This document shows positions 1 through 64,000 of a stretch of DNA of 64,000 bases, piece by piece; the stretch's first letter is position 1, and each line of letters opens with the position of its first letter. The translations under genes and the position numbers were made by a program. The stretch covers positions 4,898,001-4,962,000 of the forward strand of contig CM074762.1 in assembly GCA_037355855.1 (NCBI GenBank), in the 5' to 3' direction. The notes below the pieces were generated by a model. The model was given only the letters and a program-made list of their open reading frames with translations, had not been told where the DNA came from and did no database searches. This DNA is from Pseudo-nitzschia pungens. Taxonomy: Eukaryota > Bacillariophyta > Bacillariophyceae > Bacillariales > Bacillariaceae.

Positions 1-598
1 GATCGCATCGGTTGTTTCGTAGATATCGATCGTTTCGTGTAAGTGTTTCGCAGTTCTTGATTCGACCGGTTATTTTGGAGATTGCGATCGATCGTTGTTT
101 CTTCTTGGAGCGTTTGATCGATTCGTATCGTTCGGTTGTTCTTGTTTCCGATCGTCGTAGATTTGGTTAGATCAGTTCTTTCTTAATTCTTTTTGCTTGT
201 TGAGGTATCGATGTATACCGGTTGTTTAGGATAAAGGATGTTTTGGATTATTCAGTACTGAGTTCCTGTCTGTCTTCTACATTAAAAGATAAACAGTAAT
301 TACTGTGTTACATGTTAAGGTAGAAAATACACGATAGGAGTATTTTAAAGATGTATGATTAATAAATTGTGTTATGAATGAGAATGGTTGAATACTTTAC
401 GAGATGGGAATGATTCCTTGAGTATCGGTGAACGATCGAATAATGATATATTATTCGGCAGGCATAATATCAATAATCGTTGATTCATGGGAATCTTTGT
501 TTATCTTGATATTTGAATAATATTCAGTATATGTACATGAATATTATTTATATATTCTTGTGTATTGGAGCACATGCGGGATTCAATAATCATTTACG
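1..598. other. Gene-free stretch at window start
   Basis: TCGAT-rich sequence for the first 200 bases, then AT-rich sequence. By homology with Y the rest of gene D should lie here on the minus strand, but no recognisable D coding sequence was seen. Confidence 0.5.
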
Positions 599-817
599 TC
601 AACATGTCACATGCTCATCTGCCGGTGTCTTTCCTTTTTGTTTCGTAGTCTTTTGTCCAGCCTGTTGTCTGGACGGCATTCTTGTCTTTTTCGTCGCTCC
701 ATAAGTAGGCGTTGGTAGCTTCTTACCACTCCGATTATGTCTTGGCACGTCAACATCAGCTGGTACTGTACTAATAGCTGGAAGTGCTTTACTTAGTTCA
801 GCGGCTTCTCTCGACAT
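599..817 (-). pseudogene. Gene D of element Z, N-terminal fragment
   Basis: A 72-codon ORF that starts at the same point as gene D of Y (30227). Both begin with M-x-REA and share the pattern ALP/IAEIS followed by ADV, PR.N.SG and a Lys/Gln-rich stretch. Here the ORF stops after DEHVTC, about where the paralogue continues with a Thr/Asn-rich region and a coiled coil. No downstream part is seen before the window edge. It lies downstream of A on the same strand, as in Y, with a 563-bp spacer. It is probably a broken copy; an intron cannot be excluded. Function unknown. Confidence 0.65.
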
Positions 818-1380
818 GATTGTGATCCGCTTATGATGTTCTTACAAACCTTGATTGAATGATATGTTCGCACGTTGCATACACCCCTGTTTTATCATGT
901 TTTTTGTGACATGATCAATAATCCACCGTAATTACTGCGTTGTAATTATACGTCGTAATTACAACAAGCAATCACATGAAAAAAAAAAAATTTCATTCAT
1001 CATTACATGTTGTTGACTGCTGGCATCCTCTTCTAGTGCAAGCTGTCTCGGCCGCGCCATTTTTTTTACCCAAAGTTTGTACTTATATTTCTACCAATAC
1101 GACAGCCATTACTTCAGACTGTAAGCATCCCCTCCCCCCCCCGCGCCATTTCTTTTCATACTCTGATGGTAGTAGTACTTCTACTACTACCAGTACTGGT
1201 ACTAATAGTACTACTGCTGTTACTATTACACTACGTGACCATCACCACAACTATTAATGGAAACCACTACTAACCTTACTCTTAGTACTAGTAGTATGTA
1301 CTATGAGTAATACTACTAATAATGTTGTTTACTGCTACTACTACTAGTACTATTTCTACTACTAAACAATCTTACGTACT
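818..1380. other. A-D spacer of element Z
   Basis: No gene. Contains A and C homopolymer runs (about 979-990 and 1133-1142) and a trinucleotide-rich stretch of ACT/AGT units from about 1165 to 1375. Confidence 0.6.
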
Positions 1381-4300
1381 TTAATCCTCTGTTTCCTTGT
1401 CCTCTGTGTTGGCCTTTGCCAACGTGCATGCATTATAAAGCGATGTATATGATGTAGAAGTCATGCCATCAATCCTTTCTTCAAACCAGTTCAACCATGC
1501 ACTACGATTTGCCACAACCAACCATTTGTTTTCAGATAAACTGCCGTCCCTTTTCAATTCTGGAACAACAGCGACATCGGATAAAATGGTGTCAACATTG
1601 AATAAAAAAAATCCAGCTTCTAAAGTCCCCTTCGAAACAAAGGCTGATTCAGACTTTACTGGTTTTTTCTGCATTTTCCGAACCACAGCATAAATTCCTT
1701 CAGTTGTCACTGGATAATTATTCACTTCCGTCGTAGGCTGTTTTAGTTTGTCTACTTCAACAAAACACAATATCTGACAGGGGATGGCCATGGAATCGAC
1801 GTCGAAGACTGCCCAATCCATCCAAACTGCGTTAACTTGTCCAGATGTCGACCGGTATGATGGATGACATCTGAATAAATAATTGAATTGGTTTCCTTCG
1901 TCCCATCTGTTATGCTCTGTAAATCCCTCTATTGATGTATCATTCTCAAGCAATGGCAGGACTGAGTCACAGACAAAATCAAGAATAACTGATGGTAAAA
2001 ATGGCTTTTCTTTGTTAGATTTTCTCAGCCATTTCATACTGCCCCTAACTCCATCTTGGTTCCGGTAGATAGTGAATCTTGAACCACCGTTTTCTGGTTT
2101 TGGTTTCAGCGTCGCTTCTGCAGCGGGTTTGAGTCCATAACACACATTAGCTACACGCAATAATAGCTTTTCCGTCTGTCGTTTTGTTGTTTGGCTTATC
2201 AACGTAGCAGCATTTTGTTGAGTGTTCTTCGCTGGCGCCTTCACTTCTGTTTTGTGGTGACTTTCACTAAAGCTACTAGTCCCAACCTAGTGGATGCCCC
2301 CACAATTTTATGTACTCTGGTATGTGGAAGTACAGATGATTTTTGATTAGTTTCGTTCCCATTCCCTTTCGAATACACGCACGGTTGATCGTGTTTATAT
2401 AATGAATTATCGTCTTTGGCAGATTTCCGAGTGACTTCGGAGTTATTCGCCCGTGTTTCAAGAACTCTTCCATAGATATTATCTGTTGGATTGCGTCAAT
2501 TTGTGTCCTAGCATATTGCATAGTATCTTCCAGAATCTGCTGTCCACCCTCAGACGATATCGCTACTAGGATGCACAATAGCATACCACTGAAGTCTTTT
2601 CCCTCTTTTTTCGTCACAGACAACACGCTCGTTGCAAACTTGGTCCTTGGGAAGTCTCTGTCCGATTGTCTGGACAATAGGGCACCATAACGCTGAGCGA
2701 TATACCCAATGGCCTCCCATGTAGCTTTTCCTTTCTTTAATCTTGGTGCAAAATGAGTAACGTCCACGTCTTTGTTCAGTAACTGTTGTTCAATTGCCTC
2801 AACACACCTCCGTGCTGCCCCTAATTGATGCATATGGAGTGTTTCACCTGGTGACGCCAAGTGGATATTATTTAGGTTTGCGCCGAAATTCATACAGTGG
2901 AAAGCATTAACGATCTTATGATGGGATCTTTCTTTGAAATAGTCAGTCGCATCCTCTCCGATCGGTGTCTGAAAATCACTCGGAGTCCATAACTTTACGT
3001 GTTGCTGGGTTCTAGGCCTGTTTATATCACGTGTCGGGCAATCACAGTGCCTGCACAGTTTTTTCACCCTTCCCGAACGGGAGGCATATTTCCCACACAA
3101 CTTGTCGTGCAGTTCCGTGTCACCTATTACATATGCAATAGCGAATCTCATTTTCACCCTCCACACTTTACCTCCGTAGGGAAGGTAATCCCATATAATG
3201 CCTTCCTGTTTTTCGTCCAGCTTCTTTAATGATGCCAATGCAACTGCAATTGCATTGTGAACGTTCTGTACCCCCTCAGTCGCCGTTGGTTTTCTTGAAT
3301 GATGTGTGCTTTCCCATTCGCTGTCTGGGTGGAAGTAAATAGTTGTCCAAGCTTCTGGCCGCTTTCTTGTCTCCACATTGAATATACCAAGAGTCATATT
3401 TAGTGGAGTTAGAGATAACCTCCCGTGTGCATCCAAACTGATACCATCCATGTAAAAAATCAACGGTACTAAAATCTCAGGTGGATCTGTTTCTTTCCGG
3501 CAAATCAAATTCCATGAATCCCCCCACCATGATCCGTGATGCAGTTCCGAGATATACGTACTTTGGGATATGACAGGATCGTTCTCTGGTTGCAAAGGAT
3601 TCGTTCTACTTGGAAAGGAAAGATTTTCTTCCCTCATCAGTTCTGTGTTGGATAGAAGTGAGTATAGTGCCTGTGTGAAGTGACGGACGTATATCTGGGC
3701 AGGCTTGTTGTCCGGTAGCCAATTCACTATCTCTGGCTCAAAGTTGGGATGTGGTATCTTGATTTGGTTTCTTATATCCTTGAATATAGCATCGCGTTTT
3801 CTTATTTTGGCTGTTTGGAAGTCGAAACCTGGAATGCTCTGACATTCTTTTGCCCATTTCATTATCATACCGAACGTTCCCAAAGCTAATTTATTTTCCG
3901 ACAAAAGATTCATAAGCTTAATTTCAACCTCTGTTTGCTTGTTCATTTGTGGAATTTGTTGCAATCGAAAATTCTTTTCCATTTCGTTTAGTTCTTCTGG
4001 ATCAATATCATTCGTTTCCTGGGTTTCAGAATTGGCGTCGGCGTTGTCAAAATCAGGGTAGATTGTCGCGTCGTAATCGTTTGTAATACCTTCACCCCCA
4101 CGGTCGATATCATCACTTGCCATTATGGCAGAGTCTGCCTCCAACGCTAAATGTTTCGTGATCGCATTACGTTCAATCGGGGGCACCAACACATCTGCCA
4201 CCACCTGCGTGTTCAAAGTTTCGTTTTTTCCTGTATTTGATAGAGATGTCATACCTTGAGGGCCGTTTTCTGTCATCGTCAACGAAAAATCACCAGTTTT

Positions 4301-4594
4301 GTGGCCTCGAGAAATACCAGGGTTTCTGAGAGTGTGACTTGATGTTTTAAGAACAGATGCCCTGAGTGGTTCGTCTGTGCATTCATAGAATTCTCTGCAT
4401 TCATCGTAGTGGCTGAGGTGGGACCGAAATCCGGAACTCACTAATTTACACACAGGAGGGATGGAGGAGGATACGACTTGATACCCTTTGAATCTTTTCA
4501 TCTCTCCTCCGTTCCGAAGACACGCCTTGCAGTAAAATTGCATATCAAATCGCCTACCATCTTTAAATTGTGGCTTGGGCATTTTAGTTGTCAA
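1381..4594 (-). pseudogene. Gene A of element Z, CACTA/Plavaka/KDZ-type transposase, frameshifted
   Basis: Close paralogue of the intact 1044-codon transposase at 26640-29774. It reads as 772 codons (4594-2276) plus 287 codons (2244-1381). The break falls at the LWGHPLGWD site: the intact copy continues SSFSESHH, but this copy has one extra base near 2275 and meets TAG. The N-terminus has a CxxC-containing zinc motif (YCKAC), followed by the YMDGISLD motif carrying the likely first catalytic Asp and a GDTELHD...KLCRHC motif with the likely second Asp and a zinc knuckle. The likely catalytic Glu (FSESHH) lies just beyond the frameshift. The translated sequence is otherwise well kept, so the lesion looks recent. 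A programmed frameshift is possible but unsupported. Confidence 0.85.
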
Positions 4595-4794
4595 TTGTTG
4601 GGATGACGAATTATTTGTCTGGTACTAGCTGCTCTTCCATGTGATGAAGGGACGATTGCGGTTGTGAAGTTGTTACATTTTCGTTTGGTTCTCTGGCTTC
4701 CTACGCCTTTCAGTGCATTTTAAGGTAGACCCAAAAAATTCCAATACATTGTTTAACACAATTTCCTGAGGTTCACCAGTTCCTTTGCTTCAGT

Positions 4795-5870
4795 TAACAA
4801 TTTGACTAATTGTTTACTATACTATGCTATCTATTTTGGTTGCGTTGCTCTGCATTACACCACTATACTAATTTTGCTGTGTGCTTTGCTATCATCTGTG
4901 ATACCATCTGTTTTTGCTACTACCTGTTTTTCTACCTGGTGCCATGCTGCTGTCTGGTGCAATGCTGTCTTCATCTGCGCATCTTGTTTCATCCCTGTAT
5001 TTGTTAACTGTATCTACTACTATTAGTAGCGATACCATGCATTGCACTGTAGTTATTCTGCATTGCACTGTAGTTATTTTTTGTGTCTGCTTTGTTATTT
5101 GCCTTACTAACTCCTCCTTTGTTAACTGTTTCCATTAATGTATTTGCTCTATAGTATTGTAATTATTTTGGTTACTAGTATGTGATCTGGTATCGTCTTA
5201 TTTCCTATATTCATTTCCATCTGCTTTTCTATCTGGTTTTCTCTTGCTCTATTTGCTTTTGATTAGTACATCTGGTTAATCACACCAGCATTTTTACTAT
5301 TCAATGCATTGTAGTTACTCTACATTGAACTATAGTTATTTTTTCCTGTATGCTTTGCTAGTATCTGCTTTGCTATCTAACTCCTTTTGCTGTTTTTGCT
5401 GACTATATTTCCCTTCCATGTTTTGCTCACTGTATTAGCTCACTGTACTTTCTCACTGTATCTGGTCACTGTATTTGCTATCTGCATTGCTCAATGTATT
5501 ATCTGCTTTGCTAACTGATTTGCTAACAGCTTTGCTAACAGCGTTGCTCAATGTTTCTCCTTGCATTGTAGTTACTCTACATTGCACTATAGTTATTTTT
5601 TTTTTTGTCTGCTTTGCTAGTGTCTGCAAAGCTCTCTAACTCCTTTTGCTGTATTTGCTTACTGTATTTTCTCACTGTAATGGCTCACTACTACAATTCC
5701 CTTGCTGTTTTTGCTCATTGTACTATTATCTGCTTTGCTAACCGATTGGCTAACAGCTTCGCTAACAGCGTTGCTCAATGTTTCTCCTAGCGTTACTCTG
5801 CATTGCACCACTGTACTAGTTTTTTTTTTTTAACTATTCTGCTATCTGCATTACTGTCTCCTTTGCAATC
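4795..5870. repeat. Imperfect CTGCTTTGCTA-type repeat region
   Basis: AT-rich, pyrimidine-biased sequence built from degenerate units such as TTTGCTAACTG, CTCACTGTA and GCATTGCACTGTAGTTA. Short ORFs here are repeat translations. It lies upstream of transposase A of Z and may include its promoter; no specific site was recognised. Confidence 0.6.
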
Positions 5871-6194
5871 TAGACCTTCATTCCGACCTATTTTAATAGA
5901 TACTAGTAATAATGTAAAATGAAACATCCAAATGAATCTTGTCACCCAAAATAACTAATGGTATGGATGCCATTATTGAATAACTGGATAGATCACTTAC
6001 TAGTAACATTTGCTTCAAAGTAAAAATATTGCTACTGCATCGTGATGTAGCAAAAGGCAATGCCACCGTGAGGCCTGAACCCACCACCACATAATGATTT
6101 TGTCGTACTGTGCCGCTATTTCCGTTTGGTCTTACTCATCTTACTGATATAATGCTCTAGTTTGGTTTTTATATGTGATTATTTTTGTATTCCG

Positions 6195-6860
6195 CAAAGT
6201 AATATACAGTGGGCAGCATACAGGGCCGGCACTATTACGATGCTAGCAAATAATAATACAGCCTAGTGCTAGCAGCATACAGTGGGCACTATTACGACGC
6301 TAACAAATAATAATACAGCCTACTGCTAGCAACATACAGTGGGCACGATTACGATGCTAGCAAATAATAATACAGCCTAGTGCTAGCAGCATACAGTGGG
6401 CACTATTACGATGCTAACAAATAATAATACAGCCTACTGCTAGCAACATACAGTGGGCACGATTACGATGCTAGGAAATAATAATACAGCCTAGTGCTAG
6501 CAACATACAGTGCGGGACTGTTATGATGCTAACAAATAATAATACAGCCTACTGCTAGCAACATACAGTGGGCACGATTACGATGCTAGGAAATAATAAT
6601 ACAGCCTAGTGCTAGCAACATACAGTGCGGGACTGTTATGATGCTAGCAATTAATATTTAAGCTTAGTACTACTGCTAGCAACATACATTGGGCACTACT
6701 GCGATGCTAGCAAATAATATCACAGCCTACTGGTATTAACATACAGTGGGCACTATTACGATGCTACTAATAGTAAATAATATTACAGCCCGATGCTAGT
6801 AAATAATGTTACAGCCTAGTGCTAGCAACATTAGTGCCTACTGTATGTTGATAGCACTAG
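6195..6860 (+). repeat. 57-bp tandem array in the A-B spacer of Z
   Basis: About eleven units with AGTGGGCAC spaced 57 bp apart (for example 6281, 6338, 6395, 6452). Each also has an AATAATACAGCCTA core and CTAGCA ends that alternate between two subtypes. The last units are shorter and degenerate. Confidence 0.85.
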
Positions 6861-6924
6861 GCTGTAATATTATTTATACACGACGTCTTATACCAACATA
6901 CATACCAACCCTGGACAACCAACC

Positions 6925-7460
6925 ACGACTTCGCGCCAAAAGATTTGTACTTGTACTAGTACAGTACGTACGGTGTACACCTTACTGAAAACCCACACAT
7001 CCCCTGCGTACAGGCTCTACCCACCAGTCATTTTTTGCGTCATTTTTTCTTTCACTCAGCCTGTAGACTTAGTACCATAATCTAGGTACATGGATATTTT
7101 ATTTTTCCATGCCTGTAAAAACAGTACTGCAAACAGTACGGTCCCGTACGTACATTATGTTCATTATCGCGGTGACTAGAGATGATCATCACAAAATCGA
7201 TTTTTCCGCCCCACATCTCCCTCCTCAAAATTTTCATAATTTTCATTTTTGTTTCGTTGTCAGAATTTTCTGGCCGGTCCAGTCGAAAGTGAACCACGAG
7301 GCGCCTGGTACCATCTTGGAGAGACAAACAGCAAAGAGAGTACGGAACAGGCCATTCTTGAAATCCTTGCTGTTTTCTTTTGTTATCAAGGTAGGGTGGG
7401 CTGCAGTCCTCGAATCACCTGGCTTACCCAGATATCTACGAGTACGATGCTAGCGACAAC
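6925..7460 (-). other. Conserved non-coding module M, copy of Z
   Basis: About 500 bp that recurs, inverted relative to here, at 12835-13335 (X) and 22915-23360 (Y). Shared blocks include ATATCTGGGTAAGCCAGGTA, CCGGCCAGAATATTC, GAGATGTGGGGCGGAAAAT and a GGCGCGAAG box at the far end. In Z and Y it lies roughly 0.9-1.2 kb upstream of the start of gene B, oriented the same way relative to B. Reading frames are not conserved between copies, so it is probably regulatory, non-coding RNA or transposase-binding sequence. Confidence 0.6.
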
Positions 7461-7464
7461 AAAT

Positions 7465-8331
7465 ATCGATCGTAGGAAGGAACGACGACAACAGGAGGTA
7501 CGACGAGCAAAGGAGGTACGTGCATGGGAACAAAGCGACGACGAAGAGGGACGACGAAGAAAATCGTAACTAACAGTCCGTTGTTGTTTTTGTACATTAG
7601 CAAGAGGGGCGACGACGACCATCGGAACGAGGAGGGACGACGACGACCATCGGGACGAGAAAGGACGACGACGCAAGGTACTTCACTTGAATCGATCGGG
7701 ACGAAGCGGGACGACGAAGAAAATAGTAGCTAACGATGTGTTGTTTATTTTGTACATTCGGAACAGTGAGGGACGACGACGACCATTGGAACAAAGAGGG
7801 ACGACGACGACCATTGGAACGAAGAGGGACGACGACGACGATCGGAACGAGGAGGGACGACGACGACGATCGGAACGAGGAGGGACGACGACAACGATAC
7901 GAACGATCGGAAAAGGTATGCATAGTTTCCTAAAAATATTCTCCTATTTTCTGCCTCTAAGATGTATGTGTTTGGTGTATTTTTGATTTAGACTCGTTAC
8001 TACTAGTACTAACATTTTTCACATCTAACCACCGGTTACGACGATTTCAGGGACGACGACAACGACGATCAAAACGAAGCGTGATGCCGATTCCGGACAA
8101 AGACGATCCTCAAAACGAAGCGCGACGACGATTTAAGACGGTCGCAACGTAGCTCGACGACGATTTCGAGCGACGAAGACGATCGAAACAAGGAGCGACG
8201 ACGATTTCAGGGACGACGAAGACGATCGAAGCGAAGAGCGACGACTATTTCGAGCAACGAAGACGATCGAAGCGAAGAGCGAAGCGAAAAGGAACGACGA
8301 TTTCAGGGACGACGATCTGAAGACAAAAAGA
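7465..8331 (+). repeat. GACGACGA-rich repeats upstream of gene B (Z)
   Basis: Two blocks, 7465-7915 (units ending in CGGAACGAGGAGGGACGACG) and 8045-8320 (units around GACGATCGAAGCGAAGAGCG), separated by 130 bp of unique sequence. The second block is the same family as 14765-15075 in X and 35925-36065 in W. The array runs to the start codon of gene B. Confidence 0.75.
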
Positions 8332-10425
8332 ATGACACGATCCACTTCTTCCAAGAGGAACAGAAAAATTGGGACTGACCTGGTTGAAAACAAGGAGATA
8401 AGGCAGGAGAGGTTCAGGAGAAAGGATGAGCAGAAAAGCAAGGACAATTCGTGTCGGTGCAATTTGGGTCGCATATCGACGTTAACGCAGGAAAGTACAA
8501 GGGGGAAGAAGGGCACTAAGAACTGTCGACGCAGCTCTGATGGAATTGTTTGCACAAGGTGTAACACATTTTCTTGCAGAAAATGCTTGCAGTCTATTTT
8601 TAGACTCATTGAAAAAAGGACAGGCGGTAGGAACGTCGATCTGCCGGATGGGATCAAAGAAATGAAAAATGCTTTGATTGATAACCGGAGAGAGGTATCA
8701 GTTTGTCATGGCTGTATTTTTGTGGATCAAAGAGAGGAGGTACTGAGGTCCCATCGTCGTTTCATTCATGTGGAATGCAGAGAAGTGCAACTTAGGTTTG
8801 ATGGTCACATCGTGTTACCAGAGTACAATGTGATAATCGACACCCCTCTTATCTCGGAGAATGTCATTGATTGCCATGGATTTGGGAAGGAGCCAAACCT
8901 TGCTGGAGTGAAACATTTTGTCATGGGGTACAACCTCGCCCGAGAAGCTGCAGCAACTGATGCAACGCCACGCAAACTTACCAGCAATTCCGACACGGTG
9001 AAAACAAGTGTGGTGAATGTCATGTGTCCAGGGATTGCCAATCCAAATAAAAAAAGGATGTACAGGGTGCAACTCATTGTAGTGCATGGTTCCCAGTGTA
9101 CCCAAGGCATCAACGAAGTTCCGGAATATACAGCGGCGTCACTCAACAACTCCATGGTGTTCTCAGTTCAGGATCGTGGGGACAAGTGTGATGCTACCAT
9201 CATTGTTGGAAGTTTTTCTGAATCACCTAAATTGGGACAGAAACAAAACCTGCTCCTGGCAAGGTTCTATCATGGAAGTGATGCTCTTCAAATGAAGCAA
9301 AAGGAGGTTCGATCGTTGTTTCTGGAAATTCAGAAATTAACGAGAACTAACCACATAGAAAGGAGTCGTTCTGGGGGCAGCAGTGGAGTATACAGTGGAC
9401 CAACTCGAGCCCTCTTCCAGATGCTTGAAAATCCGAGTGTTACACCTAGGAAGGGAAATGCAACCTTCGTTGTTCCGGACGGGCATAAAATACGTGTGTT
9501 TTACATCAACAGAAGAGGACGTCCAATTCATTGGGCATATTCCAACCCTCAGTATGGAGGACAGATCGGGCCGATCTCCAAGGATTTGTTTTCGCGATAC
9601 AAATTCTTTCAGCCATTCACAGAGTCCAAGATTGTCAGTGCATTACTTCTGAGACAGCTTACTAGCAACATTGAAGTTGAAGGAGTGGAAGGGGTGCTGA
9701 ATGTGGTGCCTCTTGCTGTTGCACGAGAGTTGAGAAACCACAAGAAAGCCATAACCCATGCCGGTTCGAATGAAATTTGTGAAATTTTGTATCAGTTTTG
9801 TTCCCTTAATTCAACAACACTTGTGCAACACCCGGTCAGTCTTCACTATGACAAATTTGGTACAGACGAAGAAGGTACTGTTTTCAGTCTGGAGAACAAG
9901 ATTGGTTTTGCCACCAAGAACCCTGAATTTCACAGAAAGTACGGAATGGGAAGGGGAGGTCGTGGTCCAGAAACATTTGTGTTCTGTTTGCTTGATTGGG
10001 GCAAACACAGAAGAGCAAGACGTGTGGCCGAAGTTAATTTGCAGGCAGCAGAAGTACAGCTCACGCAACGACAGCAAGAGTGGCAAGCAGCGTTTGACAA
10101 TTGGGTGGCCGTTGCTGAGAATCCAGATGCCACTCAGGATGAGGAGCACGAGGCACATGCACGAGAGCTTGAAACTGAAGCTGCACGTGACGAGGCCCAG
10201 GCAGCCAGAGATGCTGCCAATGTTGCTTATGATGAAGCAGATGCTGCCGTTGCAGAGGCTGATGCTGCAGCCAATAATCCGCCTGGGAATGACGATGACG
10301 ATGCGGATGCTGGTGATGCTGGTTCTGATTCAGATTCAGATTCGGATTCGGATGCGGAATTCTACGACTCCGATTTGGAACATTCGGAATCAGAAACGGA
10401 GGAAGAGGAGGTTTCAGAGTTTTGA
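8332..10425 (+). CDS. Gene B of element Z, Cys-containing transposon protein of unknown function
   Basis: 697 aa, intact; function not recognised. Homologous along most of its length to gene B of Y (19769-21700). Both begin MTRS, which supports the start. An N-terminal Cys region (about residues 42-88) ends in C-x2-C-x4-C-x2-C (VCTRCNTFSCRKCLQ), probably zinc-binding. The middle has conserved blocks such as SGGSSGVYxGPTRALF, NPQxGGQIGPI and KFFQPFTExKIVSALLLRQL. The core ends at YGMGRGGRGPETFVFCLLDWG. An Ala/Glu/Gln-rich helical region (about 565-655) and an acidic Ser-Asp tail follow. It converges on the end of gene C. It is the only intact gene left in Z. A DNA-binding or structural accessory role is a guess. 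Confidence 0.9.
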   Translation: MTRSTSSKRNRKIGTDLVENKEIRQERFRRKDEQKSKDNSCRCNLGRISTLTQESTRGKKGTKNCRRSSDGIVCTRCNTFSCRKCLQSIFRLIEKRTGGRNVDLPDGIKEMKNALIDNRREVSVCHGCIFVDQREEVLRSHRRFIHVECREVQLRFDGHIVLPEYNVIIDTPLISENVIDCHGFGKEPNLAGVKHFVMGYNLAREAAATDATPRKLTSNSDTVKTSVVNVMCPGIANPNKKRMYRVQLIVVHGSQCTQGINEVPEYTAASLNNSMVFSVQDRGDKCDATIIVGSFSESPKLGQKQNLLLARFYHGSDALQMKQKEVRSLFLEIQKLTRTNHIERSRSGGSSGVYSGPTRALFQMLENPSVTPRKGNATFVVPDGHKIRVFYINRRGRPIHWAYSNPQYGGQIGPISKDLFSRYKFFQPFTESKIVSALLLRQLTSNIEVEGVEGVLNVVPLAVARELRNHKKAITHAGSNEICEILYQFCSLNSTTLVQHPVSLHYDKFGTDEEGTVFSLENKIGFATKNPEFHRKYGMGRGGRGPETFVFCLLDWGKHRRARRVAEVNLQAAEVQLTQRQQEWQAAFDNWVAVAENPDATQDEEHEAHARELETEAARDEAQAARDAANVAYDEADAAVAEADAAANNPPGNDDDDADAGDAGSDSDSDSDSDAEFYDSDLEHSESETEEEEVSEF

Positions 10426-10517
10426 AATGATACGAATATTTTTTATTAGTTAGTTACGTGCCTAGTAGTGAGGAATGGTTGATTCAGCAATGCCGATTTA
10501 TTTCGTCTTCGTCGTGG

Positions 10518-10607
10518 TCAGGGAGGAGGAGATTTCTTGCCTGGAGGAGGAGATTTCTTGCCTGGAGGAGGAGGTTTCTTGCGGGGCGGATATTTCTTGC
10601 CGCAAGG
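10518..10607 (-). pseudogene. Gene C of element Z, C-terminal piece
   Basis: Read on the minus strand this encodes three KK(S/P)PPP-type units and a stop at 10518-10520, matching the Lys-Pro-Gly tail of the intact gene C at 23886-25259. At 10607 it meets the terminus of element X. Dropping X plus one copy of a flanking GG brings it into frame with the piece at 16570-16728. Confidence 0.8.
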
Positions 10608-10680
10608 CGTCCGAAAACTGGTTCGCGACCCATCGCGACCAATCGCGACCGGATCGCGACCCAATCGCGACTTGTCTCAG
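10608..10680 (+). repeat. Left terminus of X with subterminal TCGCGACC repeats
   Basis: The terminal motif is followed by four closely spaced copies of (A/T)CGCGACC. The same octamer recurs near the right termini of X and W. Subterminal repeats of this kind are usual transposase-binding sites in CACTA-like elements; that role is inferred here. Confidence 0.75.
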
Positions 10681-10904
10681 AAAAATGCGACCCCAATTTT
10701 TTATTTCACAACCTTTTTTCCATTATTCTCAACCTTGTTTCTCCTTTTTCTCCACCCCCGCAACGTTCCCAGGAAAATGTTCTGATCTAGACCCTGATAT
10801 TCAGTCCCTTGTCACCCTTTCATTCCATTTTACACATTTGACACATTTGACTCAACATAACAGATAATTTTTAATCAGATTTACTTCAATCACACAAAAG
10901 TCAC

Positions 10905-12180
10905 AGCATGCAGCAACCAAGGCGTCCATAATACAGGGGGGACAGCAAGCAGCAGCAACGCGTCGATAATACAAACGTGTCGATAATACAGGGGGGGACA
11001 GCAAGCAGCAGCAACGCGTCGATAATACAGCAGGGGGGACAGCATGCAGCAACCAACGCGTCGATAATACAGCAGGGGGGACAGCAAGCAGCAGCAAGCA
11101 GCGACGTGTCGGTAATACATGGGGGACAGCAAGCAGATAGAGGTGCTGAGTGAATGAGCCAATCAAAAAAAAATCGATTTTCCAGTACAAATTGTACAAG
11201 GATTTATGTAGAAAAAAAAAATCTAACACAGGGTGGACAGCGAGGAGCAGCAGCAACGCGTCGATAATACAAACGCGTCAATAATACAGGGGGGACAGCA
11301 AGCAGCAGCAACGCGTCGATAATACAGGGGGGGGACAGCAAGCAGCAGCAACGCGTCGATAATACAAACAGCAACGCGTTGATAATACAAACAGCAACGC
11401 GTCGATAATACAGGGGGGACAGCAAGCAGCAGCAACGCGTCGATAATAAAAACGTGTCGATAATACAGGGGGGGAGGACAGCAAGCAGCAGCAACGCGTC
11501 GATAATACAGGGGGGGGAACAGCAAGCAGAAGCAACGCGTCGATAATACAGGGGGGACAGCAAGCAGCAACGCGTCAATAATACAGCAGCAAGCAGCAGC
11601 AACGCGTCGATAATACGGGGGGGGGGGGACAGCAAGCAGCAAGCAGCAGCAACGCGTCGATAATACAGGGGGGGGCAGCAAGCAGCAGCAGCAAGCAGCA
11701 ACGCGTCGAGAATGCAGGGGGACAGCAATCAGCAACGCGTCAATAATACAGGGGGACAGCAAGCAGCAACGCGTCGATAATAAGGGGGGGACAGCAAGCA
11801 GCAGCAAGCAGCGACGCGTCGATAATACAGGGGGGGGGACAGCAAGCAGCAACGATCTGTCGCTCCTGCAAGCTGCAACGCGTCGATAATACAGGGGGGA
11901 CAGCAAGCAGGAACCAACGCGTCGATAATACAGGGGGGACAGCAAGCAGCAGCAACGCGTCGATAATACAAACGCGTTGATAATACAGGGGGGACAGCAA
12001 GCAGCAAGCAGCAACGAACGCGTCGAAAATACAGGGGGGACAGCAAGCAGCAAGCAGCAACGAACGCGTCGACAATACAGGGGGGACAGCAAGCAGCAAG
12101 CAGCAACGATTGCGTCGATAATACAGGGGGGACAGCAAGCAGCAAGCAGCAACGCGTCGATAATACAAACGCGTTGATAA
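10905..12180 (+). repeat. Satellite array, about 40-bp GC-rich unit
   Basis: More than thirty variable-length units built from CAGCAAGCAGCAGCAACG, CGTCGATAATACA and a run of 5-10 G. Two related units occur at about 17735-17810 in Y. The long ORFs on both strands here are repeat translations. The array is interrupted at 11146-11230 by the conserved CCAAT box. Confidence 0.9.
11146..11205 (+). promoter_or_regulatory. Conserved CCAAT / GTACAAATTGTAC box (X copy)
   Basis: GCCAATCAAAAA followed after a few bases by ATTTTCCAGTACAAATTGTAC-like sequence. Matching sequence occurs at 19020-19065 (Y) and on the minus strand at 34712-34765 (Z), each beside gene E. Its survival inside a satellite suggests a function; the role is unknown. 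Confidence 0.55.
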
Positions 12181-12199
12181 TACATGAGAATATTGTTAA

Positions 12200-12830
12200 A
12201 GAACTATCGCCGTCTTTCCTTGTCGTTCCCCTCTTCAGCAATCGTATCGGTCGTTCCCCTCTTGAGCGATTGTATTGATCGTTCCCCTCTTCAGCAATCG
12301 TATCGGTCGTTCCCCTCTTCAACAATCGTATCGGTCGTTCCCCCTTTGCAACAACCGAAAATAGATCGATCCGTCGCTCCGTTTTACAACAACCGAAAAT
12401 CGTAGCGGTATTGCGATCGATCAGTCGCTCTTTTCTGCAACAACCAACAACGAAAAAACAAGAAAAAACAACAACAAACTCCTGTTAGAAGCGATCGTAC
12501 TGCCGTCGGCCCTATCTGGAGCGATCGTACGTACCCTCGTCGTCCCTGTCAGAAGCGATCGTAGCGATCGTACCCTCGTCGTCCCTGTCAGAAGCGATTG
12601 TAGCGATCGTACCCTCGTCGTCCCTGTCCGAAGCGAAGACGAAATTAAAAAAAAACAACGACAAACTGTTAGTACCCTCGTCGTCCCCATCCGAAGCGAT
12701 TGTACCCCCCTCGTCCCTCTCTGGAGCGATTGTACCCCCGTCGGCCCTCTCTGGAGCAATCGTACCTTCGTCGTCCTCGTCGTCACTCTCCGCACCGATC
12801 GGTCGTGATTTTCGTCTTCGTTGTTTTCAA
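12200..12830 (+). repeat. Short repeats left of module M in X
   Basis: First 12215-12470 (units with CGTTCCCCTCTTCAGCAATCG, then GTCGCTC...CAACAACCGAAAATCG), then 12485-12815 (units with GAAGCGATCGTACCCTCGTCG). The same families lie between gene B and module M in Y. Confidence 0.75.
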
Positions 12831-12834
12831 TATC

Positions 12835-13335
12835 AGTACGTCGTATATCTGGGTAAGCCAGGTAGTTCCAGGACTTCAACACACCCTATCTCCCTGATAT
12901 GAATCAGACAACAGTGCAGAAAGCAAGAGCGGCCGTTCTCAAGCTCCCCACAGCATGTGTGTCTTTTTCAAAAGAGATGGTCCCGGTGCCTGATGGCTAG
13001 GTTAAACTGGACCGGCCAGAATATTCCGATGCATGAAATGAAACGAAAATGAAAATTATGACACATCCTCCACGAGGGAGATGTGGGGCGGAAAATGAAA
13101 CAACAAAATTCACTGCGATGATGCACATGTAGGAAACAGTACTGTTTGTACAGGCTGACTGGAAAAAATGACAGCAATGTACGTAGATTACAGTACTAAG
13201 TCTACAGTCTTAGTAAAAGAAAAAATGACAAGTCTGCATACATACCTAGTAGTACGTATGTATGTATAGGCAGGGGATGTGTAGGTTTCCAGTACTGTGT
13301 ATACTGTACGTATGATTTTGGCGCAAAGTGGTGGA
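12835..13335 (+). other. Conserved non-coding module M (X copy)
   Basis: Same blocks and order as 22915-23360 in Y. Its neighbour gene B is missing in X, yet the module remains. Confidence 0.6.
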
Positions 13336-14760
13336 GGTACGGTAACTTACTGTTGGTACATATTATACAGCAGGATGAGCCTTCCCCGAGATGGTAGTAG
13401 CGTTATAACATAGAGAGAACACATTTAAAGCAGTAGTAGACAGTAACAGTGGTACCACTGGATGTCGGTGTCGTTGGTTCGGGTACCATGGTGGAAATGT
13501 ATTTTGCTACATCACGATTCGATAGCAATATTTTTGCTGCGAACCACATGTCAGAATAAGTGAGCTATTCAGTTATTCAATGGTGACATCCATACTATTG
13601 GTGATTTTTGAATACTTCTTTTTGAATACTCTTGCCCATGCACAGGATGAGAAATATTCACACTGGAATCACACAAAGATTGGCCACATTCATTCAGATA
13701 TGTGATCTGCTGGTACTTTTTTCTAGTAAATTCCGCAGTACTGGGCCAAATATCAATTATTCAGTGGCGACATTCAAAATATAGGTGATTTTTGAATACT
13801 TCTTTTTGAATAGTCTTGCCCATGCACAGGATGAGGAATATTCACACTGGAATCACACAAAGATTGGCCAGATTCATTCTGATATTTGATTTGATGGTAT
13901 ATTCACTGAGGTAGTACTATTCTTGCTGCTTGTAGTAGTAGTACAGTTATACACTGCTGCTACATACTACTGCAGTGCGTAGGTAGTAGTACATAAGAGG
14001 TAGTCCAAAATTATGGCGCAGCGGGGCTGGCTCTCTGTGGTTTAGGTGGCGCGCGATATCACCATCATCAGCTTTCTACTGGTTTCTACTATTACTTCAG
14101 TACGGTACATACTACTACTAGTAGTAACTCTACTGCTATCATGTAGAAGAAATCAATTCTCGGCAAACACATGCATGACAGAAAATGCATGTGTCGTAAA
14201 TCTTACTTCACATAATTTTGGGTCGGAACGGAACAAGAAAGACGGCAACTGAAATATAATGAGATGGAAATGGTAAGTGAACCACATCAAGGTTGGAGGA
14301 GGTATTAATAATGGATTTTGATTCGTCTAACTGTGCATCATTGACTTGCCTGCTTGCTCCTGATAGGGAGGCGACCGCAACTGCTGATGAAATAGGATGC
14401 AACGGCAAATGAAATATAATGCAACGGTGAGTGAAGCACATCAAGATCTGGGGTATTGATAATGGATTTCAATTGTTCTAATTCTGCATTGAGTTGCCTG
14501 CTTGCTACTGATAGGGAAGAATCAACTTTAATTCGACGGGGCAACTGAAAAATGATGCGAAACATGATGCAACGGGGCAACTGACACATATTGCGATCGC
14601 AAGACAAATATGATGGGATCGCAACTGACAAAATGATGCGATTGCAACTGATGAAATATGATGCGATGTGAGGAGACCTTTACTGGCAGTACAGATACCG
14701 GTATGGATGAAATTATCACGATGACCATTATTTAAAAATCGTTTGAACCAAAATTTGTGT
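13336..14760. repeat. Repeat-rich middle of X
   Basis: No gene. Holds a direct repeat of about 180 bp (13570-13715 and 13755-13885, sharing GAATACTTCTTTTTGAATA and CTTGCCCATGCACAGGATGA), a stretch of TACTACTAC-type triplets (13900-14150), and repeats around GCAACTGAxxAATATGATGCGA (14260-14670) that also occur at 36062-36140 in W. Confidence 0.65.
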
Positions 14761-14764
14761 GGTG

Positions 14765-15075
14765 TGCATGAGGACGAAGACGATCGGAGCAAAGAGCAAC
14801 AACAATTTCAAGGACGACGAAGACGATCGAAGCGAAGAGCAACGACGATTTCAGAGAGGACGACGAAGCCAATCAAAGCAAAGAGCAACAACAATTTCAG
14901 AGAGGACGACGATTTCAGGGAGGACGACGAAGAGGAAGGCAATTTGGAGCGAAGAGCAACGACGACTTCAGGGAGGATGAAGACGATCGAAGCGAGAAGC
15001 AACGACGACTCAAGGACGACGAAGACGAGGACGATCGAAACGAAGAGCGACGACGATTTCAAGGACGACGACTTC
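14765..15075 (+). repeat. GACGACGA / AGCGAAGAGCAACGACG repeats in X right arm
   Basis: Degenerate units around GACGATCGAAGCGAAGAGCAA and GACGATTTCAGGGA, the same family as the block upstream of gene B of Z (8045-8320). Confidence 0.7.
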
Positions 15076-15580
15076 TTCTAACGAACCAAAATTTGTGTGT
15101 GCATGTGTGAGAAAATTGAACAGAGAATAAACAATTATTAGAGTAATATCAATATTTATCAAAAGAAAGACTTATATTTTGCTTCATAGTGTTTCAAATT
15201 TTTTTTTCATGGGGGTCGCGATTCCTGGGCTTCGGGTAATAATTGTGATTTTTGTGATGAATTTCTTGAGGGGTGTGATGGGAAATACTTTGTGTCGGGA
15301 TGAGAAATCAATTTTTGGGAGTGAATTTCTGCAACAGTCTCATAATATATAATGATGGTAGGGTCGGTAATAATGAGTCAGATTGAAAAAAAATTTGGGT
15401 CGAGTTTGAATTTTATTTTTTTTTCTCGTATTTTCTCGGAATTGAGGTAGTTAGTGGGTCGCGATTGGGGTTGCGAATCGCGAGAGGGCTAGGAATCGAG
15501 CTACGTCAAAATGAGCCAGGAATAAATCGCGACCCCCCTAAATAAATTCTTGGGAGGGGTCGCGAACCAGTTTTCGGACG
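15001..15580 (+). repeat. Right terminal arm of X, first copy
   Basis: Nearly identical to 16013-16569. Ends exactly at the terminal motif CAGTTTTCGGACG (15568-15580). Confidence 0.85.
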
Positions 15581-16012
15581 TAGTCTTCTTCTTTTTTGAC
15601 ACCAACACACCTCTGCTTCTCATTTCGACCCGGACCATGGTGGTTGCCCAAATCCTATTGCAACAGCTACTTTGAACCCGATTTGCTTGTCCAGAGCAAC
15701 CCTTGCATCGAGAGTGCATCTGAGCCTTTTTTCTGCTCAAAAATTGACCTCGGAAAGTCATTTTTCGAACTGCTTCTGATTTCGACCGACAACGACGACA
15801 AGAATCCGACAATCCGACAATTCGACCATGGTGAATGGCAATCCCCTGAAGAGCAACAAGGTCCGGCCTGCTCTGCAAACACCACGATTTGGACCAGAAA
15901 ATATCCCTGATCCCAGAATTGGAGGGAATGGGTATTCAGAGGACATGAGAAGACACACAGTAGTGAGATATGCTCAGATTGGGCGCCAAATTGACCTGAT
16001 CAATACTCTTAA
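15581..16012 (+). mobile_element. 5' fragment of the Tc1-like element, inside X
   Basis: Matches, in reverse orientation, the stretch from about 61985 down to 61555 of the complete element at 57519-62060: the leader followed by the first 61 codons of the transposase (start at 15828), with identical residues. The 58-bp terminus is missing. It is joined directly to the X terminus on the left and to the duplicated X arm on the right. After the break the frame runs into repeat sequence and stops at 16064. It is too short to be functional. Confidence 0.85.
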
Positions 16013-16569
16013 CGACGACTTCAAGGACGACGAAGACAAGGACGACCGAAATGAAGAGCGATGACGATTTCAAGGACGACGACTTCTTTTAACGAACCAA
16101 AATTTGTGTGTGCGTGTGTGAGAAAATTGAACAGAGAATAAACAATTATTAGAGTAATATCAATATTTATCAAAAGAAAGACTTATATTTTGCATCATAG
16201 TGTTTCAAAATTTTTTTTCATGGGGGTCGCGATTCCTGGGCTTCGGGTAATAATTGTGATTTTTGTGATGAATTTCTTGAGGGGTGTGATGGGAAATACT
16301 TTGTGTCGGGATGAGAAATCAATTTTTGGGAGTGAATTTCTGCAACAGTCTCATAATATATAATGATGGTAGGGTCAGTAATAATGAGTCAGATTGAAAA
16401 AAAATTTGGGTCTTTATTTTTTTTTCTCGTAATTGAGGTAGTATCTGGGTCGCGATTGGGGTTGCGAATCGAGAGAGCTAGGAATCGAGCTACGTCAAAA
16501 TGAGCCAGGAATAAATCGCGACCCCCCTAAATAAATTCTTGGGAGGGGTCGCGAACCAGTTTTCGGACG
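16013..16569 (+). repeat. Right terminal arm of X, second copy
   Basis: Duplicate of 15001-15580 with small deletions (for example in the stretch before TTTTTTTTCTCG). Ends at CAGTTTTCGGACG (16557-16569), next to gene C of Z. Confidence 0.85.
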
Positions 16570-16728
16570 GGGGAAGGTTTCTTGCGAGAATCGTCTTGTT
16601 CTCTGGCTTCCATAACAACTTGTATTGCCGATTCTGTTACGACTTTTAATTGGTCGAGAGATATGGTATTGATGTCGAGTCCCAGTGTCCGATTTTGCAC
16701 TTCATCAAACCATAAACACAGTTCCTCG
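16570..16728 (-). pseudogene. Gene C of element Z, middle piece between X and Y
   Basis: 159 bp encoding a stretch that aligns with gene C of Y (pattern LxxQLKVVTESAIQVV here against VSQRSLEKYIRNVKQAI there), then a basic DSRKKPSP tail. On its upstream side it meets the left terminus of Y at 16729, on its downstream side the right terminus of X. Its frame continues from the piece at 32694-34276 if Y is skipped with no duplicated bases. Confidence 0.8.
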
Positions 16729-16750
16729 CGTCTAATAACTGATTTTCGAC

Positions 16751-18171
16751 CATTTTGACCCGTTTCGACCACCCCCCTCCTTTTTTTTAGACGTTTTTAG
16801 CTCCAATATTTTTATTATTTGGAGCGAAATCGCCTTTCTTAAGCTCGAATTATTATTTTTTGGCTCCAAAAATTAATTTTTTGCTCCAAACTCGAATATT
16901 TGGGTCGAAAATTAACAGCCGGGGTCGAAATTCGTTGTTGAACCACCATTAGGGTTAATGGTTGTAACGCTGTAGCGCTGTGTCCCTGTATCCCTGTAGC
17001 GCTGTGTCCCTGTATCCCTGTAGCGCTGTAGCGCTGTATCCCCTTTATCGCTGTAGCGCTGTAGTGCAGTGCTAACTCCAAAGATACTAGGGTTGTCGCG
17101 TACGATTTGTACCAGTTGTACATACCCCGGGTATAGCATCCGCACTAATACAGTGTAGCTGAGTGCTACAAGGTTAGGGTTGCTAATGATAGTACGAAAT
17201 ATTAGATATGTTAACCTACCATGCTACCATGCTAAGATACTATGCTACCGCAGGGGTCGGGTCACTGGTGTACAATATGTACTATGACCGGACGCCTGAC
17301 CCAGACAGTTACCCAACGCGCTAGCACACCTTCGTTATTAAATAACGGGAGCTACCCTACTACGCTACTCCGTACGCTACCCGTATAATACAGTACTGGA
17401 GCTACAGAGCTCTATTATCTACGAGTTATCAGAACGATACGATACAGAGCTGAGCTGCGCTGATCCCCTGTAGCGCTGTAGCGCTGTATAGAGCTACGCT
17501 ACGCTACTCCGCACACACTACGCTACCCGTAGAATACAGTACTGGAGCTACAGAGCTCTGTTATTTTACGAGTTAGCGGAGAACTGTCACGATACCGTAC
17601 GATACAGAGCTGAGCTGCGCTGATCCCCTGTAGCGCTGTATCCCCTGTAGCGCTGTATCCCCTGCAGCGCTGTATCCCCTGCAGCGCTGTATCCCCTTCA
17701 GCGCTGTAGCGCTGTATCCCCTTCAGCGCTGTAGCAGCAACGCGTCGATAATACAGGGGGGGGGACTGCAAGCAGCAAGCAGCAGCAACGCGTCGATAAT
17801 ACATGGGTGGGACTGTTTGGGCCGGGTATCCCGTCGTGGTACATATTATACACCAATGACCCTACCCCTGCGGTAGCATAGTATCTTAGCATGGTATCAT
17901 AGTAGGTTAGCATCTTTCAGTATCTCGTAGCCTTAGCAACCCTAACGTACTACTACTACGTATTTGGTAACAGTGTAGCTGAGTGCTACAAGGTTAGGGT
18001 TGCTAATGCTACGAAATACTGGAGATGATAACCTACCATGATACCATTTCTAAGATACTATGGTAAGGTTACCGCCGGGGTCGGGTCATCAGGTGTCGCA
18101 TGATCATAGTACAATAAAGCGTGTACAATAAAGCCAGTACATTAAAGTTAAGGGTTGTAGACGCTATGTCA
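16751..18171. repeat. Left arm of Y, GCTGTAGCGCTG repeats
   Basis: No gene. Copies of GTAGCGCTGTATCCC at 16965-17065 and 17465-17735. Duplicated blocks include CAGTACTGGAGCTACAGAGCTCT (17391, 17536) and CAGTGTAGCTGAGTGCTACA (17151, 17969). Two satellite units related to the X array lie at 17735-17810. The complementary GCTACAGC repeat lies at 35390-35470 near the right end of Z, matching the arm next to gene E. Confidence 0.7.
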
Positions 18172-18780
18172 TTACGACAATATGTCCCCTTTTTGGGGCC
18201 TTCCCGTAAGGTTACCGGTATTTTCTCCGGTATTTTCTCCTCGGACACATTGGCATTCCACCCAAATCTTCGACTTAAAATGCTCCATTTGAAACGAATG
18301 AATAACGGCTCCACGTTCAATAATCAATCTCACCTCCTCAGGCAGGTAATTCTCGATACGGATCTCACGGACGATTTCTCTTCCCATGTAGCACCTGACA
18401 ATGTAATTTGCATCCTGGTGATCCATAGGATTAGTAACATCCTTCTTCAACTCAAACGTGAAGGTAATCCTGTACGTCGGTACAAAATATCCTATATCAT
18501 CCCTTTTGGGGTATTTGACCACAACCTCGAACCCATCATCCCTGTACTCTAAATTGCGAATAATCATACCTGTCTCCAGATCCCTGTCAATACCTTCGAT
18601 CTCGCAATAATTTTTGTGATCAAAATGAATATCCAAAGTACCGAAAACTCCCTCTCCGAAATGGAAGCTGAATGGGGTGGTGCGGGTGGTTTGTGCGCTG
18701 TACCTATGAGGTCTATTTATGAATATGACCTTCATCTCATCTTGCCCTGCAGTTCCCGTTGTCGCTTCCTCGTCGCACAT
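18172..18780 (-). CDS. Gene E of element Y, unknown protein
   Basis: 202 aa. The ORF extends upstream to 18858, but the start at 18780 (MCDEE) fits the paralogue at 35100, which begins 11 residues before the shared D-x-MKV block. Conserved features: MKV(I/V)F(I/V)NRP, then TPFSF.(F/V)GE..FG..DI.(F/I)DH..YC..EGI. Further on are alternating hydrophobic residues (YRITFTFEL, YIVRCYMGREIVREIRIENY) typical of a beta-rich fold. No catalytic motif recognised. It is the gene nearest the left end of Y and is transcribed towards that end. Function unknown; it could act with the transposase on the element end, but nothing in the sequence shows that. Confidence 0.75.
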   Translation of the reverse strand: MCDEEATTGTAGQDEMKVIFINRPHRYSAQTTRTTPFSFHFGEGVFGTLDIHFDHKNYCEIEGIDRDLETGMIIRNLEYRDDGFEVVVKYPKRDDIGYFVPTYRITFTFELKKDVTNPMDHQDANYIVRCYMGREIVREIRIENYLPEEVRLIIERGAVIHSFQMEHFKSKIWVECQCVRGENTGENTGNLTGRPQKGDILS

Positions 18781-19019
18781 AATGATCAACGTCTCCACCC
18801 GTTTTGAATAATGTGGTCGTCGGGAACACCCTTTTTCAATAATCACGTTTTCCTTCACCGTATTTTTTCAATAATCACGTTTTCCTTCACCGTATGTTCT
18901 GTTGTATGTTTACAAATTTCGTTTTCTACTCATATCCCTGTACAAATTGTACACGAATCTTTGATTGGATATAATTCTACAATTGATTCCACCATTCTAC
19001 GATCCTACGAACCATTGAA

Positions 19020-19065
19020 TTAGCCAATAAAAATATTCGATTTCCCATTACAAACTGTACAGGAA
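19020..19065 (+). promoter_or_regulatory. Conserved CCAAT / GTACA box (Y copy)
   Basis: GCCAATAAAAATATTCGATTT followed by CCATTACAAACTGTACAGG, homologous to the boxes in X and Z. It lies between genes E and B. A second GTACAAATTGTAC palindrome and TGATTGG lie at 18940-18968, 160-190 bp upstream of gene E. Confidence 0.5.
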
Positions 19066-19079
19066 AACCAGTAAGGTTT

Positions 19080-19745
19080 CTACGAGTACGAGTACCGTCG
19101 ATCGATCCGTCGCTCCTTTCTGGAACAACCAAAAATCAATCGATCCGTCCGATCAATCGATCCGTCGCTCCATTTCATAACATCCGAAACTCGATTGATC
19201 CGTCGCTCTTTTCTGGAACAACCGAAAATCAATCGATCCCTCGCTCCATTTCATAACATCCGAAACTCGATTGATCCGTCGCTCCTTTCTGGAACAACCG
19301 AAATTCAATCGATCCCTCGCTCCATTTCATAACATCCGAAACTCGATTGATCCGTCGCTCCTTTCTGGAACAACCGAAAATCAATCGATCCCTCGCTCCA
19401 TTTCATAACATCCGAAACTCGATTGATCCGTCGCTTCTTTCTGGAACAACCGAAAATCAATCGATCCCTCGCTCCATTTCATAACATCCGAAACTCGATT
19501 GATCCGTCGCTTCTTTCTGGTAACCGACCCATCGCTCCATTTCGTAACATCCAAAAATCACTCGATCGATCGATCCGTCGCTTCTTTCTGGAACAACTGA
19601 AAATCAATCGATCCCTCGCTCCATTTCATAACATCCAAAACTTGATCGATCCGTCGCTCCTTTCTGGAACAACCGAACACCCGACAATCGATCGATCCGT
19701 CACTCCATTCTGGAACATCGATCGATCCGTCGCTATTCATCATCA
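19080..19745 (+). repeat. About 76-bp tandem array downstream of gene B (Y)
   Basis: Eight or so units alternating TCCGTCGCTCCTTTCTGGAA with CTCGCTCCATTTCATAACAT and ending in GAAACTCGATTGA or CGAAAATCAATCGA. The same core (GTCGCTCC...CAACAACCGAAAATCG), in the same orientation, flanks gene B on its other side (21715-22545). Confidence 0.85.
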
Positions 19746-19768
19746 TTCTTAGCATCCTCGTCATCATC

Positions 19769-21700
19769 TTAAGGAGGAGCGTTGCCTCCAGCATTAGCAT
19801 TGGCTGCAGCGATCGCAGCATTTGCTTGGTCCAAAGCATCCTGTGCATTGGCTGTCTCTTCCCGAGCTGCCAAGACCGCAGCTTGAGTTAATGTTGCCTC
19901 GTCCCGTGCCTCATTCCTCTCTTCCTGAGTGGCATTTGGATTTGCTTCCACTGCCATCCAACGGGCGAACGCTGCTTGCCACTCTGCTTGTCTCTGAGCC
20001 TCCACTGCGGCTGCCTGTTCATGATTCACTTCTGCGGCTCGTCTTCGTCTTCTTTCTCTACCCCAGTCCAACAAGCAGAACACAAATGTTTCCGGACCGC
20101 GTCCCCCCCTTCCCATGCCATATTTGGTGTAACAATATGTGTGCTTAGTTGCAAAACCGATCTTGTTCTCTATACTGTAAACAGTCTCACCATCCTGTTT
20201 ACCAAATGAGTCATAATGAATGCCGACTGGATGCTGGACAAGGGTCGTCGAATTGAGGGAAGAAAACTGATACAAAATGTCACCGATCTCCTGCCTTCTT
20301 GCCATTGCTATAGCTTTCCTGTGGTTTCTCAACTCCCGATCCACTGCAAGTGGCACCACATTCAGACCATTGACCATGTTTCCTAATTGTCTTAGCAGCA
20401 AGGCACTCACTATCTTCGCCTCAGTGAATGGTTGAAAGAATTTATAATCAGAAAACATATCCTCCGTGATAGGCCCAATCTGCCCACCAAACTGGGGGTT
20501 GCAATACGCAAAGTGAACAGCCTTCCCTTGCCTGTTTATGTAAAAAACATGAATTGTTTGCCCGTCCGGAACAACAAATGCCCCCCGCCCGGACCTCGGT
20601 GTCACAATTGGGTTGTCGAGCATCCGGAAGAGTGCTCTAGTTGGTCCTCTGTAGACACCACTACTGCCACCACTTCTCATCTGTTCTATGTTGTTATTTG
20701 CAGTCATGGACTCAACTTTCTTAAACAACGAGTGAACCTCTTTCTGGGTCATCTGGAGTCGATCGCTTCCGTGATAGAATCTTGCCAACAACAGGTTGCA
20801 CTTCTGCTTCCCTTCTTGTTCATTTTTGGGACCGAATGATCCAACAATAAGTGTCACATGGCATTTCTTCAACCTGTCACGACACGTGAACACTCTTGAT
20901 TGTTTAATTCTTTCCATTGTGTACTCTGGCGTCTCCTTTATCTTGTTCTTGCACATCGTTCCGTTAATTATGATCAGTTGCACGATGTAAGTTCTTGTTC
21001 TGCTGGGATCCACTATATCAGAGCACTCAATTTTCTTAACTTCTGTTTTAACCGTGTCCGTGAGCTTCTTTGCTGTTATTCCTGATTCTGCTATCTGACG
21101 TGCAAGCTCATATCCCACCACAAAGTGTTTCACTCCTGGCAGTTCAGGTTCCTTGCCCAATCCATGGCAGTCAACAATGTTTTCTGAATTGAAAGGAGTG
21201 TCAATCAGCAAGTCATACTCTGGTAGGACAAGGAACCCATCATACTTTAACCGAACCGCGCGACTCGCAACATCAACGAAGTGCCGATGGGACCTCACCA
21301 CTTGCTCCTTTTGGGCATAGTAGATACATCCATGACAAGTAGATACTACCCCGATATTGTTTTCTAGCGATTGTCTCATCTGCTGTAGCACCGAGGGCAG
21401 TGTAGTCTTCTCCTTGTCCATTCGGTTGAACAGTAGTTGCAGACATCTTCTGCAAGCAAAATTGCCACAGGACGTGCATGTTATGCCGTCGTCCGTCATC
21501 GGACAGCTTGTGGTTCCTTTTGCAGTTCGTTTTCCTTTCTGTGTCAGTGTTGTGACCGAACCAAGAATACAGTGGCTAGGTTGGCACAAGGTGCTCTCGC
21601 TCAAGATTTTCTGTTGGATCCTTCTGTTGCATCTACCACCCCTTAGTTCCGCGTTGGTCTCCTCAGTGTCACCAATCTTTCGCCTGCTGGAACGTGTCAT
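19769..21700 (-). CDS. Gene B of element Y, Cys-containing transposon protein
   Basis: 643 aa, intact, paralogue of 8332-10425; function not recognised. Start MTRS is shared. The Cys region (about residues 38-90) contains ITCTSCGNFACRRCLQLL, a C-x2-C-x4-C-x2-C arrangement, and STCHGC follows near residue 121. Conserved core blocks are SGGSSGVYRGPTRALF, NPQFGGQIGPI, FFQPFTEAKIVSALLLRQL, ELRNHRKAIA and YGMGRGGRGPETFVFCLLDWG. An Ala/Gln/Glu-rich C-terminus (about 565-640) is probably helical; it lacks the Ser-Asp tail of the Z copy. It is bracketed by related tandem arrays on both sides, with module M upstream. A zinc-binding accessory protein is the safest description. Confidence 0.9.
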   Translation of the reverse strand: MTRSSRRKIGDTEETNAELRGGRCNRRIQQKILSESTLCQPSHCILGSVTTLTQKGKRTAKGTTSCPMTDDGITCTSCGNFACRRCLQLLFNRMDKEKTTLPSVLQQMRQSLENNIGVVSTCHGCIYYAQKEQVVRSHRHFVDVASRAVRLKYDGFLVLPEYDLLIDTPFNSENIVDCHGLGKEPELPGVKHFVVGYELARQIAESGITAKKLTDTVKTEVKKIECSDIVDPSRTRTYIVQLIIINGTMCKNKIKETPEYTMERIKQSRVFTCRDRLKKCHVTLIVGSFGPKNEQEGKQKCNLLLARFYHGSDRLQMTQKEVHSLFKKVESMTANNNIEQMRSGGSSGVYRGPTRALFRMLDNPIVTPRSGRGAFVVPDGQTIHVFYINRQGKAVHFAYCNPQFGGQIGPITEDMFSDYKFFQPFTEAKIVSALLLRQLGNMVNGLNVVPLAVDRELRNHRKAIAMARRQEIGDILYQFSSLNSTTLVQHPVGIHYDSFGKQDGETVYSIENKIGFATKHTYCYTKYGMGRGGRGPETFVFCLLDWGRERRRRRAAEVNHEQAAAVEAQRQAEWQAAFARWMAVEANPNATQEERNEARDEATLTQAAVLAAREETANAQDALDQANAAIAAANANAGGNAPP

Positions 21701-21714
21701 TGTGGTGATCCTTT

Positions 21715-22545
21715 CTGCAACAACCTTGGTTTCGATCCGTCGATCCTGTTCTCAACAACTGAAAAATGTAGAGGTATTTCTTCCGGGCCGTCGCTCCTGT
21801 TCTCAAAAACCGAAAATCGTAGGCGTCGCTCCTGTTCTGAACAACCGAAAATTGTTCTCCTGTTCTGAACAACCGAAAATCGTAGTGGTATTGCGTTCAA
21901 TCCGTCGCTCCTGTACTCAACAACCGAAAATCGTATTTCGTTCGATCCGTCGCTCCTGTACTCAACAACCGAAAATCGTATTTCGTTCGATCCGTCGCTC
22001 CTGTACTCAACAACCGAACGTAGGGGTATTTCGTCCGGTCCGTCGCTCCTGTACCCAACAACCAAAAATCGTAGGGGTATTTGCTCCTTTCTGCAACAAC
22101 CTTGGTTTTGAACAGAAAATCGTAGGGTTATTCAAACAACCCTCGTCGTATTTCTATCCGTCGCTCCTTTCTGGAACAAGCTTCTCCTTCTTGGCCTGGG
22201 TACGATCCGTCGCTCCTGTTCTCAACAACCTTGGTTTCGTTCGTTCCGTCGCTCCTGTACTCAACAACCGGAAATCGTAGGGGTATTTCGTTCGTTCCGT
22301 CGCTCCTGTACTCAACAACCGGAAATCGTAGGCGTCGCTCCTGTACTCAACAACCGGAAATCGTAGGCGTCGCTCCTGTACTCAACAACCGGAAATCGTA
22401 GGCGTCGCTCCTGTAGTCGCTCCTGTACTCAACAAACGAAAATCGTAGGGGGTATTACGTTCAATCCGTCGCTCCTGCACTCAACAACCAAAAATCGTAG
22501 GCGTCGCTCCTGTAATCAACAACCGAATGAAAAAATTTTGGTGTT
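21715..22545 (+). repeat. Tandem array upstream of gene B (Y)
   Basis: Units of GTCGCTCCTGTACTCAACAA plus CCG(A/G)AAATCGTAG, about 37-50 bp long, with the spacer varying between GGGGTATTTCGTTCGATCC and none. Confidence 0.85.
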
Positions 22546-22914
22546 AGTTATGATTCTAGAGGAAACAGACAGTAGTACTTGATAAAAGAAAAAAGAAGAA
22601 AGTATTTGTATTAAACTATGTCCCGTCGTTCGTCTGTGAAGCGATCGCACCGTGCATCGATCGTACCCGGCGTCGTTCCTGTCCGAAGCGATCGTACCCG
22701 CCGTTGTCCCTGTCCGAAGCGATCGTACCTTCCTCTTTATCGTCGCCGTCGCTCCCCTATGGAAAGACGAAAGTAAAAACAAGAACAAACATCCTGTTAG
22801 AAGCGATCGTAGCAATCGTACCCCCGTCGTCACTCTCTGGAGCGATCGTACCTTCGTCGGCGTCCGTCTCCGCACAAATCGGTTGTGATTTTCGTCTTCC
22901 TTTTCGTTGTTTTC
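22546..22914 (+). repeat. GAAGCGATCGTACC repeats
   Basis: About seven units around GAAGCGATCGTACC(C)(G/C)(T/C)CGT between 22637 and 22865, the same family as 12485-12815 in X. No gene. Confidence 0.7.
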
Positions 22915-23360
22915 AATATCAGTACGTCGTATATCTGGGTAAGCCAGGTAGTTCCAGGACTTCCACACACCCGACCTCTGTGATATGAATCAGACAACAG
23001 AGCAGAAAGCAAGAGCGGCCGTTCTCAAGCTGTCCACAGCATGTGTGTCTTTTTCAAAAGAGATGGTCCCGGTGCCTGATGGCTAGGTTAAACTGGACCG
23101 GCCAGAATATTCCGATGCAAGAATTGAAACGAAAATGAAAAATGAAAATGAAAAATTATGACACATCCCATGAGGGAGATGTGGGGCGGAAAATTCGCCT
23201 CGGAAAATGACGTAAGAAAAAAAGACAGAAATGTACGTACGATGCGGTACGAAGTATACATGCTGTACTAAATATGCTGAAAAAAAAAATGACACGGTAC
23301 ATTACGGTACGCTGTACACTGTACGTATGTTACTAGTACATAATTTTTGGCGCGAAGTAG
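22915..23360 (+). other. Conserved non-coding module M (Y copy)
   Basis: See the copies at 6925-7460 and 12835-13335. It ends in GGCGCGAAGTAG. It lies between the divergent genes B and C, about 1.2 kb upstream of B. Confidence 0.6.
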
Positions 23361-23399
23361 CATCATACACATCCTACTATATTGTACTAGTGTCTTCCC

Positions 23400-23482
23400 C
23401 ACAATGAGCCAATCAAAAAATTCCTTACGAATGAACCAATCAAAAAATTTCTTACGAATGAACCAATCAAAAATTTAGAAAA
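23400..23482 (+). promoter_or_regulatory. Three direct CCAATCA repeats upstream of gene C
   Basis: Three units of (G/A)CCAATCAAAAAATT with CTTACGAATGA spacers, about 410-480 bp upstream of gene C of Y. The CCAAT orientation points towards C. In Z a CCAATCA lies about 475 bp upstream of gene C as well. CCAAT boxes are common eukaryotic promoter elements; a role here is inferred. Confidence 0.5.
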
Positions 23483-23885
23483 TATTTTTAAGTGCAAGGA
23501 GTAGTGTCGTTTGAATTTGAATTGGAAGGAGTTGCTTCGTTTACGGTTTAAAACTGATGTCAAAGTTTAAAGGCCGGGCCGTTTCACAATGGGTTTTTTT
23601 TTGGAAATTGTTCGTTTCGAGCAAAGGCCCACGGTGGGGGGGAAACAACCCACGGTGGGGGAAATGGAAGTGCATCATCGTGACAACAAGTTACATCAAT
23701 TCCGTGAACAGTTGGGGATGAGCTCAACCAGTTGAACCATTGCCGGAAAGGTTTTTAAGATGAATCATCACAATTCAATCGGCTTGGAGATTGTCGTTAG
23801 ATGCATCGTTCCCTTCTACAACAATCGAATCGGTCTCTATCTTTAACAATCAATCCAACAATCAGGGAATACCTGCAGATACATC

Positions 23886-25259
23886 ATGGCAAGGCACAAA
23901 AAGAAAAAAGGCACTACATTTCCTGCGTCAGGACGCCCCACAAATAGAAGAAGATCTACCCGTTCCGCACCAGAAGAGGAAACTGAAAGCCCAACGTCCG
24001 AACCATCACCACGATCTGAAAGTGAGTCTGAGTCTTCAGCAGATGGATGGCCTATACCTCCAAGTCTGCCATCCAAAAATCCATTACCAGACTGGCCCGT
24101 AGCTGTGCTTCAGCTCTACGAACAGGAGCAACAACATGGAGATTCTAGCAATTTGGAGGATACGACTGCCACTCCCGTCGGTTCCAACAATTCGGACCAT
24201 TCCACTGCCCCAACAATGGACGACACTACCAACAGTGATGGTGCCAATAACAACAGTTCAAATAACTCGGATCGTTCCACTGCCCCAACCATGGGTGACA
24301 ATTCGAACAATACTAATGGTACCAAAGGGGACTATAATGATCGCAAGTTCCGAAAGCAGCAGAGGTTGAACCGGAAAATAAATCACAGGGCCGAATCTGT
24401 CATTGAGATGAAAGACAGTACTTCCATGAAGAAGTTTAAAATGGTGGCGACAAACGTAAAAGTACTGCAGACACTCACCACCTTTGAGGATGAAAAAAAA
24501 CACCTGGAATGTCCTGGCTCTATGCATGGTTTATTCTGCTACGACGAAGTTGTTGAGAAACCACATTTAAAACCAACTGCCACAACCGAGAATGAGGACT
24601 ACAAGAGAAAGGATGAGCCAAAACTAACATTCCTTGTGGGTCCAGGTTTTAATGCCTATCGGCGTTCCTTTGGAGAACGCTTGATCGATGCTGGCAATTG
24701 GTTCGTAAACAATTCATTTGATCCCAACAAACCAGAAACCAAGGTAGATTGGTTCTTGAAAAATTCATTTGATCCTAACAAACCAGAAACCCACGTCGGA
24801 CCTTATCACACAGAAAGTGTACGACACCATTTCAGGGCAGTTTTTGGTGCTAGAGGGCGAGGTTCAGATGAGCAGGTGGAAGAAGCGCATGCAAGAATTG
24901 AGGAGGCAGATCAGCTTTTGACAGAGGAACAAATCGAAACCATTATTAGTGGTGAAACTAATGGTATGACAATGCAACAAAGATTCCACTTCCGTGGTAT
25001 GGTATACACTCAGATCACAGATGACGACCCGACCGCTACTACTGTGTCACAAAGGAGTTTGGAAAAGTACATCCGAAACGTGAAACAAGCCATCAAAGGG
25101 AAGAAGAAGAAGAAAAAAAAAGGGGGGGGGAAGAAGGGCAAGAAGAGCTCAACATCAAGCCTTCCGTTCGACCAGAGGAAAAAGCCACCACCAGGATCGG
25201 GTCCGGGAAAAAAGCCACCACCAGGATCGAATCCGGGAAAGAAGCCACCACCTAAGTAA
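23886..25259 (+). CDS. Gene C of element Y, acidic Ser/Asn-rich transposon protein
   Basis: 457 aa, intact; function not recognised. Begins M-x-(R/K)-(H)-K, as does the Z copy. Residues 1-160 are polar and disordered (basic start, Ser/Glu patch, Asn-Asn-Ser repeats). A conserved core from about 185 to 410 contains LTTFEDEKKH, the block LTFLVGPGFNA, LIDAGNWFVNNS and YHTESVRHHF, all with clear counterparts in the Z copy. A duplicated SFDPNKPET segment occurs near residues 278 and 298. The tail has poly-Lys followed by three KKPPPG-type units. The gene is divergent from B and followed by A on the same strand. A structural or DNA-associated role is possible but not shown. Confidence 0.85.
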   Translation: MARHKKKKGTTFPASGRPTNRRRSTRSAPEEETESPTSEPSPRSESESESSADGWPIPPSLPSKNPLPDWPVAVLQLYEQEQQHGDSSNLEDTTATPVGSNNSDHSTAPTMDDTTNSDGANNNSSNNSDRSTAPTMGDNSNNTNGTKGDYNDRKFRKQQRLNRKINHRAESVIEMKDSTSMKKFKMVATNVKVLQTLTTFEDEKKHLECPGSMHGLFCYDEVVEKPHLKPTATTENEDYKRKDEPKLTFLVGPGFNAYRRSFGERLIDAGNWFVNNSFDPNKPETKVDWFLKNSFDPNKPETHVGPYHTESVRHHFRAVFGARGRGSDEQVEEAHARIEEADQLLTEEQIETIISGETNGMTMQQRFHFRGMVYTQITDDDPTATTVSQRSLEKYIRNVKQAIKGKKKKKKKGGGKKGKKSSTSSLPFDQRKKPPPGSGPGKKPPPGSNPGKKPPPK

Positions 25260-25379
25260 GACAGAGGATGGGTATCAAAACATTGTAAAAATGGATCAAA
25301 TAATTTAGGAATTAGTAGTAACAATTATGATAATATTATAATAAATCAATAAAGATGTACTCTTCCAACCCAAAAAAAC

Positions 25380-26130
25380 CATAAACTTCTTACTACCAGG
25401 AGTTATAGTATGATGGATGTAAGGTCTGCTTTCTGAGTAAAATTCCCAGCACCAGAGTTTACACAACAGACTGTGCATATTTCCTGTGTATGGGTCAGCA
25501 CACTGTCACAAATTTTTTTGTATTCCACACTGAATAATGGTGTGTACTATATGCATCTATTAGAAAAGTAAATAGGAATAAACTTCTTGCTACCAATTAT
25601 ATTATGAATGTAAGAAGTTCTGATTTGTCAGAAAAATTCTGAGGAACCGAGTTTACACCACAGAAAAGGCATATTTGCTGTGTATGGGTCGCAGTGACTA
25701 TCATTTGTTGTATTCCACACTGAATAATGGTGAGTATAAAATGAATAAACTTGCTACCAATTATATTATGGATGTAAGTTCTGCTTTCTCAGTAAAATTC
25801 CAACCACCATAGTTTACACAACAGCAGAAAGTGCATATTTCCTCTGTATGGGTCACACTGTCACAAATTTTTTGTATTCCACACTGAATAATGGTGAGTA
25901 TATGCATCTATAAGAATAGTAAATAGGAATAAACTTCTTGCTACCAATTTTATTATGAATGTAACGAGTTCTGATTTTTCAGAAAAATCATCACTACCCG
26001 AGTTAACACCACAGAAAATGCATATTTCCTGTTTGTTGTATTCCACACTGCTGCATCTATTATAGTAGTAAAAAGGAATAAACTTGCTACCAATTATGTA
26101 AAATTCCTCCCAGTACACCACAGAAAGTGC
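25380..26130 (+). repeat. About 170-190-bp tandem repeats between C and A (Y)
   Basis: Four to five degrading units sharing AATAAACTTCTTGCTACCAA, a TTTCTCAGTAAAATTC-type block, GTTTACACAACAGA, GCATATTTCCTGTGTATGGG and TTGTATTCCACACTGAATAA. The last copy is partial. The remaining flanks (25260-25379, 26131-26639) are AT-rich with no gene; the A promoter is presumably here. Confidence 0.8.
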
Positions 26131-26639
26131 ATGTTTCTTGTCTATGGGTCACATTTTCCTGCACTTTTTTGTCTTTTATTGTTAAAAATGCACGGATGCA
26201 CAAGTGGCTATGTGAGATAATGGTGATTGTTTGGTTACTAGTATGTCCAAGAATATGAAATAGAATAAAACATATTTCTTTTGAAGGATTCCATTAATAC
26301 ATTAATCATGAAACTCTAAAATAATATACACATAAAGCAAGCACAAAATAGGACAAAAAGTGATAGAAATGGAAGTGGTCTGAACTTAGAGAAACACAGA
26401 AGAACACAGCCGCCGGTGTCACCACTACGCCACAATTCGCTTAACAACACCATGAGTTTTTTTCTTCAAAAACTCATCTTTGAATGCAAGAAGTACTGTA
26501 CTCAAGGACCATCGTTCCGTGCTGATTGTGTTGTCGACATTCCTTGCTTGACACGACACGGTAGTGGTGAAATTGATTATAACAACATAATGAATATTGA
26601 TGTCGTCTCAGACCATGAAATCATTATCTTCCTGTTGAC

Positions 26640-29600
26640 GTGATGCCAAACAAAAGAAAGTATACCGATGGTGTTAAAATCCAGGCAGACTTCTACTGTC
26701 TGGCATGTTTTAAGAACACGAACACCCTGAAAAAATTTCGTGGGTACAAAAGAGTGTCTAAAAACGATCCCTCGTCTTTCAGATATGTATGCAGCGGGCT
26801 TACAAGCCACTTGACCAAATCAGGTGAATGCAGCAGTTACTACTATCACAATGTAGTAGATAAAACAGCCGCGTCTGTTTTCGCAACCCACCACACGGGT
26901 GGAGGTGCGGGCCGACACAACCCATCCAGTTTTTCATTGACGATGACAGGAAACGGTCCCCAGGGAGAAGCGGCATCCAATAGTATTTCGACCGGGAACC
27001 AGAATCAGGATTTAAATAGGCAAGTGGTACCAGATGTTCTGGTACCACCTATACAGCGCAATGTTATACAATCCTATTTAGCAGCAGCGGACGTAGATGA
27101 AGAGGAAGACAATGACGAAGGTACGCTGATGGATGATGCAAATGAACAAAAAAGTACAGAACCGGAGGCGCTCAATAACATGGAACAGATGTTCCGTTCC
27201 CACCATATACCTGATACAACTCAGCAACTACACGCTGAAATCAAGCTTATGAATCTAATGTCAAGGCATCGCTTACAATTAGGTACATTTCAAACCATAA
27301 TGAATTGGGCAAAGGAATGTCAAAACCTCCCTGGTTTTGATTTCCGTACGGCGAAAATCAGAAAACGTGAAGTTGTTTTCCAAGAAATACAGAAGCATGT
27401 CAAAATACCCAACACAAGATTTGAACCGAAGATAGTTACTTGGCTACCAGACAAGAAACCAGCTCAGATATACGTTCGTGATTTTAAAGATGCACTGTAT
27501 TCTCTTCTATCGAATAGTGAGCTGATGTGCGACGGAAATCTCTCCTTTCCAAGTAGAACAACTCCGCTGCAGCCAGACAGTGATCCTGCCATAACGGACG
27601 ACACATACATTTCAGAGCTTCATCATGGAACTTGGTGGAAGGACTCATGGAGGTTGATGTGCCAGCAAAACACAGAGCCTTCTGAAATTTTGGTACCACT
27701 GATTTTTTACATGGACGGGATAAGCCTGGATGCGCATGGCAGATTGTCTCTTACTCCTCTCAATATGACCCTGGGTATTTTCAGTGTAGAGACAAGAAAA
27801 CGCCCAGAAGCTTGGACTACTATTTACTTCCATCCAGACAGCGAATGGGAAAACACTCATCATTCGAGGAAAGCTACAGCGACCGAAGGGGTACAGAACA
27901 TTCATAATGCGATTGCCGTTGCACTAGAATCGTTGAGGGAAATTGATGAAGGAGGTGATGGAATTCTGTGGGATTACCTTCCGTATGCAGGGAAAGTATG
28001 GAGTGTTAGAATGAAATTTGCGATTGCATATGTTGTAGGAGATACCGAACTCCATGACAAGCTATGTGGAAAATATGGATCACGATCGGCCAGGGTTAAA
28101 AAACTATGCAGGCACTGTGATTGTGCAACAACTGAGATCAATAGGCCAGCATCACAACAACATGTAAAACTGTGGAAACCGGAAGACTTCGAAATACCGA
28201 TCGGAGAAGATGCAACGGATTATTTCAAACAACAATCACACCACCGTATCCAGAATGCATTCCACAGTTTAAATTTTGGGTCAAATGTCAATAACATACA
28301 CCTGGCAACACCAGGTGAAACACTACATATGCATCAATTAGGGGTAGCCAGGCGATGTGTGGAAGCAATAGAACAACAGTTGGTAAACACTAGTGTTGAG
28401 TGTAAATACGCCACGAACCTGAACAAAGGGAGGGCAACGATGGAAGCACTTGGTTATATTGCTCAAAGATATGGTGCGCTCTTATCAAGACAATCCGACC
28501 GGGATTTTCCTAGAACCAAATTTGGAACGAGCATTATGTCCATTGCGAAAAAAGAAGGAAAAGACTATAGCGGTATGCTATTGTGCATCCTTGTAGCACT
28601 GACGTCGGAAGGTGGCCAGGAGATAGTGGGTGATCTGAGATTTGCAACTACACAAATTGACGTCATTGAACAAATCATATCAATGGAAGAGTTTCTCAAA
28701 CACGGACGAATTACTCCCAAAGGTCTCCGGAATCTACCAAAAATGATAATTCATTTTATTAACACAATCAATACTGCATGTATTCGGAAAGGAATGGGGA
28801 CGAGACTCATCAAGAATCATCTGTATTTTCACATCCCGGAGTACATAAAGTTGTGGGGGCATCCACTAGGGTGGGATAGTAGCTTCAGTGAGAGTCATCA
28901 CAAGACAGAGGTGAAGGCTCCAGCAAAGAATACACAACAAAACGCAGCGACATTGATTAGCCAAACAACAAAACGACAAACGGAAAAGTTGCTGTTGCGT
29001 ACTGCCAATATGTGTTATGGGTTGGAGGAAAAGCATGAAGACCCGACCGCGAAACCAAGACCGAAGAAAGCCGGCTCGCTATTCAAAATACACCGGGACG
29101 GCAACGAAAAGAAGGGAAGCATGACCTGGCATAGAACATCAAATAAGGAAAAACCGTTTTTGCCATCAGTAATTCTGGATTTTGTCTGCGATTCGGTGTT
29201 GCCGTTACTCGTTGATGACACATCGGTAGAAGGATTCACAGAACACAATCGATGGGATTCAACAAACGAGGTCGGATATTTATTTCGATGCCATCCCTCC
29301 TACAGATCGACATCTGGGCAAGTGAATGCCGTTTGGATGGATTGGGTAGTGATCAGTGTTGATTCGGAAGCAATCCCGTGTCAGATTCTGTGTTTTCTTG
29401 AACTAGATAACCTCAAACAGCCAACGGGTAGAGTGAATAATTACCCAATTGAAAATGAAGGTCTTTATGCCGTCGTTAGAAAATTCAAGAAAGAGCCCAC
29501 AAGGTCGAAGTCAAGATTTGTTTCCAAGGGTACTTTGGAAGAAGGTTTCTTTGTATTCAACACAGACGCAATTTTATCAGATATTGCTGTTGTGCCAGAG

Positions 29601-29774
29601 TTGAATAAAGATGGAAGTATCTCGGCTGCAAACAGGTGGCTAGTAGTGGCCAATCGTGGTGCTTGGTTGGACAGTTTTGAAGAAAGGAATGAGAGCCTGG
29701 CTTCTACGTCATATGCAACACTTTACAGTCAATGTCAATTGGCAAAAGACATGGACGAAACAGAGGAAGAGTGA
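26640..29774 (+). CDS. Gene A of element Y, intact CACTA/Plavaka/KDZ-type DDE transposase
   Basis: 1044 aa (start could also be the second Met). It should cut and join the element ends in the nucleus. An N-terminal zinc motif (FYCLACFKN, then H and C near LTKSGECSSYY) is followed by an acidic linker. The block LVPLIFYMDGISLDAHG (about 350-366) holds the likely first Asp. GDTELHDKLCGKY...KLCRHC (about 466-496) holds the likely second Asp and a Cys/His knuckle as in CACTA-type transposases. The block LWGHPLGWDSSFSESHHKT (about 737-756) holds the likely Glu. A C-terminal part carries HPSYRSTSGQVNAVWMDWV. Placement in this superfamily rests on recognising these motifs. Gene D follows on the same strand, suggesting joint expression. 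Confidence 0.88.
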   Translation: MMPNKRKYTDGVKIQADFYCLACFKNTNTLKKFRGYKRVSKNDPSSFRYVCSGLTSHLTKSGECSSYYYHNVVDKTAASVFATHHTGGGAGRHNPSSFSLTMTGNGPQGEAASNSISTGNQNQDLNRQVVPDVLVPPIQRNVIQSYLAAADVDEEEDNDEGTLMDDANEQKSTEPEALNNMEQMFRSHHIPDTTQQLHAEIKLMNLMSRHRLQLGTFQTIMNWAKECQNLPGFDFRTAKIRKREVVFQEIQKHVKIPNTRFEPKIVTWLPDKKPAQIYVRDFKDALYSLLSNSELMCDGNLSFPSRTTPLQPDSDPAITDDTYISELHHGTWWKDSWRLMCQQNTEPSEILVPLIFYMDGISLDAHGRLSLTPLNMTLGIFSVETRKRPEAWTTIYFHPDSEWENTHHSRKATATEGVQNIHNAIAVALESLREIDEGGDGILWDYLPYAGKVWSVRMKFAIAYVVGDTELHDKLCGKYGSRSARVKKLCRHCDCATTEINRPASQQHVKLWKPEDFEIPIGEDATDYFKQQSHHRIQNAFHSLNFGSNVNNIHLATPGETLHMHQLGVARRCVEAIEQQLVNTSVECKYATNLNKGRATMEALGYIAQRYGALLSRQSDRDFPRTKFGTSIMSIAKKEGKDYSGMLLCILVALTSEGGQEIVGDLRFATTQIDVIEQIISMEEFLKHGRITPKGLRNLPKMIIHFINTINTACIRKGMGTRLIKNHLYFHIPEYIKLWGHPLGWDSSFSESHHKTEVKAPAKNTQQNAATLISQTTKRQTEKLLLRTANMCYGLEEKHEDPTAKPRPKKAGSLFKIHRDGNEKKGSMTWHRTSNKEKPFLPSVILDFVCDSVLPLLVDDTSVEGFTEHNRWDSTNEVGYLFRCHPSYRSTSGQVNAVWMDWVVISVDSEAIPCQILCFLELDNLKQPTGRVNNYPIENEGLYAVVRKFKKEPTRSKSRFVSKGTLEEGFFVFNTDAILSDIAVVPELNKDGSISAANRWLVVANRGAWLDSFEERNESLASTSYATLYSQCQLAKDMDETEEE

Positions 29775-30226
29775 GTAAGAAATAGTAGTTACTTTTTTTT
29801 TTAATGTAAAAAACTAAGATAGTCCCTACTTCCCATTTTTTTTTTTGGTAATAGCTAAGATAGTCCCTAATTCGCAAATTCATCGCGACGCGACCGCCCC
29901 AAAAAAACGTTACTATGTCAGGTACAGAAATTATAAGAGAGCAAAATTGGCGCGGGCGAGTACGCTTCCACCTTGAGAGGATGCAAAGCTAACAGAGAAT
30001 ATCATGTAGAGGATAAGTACGTTTTTTGGAAAAAATAAAATGGCGCGGCATGATGGCTTGCATTGATAGAGGAAGCCGTCCAGTAATTATTGGATGTGGA
30101 CGTGTGGACGTGATTTTTGTTGTAATTCTTCGATCTTGATTTTTGCGGAAAGTCTTCATAATTGAGTAACACAACTGATTGAAAACAACTTTTCAGAAAT
30201 TCCACTAAATTACAACATTAATCACC
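29775..30226. other. A-D spacer of element Y
   Basis: No gene. Contains TAAGATAGTCCCTA twice (29814 and 29863) around a T run, then AT-rich sequence up to the start of D. Confidence 0.55.
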
Positions 30227-31879
30227 ATGAATAGAGAAGCATTGCAACTGACTAAAGCTATTGCAGAAATTAGTCCAGTCTCAGCTGATGTGAACAGTCC
30301 AAGAAAGAATCACAGTGGATTATCCTTACCCGATCCCAATGTGATAACACCAACTGTGGCATCGGCGCGGAAGCAGCAGCAGCCGTCGACGAAGAAGCAG
30401 CATCAGCCGTCGAAGAAGCAGCAGCATCGGAAAACGAAGCACACAAATAAACCCCAATCCACCAAAACTTCGATAGACAATGTGACCTTCAGCACAAGAG
30501 GGAATGTGAACTTCAACGCAAACGGGAACGTTATTGTCGCAGAGAATGCAAATATGACAGAGCCGAGGACGGTGCGGAACAGTGAATGGGACGACAGAGT
30601 CGCAGAAACAGAGAGACGATTAGCTGAAATGGAGAAACGACTTGAAGAAAAAGAGAAACGACTTGACGAAAGGGAGAGAAAACTGGTTGAAAAAGAGACA
30701 GAAGGACAACGAACGGAAAAGGAAAAAGGCAACGTCGATAAGGAAGAAATCGAGCGGAAACTTAGGATCCATCAAGCGACGGTGTTGAGCCAAAAGGTGA
30801 TTTTCAGAGTCATAAATTTGTGGATAAGAAAGAGTCGATCCAAATTCTGAAAACAATGATGAAGGAGGAAAAGCTTCAACTACCGGAAGGCGTTGCCAAA
30901 AACGAATTCTATGAATACAACTGGATGATAATCAGAAGGGCGGTAAATGACTTGAGAACTGCGGTGCAGTCTTTAGTTAGGAAGCATTGGATTGGTGAGT
31001 GCTAATGCTACTAATGTAAAATGATGTGGGAATGATTATTATAATGAGCAAGTGGATGCCAATACTAACAAGCACACGGTTACCGTTCCTGTTACAGATG
31101 ACTTCAAGAAGGCAAAAACGAGGCGAAATGAATGGGTGCTGCCTGAAGGATTTCCAGGCACGCTAAAGCTTCTCGAGACGGAGGATGATGATGCTCCCGT
31201 CCTGCATCCGAGCTATAGGAAGAAGGAAGGAGAAGATGACTTCTATTATTTTGCGACCCGCATCTTGGCTGCATTCCTGCCATCGGTTTTTTGCCCAAAA
31301 TGGCAAAAAACAAAATTGATTGGTGAAATATATTCCGTGAGTGATGAGGCATTTGCATTGGTTATAATTCATAACGAATATGCAAGATGGGTGAATTACT
31401 TGGAAAGAGTTGATGACAAAAGTATTCCTGAGGTTAGCAAAAAATATTGTGACCCGAGAAGTGGAAACGAGGAGGGGTGGTCGGAAGATGGAATAGAAAT
31501 GTATGAAAGAGTGTGTGAAGAACTGATGGATATCCGCTTCCCTGGCTACAACCTAGGGGGAAAAGAAGACAAAGATAAAGACAAAGACAAGGAAGAAGAC
31601 GAAGACAAGGAAGAAGACGAAGCCGAGGAAGAAGAGGAGGAAGACATCGAGGCGAGGGAAAAAGCAAAAATCGAGGCGAAAAGGCAAAAGGAAAAAGTGG
31701 AAGATTTTGAAATCGCCATGATGAGACGAATCCAAATGGCTTCGAAACGAAAAGGTGGAGCTGGAGGTATGGCATTACAATCAGATTCAGCTGGTAGCAA
31801 AACGAAGCGAAAGAAGAGGAGAAAGCATATTGATCCAATAATGAGTAATGAGAGAAGGAAGTGGTTAGAGGAATTGTAA
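30227..31879 (+). CDS. Gene D of element Y, spliced coiled-coil protein with acidic insert
   Basis: Read as three segments. The first (30227 to at most 30850) starts MNREALQL as in the Z copy, is Gln/Lys-rich, then has a Thr/Asn stretch and a strong Glu/Arg heptad coiled coil. The second (30766/30808-30994) is in another frame and includes VDKKESIQILKTMMKEEKL and WMIIRRAVNDLR. The third (31098-31879) has the folded part (RNEWVLPEGFPGTLKLLE, FYYFATRILAAFLPSVF, FALVIIHNEYARW), an Asp/Lys/Glu repeat and a basic end. An intron at 30995-31097 joins segments two and three in frame. The shift between one and two is unresolved: an acceptor TTTTCAG at 30807 or a one-base error are both possible. WxLPEGF near a coiled coil hints at DNA or protein binding; function unknown. 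Confidence 0.7.
30995..31097 (+). other. Intron in gene D
   Basis: 103 bp, donor GTGAGT, CTAAT branch-like sequences near 31001 and 31010, acceptor GTTACAG. It splits a codon after its first base and restores GAT-GAC-TTC (D-D-F) in frame. Confidence 0.75.
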
Positions 31880-31959
31880 ATGGATGGTAATATTGAGGTT
31901 CGTTAGTGATAGTTTAAATTAAAAGCAAATTGTGATTGAAATACCATAGGGTAGACAAG

Positions 31960-32590
31960 ATGATCGTTGCGTGTCAAAATGATGGGCGTTGCCTCTAAAA
32001 TTGATGGGGGTTCCGTCTAGAAACGATGGGCATTGCCTCTAAAAATGATGGGGGTAGGCTATAAAAATGATGGGCATTGCCTCTTGAAATGATGGGGGTA
32101 GGCTATAAAAATGATGGGCGTTGCCTCATAAATTAATGGGCGGTGCCTCTAAAAATGACGGGCGTTGCCTCTTGAAATAATGGACATTGCCTCTAAAAAT
32201 GATGGGGGTAGGCTATAAAAATGATGGGCGTTGCCTCATAAATTAATGGGCGGTGCCTCTAAAAATGACGGGCGTTGCCTCATATATTAATGGGCGGTGC
32301 CTCTAAAAATGATGGGCGTGGCCTCATAAATTAATGGGAGTTGCCCCATAAATTAATGGGCGTTGCCTCATAAATTAATGGGCGTTGCCTCTAAAAATGA
32401 TGGACGTTGACTCATAAATTAATGGGCGTTGCCTCCAAAATTAATGGGCGGTGCCTCGAAAATTAATGGGCGGTGCCTCGAAAATTAATGGGCGTCGTTG
32501 CCTCCAAAATTAATGGGCGGTGCCTCCAAAATTAATGGGCGTTGGCTCGAAAATTGATGGGCGTTGGCTCGAAAATATATGTGGTACGGG
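31960..32590 (+). repeat. ATGGGCGTTGCCTC tandem array in the right arm of Y
   Basis: About twenty-five units of 22-31 bp, each with ATGATGGGCGTTGCCTC or AATTAATGGGCGGTGCCTC and a short A-rich linker. It lies between gene D and the right terminus; 31880-31959 and 32591-32671 hold nothing else recognisable. Confidence 0.85.
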
Positions 32591-32671
32591 ACTGAAAAAA
32601 TTGAGCCAGGGACAAGGAATTGGTCAAATATTTGACCCCAAAAGGACCCGGCACAAAAATTTTTGACCCAC

Positions 32672-32693
32672 GTCTAAAATCAGTTATCAGACG
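32672..32693 (-). repeat. Right terminal inverted repeat of Y
   Basis: Complement of the left end with two mismatches in 22 bases. Its TGA serves as a false stop for the interrupted gene C of Z. Confidence 0.8.
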
Positions 32694-34276
32694 TCATCGT
32701 TCATCCGCATGGCGTGGCACTGGTGGTCGTAGAAGAGAACAAACTGTTCGTCTGACCAATCCGAAAATAAATCTCTTTTTTCCTTTAGGATTTTTTTTTT
32801 TTTAATAGCAGCAGGGGAGAGTCGGATACGACCAAAATGCCGAAGCTGGTATTCTGAACAACTGTGGGTGTAGTAAAGTCCATTCCTTTCTTTGCAGGAG
32901 TTGTTAATGAACCATTTGCCAGCTTTGATTAATTCCTTCCCAATCAATTCTCTTTTCGCGTCAAACCCTGGACCAATCAGAAATGTCATTAATGGACCAC
33001 CTGTTCGCTTATACCCATTTGCGTTGTGTTTTGAATCACTTGGTACTGGGATGACTTCATCAAATGCCGCCGTGAAGTGAATGCAAGAGGGAAATGTCTC
33101 GTATTGTGACTCGTCTTCGAAGGTGCTGCATAACTGTGCTATTTTCGTGTGCCTCGCGAGAAGTTCAACCTTTCGAAGAACGGCGTCGTCCTTAAAGTTT
33201 GGGATGCTCTCGGCCCTTGTAGACTGTGTTCGCTTCAATCTCTTTTTCTTCTGGTCTTCGGGGTCATCGTTATCTTTGCTTTCATCATCAGTTTGAGGCG
33301 CAAATTCACTATCGGCGTCATCGTCGTCATTGTCAGAATGATTATTTTGCTTTTGTTCTTCTTCACCGGAGTCGACGGGATCGAAATGACTATTTTGCTT
33401 ATGATCTTCTTCACCGGAAGCGACGGCATTTTCTTCATTAACTTTTTTCGAATATAAATGGAAATAAGCATCGAGCAATTGAGAATTGGCAATCCCGGAT
33501 GCCCAAGATAATTTGGGGTCTGAAGGAGAATCTTCTTGGACTGAAACTTCTTGTTCATCGGAAGTTACTTCTTCGTTGGCACCGTCTTCGGCGTTGGAAC
33601 CGACTTCTTCGTTGGAACCGTCTTCTTCGTTGGAACTGACTTCTTCGTTGGAACTGACTTCTTCGTTGGAACTGACTTCTTCGTTGGAACTGACTTCTTT
33701 GTTGGAATCTCCTTCGTCTTCGTTGGAACCGTCTTCTGCGTTGTAACCTTCATCTTCGTTGGAACCTTCATCTTCGACGGCATATTGATCTTCTTCGTTG
33801 GAACCTTCTTCTTCGTTGGAACCTTCATCTTCTTTGGAATCTCCTTCGTCTTCGTTGGAACCGTCTTCTGCGTTGTAACCTTCGTCTTCGTTGGAACCTT
33901 CATCTTCGACGGCATATTGATCTTCTTCGTTGGGGTTGGGGTTGTTGCATTCCATGTTTCGAATCTTCGTCTTCGGAGGAGCATCGTCGGCTTCGGAAGA
34001 ATCTTCGGATTCGACGGAATCATCTTCTCCTGCTGCTACTTTCCGACATTCATCCCAAAATTTATCAAGAATAGACAAGCGAAGGTTCCGTTCTTCGCGA
34101 GTGGGAGGAGAAGGAGAAGGAGATCTGCTACGCGGCGGTGAAGGAGATCTGCTACGCGGCGGTGAAGGGGATCTGCTACGCGGCGGTGAAGGGGATCTGT
34201 TACTCGGAGGTGAGTTTGTGCGTCGAGAGGGACCGGAGGACTTTCTTGCTGTTTGTTTCCTGTGACGTTTCACCAT
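32694..34276 (-). pseudogene. Gene C of element Z, N-terminal and core piece
   Basis: 527 codons from MVKRHRKQ, homologous to the MARHKKKK start of the Y copy, although the ORF is open to 34351. An N-terminal RS-like block of SPSPPRSR units is encoded by a 24-bp tandem repeat (34085-34205). Then comes a long acidic tract of SNEE(D/V)-type units, encoded by repeats at 33550-33960. The core follows: STFEDESQYE, MTFLIGPGFDA, LIKAGKWFINNS. It is cut at 32694 by Y. Together with 16570-16728 and 10518-10607 it would make a protein of about 609 aa, longer than the Y copy because of the expanded acidic tract. Confidence 0.85.
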
Positions 34277-35099
34277 GGTGGGACCTAGAAATTTATGATG
34301 AACGAAATTTATGATGAAAAACTGGGTTTTGATTGATGGAAAGTGGGACACTTGAAGGTGTACGAGATTTGGTTTATTTTATTTTATTTTATTTTTTGAT
34401 CGTGGAGTATTTGTGAACAGAAACCAAAAAATAATGATACCGTGGGTACCTTAGTCGTAATTGGTGGGACTCGGACCGAAATGGTGAAACCGAATTGGTC
34501 GGAGTGTGGAACGTTTATAAACGTCGGAGTGTGGAACGTTTACGTCGGAGTGTGGAATGTTTATAAAAACGTCGAAATGTTGAAGAGTAAGACGAGTTGA
34601 GCAGTGGAGAATAACGAGTTGAGAAATGGAGAGTGACAACTTGAACAATGGAGAGAGACGAGTTAGTACTGTAGAGTAGCGGAGCGTAAAGAGATCGCAA
34701 AATCCAGGTAGAGCACTGCTGGTAGAAATTGTACTGGAAAATATAATTTTTGATTGGTTAATTCAGTGGAGTAACATAAAGTACGATGGACGATGGCTTA
34801 AACGTTGCGTAGCGGTTTTAAAAAGGATCGGCCGTGACATTTCCGATCTGCCGTGACATTTCCAATCGGCTGTGACAATTCCACGTTATGTGGAATTCGG
34901 CGTGGAAACATTTCTCGTTTAGTGAAGTTGATTAAATGTTGTGATCGTGAAACCAAAGAATTTACGCTGAGAAACTTGTAGAGTGAATTGATGCTGAGAA
35001 ACATGTCAAGTATTTCGAATGGTGTGTTCAATTGTTATGAATTCATTAATTCCAGTTTGAAAAGTTTCAACGAATAATTTTTTAACACAAACAGACATT
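34277..35099. other. Divergent spacer between C and E of element Z
   Basis: No gene. Holds the CCAAT/GTACAA box on the minus strand (34712-34765), repeats of GGAGTGTGGAACGTTTA (34500-34560) and of GACGAGTTGAGNANTGGAGA (34595-34680), and three copies of GCCGTGACATTTCC-type sequence (34829-34880). Confidence 0.6.
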
Positions 35100-35270
35100 A
35101 TGTCGGGAATGAAAGCTGTAGGCGAAGATGACATGAAGGTCGTATTCGTAAACAGACCATTGTCGACTTGGTGCGACACTCCATTTAGCTTTACTGTTGG
35201 AGAGAGAGGTTTCGGTTATTTCGATATTTTTATCGATCACTATGATTATTGCGCGAAAGAAGGAATTCCG
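35100..35270 (+). pseudogene. Gene E of element Z, truncated
   Basis: Starts MSGMKAVGEDDMKVVFVNRP and matches the first 55 or so residues of gene E of Y (18172-18780). It then runs into a tandem repeat of GACGAGTGGAGTAATGTAGA units and stops at 35300. The remaining two thirds are missing. Divergent from C, as expected from the order in Y. Confidence 0.75.
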
Positions 35271-35480
35271 ACGAATGGCGAGTGGAGTAATGTAGAGTGA
35301 CGAGTGGAGTAATGTAGAGTGACGAGTGGAGTAATGTAGAGTGACGAGTGGAGTAGTGTAGAGTGACGAGTGGAGTAATGTAGAGCGCTACGGCGGTACA
35401 GCGTTACAGCGCTACAGCGCTACAGCGCTACAGCGCTACAGCGCTACAGCGCTACAGGGTTACAGGGATACAGGGAGGGC
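35271..35480 (+). repeat. Two tandem repeats replacing the end of gene E
   Basis: About five 22-bp units of GACGAGTGGAGTAATGTAGAGT (35275-35385), then about nine GCGCTACA units (35395-35458). The second matches the GTAGCGCTG repeats next to gene E in Y. Confidence 0.85.
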
Positions 35481-35784
35481 GTGTACTACAATTGCTCACT
35501 TATCACTGCAGGGGCTGGGGTATCCGGTTATAGTAGTTATTGTACACGAATGACCATACCCCGAAGGTAGCGTAATAGGGTAGCATGGTATGATAGCATA
35601 GAAATTGACCATAACCACGAAATTTTGGTAGGTAAAAATTGACTTTTCGACGTTAAAAAAGGGCGAGGGTTGGAATTGAAAAAAAAAACGGGGTCCTAAA
35701 TAGTTTTACCAAAGAAAAATTAGAGGTACAGGGTCAAAAAGGTCTAAAAATGACCATTTTACCTCGAAAAACAGTTAACAGACG
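35481..35784 (+). repeat. Right arm and terminus of Z
   Basis: Contains a GGGGTATCCGGTTATAG / ATTGTACACGAATGACC stretch related to 17820-17870 in Y. Ends in CAGTTAACAGACG at 35772-35784. Confidence 0.7.
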
Positions 35785-35892
35785 TCTGATTCAGATTCAG
35801 ATTCGGATGAGGAATTGTATAACACCGATTTGGTACCTTCAGAATCAGATACAGAGGAAGAGGAGGTTTCAGAGTTTTGGCGGAACAACTGA
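35785..35892 (+). pseudogene. Gene B of element W, C-terminal remnant
   Basis: 36 codons, beginning with three Ser-Asp repeats and ending EEEEVSEF plus four further residues before a stop. Clear counterpart of the last 35 residues of gene B of Z (DSDSDSD to EEEEVSEF). Everything upstream is displaced by Z. Confidence 0.85.
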
Positions 35893-36683
35893 TTGAAATA
35901 GACTTTCGTTGATTACGATCAAGACAAGGAGGGACGACAAAACCAGGAGGGATGACGAAGACAATCGAAGCGAAGAGCAACGACCATTTCAACAAGCAAA
36001 TCGAAGAGCAACGACACTTTCAAGGACGACGACGAAGACAATCGAAGCGAAGAGCAACGACGAAATATGATGGGATCGCAACTGAAATATGATGGGATCG
36101 CAACTGAAATATGATGCGAGATCGCAACTCAAATATGATGTAGGAAGTAAATTTGTGTGGTGGTGGGAACGAGAAAAAATGAATTGAGAATAAAATTGTT
36201 ACTATAAATTCTAAAATTTATTTGAAAAATTGACTGGTTTTGCATCACAGTCATTCAAAATTTCTTAGGGGAGGGTCGCAATTCGTGTGAGGAGAGGGGT
36301 CGCGATTTCTGAAGTAGTCCATAATTTTTGTGAAGAATTTTTTGAATGTATGCTGGAATTTCTTGAGGGGTGTGCCGGGAAATAATTTGTGCCGTGTTCA
36401 AAAAAAAAGAATTAATTTTTTTGAAAAAGGAACGAGAAATTAGAATACCGTAGGGTTGATTAATTTGATTAAGTGACTGAAGAAAATATTTGAGTCTTAC
36501 AAAAAAATTTGGGTCTTGTTTGAATTTTTTTTTTCTTCTCGGAATTGAGGTAGTTATTTGGTCGCGATTGGGGTTACAAATTGGGAGAGGGCTATGAATG
36601 GAGCTACATCAAAATGAGGCAGGAATAAATCATGACCCCCCTAAATAAATTCTTGGGAGGGGTCGCGAACCAGTTTTCAGACG
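35785..36683. mobile_element. Element W, right arm only
   Basis: Begins within a gene B tail split by Z, continues through AGCGAAGAGCAACGAC and ATATGATGGGATCGCAACTG repeats, and then a terminal 550 bp homologous to the right arm of X, including GGGAGGGGTCGCGAACCAG. Ends CAGTTTTCAGACG at 36671-36683. The rest of W would lie left of Z, outside the window. X and W belong to the same subfamily by their termini. Confidence 0.75.
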
Positions 36684-37994
36684 ATACAACAACAACAGTC
36701 CAACAAGTAAATCTAAACTGTGTCAAAAACATTGATAGTCATATAATAGTGAATCATAGATAAATAAAAATAGTATTCATAATAGTAGTAACGCTTCAAG
36801 TATCATATAATTAGTAGTTAGTATAAGTGAGTACAATCACATGCTAGACAGAATGGTATGTAGTAGGAGATGAAACATGATGTCATAAATAGTAATGTAA
36901 AAAGTTCAAACAAAAAAATGTGTAAGAACTTCCACCAATCTAGACTAGTAAAAAGCAGTAACATATTCAGAATCCTTGTTAAAAATTGGGCTACATACAA
37001 TATTCATCCTTGTAAAAAATTGGGCTAGATACAATTTTCACATATTAATTTGTTACAATTTTTGATGGAGTTGTTATAGAGTGAAGTGTAATAGTTTTTG
37101 TTAGTACTACGTATTATGCAGCGAAAGTGGAAAAAAAAAATTGAGGTTGAGGGAAATTTTTCTTATTATTTTTTGAACCACACATGGAATATGGAGTGCC
37201 CTTTTTTTAACTAGTATTTGTACGACGAACACGGACGACGGACAGACGTCATGGCATACCCCTTCTTATATTATGACCCCTGCTATCGGTCACACCCCAA
37301 TACGGTAATACTTCTTGTCTTATCCTACGGCAGTAAGGTACTTTTAAAATGTACTGTACTCCACTACGAAGTCATTCAACGAAAAAATACGAAGTACCAG
37401 TACGTACGCTAAGTTAAGGTCTTATTCGTAAGGTTAAGTAAGTTATCTTACTTAAATACAGGCCGTGATACAACTCCACTAACCTTATCCCCCAGGTCCA
37501 ATACAGTACTCTTACGTAAGATTTATGGTCGACTGGTGTTCGATTGTAAATTCGTGGCATTTTCGTAACTTACCGGTAACCTTACCTCGTCAGAGCGTTG
37601 CAAGGAATTTGGAATCCGTAGTGGACGTGTGCGCAATCCGGACGATAAATCAATCGTAATCTACTGTAATACGAAGTAACCTTACAGTATTAATACTGGT
37701 AAGGTACTCGTAAGCTTTACTCGGAACCTTACTCGTAAAAAGACTAATTGACATATTCTCGCACGGTAAGGTTACAAGCCAGGTTCCGAGCATCACAGAT
37801 TCTCTCTCTCCGGCGCGAAAGACCTACAAGTGGGAGTACTCTTACTCGTAAATCTTGCTCCAACGAATTGCGTTGCGTTGCGTTGCGTTGCGTTGCGTAA
37901 CTAGGATCTTACTAACTCGTACTCGTCCCAAGAGGTCCGAACGATCGTACCGTACCCAACGCTGCACCGAACCGCAACTGGGGGTACGGTCGAA
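36684..37994. other. Host intergenic region right of the transposon nest
   Basis: AT-rich up to about 37200 with no gene. From 37270 on it is dense in GTAAGGTTA / TAACCTTAC-type words, including ACGAAGTAACCTTACAG at 37671. A short TGCGT repeat occurs at 37871-37897. The promoter of the next gene is presumably in the last 200 bases. Confidence 0.6.
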
Positions 37995-40741
37995 ATGTGT
38001 CTCGAGGACCACAACCACAACGCCAACCACAACGCCAACGGCGGTGGCGGCGGCGACGAAAGCGCGACGACGAACCGAGCACTCCCGCCGTGCCGGTCGA
38101 ACGAGCCAAACCCCGGTGCTACTGCTCGTGCTACTGCTACTGCTCGTGCTACTGTTCGCACCGCTGTGAAGAGGCATCGCCGCAGCGGATGCCGCTGGCA
38201 CCTTTTTGCGCGAGCATCCCTGTGGGTTTCGTTCCTCGCCGCCCTGTCCTTCCAGCTGATCACCATTCGGCGGTGGGACGCCGGAGCGATGCAATACCAG
38301 TCATTGTCTCGCGAATCATCGGAAGACACGTGGTTCTTGAAGGGGTTCTCGGCACCGGCCATTGCGACGACCAAGACGACGACCAAGACGACGACGAAAA
38401 AGGGCTTTGCGCCGGGAACCGATCGCTCGAAGAAGCAAACCCACAAACTCGGCGGCGAGGATGGAATTGGAAATAGAATTGGAAATAGAATTGGAGTTGG
38501 AGTTGGAGTTGGAGTTGGATCCGAATCAAAATCAACGCCAAAATCAGAAGCAGAATTAGAATTAGAATTGGAATCCGAATTGGAATTGGAATCGAGACCC
38601 GATGCCACCAAGAACAAAGAGAACCAAGAAAAGGACAAGAAGGACAAGAAAGAGAATCGGGTGGCAGGGTCCGAAACGAAAGAAGAAAAACCAGCAGACG
38701 ATGATGCCCAGAAAGAAGCAGAGGAGTCCAACGAAAAACACGAGTTCGACGTTGACGAACAGAATGAGCAAGAGAATGACGAAGAAAAGGAAGAAGCGAG
38801 CACCGAACAGCAAGAAGATGAGGATGAATTGGATATGTATTACCGAGATCCGGGGGCTCCCGTTGCCGACTGGGATTATTACCCCGAGCGCAAACCCCGC
38901 AGGGATGCTTCCTGGTTCGAGTTCGACTCCGACTCCGAGTCGTCGTCCAAGAAGCCGGCGGTCCCCCCGAACAAAGCGAGGTGCGAACGGTTGATGCAAA
39001 CCATCGACACGTCACCTCCCCCGTTGCGACAACCCTCCGGCAGGGCGTGCGAGGGATACAACGGCGTCTTTCAGATCCATCACTTTGATCGCGGTGGAGC
39101 GAGTGGAACCGCCTTTTTCTTGTTCACCATCGGCATGCTCTCCTGGGCGGAACAACACAATTTTGTGCCGTGGATCCACATCGAGGACGGCTACACGGAA
39201 CCCATCTGGGATCCTTTGGTGTACACCAAGACCGCCGAGAGCAGCGAGAGCGGCCCCCGCACCTTTCGAATGATGACCGGAATGAAGATTGGATGGGCCC
39301 GCGACAAGCGAGACCCTCGCTCCCACATCTTCCCGGGCGCACCGTTTGTTCCGATGGTGGAGGAGGACAAGGATGCGGATGCGGATGCGGATTCGGATTC
39401 TTCCCACCGTTACGATCTCCGCCAAGAAACCTTTGTCGTTTCAGGGACGGGCGTCTGGGAACACTATTTCCTGCCGCCCAACGACTTTGTCCCCGGCGAC
39501 GCATCCTGCGAAAACCTGCCCCTGGTCAAAATGAACGACGACCACATCGTCCCCGGGATCCACGCCAACGCCCCGTACGCTCCCCGCGCCTGGCGGGTGA
39601 CCCAGCCTCCCTACCTGACCCGGAGCGAGCTGTCGTGGGACGAATGGTTCGGGCCGCAGCGGAAGCACGGTGCGAAAATGACCGAGCGGTACATTCGATT
39701 CACCCGGCCGATGGAAGACCGTGCGAGCTGCGCCTTTCCGGATCCGGAGTTCTCGCTCGGCATGGTGCGTAGCTGGCTGGCTAGCGTTCGTTCGTTCGTT
39801 CGTTCGTTCGTTCGTTCCTTTGTTGGTTGGTTGGTTGATTGATTGATTGATTGATTGGTTTGTTGATTATGGATTTGTGGTTTTTGGTTGGTTTTTTTTT
39901 TTCTATTCTGTGATGTGATCGCAATCGTCATGGTGATCCTTGTGTGACGGAACGAGTACACGGAATCGTTGCTTCGACGATTGTTTCGTTCGACCACCGG
40001 GAATCCATCGATGCGTGGACTCACTCACTCATTCACTCGCTCGCTCGCTCACTCACTCACTCATTCACACGCTCGTTCATTCTCTTGCACTCTTACACAC
40101 ACTGAATCGTGACAAAATACTGCTACCGCTACCACTACGACGACTACTGCGAATTCCTATTCTTCTGCTACTACTGCTACCACTACGGATTGTACTGTTG
40201 GCGGCGATCCATGCGCTCACAGCACATTCGTCACGGAGACAAACAAGACCGATTCATCATTCACACGGACGAGTTTCTGGAGTACGCGAAGGCATTTGTG
40301 GAAAACGGGGGAGGCGCCATTTACGTCGCCACCGATTCCGCAAAGGTCGTCGATACCATTCAGAACCAATGGCCCCGAGCCGTGGCCGATCGCGTCGTTC
40401 GGCAGTCTTCCGTCGAGGGACTCACGTCGAACACGACGGCCGCCTTTGACCTGGGGGTTTCGGCGCACAAGACGAACACCGAGGCCCTGACGGACATCCT
40501 CGCCCTGTCCAGGAGCACCTTTTTGGTGCACGGGCTGAGCGCCATGAGCGAGGCCGTCTTGTATCTCAATCCGGGGCTCGCAAAGCGGTCGATCAATCTG
40601 GAAGACGAGGACCACCGGAGGAGGTTCACCCCCGAGCACTTTGGGACCCTCGTCGCGTCGCGGAGGCGAAAAACGAGCGAAAAGCAAAAACGAAAGCAAA
40701 AACGAAAATCAAACCGAAAACCAAAACGAAAACAACGGTAA
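37995..40741 (+). CDS. Type II membrane glycosyltransferase, O-fucosyltransferase-like, two exons
   Basis: Exon 1 37995-39764 (590 codons), exon 2 40223-40741, giving 762 aa. A short cytosolic part is followed by one membrane segment (about residues 70-92, ASLWVSFLAALSFQLITI) and a long, very acidic and Glu/Lys-rich stem (about 100-330). The lumenal catalytic part starts near ACEGYNGVFQIHHF. The splice joins FSLGM to HIRHGDK, giving an HxRxxDK-type motif, the GDP-sugar-binding signature of fucosyltransferases of the GT23/POFUT group; AIYVATDS further on also fits. It ends in a basic Lys/Arg tail. Family placement is by motif only; acceptor unknown. A Golgi location is inferred. Confidence 0.75.
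39765..40222 (+). other. Intron of the glycosyltransferase gene
   Basis: 458 bp, donor GTGCGT, acceptor CTCACAG, phase 0. It contains tetranucleotide repeats GTTC (39787-39820), GATT (39836-39856) and CACT/GCTC (40020-40070). Confidence 0.75.
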
Positions 40742-41594
40742 TTACGTTTGAGAAAGCGATGAAGGAAGGAACGAACGAACGAACGAACGAACGAATAAAG
40801 GAATGAATGAATGCCACACGCGTTGTCATTCGGTGCGTGCGTGTACATGACGACGCATGCATTCCATTCGTTGGTACAACTACGGGGACGGACGGGGCCG
40901 GGCCAACCAATAGGACTACGGTACGGTGCTGCCTACCACCATCATCCAGGGATGACACAAGATTTGTTGGAAACGGCATCACAGTATTTGGTTACTGTGA
41001 GTCTTGTTTTTCTCTTTTGAAATTTATTACTTCGTACATTAATATTCTACTGTTATTATTATTATTATAATATATATATATATATATATTTTGATAATAA
41101 TAATAAGAACGCCATGTCTTGGAAAACGAGACATCGAGACGACGCGATAATGGACGGAGCGCAACGTTGGTGGCGAAAAAACACTCGAGGCAGCGAGATG
41201 AACGGAACGCAACGTTGATGACGAAAACGCTCGTCGAGAAACACGCAGGTGTTGCTGATATCGAATGAAATAATAACATTCACCACCGAACCATTCATCA
41301 CGGAGAAAGATTTTCTGCAAAACGCTGCCGAGATTTTTTGGTGTGCATTTCCCCATCCGACCAATACTGCTACTGACCGTACAACCGGTCCGCAATTCCA
41401 CACCGCACGTACCTGCATACTAGAGTATCTTTTTGACGGAGATGAAAAAAAAGGAAAAAAAAGATGCGTTCCCAAACTATGCGTTTATCTCTATTGCTAT
41501 TAGTAAAATTATTATCTACGGTAGCGGAATTTGGGGCTGTTCGAATGTTTCGCGGAACCAATGGTTCAATCATCGATTAACAAATCAAACACTC
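40742..41594. other. Convergent spacer
   Basis: No gene. A GAAC repeat (40768-40795), an AT dinucleotide run (41069-41090) and two copies of a 60-bp sequence with GAACGCAACGTTG (41157 and 41206). Confidence 0.6.
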
Positions 41595-44500
41595 TTACTT
41601 ATCCCCCTTCTTCGGACTAGCTTTGGAAGATGGTTTCGGATTTTCACTCTTTTTTAATTTCGCACCGGAATTGGCTTGTTGTGGAGGAGGATGGTACGCT
41701 TGCGCAGCTGCAGCAGCTGCTGCAACGGAGGGACCTCGATGCTGATGGTGTGGAGGGATAGAAGGATTCACCGGCCTTGGCGCCACGGATTGACCCGTGT
41801 TTGTCATCGCGGGTGCGTATCCGACGGGTGCCCGAACAGCGGCGGGTTTCGCTGTGCTCTGCGGCCGATGCTGATATGATGCGTTAGCAGTGGAATGGTG
41901 CCGATGCTGATTCTTGTGAGTAGCTGGATGGATTTCTCCCCGTTGCATACTGACCCGAGCAGCGCTGCTTCTTTGTCTATCTGCCACGTCCAATATTTGA
42001 AGGGGCCACATGCTCTTGTTATTTGCACTCGGCCATTGCGCTGCAACAGACATCTGAACGGACTGCATGTGGGACGGGTGCGATGGAACAAGGTTCGATG
42101 GAGAACGCGCCGGGTGGCCTCCAGCCATATCGACTCCGGGAATGGTGATTGGAAATATTTGTCTTCTCGATCTTGCAACCGAAATTGCCGAGAAGGATCG
42201 TCGTTTTGGTCTTTCCTCCTTAGATTCAAAAGCACCGGTTAGGTTTACTCCTCCTGTCATTTCTGCATCATCACTTGATTCCTCCTTGTTGGTTACGTGG
42301 TCATCCTTCTTATCAACCGTACTTCTAGGTGAATCGATAACATTTGTTTTCGCATTCAAACTATCCTTTCTTTCTGTGTCAATCATGTGTGTGTCGACGG
42401 TAGATCCTTCGGTCTTGGTGTGACTGATTAAGTCGGCACGTGGACATAAAACATTCACACCATGTTTCGAGAGAACTTCAGATTGGGCCTCATCCTTTGA
42501 CGGAACGAGTTCCGGGATCGAGCTCTTTTGAAAGGACACACTTTCATGAAAAAATGCATTTGGGTGATTAATTTCATTTAGAAGAGAAGGCCGGCTCTTC
42601 ACCAGAATTTGCCAACGATCCCGACATTGGCGAGCGGACTTAGGTACGGAAGGTACAATCTGCTGTATGCTCTTCATGCTTTCATGAAAAATTACGTGTT
42701 CGAAACCACTCATTGCGCTCGCAACAAGTAGCCAATTCATACCAAATCTCTCTGCCGCTTGTTGTAGAAATTTATCGTCGACCGCGTTCCATGTAGACCG
42801 CTTTTTCTGATCTTCCGAGGGTTGCATTACCTTCACACCCATCGGCAGGGAAACTCCCAAGCGAGAGTGCGGTGCGGATAGAGCAGTCATTCCCGATGGC
42901 GATCCCATGTATCCGACCTCAAATGCACCAAAATCAACACGACGCGGTGATACCAACGACTTTTTGAAGTCGAGGTGTTGAATGGTTGACTGCGTTCTTG
43001 CAAGGTCACCTGGTGATGACCCACTCTTAAGCTGTTCTATGGCACTATCCCAGCCTTCGTCCCAGGCAACGTCGCGTTGACTCATCAAAGACGATTTTTC
43101 TGCAAGCTGTATCGGCAAGCCAGGTCCTGAATCCTGAGCGATGGTCGACTTCCACATAAGTTTCTCCAGCCGTTTTGCCATCTTTCCTTCTACGCGCAAA
43201 GCGGCTTTTCTGTACGGAATTGAGTCAAAGAGAGTCAGTCCAGTAGCCTTCAAAGAGGCAAGCAATTTATGCCGGTAGTCGCCTTTCACGAGTTTGAAGT
43301 TCGGCACTCGTGGTACCGATTGACTGTGCAGACTGCTCGTACTGGCAGGAAGTCTAGTGAAAGCAGTTGGTGTCACCTGCAGGTTTCCTTTTTTCCTCAT
43401 TTTCTTCCCCGGCTCATCGCCAACACCCTTCCCACCAATTGATGAAGCAGTAATTGTTGATAGCCCGCCATGCTTGAATGCAGACTGCGAAGACCTGGGT
43501 CGCTTCTTAACAAAGAGAAGTACGGATCGCATTCCTTCATCAATCCCGTTCATCGTTGATGTACTAGTTTCTTCGGCATCACACGGTGTGTTGAAAGAAA
43601 GGTAGTCAAACCTATTACTAGATGACAGAACTGAAGAATTTGGCCTCGGATCATGAGCCGAAAAAGAGACAACATCAATTGGCCTTGGGAAAGCCCCAGT
43701 ACCCAAAAGTCCGAAATCTTCTTTGACCATAAGGAATCCGGAAGACTTTCCACCGTTGGCTTTGGATTCCCCTGTGCAGTTCCTTGGCATAATGCTCGCC
43801 TTTCCATTTTCCAACTCATCTTTTGATTTAGCTAGGAATTGTGCAGTCGATCCAGTAACTAACGGTCCGGAAGAAGGATCTGCACGGGAATGTCCTGTCG
43901 GATAATTTGCTGTAAGGGAATGCACCTTCGGTCGTTTTCTATCCGAACTTGTATCGTTTTGGGCAATCGCAAACTCTCTGTTCTTTCTCTTCAAAGCGGA
44001 ATCCATTTCATTATCACCGCCCAAATCAGTAGTCCCGCGATATTTTGTTGTTTTCGCCGACGACGAATACTCCATTCTTGCCCGTTTCGAAGACTCCTCG
44101 AGTAAAGGAAACAACGGGGGAAAAAAGACGAGTGGTTCGCAACCTTGATTTCCATCCCTAACGGGGACACCGTTCCAATTCTCACTAAAGAGTTTTGCAT
44201 AGGCGTTGTGACGCCGTGGGGATACTATATTCGTCGATTTCGTCGACGAAAATCTGTTTGATCTTTCATCAAGTCCCGACAGCGGCTCGTAAAAAAGCAA
44301 AGAAGACGGATTCTCGTCAATTTTGGGCACAGCAGCATCGTCCGGGGCTTGCCCACCGTTGAGAAATGAGACCTGGCATTTCAGTACGTGAATTGACGAG
44401 TTGTCATCAACTTCATCTTGTCGCGAGTTCAACATGATGAATTTCTCTAATCGGAGCCGAGATTCGATCACCGTGACGTCTTGCCGACTTATCAACCCTG

Positions 44501-47500
44501 TTGGTATAGTTTCGGTTGTCGATGGCTTTGGCAATGTTGTCACCTCACTTCTGGAAACTCCACCCATTTCTTCACTTTTCAAAAGCCTTCTCAATAAGTG
44601 AAGTTCGGCAAAAATTTCATTGTCGTCCAAGGTTTCACCGTCGTCGACGTGATTGAGTTTTGGTAGGAAAATCGCAGATTTGCCCGATTCGAAGAAAGAA
44701 GGAATCTGACCAGACGAGACGAGAACGTCTTCAAGCAGGTCATTGCGGTGTTGCAAGATGCCAACAGCTGGAAAAGAAATCCGATCGCGATTGATCACGT
44801 CTTTGTATACCTCTATGCAATCTTTATCTGAGCTTGGTAAAGAAAAGAATCCGTCGATATCCAATGGCCAATCACAGGTCTTCTTGCCCCTCTCGCAGTC
44901 GTGAAAAACCTTTTCCTCAACCGAATCAGCACAAACCAGTCTGATCAGTCTGTTCTCCTTGCCGGAAAGTTTGTTTCTCGCGCACCACCTTCTGACCAAA
45001 GTATCGACAATGAATTCATCTCTTCCCGACCAATCGCTATCTAACGTGATAATCATATCAGCACCTTCAACCCCAATGCCATCATTTGGTCGAGAAAATG
45101 CAGCCGGTGCTGCTATGATCACATCTGTGTTTCTGCTATTGTTCTCGCCGCAGAAAGTTGACAAGACAGTCTGAGACTTGGTCCACGAGACAGCGTTGTA
45201 GGTTTTCGTGTTGTGGTCAATTCCGGAAAACTTCATCCCCTGCTTGTCTCGATTTTTCGTACATGTCCCCAGTCTACACAACAATTCGTTTTGTATCCCC
45301 AACGAATCTAGAAGCATAGAAATGACATGCTGAACATCGGGGAGCGCTGCAAAAATGACTATTTTCTTGGCTGATCGCTTCGCTTCTTTCCCCTTTCTCG
45401 CGCCTGGCAACAGTCCCAACATCTTTTTCGTGCTTTCCTCAAAATTGAGGTTGTAGCCCCCTTCGGACACGAGAATTGATACTAGTTCCTTGAGTTTTGA
45501 GGAGCTATTTAGAATGAATTGTGCATTGCTAGCATCTGGTTGAGAAGCATTCCGCAAACGATTCGAGCCCTTGACAAAAACCGCTGAGGAGATTCCACGG
45601 TTCCGTTGAGATATTTCGAGGGACTTGTCGGGTAGAGTGGAATGCGGATGGATTGCATGCTTCGGAGAGTAGAAGCACCGTTGTCGCAATCGGAAAAGGG
45701 CATCGCATACAACAGGAACGGAGTAATTGTACTCATCGGAAGTCGGCTCCTTACACAAGGTCGAAGACAAAGCCCCTCGGACTTCGACACAACACGTTTC
45801 GTACTCCTTGCGTTGATCGGCGGTCATCTCGCACTGTCGCAGCTCCCATTTCGAGTCAAACATTGGCAAGATCGGTTTGGCAACGTGAAAGCACATGGGA
45901 CCAATGGCCTCAGCCAAAACTTTGGCTATGCGCAAAGCTTTGTCGGTTATTTCCCTCTTGCCTTTTTTTCGAGCCCAGGCGATGACTTCTCGATGTACCG
46001 AATGGGATTTGGAATCAAACAAGTTTGGCCCAATTATGCACGCTGCTCTCTTTGCCAGAATACTAATGCGCTCCTTTTGTCCAAGGCCACGACTCGACAA
46101 AGAAAGGGGATCCGAATCACCATATTCAACTAGAAGACACCGTGTTCCTCTGGCGTTTGCCACATCAACAACGTCTCCCCACCAGCCATTCGATTTCAAT
46201 TCGGACGGAAAGTCTGTATCGTCTGTTGAAACCGATGTATTCCCGCACAAAGTTTGACGAAGACTGTAAAAGTGACGAAGATCCACGACAACCGAAAAGG
46301 GAGAAACACCCATCTTGCCCAATGCGTTCTTCATTCGACCAATGAGGCCGTACTCGCAAAGAACCACATCTGCGGGTTCTATCTCGTTCACATCATTGTC
46401 GTTGTTTGGGTTGCTTATGCCCCCCGTCAAGCCGAATATGAGAACCCGAAGGTCTGAAAACCTAGTCAATTCGTGCTTCCAGCGAATCTTTCGGTGCACA
46501 AAAGCAGTATGAGAAATGCGATCGATCGTACTGGAAAATTGCCGACACCATCCATTCCTCAAGTCACTGCACTTACGAGACTTCTCGACGGACAAATCAA
46601 TAGCTGGAATCCGTTTGATCGTTGCTTCCAAAGAATAGTAGCCGTTACGAATGTCTTTCCAGAGATTGGCGGACCAAGAATCACGGCACCCGAGCACGGG
46701 CTTCCCGTCCACAATTTGTCCACGAATTCGAACATTTCTTTCTGTTTTGGGTTGAATTTGAGCTTGCCACATTTCAGCGCTTCCTTCGTTTCTTTGGCGG
46801 GCAGTTTGTGTTTCGACTTCGAAAGGGAGTGAAAGTGCTCGATGTAGTCATCGATGCTGTCAAAGTCATGAGATTCCTCGCTGCTTTCATCTATATCACT
46901 CGCAGTCGTCATATCGGTATCGCCCTTCTCGTCGCACGCCTCCGATTTGTCACCCGAACCCTTCGAAATTTTTGACGTTTTCAGAATGTCCAATCTAGAT
47001 GACCGAAACTTGTCCAGGGCATCGTGGAGATGTTTATCCGATTCTTTGAGTGCCCCTCCTGTCTGCAACGCTAAATCTAACTCCGAAATCATGCAAGAAA
47101 GTACCCGGCTCTTGCACTTGGCTTCGTCTTCGTCCTCGGTTCCCAACGCAATGTATTTTTGACGCGGATCTTTTCGTTTTCTCCCGGTGTTTGGATCATC
47201 CGACGAGATGGAATCGCCACCGTGACCCTCGATAGAGAGATCCCGAGACGAGCCATCGGCGTTGCCTCTGTGAGCTTCTGCCAACGGCCGCTTGCGACGA
47301 TCGAACGATAGTCCATGAGACTGCATCTTGGAAGAAATGAGGCGCGAGGCGGATAATTTCCATTTCCTTTCTTCTATGAAATCGGATGCCAGCCACGACA
47401 TTTCTTCCAGCAATGTGTCCCAGTGCGTTCTTCGTCTTGCCGGGAGTGGTGCCGGGCGTGGAATTTCCAGTTCGTCGGTGAAACGGTTGGAAAGGTTGTG

Positions 47501-49177
47501 GTTGTTGTTGTTGTTGTTGTTATTGATATGTGTTGCGTGAAATGTTTTCTTGCTGGAGAGTTGTTTCGCCATGCCAACGCTGCCATGACCGACCGTGCGT
47601 CGCGACGTCTCATCGTCGAACATCGATGACGCGGAAGACATCAATTTTCCCGAGCTCCCCGGCAGAATAGACGAGAGTCCCTTGGAAGATTTGTTGTTGC
47701 GTTGTTGCCTTTCCACGAGTATTTTCCGTAGCTTCATCTCGATTTGCTGTTTTTTCTCGCGAAGCATAATCGCCTCCGGAAAGTTCACTTTCGGTCCTTG
47801 GTACGATGCGACCAACTGTGGATGGAATCCCGCCCCTGCAGATGAGGACCTCGAAGCGGACGAAAGAGCCGCACCATTCTTTTTCGAGTTTTGCGCCGAC
47901 GACGCCACGGAATTTTGACCTACCGCCGCTGTGCCCGATTTCGTCGTCTTTGCACTCTTGCTGCTTGGTGGACGGCCCCTCGTTGGATTATCGGAGAGCT
48001 TTGTGGATTGGTTTTGGGAAGATTTGGAATTAGCTTTGGATTTCGTCGAGGTTGGTTGCGCATTCGCAGTGGAAAGAACATTCCCGGGAGCATAGTTTGC
48101 TGGCTGACGTCCGGATGATTTCAGGCCCGAAGCTTTCGTTGAAGGAGGAGATCCACCCTTGAGATTGGATTTCGAGTTTGGGGTAACCGCATTGTTTGCC
48201 GGTGTCATTCCAGAATTTGTTTTTGTTTTAGTTGATCCTGCTGTTGTTGTTGTTGCGGTCCCTCCCGTTTTGACATTATCCCCACTGCTACCCGTCGAAA
48301 GCGACCCTGGAGCAAGCGACGAAAGAGCCGTATTCATCCGTTTCCCTACGTTAGAACCTCGTCTCAAGGAAAGAGAAGTTCTCTTTTTCGTTCCGCCATC
48401 TTTCTCTCTCGCCTTTCTATCAATTTTTTCCGCTTCCTCGGTCATGTGTTTGAACGCAGCAATTTCCTTGTCGTCCGAAAGTTGAGCAGAAATTGTTTTG
48501 ATGTTGTTGTTGTTGTTGATGATAGTATTCCCCTGGTGTAATTTCTCCCCCAAGCGCTTTTCGGCAGACATTCTACATTCTTTGACCCGTTGCAACAGAA
48601 TCGATCTGTGCGAAAGCAAGTCCCGCATTCGCTTTTCACGATCGTCTTCGTCGTTGGCAAGGTGTAGCGCCTGTCTTCTCGTCGACGTTCCGTCCTGACT
48701 GGAAGAACAACTCGATGAACCATCCATTGCCGATGTCGCTTTCGTGTCGCTTTTGCTCTTGCAATTCGCCGACTCCGTGTTGCGTTTGGCAGCGGACCTT
48801 CCGTTGTAGATTGCTTCCGTTTCGTTCGCTCGTCCATTCTCCGTGGATTCCGATGCTCGCATTGCGGATTCCGTCGCTGCCTTATTCCCACTCCTGTTGC
48901 TTCCCTTTTCGGCTGGTGATATTGCTCCCGACGTTTTCGTGGATGTTGTCGACGATGATGATCTGGATAGCCTCGATGTTGTTGTTGTTGTTGTTGTTGT
49001 TGTTGCTGATGATGTTGGCGGTGCCGCCGAGGCGTCCTTCGGATCTGGGACAGCTGTGCTGCTGCTAGTGGCATCATCCTGCGCGACCTCGGGTGCCACC
49101 GCGCGCTGTCGGGTCGAAGAAGTCGCTGGAGAACCGGCTTTGGATCTTTTGCGCTTCATGTTTCTCGTGGACGACAT
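41595..49177 (-). CDS. HSA-SNF2-SANT chromatin protein, EP400/SWR1/Domino type, two exons
   Basis: Exon 1 49177-46577 (867 codons), exon 2 46487-41595, total 2497 aa. A long Ser/Thr-rich start is followed by an HSA domain (about 580-650, HWDTLLEEMSWLASDFIEER), which in this family recruits actin and actin-related proteins. SNF2 lobe 1 has GPPISGKT (about 835) in place of DEMGLGKT, then LLICPSRSL|IRWKHELTRF across the splice, and VVVDLRHF (about 931) at the DEAH position. Lobe 2 has KIVIFAALPDVQHV and a good motif V (GADMIITLDSDWSGRDE, about 1350), but motif VI lacks the usual HRxGQ arrangement. A SANT/Myb domain with RQCRDRWQ (about 2095-2190) and a Gln/Pro/Ala-rich tail follow. Nuclear chromatin remodelling or acetyltransferase scaffolding is expected; ATPase activity is doubtful. 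Confidence 0.82.
46488..46576 (-). other. Intron of the EP400-like gene
   Basis: 89 bp on the minus strand, donor GTAAGT, acceptor CCGAAAG, phase 0. It joins the motif Ia segment PSRSL to IRWKHELTRF. A competing acceptor TTTCCAG is out of frame. Confidence 0.8.
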
Positions 49178-50148
49178 TGTCGTTAGTTACTCCAAAACAG
49201 TCGTAGCCATGTGTGTGCGTTTGTTTGGGTGTTACGAAATCAAGCGAAAAATACGAAACTCGGATCGATGGGGACGGGTTTGTCTCTAGGTATCAGTTGG
49301 ATTGACGATGCCGCGTTGGTTCGTGCTGTTTGGTGGTTATTGTTGTTGCTGGGTTGGTTTGCTGTTTCGATCTCCTCTTTGCGCAACTGTTTGTGCGCTA
49401 ATCGAACTTTGTGATCGCGAAATGCGCGCGAGATCCGACATTCTTCACACTCGCAGCCATTCATTTCCAGATGAACGATTTTTAAAGCTTATTATTCATC
49501 CATCATTGGTTCATGCTGATAAGTGTTTCTTTTTTTAAGGAAATATGCTCCAATTTACTTAAACATGGAACTCCACGTCAAAAGAAGTCGTGAGAAGCGA
49601 AGGAGGGAACGGGAAATTAGTTTTCCTATTCATTCAATCAATGTGTTGTATGTGCGTCGGGAACAAGAACAACATAAGAACCTTACGAGTAAGTTTACTC
49701 GTAAGTTACCGTACGGTAAACCTTACACGATTCATCCTCACAATCTCTACAAAATTGCTCAATCAATCAAAGTGCTCGAACTTTTGGTCCGAGGGCCCAA
49801 TCCGAATTTGGGTAAAAAAGTAAGATTAATTAATTAAGGTTACTTCATTCGTACGAAAAGTCAAAAAAAACTACTGGGTGAAGGTGAGGAAGATCCAAGA
49901 TACGATTGAACGACAACAAAATGAGTGATTCCCTACAAGTACAAGTACAAGTAATGCACGTAAGATTACTTCGTAATCTTAGTGTAATTCGGATGTCATG
50001 TGTCGTGTGTCATGTCGCCCCAATCTCGAGTACAGATGTGGTTGTTTCTACTACAGAATTTAAAATGATTCAGTAATTCAGCACCGTACGGTATCTTTCC
50101 GTGACGATTGTTGCTTTTGATTCATCCCCGCCGACACGAGCTGCTTGA
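49178..50148. other. Host intergenic region
   Basis: No convincing gene. Contains ACGAGTAAGTTTACTCGT (49686-49703) and GTTACCGTACGGTAAAC palindrome-like words, and AAGATTACTTCGTAATCTT (49962-49980), relatives of the host spacer motif. A short ORF at 49565-49837 crosses these repeats and is not supported. Confidence 0.55.
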
Positions 50149-50165
50149 TTGATTGAGATTCATCC

Positions 50166-51134
50166 TTGCCGACGGTGTCATCGCAATCGGATACCACCAC
50201 CGCAATCGTACCGCATTCGATCGCGACCGCAAACTTCCCAACCGATCTCGAAACCCCGACAAAACCATCGGCAACAATCATCGATCGCGGCGGCCGCGGG
50301 AGACGAGACGAGACGAGACTCTCCGTCGCGGCGGACACGGTTTGCAGCAAGGGAACAACAACAAGTCCTCGAACAAACGCAATCCCTCGAACCGCTCGAG
50401 CGCGTTCGGAAGCCTCGTCTCGGTCTCCGTCTCCGGCGTCGCGACCGCGGTCCTCGACCCCGGCCTTATTTTTTCTCGTCCGGCACGCGATCGGAGGCCG
50501 CTCGGGCATCCGATTCGCGGTCGCGCAGAAACAGAACCCTCCCCCCGACACCGGATCGATCGCAGCCGCGGACGTTCCGGAGACGCCGCTCGAGCCGGGT
50601 CACGTCACGAATGCATACGCAACGGAGGAACTCTACGAGATTGCGTGGATCGGAGGGATTGATTCGCACCACGCCTGCCTGCCTGCCTGCCTGTTTCCTC
50701 GGCGAGGAGACCGAAGAGATCGTGCACCACATTGCGCGCGGCGAAGAAGAACGCAACGGCGGACACCACCACGGGTAGGAGGAGACGACCTCGGTTGCAA
50801 AAACAGAAACAGAAAGGAAATCAGAGACATCGTCTCGCCCTCCGGATTCGAGAAAGAACAAAAGGAAGCAGAAGAAACAACAAGCGAGATCTTAGTTCGA
50901 ATCCTTTGCGGCGGGGTGTTTCGACAGCATTCATCGTTTCCACCGCAGCACGCATGCACCCTATGTATACAACCACAAAAAAATATAAAACCCAAGTCAG
51001 TCAAATCCCCGTTTGCGCAAGTCTCTCTCTACCGTACGATTACTGAAATAAATAATAATACTGTTGCAATCGCCGCGCTCGTATGCCGCAAGCAAGGTTC
51101 TGCGCATGGGACTGCTGCCGCGAGGTTCCGCTAG
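50166..51134 (+). other. GC-rich open frame of doubtful coding status
   Basis: 322 codons starting MPTVSSQSD. Three frames on this strand and two on the other are also open here because the block is GC-rich. The frame contains a Ser/Pro/Arg-rich stretch, then ALFFLVRHAIGGRSG and HVTNAYATEELYEIAWI, then loses plausibility after a TGCC repeat (50685-50697); a different frame reads GEETEEIVHHIARGEEERN there. A small gene with an intron near the repeat is possible. The end overlaps the FAD gene by four bases. No family recognised. Confidence 0.25.
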
Positions 51135-53513
51135 CCCGAGGGTTCGGAAGCCGCGGCGGCGGCTCCCCGCGTCACGTTTCCCTCCCGGATCGCAACCTCT
51201 GTGTGCAGGAACCTCGCCGCCTCGGACGACGCCCGGACCTTTTCGGAGCTCCGGCGGATCATTTCGCGCTCGAAGTGTTCCAGCGCCTCCCCCAGCGGAC
51301 GGTCCCCGCGGCGGTGGATCCGGTGGAGGGCCCGTGCCAGGGACAGGGCATCCAACAGGGCCTGGTTGGCACCCTGTCCCTTGAACGGCGACATGGGATG
51401 GGCCGCGTCTCCCAGCAGGGTGACGGGGAGGTGCGACGGTGACGGCGACGATGATGATGGGGACGACGATGCCTCTGCGGTTGCGTCTGCGGCCGCTCCC
51501 CGCGCCGCGGAAAGATCCCCTTCCCCGAGAACGTCCCGGTCGTAGACGGGATACCCCGAGACGAGATCGAAAGGCGTCGCGGCGAGGATCTCGGGAATCG
51601 GGGAGTGCCAGGAGCCACACCGGCGCAGGGCCTCGTCCCGGAGGGCCTCGGACCCCCTCCGGGACAGCTCCAGGGCCTCGCGCTCGTCGGCCACCGGGAA
51701 GCTGAGCTGCCACATGTATTCGTTGTTCGCTCTCGAATACGGCATGAGATAGATGCGCGTCGTCCCGTCGGCGGTCTGAAAGACGGTCTCGCCGTCCAGG
51801 AGCGGCGACGGCTCGATCGGTTTTTGGTGGGGTTTTTGTTTTCCGAGTTGTTGCTGTTGCTGTTGCTGTTGCTGTTGTTCTTTCGGAACCAGTCCAGCGA
51901 GCGGACAGATCCCCAGCACCACCAAACAATCCAGGTAGCGGAGGGGCGGGTTTTGGACCGCGTTTCCGCCCTCGCTGGCTCGCTGCATCAAGTGCTGCCT
52001 CACGGACGAGCGAATCCCGTCGCAACCCACCACCAGATCGGCATCCACGGTTGTCACCACGGTCCGATCTTCCACCCGGAACGAGAGGCGCGCTCTGCCG
52101 CATCGGGTTCCGGGAGATGCCGCCGGCACGGGCTCGATGTTCACCAATCGGTGGCCCCAGGAAATGTTGAAGTTCTCGTCGGTTCGGGCGTTGGCGACAT
52201 CGACATCAACGTTGCCACCATCGGCGATGGAGGTCGCGTTTTGGTGCTTTCCGCCTTCCACCGACCTGCTCTCCCCAGCGTCTCGTCCCGAAGCTTCCTT
52301 GAGCGACTCCCACAGGGCGCGGCGCAGGATTTGCCTCGGAACGTGCAGGTTTTGTCGACGTTTCTTGTTCTTGGCACGGGTGGCTCGCGGCTTTGCCACC
52401 GTCTCCGGGGACGACGCGTCTCCGGCGCTTGTTGTTGTCGTTGCTGTTGCTGTTGCTGTTGTTGCGGTGGTGGTGGTTTTGGCTGCTGCTGGTGGTGCGT
52501 CGTCTCCTCCTGCTCCGCCCCGATTGCGCCGAGAGTCGGTGCCGCGATTGTTAGTAGTGTCGTCGTTGTGATTGCGATTGCGATTTCCATTGTGGTCGTT
52601 GCCGTTCCGGTGGATGCTCGGAGTTCCGTTTCCATCGCCGTTGCCGATCCACTTGCGGAGTCCCCATTCTCCCACCTGCGTCCCGTCCGGCGTGTGCACC
52701 ACGTGCTTGGTCGACGTGACGGCGTGTTTCGCGAGCAGCCGCCCGCTGTGGCTGCTATACGAGCTACCGCCATTGCACCCTTTCGTAGTTTCATTCTCGC
52801 CACTTCTCTTGCCATTGTCGTTTCGATTGCCATTGCCATTCCCATTGCCATTGCCATTACCGTTCTCGGGCTCAAAGACCCCCAGCGCTTGCAGCGCGCG
52901 ACGGGCTTGCTGCAGCGTCAGCCCGTACCCCTGGCGTCGCTGATCGAATCGGGTGTCCTTCTCAAAGACTCGAAAGGGAATCCCCCTGTGCAAGAGTGCC
53001 AACGCCAGTGCCATGCCGCCAATGCCGCCGCCCACAATGGCCACAAAGGGGGGTGATGGTGGTTGGCTGGATGGTTGGGTGCTCGTGGAGGAGGAACCGG
53101 AACCAGAGCGGGAAGGAACCGGTGGTTGGTTGCTCGTGCCGTTGATTTTGCCGCTTGGTGGGGCGGGCACCCGCAGACCGGTCTGGTCGCACCCGGGACA
53201 AGGATCCCACCGGCGTTTCAGAGCCGGCAGAACTTGCGAATTTTGTCGTCGCTGTGGATTGTTTTGCGTTGCTGTCGTCGGACCCGCACAAGAATTATTA
53301 TTTGTTGGTTGTCTTTCATCTTTCTCGCGGAATTCCCGAGCTAACGTTGCCGTTTCCGTTGTCGCCACCGGCGATGTCGATCGTTTGGCGCGTTTGCGGT
53401 TCTCGTGAGTGTTCTTGTTTTTGTTCCACTCGTTTTCATTGTTTGGATCGTTCCGGTCGGATCCGTTCCGCTCTCGATCCCGATTCCGCGCTGTTTGCTT
53501 TTGGTTTTGATGG

Positions 53514-53544
<31 letters not shown>

Positions 53545-54190
53545 CTGCCTGATGGAGCTTTCGCTGGTGCCGCATCCTCTCTTTTTTCGACGGGGGTTTG
53601 GAAATCTTGCCCTCGCCGTGGCACCTGGGACACAACTTCGGAATGACAAGTGCAAGCGAAGGCGGACGCCCGTTGCTGAAAATGCCATCATGATCATGAT
53701 CATCAGTTTGATCATCAGTTTGATCATCATCATCATCGTGGATGTTGCCGTCGGTGTGGTTCCGTGGTGCGGCCGAAACTTTGGTCATCGCCGCCGATTC
53801 CGATGCACCCGTGGCCGCAATTGCCGACGTTGTGGCGGTTGCGGAAAGCATGCACCTCCCGGATCCCGCAGTCGCAAACCGTGGATTGAAATTCGAGTTG
53901 GAATTGGAATTGGAATCGGAATGAAATCCGTAGCAGTCGCAAGAGCGAGAGCGAGACGCGTCAAAAGGACGAGAGAGTTGCAGAGCAGCAGCAAGACCCC
54001 TGGAAACCGACCCGTTCCTCCTGCCAAACGCAGCAAAGATTCCGGTGGTTGCCTGCTGCAGGACGAATGCCGACACAAAAGTCGTTGTCGCTGTCGCTGT
54101 CGCTGTCGTTGTTGTTGTCGTCGTTGCTGCCGAAAATACCAAGAGGGGAAGGAACCGCAATGACAATGGCACCGACCGACGGGCTTTCAT
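51131..54190 (-). CDS. Plastid-type FAD-dependent monooxygenase with DnaJ-like zinc motifs
   Basis: 1019 aa from the start at 54190; the ORF runs on upstream to 54385, but this Met begins a signal peptide ([19 protein letters not shown]) with VSAF-VLQ, close to the ASAF motif of diatom plastid presequences. Two CxxCxGxG-like motifs follow: [10 protein letters not shown] (about 185) and [10 protein letters not shown] (about 330), as in DnaJ zinc fingers, separated by Gln/Asn-rich filler. The FAD part has [11 protein letters not shown] (about 383), [11 protein letters not shown] (about 720) and [16 protein letters not shown] (about 924), the three signatures of PHBH-like (group A) flavin monooxygenases. 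It is much longer than usual because of Asn-Gly, Thr and Gln inserts. Substrate unknown; a plastid aromatic or isoprenoid hydroxylase is one possibility. Confidence 0.85.
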
Positions 54191-54411
54191 GTGGCGATCG
54201 CTGGATGGAATGAAATAGGGAATAAAATGCAACACAATGCAATGCAATGCAATGCCGGTTTCGATTATTTGATGAAATTGATAATAATAATACGAAGTAA
54301 TAACAACAACTCTACGGTATACGTAGACGTAAGACTTACTGTGCAGTAGTGTAATTTTAATAAAAAATGGGAATGAATCGACCACAGAACAATACCATAC
54401 GGTAATCTTAG

Positions 54412-54894
54412 TTAAGGTTACTACGAAATTCCTATCAGCTGCCCCTCGATCAGTGGAATGTATCTCGAGTTACAAGCATGACTTTGATGTTTGTTCTCCT
54501 ATCCTTTTTCAACCACCCCCTCAATCAATGGAATGTTTCTCGAGTTACAAGCATGAATTCAATGTTTTATTCTGCATCATCTTTCAACCAGCCCCTCAAT
54601 CAGTGGAATATATCTCGACTTACAAGCATGAATTCAATGTTTTATGCCGCATCATCTTTCAACCAGCCCCTCAATCAGTGGGATGTATCTCGACTTACAA
54701 GCATAAATTCAATGTTTTATGCCGCATCATCTTTCAACCAGCCCCTCGATCAGTGGGATATATCTCGACTTACAAGCATGAATTCAATGTTTTATGCCGC
54801 ATCATCTTTCAACCAGCCCCTCAATCAGTGGGATGTATCTCGACTTACAAGCATGACACCATTTACCTCCCTTCCCAAGAGTGAGTCCTCGTGA
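54412..54894 (+). pseudogene. BspA-like (DUF285) leucine-rich repeat fragment
   Basis: Six exact 75-bp units (gcccc at 54441, 54591, 54666, 54741 and 54816; cccc at 54516), each encoding 25 residues of the type SFNQPLNQWDVSRLTSMNSM, the pattern of BspA-like repeats that are numerous in diatom genomes. The frame is open from 54412 but has no plausible start with a signal peptide and ends soon after the sixth unit (FTSLPKSESS). It lies between two minus-strand genes. More likely a fragment than a gene; the Met at 54478 would give 138 aa. Confidence 0.7.
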
Positions 54895-55658
54895 GTCCTC
54901 GTGAGTCCTCTTGGTGATTCATGAATTGATTCATGAATTGATTCATTCCATTCCATTCCATTAAATTCTTTCTCTCGGAAGCAACGGAGGTTTTGGTTGC
55001 CGACGGAACTGCAAGCGCTAACGCCTAAATGGTGTATTGTGTTGTGTTGTGTTGTGTTGTGTTCCGTTATCTTCTTGTCTGTGTGATAAAACGGCGCGGA
55101 AACGGAGCTGGTGCAATGACGACGGTATTGCTTTGGGGTACGGCATTGCTTCTTTCTTGCGATGCTTATTGCTGTTGTTCCGTACCGTTTTGATGATGAT
55201 TCGTTCACATCGATTTCTTCGTGATGGCATTCCATTGTTGGTTGCATCTCAAATTTTTAGTATTTCTGATGCGTGGAACGATGCAAAGAACCGAAGAGAA
55301 CCACGGCCTTGTTTGGGACGTGCCGTCCGTCCGTTGTGAGTGCACCTTCGACTCATCCTTCCAATGGCTTCGTATTCATTTTTGTTTTCGTTTTCAGTTT
55401 TGGTTTGGTTTGCTTCGGTTTGTTTCGTTCGGTTCGAACGGGACAGCCACTCGCTTGGCAAGACGTTGTGGATCTCGATGGATGGACGCCTCGCTCGAAG
55501 AACACGCGAGCGGTGGAAGGTTGGGACGGGAAGCGACGGGACGGAATGGCCAATCGGATGCAATCCATTTTGATCCATCCAATCCAATTTGATCCAATTG
55601 ATCCATCCATCCATCCAACCATTCATCCATCCATCGCTTACCCCGGCAGCGACAACCC
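54895..55658. other. Host intergenic region
   Basis: Contains GTGAGTCCTC and ATTGATTCATGA repeats (54880-54945), a GTGTT repeat (55036-55062), and ATCCATCC repeats near 55560-55640. A 100-codon ORF at 55037-55339 has hydrophobic stretches but no recognised feature. Confidence 0.5.
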
Positions 55659-57014
55659 TCACGGCAGCGACACCCGATAGATCGCGGCCGTCGTCCCCGT
55701 CCTCGTGGCAACGGTTCCGAATCCGTATCCGTATCCGTTTCCGGTTTCGTCTCTGTCCGCAAAATCGGCCGTGGTGAGGGGGACCACCGAGCAAAAGGGA
55801 CGCCGGCAGCACGGACACTCGGGCTTGGCGTTGTTCTTCTTGGCGAGCCATTCCAGGATGCAATCGGTGTGAAAGGCGTGGGGACATCCGCCATCGCCAT
55901 CGCCATCGCCATCGCCATCACCGGGGGATGACGAGTCTTGTTCCGGGTGCTGGTCGTTGCTGTTCCTTTCGCTTTGCTTGCCGGAAGCCTTTGAGCTGGG
56001 GCGGTAGGTGACCCTATCGCCCACTGCGTACGAGCAGAGGCAAATGGCACAGGTCGAGGGAACGCTTCGGCCGGTGGGCAACCGGAGCTCGGTGTTGTTT
56101 TCGTTTTCGTTTTCGTTGTGGTGTTCCTTATTGCACTCGTTGTCGACATCGTTGTCGAAATCGTTCTCGCTCTTGTTCTCGTTCTCGACAGTGCTCTCTA
56201 CACCGACATCCTCATGGTTATCGGGGCTGCCCTGTTCGACGTCACTCTCGGCATCCGCGTCCCGGGATTTTTCGGCCACATCGGTGCCCTTACCCCAGGA
56301 ATCCGATTCCGGATCGAGGCCCCCTCTGTTGTGGTCCTTGTTGCTGTTGCTGTTGCTGTTTCTGTTGCTGCTGCAAACCACATCGGCCTCCCGGACCACA
56401 AAGGTCGCATCCTCCGTCGCGGTCACGAGCCGGTCGGTTCGTTCGCGCAACGCAGAAGGGCTGTCCAGGCTCCGCAGCGCCAGGACCTGGTTCCGGTCGG
56501 CAACGCCGAGGCCCCCCGGACCTCCGTACAGGGTCCAGATCACCACGTTTTGGCCCCGGCCGAGTTCTAGTTCGAGTCCAGCCGGGCGTTCGGCATCGAT
56601 GCCCGAGCCAAAGTCCGAGGAGTTTGCGGATCGCGATTGTTGTTGTTGTTGGTAGTTGTTGCCATTTCCGCTTCCGCTTCCGTTTCCATTGCTGCTGCTT
56701 CCATTGCTGCTGCTTCCATTGCTGCGCTGCCAGAAATAATTGTCGAGGTACCGCTGCTGCTGCACATAGATCTCCCGCTCCAAACGCCTCCGCCGTCGGT
56801 AGGCGCAGCAGGTAGGAATGATGCAGCACGCAATCATCGCCAGGTACCACAGCACAAAGGCGACGAATTCGTAGGCGGTGTTGTCCGTGATCTTGTCGGA
56901 GTCGCTGCTGCTGTCGGTGGCGACGTTTTGGTGGATGTTGCCGTTGCCGTTGCCGTTGCTGTTGGCGAGCAGACGCTCCGCGAGAATTCCGGCCGCGAGT
57001 TCCGGGAATGCCAT
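55659..57014 (-). CDS. Membrane-anchored RING-H2 protein, probable E3 ubiquitin ligase
   Basis: 451 aa. One membrane segment near the N-terminus (about 48-70, FVAFVLWYLAMIACCIIPTC), followed by RRRRR, which suggests the long C-terminal part faces the cytosol. Asn/Ser/Gly and Gln repeats and a long acidic Asn/Glu region (about 240-310) follow. The RING-H2 starts with CAICLCSY (about 321) and ends with CPHAFHTDCILEWL and CPCCRRPF (about 405). Between the second and third ligand there is an insert of about 50 residues with an (Asp-Gly)n run, longer than usual. Role: transfer of ubiquitin to unknown membrane-associated targets. Confidence 0.82.
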   Translation of the reverse strand: MAFPELAAGILAERLLANSNGNGNGNIHQNVATDSSSDSDKITDNTAYEFVAFVLWYLAMIACCIIPTCCAYRRRRRLEREIYVQQQRYLDNYFWQRSNGSSSNGSSSNGNGSGSGNGNNYQQQQQSRSANSSDFGSGIDAERPAGLELELGRGQNVVIWTLYGGPGGLGVADRNQVLALRSLDSPSALRERTDRLVTATEDATFVVREADVVCSSNRNSNSNSNKDHNRGGLDPESDSWGKGTDVAEKSRDADAESDVEQGSPDNHEDVGVESTVENENKSENDFDNDVDNECNKEHHNENENENNTELRLPTGRSVPSTCAICLCSYAVGDRVTYRPSSKASGKQSERNSNDQHPEQDSSSPGDGDGDGDGDGGCPHAFHTDCILEWLAKKNNAKPECPCCRRPFCSVVPLTTADFADRDETGNGYGYGFGTVATRTGTTAAIYRVSLP

Positions 57015-57516
57015 GGTCGGTCGGTCGGTCGGTGGAAGGATTTGGATTTTGATTTGGATTTTGATTTTGCTTGGGATTTCGACTGTGATTGCGTTGGACG
57101 ATTTGCTTGGAGTCGATCCAATAATAGTAATGTGTAGAATAATGCCGTATGTAAGATATCTCTTATTGTTATTACGAAGTAACCTTACAGGTAAGGTACA
57201 GCACTTCGTATTTCTTCATGTGAACACCCGACGATAAGAAGTGGGGTTGTTGTTCGTACCGGTAAGGTTTAGTCGTACTTGTACCGGTAAGTTACAGTAA
57301 GGCTACGCAAAATCTTACAGTAAGTTAAAGAAAAGAACAGATTGTTTTTTGAGATTGAGAGAGATTGATGATGATTCATTCATTCCTTCAGATTTTTTGA
57401 TGTCGGTGTTGCGATAACCTTAATGCTTTACGGTACGGTAAGGTTAACCTTAAACCTTAGCTTCAAAATTAGGTTTCACACGCGTGGCTCGAGCAATTCG
57501 AAGGTTATTTATTTTT
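57015..57516. other. Host intergenic region up to the Tc1-like element
   Basis: TCGG and TTTTGATTTGGA repeats near the RING gene start, then the host spacer motif TACGAAGTAACCTTACAG at 57173-57190 with further GTAAGGTTA words to 57450. Confidence 0.6.
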
Positions 57517-57518
57517 TA

Positions 57519-57576
57519 CTACGGAATTCTTATCAGGTGTCCCCCCCGGGGGTTTTACATTGTAAACTCGAGAAGT
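57519..57576 (+). repeat. Left terminal inverted repeat of the Tc1-like element
   Basis: 58 bp, including a run of 7 C and 5 G. After it the left arm has about 50 extra bases relative to the right arm before homology resumes at AATTTACTGTAG (57629). Confidence 0.93.
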
Positions 57577-57699
57577 TAATGGCTGCGCGCCCTTCCCCGG
57601 AAATATTCTCTAGTACTCAATTTGAACGGAATTTACTGTAGCAATGCTGCAAATCGTTTTCTCGCTCTGTTTTGACACCCCCTTCCGAAAACTGATTTT

Positions 57700-57918
57700 T
57701 TCATTCTTTTGACAACACCTTCTTGTTTCGACCGGGACCATGGTGATTGCCCAAATCCTGTTGCAACACACCTGTTGAACCCAATTTCCTTGTCCAGAGC
57801 AACCCTTGCATCGAGAGTGTGTTTGAGCCCTTTTTTCCCGTGAAAATCGACCTCCACAGCAAAAATACCCCCTCCTTCTTTTTCCGACCGACAACGACGA
57901 GAATTCGACAATTCCACC
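57700..57918 (+). promoter_or_regulatory. Mirrored leader of the Cys-rich gene
   Basis: About 220 bp similar to the leader of the transposase gene (61742-61970, minus strand). Shared blocks: GACCATGGTGATTGCCCAAA, TTGTCCAGAGCAACCCTTGC, ATCGAGAGTG and GACCGACAACGACGA. Both end in CGACAATTC(C/G)ACCATGG, containing the start codon. It probably serves as promoter and 5' UTR. Confidence 0.75.
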
Positions 57919-59844
57919 ATGGCCAACGTCAATCAGAATTCTGAGACTTTCCAGCAAGAGATCGAGCGCCAACTGAATCACACCACTGAAGTGGACGAAA
58001 AGTTTCTGAAACTTGCAGTCAAGAAGATTGCCAACAGAAAAACAATGGTCGGAAACAAAGTAGAGAAATTGGAGAAAATCAAGAAGGTTGGTGACGCTGC
58101 CGTGATTGGATTCATGAGAAACAACAACAAGAAGAGAATGGCAGATGATGTCAAACTACTTACTACGTTGCCCCTATTGCACAGAGCTAAGACTCCTGTA
58201 CTGGATATTTCTGTGGTAATTTTCTACCTTGCGGAAATCCTACATTCCTTCGCCAGACAATTCCTACTGCAAAGATCACTTCGCGATCTGATAGATCCCT
58301 TTACAACGTGCTACGAGGCTGTCACAAGTGAGGTCCGGGAGGATATTGAAGCGAATAACAAGAACAACCTTGTCAAACTACCTCCACACGAAATCACTCG
58401 TCGTTTCTTGGAGGGGGGAGCAAAACTTCCAGATGATGAAATCCTTTGGTCGTGCCCATTTTGCTCTCATTCCTATGTGGATGAACCTGCAGGGAACGCA
58501 GTGATTCATGCCAAGAACAAGGCTGCGGCAGCAGATTATGATACGAAGATGCGTGAGTTCAAGAGTAATGGCGGGCGCTACACAAATGCCGAAGGGGAAA
58601 CAAGCACTCGCGCTCCACCCAAAGCAAAAATTCGACACGAAGTCCTTCAGTGCCATTGCCATCAGATCACTTGTATGGACGCTGCTGGGAACGGATCTTG
58701 TAGGGATTGCAACGCGAATGGTGCGGAACTGGATAGCAATAACAAGTGCAAGTGCCCCGTCTGTTCTTGTACTTGCAGTTTCGCGTACAAAAAATGCGCT
58801 GTAAACATCATTTCCCTCAACAAGGGAGAAGAGAAGATTGCTGACAAGGAAAACATCGACACTGACAACGCTGGGGCTGGTAAAGCAATCGGATCCATCT
58901 TTGCAATGTCTGCTCTAGAGGCTCACAATGCCCAGTTAGGTGCAGTTGCCTTGCGAAATGGTCACACAGACGGAAGTGATGAGGCATTTCGCGAGAGAAT
59001 GTATTTCCAAGGCGCAGGCCGAAGCTTGATGAAGGATCCTACTGTCGACTTGTCATCTCTGCGCAATTATGCGGGGACTGCTGTCAATATTCGCCTTCCA
59101 AATGGAGCTGTTTATGACACGCGACTCCTTGGCAAAGAAAATGGAGGATTCAGGGCAAGAAACAATCGTCTGGAGGAGATGGGGCCTCCAGCGCCAAGAA
59201 ATGCCACGTTGGCTGCAACAATCAGTCCAATCCCACCAGCGACAGCGACAGCGATTCTGGCAACTCCACCGGCAAAGCTGCCAACTCTTGGTCCGTTCGA
59301 TCCATCCAGCGAGATGAAAAAGCCACCCCCCAAGAAATCGCAGCATAAAATTCCGATCTCCGCAACCATGAAGACATTTCTTTCTGTCAACGCTGCGGTG
59401 AATGGAACTGTAAAGATGCCATCTGTAGCGTCGCAAGCAGAGGTGGATCGTGTCATGGTAGCAAAAGGACAGGAGATAATCGATGTGCCTGATGATGAAG
59501 ACTTGTCAGTTGTATCAGTCACGTCGTTCAAACACCAGAAGACAGATGATACTCCTGCCACGGCCATGGTGAATGAAACGATCAATAGTGTTGTTGAGTG
59601 CGCTTACAATCCAATCATCGATGTTGATGTTGATTCTCCGGCGTCTCCTGACTCTGCCTTGGGTAGGGACGTTGCTCACATTATTGATCTCCCCTTCAAG
59701 AACGTGAGAAAAATTGCTCGCGGGATCCTCAAACGAAACAAGGACGCAGGTCCCGAAGACCTAAAGAGATTGTTGGACCAAGCATACCCGTTCCCATCTT
59801 CTATCAAGAGGAAGAAGAAGAAGGCAAAGAAGGGAGGGAACTGA
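57919..59844 (+). CDS. Cys-rich accessory protein of the Tc1-like element
   Basis: 641 aa; function not recognised. The start is fixed by the leader homology with the transposase gene. N-terminal helical part (residues 1-75, Lys/Glu-rich), then a hydrophobic stretch around LDISVVIFYLAEILHSFARQ (about 95-115). A Cys/His-rich section (about 178-305) has WSCPFCSHSYVDE, LQCHCHQITC, SCRDC and CKCPVCSCTC, probably binding several zinc ions. Then comes a Pro/Ala-rich linker and a Lys-rich end (SIKRKKKKAKKGG) that may be a nuclear signal. Tc1-like elements normally carry only a transposase, so this gene is a passenger or helper. It converges on the transposase gene. Confidence 0.8.
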   Translation: MANVNQNSETFQQEIERQLNHTTEVDEKFLKLAVKKIANRKTMVGNKVEKLEKIKKVGDAAVIGFMRNNNKKRMADDVKLLTTLPLLHRAKTPVLDISVVIFYLAEILHSFARQFLLQRSLRDLIDPFTTCYEAVTSEVREDIEANNKNNLVKLPPHEITRRFLEGGAKLPDDEILWSCPFCSHSYVDEPAGNAVIHAKNKAAAADYDTKMREFKSNGGRYTNAEGETSTRAPPKAKIRHEVLQCHCHQITCMDAAGNGSCRDCNANGAELDSNNKCKCPVCSCTCSFAYKKCAVNIISLNKGEEKIADKENIDTDNAGAGKAIGSIFAMSALEAHNAQLGAVALRNGHTDGSDEAFRERMYFQGAGRSLMKDPTVDLSSLRNYAGTAVNIRLPNGAVYDTRLLGKENGGFRARNNRLEEMGPPAPRNATLAATISPIPPATATAILATPPAKLPTLGPFDPSSEMKKPPPKKSQHKIPISATMKTFLSVNAAVNGTVKMPSVASQAEVDRVMVAKGQEIIDVPDDEDLSVVSVTSFKHQKTDDTPATAMVNETINSVVECAYNPIIDVDVDSPASPDSALGRDVAHIIDLPFKNVRKIARGILKRNKDAGPEDLKRLLDQAYPFPSSIKRKKKKAKKGGN

Positions 59845-60641
59845 ATGTCCCCACCCTCTGTATATTGTTGTGTCTCCACCATTGTCAATCGATTGTCGGG
59901 TCTCCACCATTGTCGATTGTTGTCGCGTCTCCACCGTTGTCAATCGATTGTCGCGTCTCCACCATTGTCGATTGTCGAGTTCCCACCATTGTCAATCGAT
60001 TGTCGCGTCTCCACCATTGTCGATTGTCGATTTGGTTGTATTTCTTAGTGGTTGTTTAGATTTCGCTTTTGCAGAGTTGCAAAAATAGAAATAATAAATT
60101 AGTGTTGCTCCAGTTTGTTCCACCAGTTTGCTCCAGTTTCTTATTAATTTGTAATAGGTTTTCGATTGTATACTAATATCGCCACCGGCAGTGTCACTCC
60201 CGTGTCACTCCCACAGCTAAGTATCGAACACTTGTGGGAATTGATTATATTCATCTCTATTGGTGGATATCGAACATAGGTACAATAGAAAACCTTGGAC
60301 GTCCAGATGGTGGGATTGAAGTCGACCGGCGCCGCAAACTATAGAAGAACTGATGGGATTGAAGACCGACGTGCTTGTAATCTGATAGGTTAGAGTTGTC
60401 TTTAGTTACTATTTATTTACAGGGGTGGATATCGAACATATGTTACATGAAAACCGGAACACCAAAACGCGAATCGATACCACCAAAGCGCTCAGCAACT
60501 CTAATTCATTATTTCTATTTTTTCAACATGCAAAAGCAGCTACCACTGAACAACCACTAAGGGATCTAACCAAAATCGAAATCGACAATGGCGGAGACGC
60601 TGGAGACGCGACAATCTTCTGGTGGAGACACAACAATACAC
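59845..60641. repeat. Spacer between the two Tc1-like genes
   Basis: 59868-60032 is a tandem array of TCTCCACCATTGTCGATTGTCG and TCAATCGATTGTCGCG units. A single inverted relative (GACAATGG-CGGAGACGC-TGGAGACGCGACAATC) lies at 60582-60615 near the end of the transposase gene. A CAGTTTG(C/T)TCCA repeat sits at 60110-60140. No gene. Confidence 0.75.
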
Positions 60642-61739
60642 TCAGTTCGTATATCCGACGTTCGCAAAGTAGTTTACGAACTCGGGGATTCCCCGTATAA
60701 TTGCATACAACTGCTGGCTCAGTTCAGCTGGGTTGGAGATATCGTACATCTTGTAGCTCAACGCCATCTCAATGGTATTGAATACATACTCAATGGGTCC
60801 ATCCACCGGATAATAAGGGGCACGAAACACGAATCGGTGCCCCGCCGCTAGAATTGCACCTAGCGTCAGTGGATTGTGGTGAGCCAGCAAATTGTCCATG
60901 ATAAAGCACTTCCTATTCCCTGGGGTCCCTTGCGGTAGTGTTTCGAGGATGCTCTCGATAAACGCAGCAAAAGAGATAGCATCCGTCCCTGTTGTATCAA
61001 ATCTACTAACCCAGCGGCGTCCCTCGGGATCCCCGCTGATTGCCATCTTGAGAGTATGATTTACACCATGCCCATAGTTCCCTCGCTGGCGGACTCGCCC
61101 GCAAATTGATGCTTTCCCCATTCGTCGGTTGGCATTCTCCAGCTTGATTCCTGCTTCATCCACATCAATCATATCGTCCCTACGAATGTCGGCAATTCCA
61201 TTTGGATAATTCATGGTCCAATACCTGTGTCTTTTATACCGATTGCGGAAAGTGAAGGCTTGATTCGCTGTTGTAGACCCCTTCTTTCTGTTGATCCCTA
61301 GGGAATTTTCAGCGTCAGTGATATCCTTGAGAGAATAGACACGAGGGACAGGTAAGTATCTGCTGTAGGATCTCCAGAGAAACGCGATACACTCATACCT
61401 CGTTGCCTTTGGATAGATCTTTCTGTATACTGCGAGCAAGAAAATAGGATATCCAGTGATTGCTTCCTTCATCTTGTTACCAGTGTGTCTCATTCGTACG
61501 TTCCTACCCAGCATCTGAATCCTTTGGTTGTATCTCCTCGCAGTCCGCGAAGAAGGAAGAGTATTGATCAGGTCAATTTGGCGCCCAATCTGAGCATATC
61601 TCACTACTGTGTGTCTTCTCATGTCCTCTGAATACCCATTCCCTCCAATTCTGGGATCAGGGATATTTTCTGGTCCAAATCGTGGTGTTTGCAGAGCAGG
61701 CCGGACCTTGTTGCTCTTCAGGGGATTGCCATTCACCAT
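60642..61739 (-). CDS. IS630/Tc1/mariner-type DD34E transposase
   Basis: 365 aa, a usual length for the family. Expected to bind the 58-bp ends and move the element by cut and paste into TA. The catalytic triad is visible: MIDVDEAGI (about residue 193), CFIMDNLLAHH (about 289) and PVDGPIEYVF (about 324), with exactly 34 residues between the second Asp and the Glu. The N-terminal 100 residues (GYSEDMRRHTVVRYAQIGRQ and on) should hold the helix-turn-helix DNA-binding part. The start ATG at 61739 matches that of the convergent gene through the mirrored leader. The first 61 codons recur unchanged at 15828-16010. Confidence 0.93.
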   Translation of the reverse strand: MVNGNPLKSNKVRPALQTPRFGPENIPDPRIGGNGYSEDMRRHTVVRYAQIGRQIDLINTLPSSRTARRYNQRIQMLGRNVRMRHTGNKMKEAITGYPIFLLAVYRKIYPKATRYECIAFLWRSYSRYLPVPRVYSLKDITDAENSLGINRKKGSTTANQAFTFRNRYKRHRYWTMNYPNGIADIRRDDMIDVDEAGIKLENANRRMGKASICGRVRQRGNYGHGVNHTLKMAISGDPEGRRWVSRFDTTGTDAISFAAFIESILETLPQGTPGNRKCFIMDNLLAHHNPLTLGAILAAGHRFVFRAPYYPVDGPIEYVFNTIEMALSYKMYDISNPAELSQQLYAIIRGIPEFVNYFANVGYTN

Positions 61740-61741
61740 GG

Positions 61742-61970
61742 TCGAATTGTCGGATTGTCGGATTCTTGTCGTCGTTGTCGGTCGAAATCAGAAGCAGTTC
61801 GAAAAATGACTTTCCGAGGTCAATTTTTGAGCAGAAAAAAGGCTCAGATGCACTCTCGATGCAAGGGTTGCTCTGGACAAGCAAATCGGGTTCAAAGTAG
61901 CTGTTGCAATAGGATTTGGGCAACCACCATGGTCCGGGTCGAAATGAGAAGCAGAGGTGTGTTGGTGTCA
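61742..61970 (-). promoter_or_regulatory. Mirrored leader of the transposase gene
   Basis: Counterpart of 57700-57918. The copy at 15598-15827 in element X is nearly identical to this one. Confidence 0.75.
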
Positions 61971-62002
61971 AAAAAGAAGAAGACTAGATCCTACAGTAAA
62001 TT

Positions 62003-62060
62003 ACTTCTCGAGTTTACAATGTAAAACCCCCGGGGGGGACACCTGATAAGAATTCCGTAG
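62003..62060 (-). repeat. Right terminal inverted repeat of the Tc1-like element
   Basis: Exact complement of 57519-57576, followed by TA. Confidence 0.93.
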
Positions 62061-62062
62061 TA

Positions 62063-63125
62063 ACACAATCGAAAATCAAACTACTATCGTGATGATACAA
62101 GCACAATCAATCTGCAACTATGGATGTTGTACAGTACGAATTCGTACTGCCGCTAGTAGAGGTGCGAAACTCGTGTCAACTACTTATGACGGATTTTGTT
62201 CAGCAATAATGCTTCAATTCGTTTTGGATCTTAAAAGGCGAATTCAATAAGTATTTCTACGCCTCCGGCAACAATTTTTGACCACTTTAACACTCTACAA
62301 AATCGAGTGAGATTCATTCCATTTAATGCGCTTTTCTTGGAATCTCGCTTGATCAATGAAGATAAAAATAATGAAATTAAGAATCGTTGGAGTTGTTGTT
62401 GGAAGCGCAGTACTTCGTATTTTTTAAAAAATCTGTAAAGTAAGCGTAATTAATTAAGGTACTACTAGTACTGATTACAGCCTTTTTGGGAATAACACAA
62501 CTTCCAAGGAGCTTTTCCGACAACTTCCTTACGTACAGTATAAATAAAAAATATCCCGAATTGAAAAGCAAAATTATTTCGGATCGATTCGAGGCCCAAT
62601 GATGAGAGAAACGCAGTTGCAACTGAAAGTAATCATCATGATAAAAATAATTCCTCATTTTTGCTTTCTCGATCGCGGAACGAGAATACTTGAACGGCGA
62701 AGCCGAAAAGATCTTTCTCCCAGCTCCTCTCCAGTTGACGCCTTGCAGCCGGCGGCTTGAACGAAGGAGCAATATATCTTTCTCGGAATTACAGATCAGA
62801 GGGAGAAGAACATGATGCACTTTACCATGATCCATCTTATTGGTAGAGAAGACACCAATCTACGTTCCGTTCGTGACACCTGTAGGACACATCATTCTTC
62901 GCTATTGGATATTCGGAACCGGAGCACCCTCTTCAACCTTGGATTTGAGATCTTTCTTTTCCTCTCTCTTCCTTTCGTCTTTTCAACTCGACAGTTGTAT
63001 TTCCGACCAACGCAATATTGATTCTCATAAAACATTTGTTGGGACTTTCCAAAGGCTCCAAAATCAGAAAGAATTTCAATACTTTTTACAAATTCAAACA
63101 GCGTATCAAAGAATCACCATTCAAC
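62063..63125. other. Host intergenic region
   Basis: No convincing gene. An AATTAATTAAGGTACTACTAGTACT stretch at 62448-62473 is related to the host spacer words. The promoter of the next gene should lie in the last few hundred bases; no TATA-like box stands out. Confidence 0.5.
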
Positions 63126-64000
63126 ATGATCGGTCTCAAGACTTGGCTTACACTTGCAGCTGCATCGTACTCCACTGCTTTTGTTCCTACCTCCCTCCGC
63201 GACACTCGCTCTCTTCCTCCTCTGGCTGTGTCTCTCAATCCTCTCAATGTTTTTAAGCGAGTCGAAAAGAAACTCGAAAAGACGGAAGATTGGGTAAAGG
63301 ATTCCATCAAACGTGTTCTACCTTCCATCGGTTCTTCTCATCCTGAAGTCTTCTCCGGTGTACATCTTCCCAAGGGCTGCATTCCCCCACCCGTTGAGGA
63401 CAAGGCTAGCTCGAAGAGAGTAGAAGAGTTCGGGCTACATGCTCTTCCCAAGGTTCTCGGATTAATCGGAAAGCCAAAATCGGATGGTCTTGAACCTCTG
63501 CAAAAAGTTTACATCGATGTGACGCTGTCAGATTACACTAAACCCGAGAAAACCTTCTACCAGTATTTCGGAGAAAACGGCCAAAACTCCAAGATTCTCG
63601 CGACTCTTCTCAAGGTTGATACCTTCTTTGCATCTGCTTTGACCAAGAGCAAGGACGGATTCGAGCTCAGATCCTTTGACCCCGAAGATCCAGGATGCAC
63701 CAATAATCCTTCGTTGTATCGTCAAATCGTAAGCTCTCTCGAGGGCTGTGGACGCCGCGTCAACTTCTTCTTCGACGAAAAAATGGAAGTCACGGGGTAC
63801 GAGGTGTTCGACGAAGTAAAGGGAAAGTTAATCCCTTATGGCGAGGCGGAAATCGAATACTTCGCGGGTGCGGCTCTGTACAACACGTTATTCTACGCTT
63901 CGTCCGTTCACGCAACGATCCACATCCTTCACTACCTCATGACCTCAGCCTTCCAATTCGTGTCGGAAGACTTTGAACCCATGCACGAATGGGCAAAGTA
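63126..64000 (+). CDS. Unrecognised protein with plastid-type presequence, 3' end outside window
   Basis: Open from ATG 63126 to the window end (291 codons and two bases), no intron apparent. A signal peptide (MIGLKTWLTLAAASYS) ends at STAF-VP, close to the ASAFAP motif of diatom plastid proteins. Residues 40-65 are a Lys/Glu helix (VFKRVEKKLEKTEDWVKD). Then GVHLPKGCIPPP, a pair of blocks LQKVYIDVTLSD and SKILATLLKVDTF, and a His-rich helix-like segment VHATIHILHYLM (about 262-273) near the edge, which could bind metal or haem. No family assigned. Codon usage and GC content resemble the other host genes rather than the transposons. Confidence 0.75.
   Translation, partial: MIGLKTWLTLAAASYSTAFVPTSLRDTRSLPPLAVSLNPLNVFKRVEKKLEKTEDWVKDSIKRVLPSIGSSHPEVFSGVHLPKGCIPPPVEDKASSKRVEEFGLHALPKVLGLIGKPKSDGLEPLQKVYIDVTLSDYTKPEKTFYQYFGENGQNSKILATLLKVDTFFASALTKSKDGFELRSFDPEDPGCTNNPSLYRQIVSSLEGCGRRVNFFFDEKMEVTGYEVFDEVKGKLIPYGEAEIEYFAGAALYNTLFYASSVHATIHILHYLMTSAFQFVSEDFEPMHEWAK

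Follow-up and report, generated by a model that had tools for sequence, protein, structure and literature searches.

A stretch of 64,000 nucleotides of the diatom Pseudo-nitzschia pungens (the window) contains a 16-kb element, Y, that a first-pass annotation had described as a single DNA transposon in which a transposase (A) travels with four conserved partner genes (B, C, D and E). Does Y carry a fixed set of genes, or has it been put together from parts that other elements also use? We consider it probable that Y belongs to a Plavaka-like lineage of cut-and-paste DNA transposons and is a chimera with exchangeable modules, whose role would be anti-silencing. The architecture of the element is well supported; its function we infer. 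Among the matches listed for Plavaka, KDZ and CACTA elements, diatom transposons and their genes, dioxygenases, anti-silencing and modular evolution, no title or opening of an abstract describes these elements.

It is confirmed that the element is real and that its two ends belong together. The left end, CGTCTAATAACTG at 16729 (plus strand), departs by one mismatch from the end pattern given in the first-pass annotation, and the right end, CGTCTGATAACTG at 32681-32693 (minus strand), fits it. Within the 64-kb window this pattern, allowing up to two mismatches, is not above chance (11 matches versus 8.6 expected; 11 is reached in 24 of 100 shuffles). Genome-wide, the exact pattern occurs 544 times, versus 13 for a reversed control, and the longer Y ends occur 72 times (left) and 37 times (right), with no control match for either. 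Thirty-two of the 37 right ends converge with a left end no more than 27 kb away; 1000 random placements gave a mean of 0.49 such pairs and a maximum of 4. The borders and insertion site are as follows.

16729..32693, plus strand: transposon Y in full, 15,965 bp (ends, 2-bp duplication, empty site, 32 convergent end pairs in the genome)
16729..16750, plus strand: left terminal inverted repeat, CGTCTAATAACTGATTTTCGAC (genome copies counted on its first 18 bases)
32672..32693, minus strand: right terminal inverted repeat, CGTCTGATAACTGATTTTAGAC (genome copies counted on 23 bases)
16963..17735, no strand: left subterminal repeats in units of 8, 17 and 24 bp, CCCTGTAGCGCTGTATC, also found in L070
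31965..32576, no strand: right subterminal array of a 22-bp unit repeated about 28 times
32694..34378, minus strand: 5' portion of Z's gene D, which Y splits
16570..16728, minus strand: remainder of gene D of Z beyond Y, continuing in frame (16591-16724 equals L069 3919-4052 at 98.5%)

Y is thus inserted in gene D of another element, Z. An uninterrupted Z copy (L069) provides the empty site, which reads ..AACGATGAGGAACTG..; at the insertion the window reads AACGATGA, then Y, then C followed by GAGGAACTG, that is, a duplication of GA plus one extra base. The idea that this copy lacks a target duplication (TCCTCG versus TCATCG in the flanks) was dropped after comparison with L069. Wherever the flanks of other pairs were read, 2-bp duplications were present: in 10 of 10 Y pairs, 2 of 2 pairs of the family X1 and 3 of 3 Z pairs. 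The view that inverted termini enclose one element is therefore borne out by paired ends, many copies and an empty site. Ends, transposase, gene E and 2-bp duplications are constant across Y copies.

Reading frames for all of A to E are present in the window. The three genes outside the central part discussed below are:

26643..29774, plus strand: gene A, Plavaka-like transposase, 1043 amino acids (PF18759, conserved motifs, dN/dS)
18175..18774, minus strand: gene B, about 200 amino acids (27 genome matches, of which 20 reach at least 90% identity)
30227..31879, plus strand: gene E, probably spliced, with a coiled-coil N-terminal part and the E domain (129 genome matches in several families)

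The first-pass annotation had offered CACTA, Plavaka or KDZ as the type of the transposase. Its Plavaka part holds: A matches the Pfam Plavaka family PF18759 with 31.7 bits (cut-off 26.3, E 1.3e-7). Aligned Y, Z and X1 copies keep the motifs YMDG, GDTELHDK, CRHC, LHMHQLG and SESHHKTE, and dN/dS of A is 0.17-0.27. The C(2)C motif between the second D and the last E is present, LCRHC being kept in the same copies; for H(3-4)H, the conserved segments LHMHQLG and SESHHKTE are candidates, in a tentative register. The KDZ part (Kyakuja, Dileera, Zisupton) is not supported: no KDZ family matched at E ≤ 1, and the duplication is 2 bp versus the 8 bp reported for Zisupton. CACTA/En-Spm elements encode TnpA and TnpD, have CACTA ends and make a 3-bp target duplication. 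Y resembles them in a related transposase class, in subterminal repeats and in an accessory protein beside the transposase, but E has no known relation to TnpA; nor do we know of exchangeable cassettes in CACTA/En-Spm.

A duplication of 2 bp fits the 2-3 bp of Plavaka (2-5 bp in the CMCT clade). The ends of Y, CGTC..GACG, are non-canonical: they are not the CA..TG ends that most of the CMCT clade has, according to Kojima 2025 (PMC12730594), and they match neither PlavakaA (TGT..ACA) nor PlavakaB (CATCA..TGATG), which is why we file Y only as Plavaka-like. With fungal Plavaka elements (PMC12730594) Y shares the Pfam Plavaka transposase, a C(2)C motif following the second acidic residue and 2-bp duplications; it differs in its diatom host, its ends and the extra genes B, C, D and E. 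The viral contigs of IMG/VR contained no relatives of A, C or F (a further gene described below), so that a viral origin is not supported as judged by that collection. Of 244 transposase candidates in the genome, 44 were scored.

Gene E is split in the window into frames 30209-30850 and 31025-31879, which probably form one gene because E of Z is a single frame of 427 amino acids with both coiled coil and E domain. A and E are the only genes found in each of the four examined families (Y, X1, Z and W). A would cut and join the ends, and E may serve as an accessory DNA-binding partner. B appears under weak constraint (dN/dS 0.22-0.71), without a Pfam match above cut-off or a PDB match at E ≤ 5. 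It is not part of the X1 gene set: a B match, of 52% identity, lies within 13 kb of the transposase in one of 25 X1 copies. The earlier statement that B to E match no known family stands for the libraries searched, with no credible match in Pfam and NCBIfam (all four genes), PHROGs (B, C, D and E of Z) or PDB (B and C). The claim that all four recur in Z needs one correction. They do recur in other elements, and within the window Z retains A, C, D and part of B; its B is a remnant (residues 8-68 only), and its E lies outside the window at C5:4894779.

The central part of Y is of another nature. Between B and A lies a slot holding a cassette of about 7 kb with C and D:

18773..26296, no strand: exchangeable slot separating B and A, occupied by cassette CD-alpha (DNA resembling X1 runs from about 19098 to 26269)
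19108..19660, minus strand: cassette motif array adjoining C, 38-bp units with GGAGCGACG on C's strand
19769..21700, minus strand: gene C, 643 amino acids, cysteine-rich N-terminal part (CxxC-x4-CxxC..CHxC; 63 genome matches)
21789..22755, minus strand: second motif array of the cassette, lying between C and D, in units of 35-45 bp (16 of the 21 cassette copies of CGTCGCTCC lie within 21752-23888)
23889..25259, plus strand: gene D, 456 amino acids (90 genome matches)

The gene-bearing blocks of this cassette are 94-96% identical in DNA to an X1 locus (L072), the repeat arrays less so (about 75-98%), and the homology ends at 26269. The X1 and Y transposases are only 57% identical. Synonymous divergence between the window and L072 is 0.074 for C and 0.038 for D, versus saturation for A between the window and the X1 copy L028. 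Cassettes with C and D exist in two kinds, alpha and beta.

If Y were a conventional transposon with a fixed set of five genes, sister copies should agree in content. All five genes do stand in order at C3:5639621-5655671 and again at C8:3374971-3390507, the latter with no exact right end found. Yet 13 of 18 scored Y-type copies carry F in the slot and neither C nor D, four have C and D, one has a fragment of C and none has both kinds; moreover, B is missing within 13 kb in 24 of the 25 X1 copies, among which 22 have C and D within that distance and none has F. The claim of four conserved partners thus fails as a fixed set, an explanation already contradicted to which we give very little credence: C and D form an exchangeable cassette.

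The exchange can be read directly from the copies. From about 26296 onwards the body of Y in the window is 99.0% identical to that of an F-type copy (L011), and the C+D copy L016 is 98.7% identical in its body to the F-type L015. Conversely, L011 is 99.6% identical to L014 on the F side, and their bodies are 7% apart. Joins, read by eye in an alignment of 17 of the 18 loci, differ among copies and show short overlaps of 2-4 bp. On the starred branches of the transposase tree at least three cassette changes are forced in Y, and X1 requires at least two between alpha and beta (11 of 25 copies). Each exchange may have run in either direction: L012 and L013 have the same cassette-side sequence as the window, and cassette labels cluster on the tree no more than shuffled labels.

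Copies up to 99% identical over 5 kb are material from which an assembly might build false chimeras. Such artefacts are, however, very unlikely here: several chimeric copies with different joins stand in contigs of megabases; where flanks were read, 2-bp duplications of their own border both the C+D copy at C3:5639621 and F copies; and Y itself sits in a verified Z insertion site. Could the cassettes be mobile in their own right and insert into the slot? Repeated exchange at the same place would suit them, but the right-hand joins lack terminal repeats and target duplications and vary among copies with their short overlaps, and F replaces C and D rather than adding to them. We find this improbable. 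Exchange would instead take place while the gap left by excision is repaired, if copying moves to a related element as template and the join forms at a microhomology of 2-4 bp. Phages and bacterial transposons are well known to swap whole gene cassettes as modules; to our knowledge such swapping is little described in eukaryotic cut-and-paste elements, the closest case being the TET/JBP genes of fungal transposons. Y and its sisters show how jumping elements can be rebuilt from parts.

What do the cassette genes do? C, D and F have no Pfam family above cut-off. For C, a single distant relative (P0001) emerged among 7996 candidates scored from 5.8 billion proteins, and an AlphaFold model, made with two other sequences, was unusable (mean pLDDT 40.5). 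C was considered as a second dioxygenase and rejected: it has an invariant H-x-D pair, yet no later invariant histidine (three sequences). D has no Pfam or NCBIfam match at E ≤ 1. In F, H302, D304 and H354 (HxD..H) are invariant in all nine members, a motif that may correspond to the metal triad which Fe(II)/2-oxoglutarate dioxygenases carry in a double-stranded beta helix. A full-length F had no Pfam match at E ≤ 1; at E ≤ 10 the nine members gave weak fold-relevant matches beside unrelated ones (PhyH 0.058 in P0004; Cupin_2 0.065 and AraC_binding 0.11 in P0005), and none matched Tet_JBP, with HMMER filters dropping most matches above about 0.1. PDB sequence searches with F and with the profiles A1, A2 and A3 gave no credible match, and the model of an F relative, made with three other sequences, was unusable (mean pLDDT 32.2). 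In Pseudo-nitzschia multiseries an F relative represents a cluster of 12 members.

DNA transposons capture host DNA, and a 430-bp copy of sequence located 45 kb away lies in the neighbouring X element; C, D and F might similarly be host genes captured by chance and carried along as passengers. Weak constraint on D (dN/dS 0.50) and, within families, on F (0.37-0.67) would agree. Against this, C, D, E and F turn up again in families with transposase identities of 49-70%, and between families dN/dS is 0.16-0.18 for C (0.16-0.35 overall) and 0.32-0.34 for F. Chance capture is accordingly very unlikely.

Each cassette has its own one-directional array of short motifs, outside the genes. CGTCGCTCC occurs 24 times in the window versus 0.45 expected. 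GGAGCGACGGATC has 267 sites; among the 100 listed, 85 lie within 2.5 kb of C, all 85 on C's strand and none inside C, and 15 lie farther from any C match. Of the F-motif sites, 48 of 48 lie within 700 bp downstream of F and on its strand.

These arrays may be viewed in two ways. The cassette genes could serve transposition itself, binding or assembling the ends as TnpA of CACTA does, with F and C+D as alternative helpers. Repeat arrays also occur just inside the ends, and on contig C1, 13 of 27 sites of the beta-cassette motif lie some 500 bp inward of X-family ends, so this motif is not confined to cassettes. On the other hand, near-identical A-E bodies occur with different cassettes, and the remainder of Y lacks the C+D and F motifs tested. 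We hold such a helper role to be unlikely, though worth keeping in mind.

The second view, which we put forward tentatively as a possibility, is that the Plavaka-like elements of this genome share a pool of self-recognition modules, each joining a protein (F, or one of two kinds of C+D) to its cognate array, any of which fits the same ends and transposase; by changing modules, elements would change how they escape silencing or recognize kin. The cassettes would be alternative self-targeting regulatory modules, most likely directed against host silencing, which is the least certain step. The cassette protein would recognize its own array, as the anti-silencing protein VANC does in the VANDAL elements of Arabidopsis, where the target is a short element-specific motif in non-coding tandem repeats of the same orientation (PMC5735166). 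Same-orientation arrays in non-coding parts of a multi-gene DNA transposon are likewise what we observe; in contrast, the VANDAL transposase is of Mutator type, and C, D and F have no Pfam match above cut-off. DNA or chromatin would be the substrate of F as a Fe/2-oxoglutarate dioxygenase, a role that has been proposed for TET/JBP in fungal transposons. There, a TET/JBP gene is reported to be handed between lineages, in some cases with no signature sequence bordering the homologous stretch on either side (PMC12730594). An extra gene moving between lineages and a dioxygenase-like HxD..H motif are common to that description and ours; the differences are that F has no Tet_JBP match and that here multi-kb blocks with their own motif arrays alternate in one slot. 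A cassette paired with its own array can be tested directly as a case of protein-DNA recognition. It also adds an independent case to a question that is still open beyond plants and fungi, namely how DNA transposons avoid being silenced.

One X1 copy, at C3:3594730, has neither C nor D and was considered as a further cassette type. Its locus (L090) shows beta-type repeats beside A, followed by one reading frame that we take to be a retrotransposon pol; the cassette looks interrupted rather than new.

Element Y is a single transposon, and we have hardly any doubt about its architecture (ends, duplication, gene content and arrays). Its main features in the window are:

16729-32693: element Y, 15,965 bp, a single element
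26643-29774, + strand: gene A, transposase, with a Pfam Plavaka match above cut-off
30227-31879, + strand: gene E, probably one spliced gene

The left terminus begins CGTCTAATAACTGATTTTCGACC, and the right terminus reads CGTCTGATAACTGATTTTAGACG when followed inward. In the window alone, the 13-base end pattern is not above chance (11 matches with up to 2 mismatches, 8.6 expected). Genome-wide (66.9 Mb, 28 contigs), the exact pattern occurs 544 times versus 13 for a reversed control, and longer Y ends are found 72 times (left) and 37 times (right), with no control match. A left end is faced within 27 kb by 32 of the 37 right ends; random placement gives a mean of 0.49 and a maximum of 4 in 1000 trials. 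All 15 pairs examined at both ends (10 other Y, 2 X1, 3 Z) display a 2-bp target duplication. The window copy seemed to lack one until it was set against an uninterrupted copy of its target, locus L069. This target is gene D of element Z, which reads AACGATGAGGAACTG in L069 and, in the window, AACGATGA, then Y, then C and GAGGAACTG. The duplication is thus GA plus one extra base; therefore Y lies inside Z and its left and right ends form one pair, rather than coming from different elements, which bears out the first-pass annotation of Y as one complete transposon.

We combined match tables for genes A to E with end positions and obtained four families. Copy numbers are lower bounds, because scoring covered the best 44 of 244 transposase candidates.

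Family Y: left end, B (-), slot, A (+), E (+), right end
Family X1: ends CGTCCGAAAACTG; transposase 57-58% identical; A (+), C (-), D (+), E (+)
Family Z: ends CGTCTGTTAACTG; B, D, C, A, E in its own orientation
Family W: C1:3238451-3252887 (loci L075, L089); ends CGTCTGATAACTG; F, A in inverse orientation, E

The W transposase has 49% identity, its F gene 62% and its distant E 38%. The window copy of Z is interrupted by Y and other insertions, and its E is located outside the window.

A Plavaka-like assignment of Y is justified by the profile match, the C(2)C motif and the target duplication. Its ends differ from those of PlavakaA and PlavakaB and from the CA..TG typical of the clade, so we place Y in no named Plavaka group; nor does it qualify as KDZ. 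Blocks YMDG, GDTELHDK, LCRHC, LHMHQLG and SESHHKTE of A are kept across aligned Y, Z and X1 copies. Nothing in Pfam matches B, C or D above cut-off (weak matches are BAT, 0.2, for B, and DUF2102, 0.017, and zf-RING_5, 0.12, for C). NCBIfam gives no match at E<=1 for any of these three genes, and PDB no credible one for B or C. A search of 5.8 billion proteins, with the best 7996 candidates by shared words scored, returned one relative of C (29% identity). Profile matches of E are weak coiled-coil or acidic-repeat ones. That E is probably one spliced gene is suggested by its Z homologue, a single 427-aa frame with both coiled coil and E domain. Gene A has dN/dS values of 0.17-0.27 and gene C of 0.16-0.35; single pairs give 0.30 for E and 0.50 for D. 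B spans 0.22-0.71, and F 0.32-0.34 in comparisons between families and 0.37-0.67 within them. Maintenance is seen for A, C and E and, on a longer time scale, for F; the picture for B and D is less clear.

Y copies devoid of C and D (L070, L085, L088) carry gene F in the slot between B and A (a 417-aa frame in L070). The slot thus holds an exchangeable cassette, C+D or F. Among the 18 Y transposases scored from the best 44 of 244 candidates, F accompanies 13, C+D four, a C fragment one, and both none. The first-pass annotation had B to E travelling with the transposase as a conserved set, but F takes the place of C and D in most of the copies scored. F is broken in one of its 13 Y copies (C3:273579). 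Among the 25 X1 transposases scored from the same 44 of 244, 22 have C+D within 13 kb, two have D only and one has neither, its C side seemingly interrupted by a retrotransposon; F is beside none. In an X1 copy with a retrotransposon pol frame (L090 on C3), two adjacent frames beside that frame (1974-3050 of L090) resemble a broken, piggyBac-like transposase of another superfamily.

Residues H302, D304 and H354 are invariant in 9/9 F sequences, with a spacing like that of Fe/2-oxoglutarate dioxygenases. Pfam matches around the last histidine are weak (PhyH, 0.058, in one member; Cupin_2, 0.065, and AraC_binding, 0.11, in another), and unrelated families score about as well. Tet_JBP is not among the Pfam matches, and F is not assigned to it. 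The F structure model is unusable (pLDDT 32). Pseudo-nitzschia multiseries has relatives of F, namely a 12-member cluster and single sequences, and further relatives come from unnamed sources. These relatives are the one line of evidence in the analysis for a diatom host.

We consider it virtually assured that the C-D block was exchanged between families. X1-like DNA makes up the window block between about 19.1 kb and 26269, the point at which homology ends; gene-bearing parts are 94-96% identical to X1, and repeat arrays less so. Against X1 locus L072, the window has a dS of 0.074 for C and 0.038 for D, whereas dS of A is saturated in the comparison with X1 copy L028; the exchange therefore took place long after the transposases split. 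From about 26296 onward, the window copy and F-carrying L011 are 99.0% identical. Likewise, C+D copy L016 and F-type L015 share 98.7% identity, and the F side of L011 is 99.6% identical to that of L014, their bodies (the part after the slot) being 7% different. Joins, inspected by eye at 17 of 18 loci, differ in position between copies; the parental sequences show an overlap of about 4 bases at L016 and about 2 at L011, which retains some 40 bases of flank found in C+D copies. On a tree of the 18 Y transposases, the C+D label requires three changes, forced by starred branches. Shuffled labels average 3.8, and 119 of 500 shuffles are as low as observed; the C+D label therefore shows no clustering on the tree, which fits free movement of cassettes. 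X1 has two C types, alpha (93-97% identical to window C) and beta (53-60%), with at least two changes on the tree (11/25 copies). Gain and loss of a cassette are both possible, since the trees give no direction and L012 and L013 have cassette-side sequence in common with the window. In Y copy L025 (C3:262945-279731), a broken F leads into the tail that usually comes after D, and the copy looks like an intermediate of cassette exchange.

A would perform cut-and-paste transposition, with E as a putative accessory protein. Cassettes may be exchanged by template switching during excision-gap repair, as suggested by the short overlaps and the lack of a signature at the joins examined. The closest published parallel that we found is that of TET/JBP genes in fungal DNA transposons, which passed between transposon lineages, in some cases with no signature sequences at the ends of shared stretches (PMC12730594).

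Each cassette carries its own motif array. In the window C+D cassette, CGTCGCTCC occurs 21 times, always on the same strand and never inside C or D. The motif is absent from the rest of Y and from three F-type loci, and occurs 24 times in L072 and 24 times in the whole window (0.45 expected). GGAGCGACGGATC has 267 sites genome-wide (control 0). Of the 100 that were listed, 85 have a C match no more than 2.5 kb away, all on the C strand and none inside C, and 15 are elsewhere. All 48 genomic copies of the F-cassette motif GATACTTCTTCGATTGC (control 0) follow one of 13 F genes, on the strand of that gene and no more than 700 bp downstream. A beta-cassette motif occurs 135 times (control 0); of 27 sites on C1, 11 are beside C, 13 about 500 bp inside X-family ends, one being counted in both, and four are neither. 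This motif therefore has a subterminal location as well. In Arabidopsis VANDAL elements, VANC proteins bind short same-orientation motifs, tandemly repeated in non-coding parts (PMC5735166). The arrays here have a VANC-like arrangement, and a VANC function is putative. By analogy, cassettes might be alternative self-targeting regulators, with anti-silencing as their most likely purpose, a role that we advance tentatively and incline somewhat against.

Eleven Y-type end pairs of 5.8-7.7 kb have no A-E matches and are long non-autonomous derivatives; 2-bp duplications were found in 6/6 whose flanks were examined:

C1:215067, C2:2568616, C3:2775686, C5:5130908, C7:3931844, C9:1440191
C9:3678382, C10:892111, C11:1912741, C3:68224-74780, C3:85301-91857

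The last two, both exactly 6,557 bp, 17,077 bp apart and in the same orientation, are probably a segmental duplication, judging from length and spacing. A 25.4-kb Y copy (C1:3046357-3071785) has two E genes (3060377 and 3070115), each 99% identical to window E. Inside Z and adjoining Y, an X-family element (10608-16569; 2-bp duplication GG) has no matches to the five genes. Its right end is doubled, and the two right ends enclose a 430-bp stretch (15581-16010) with an identical inverted copy at 61557-61986, which indicates a very recent capture of flanking DNA. A near-terminus, CTTCCGAAAACTG (+), at 57682, near repeats held in common, in inverse orientation, with 61816-62063, is possibly an old element end.
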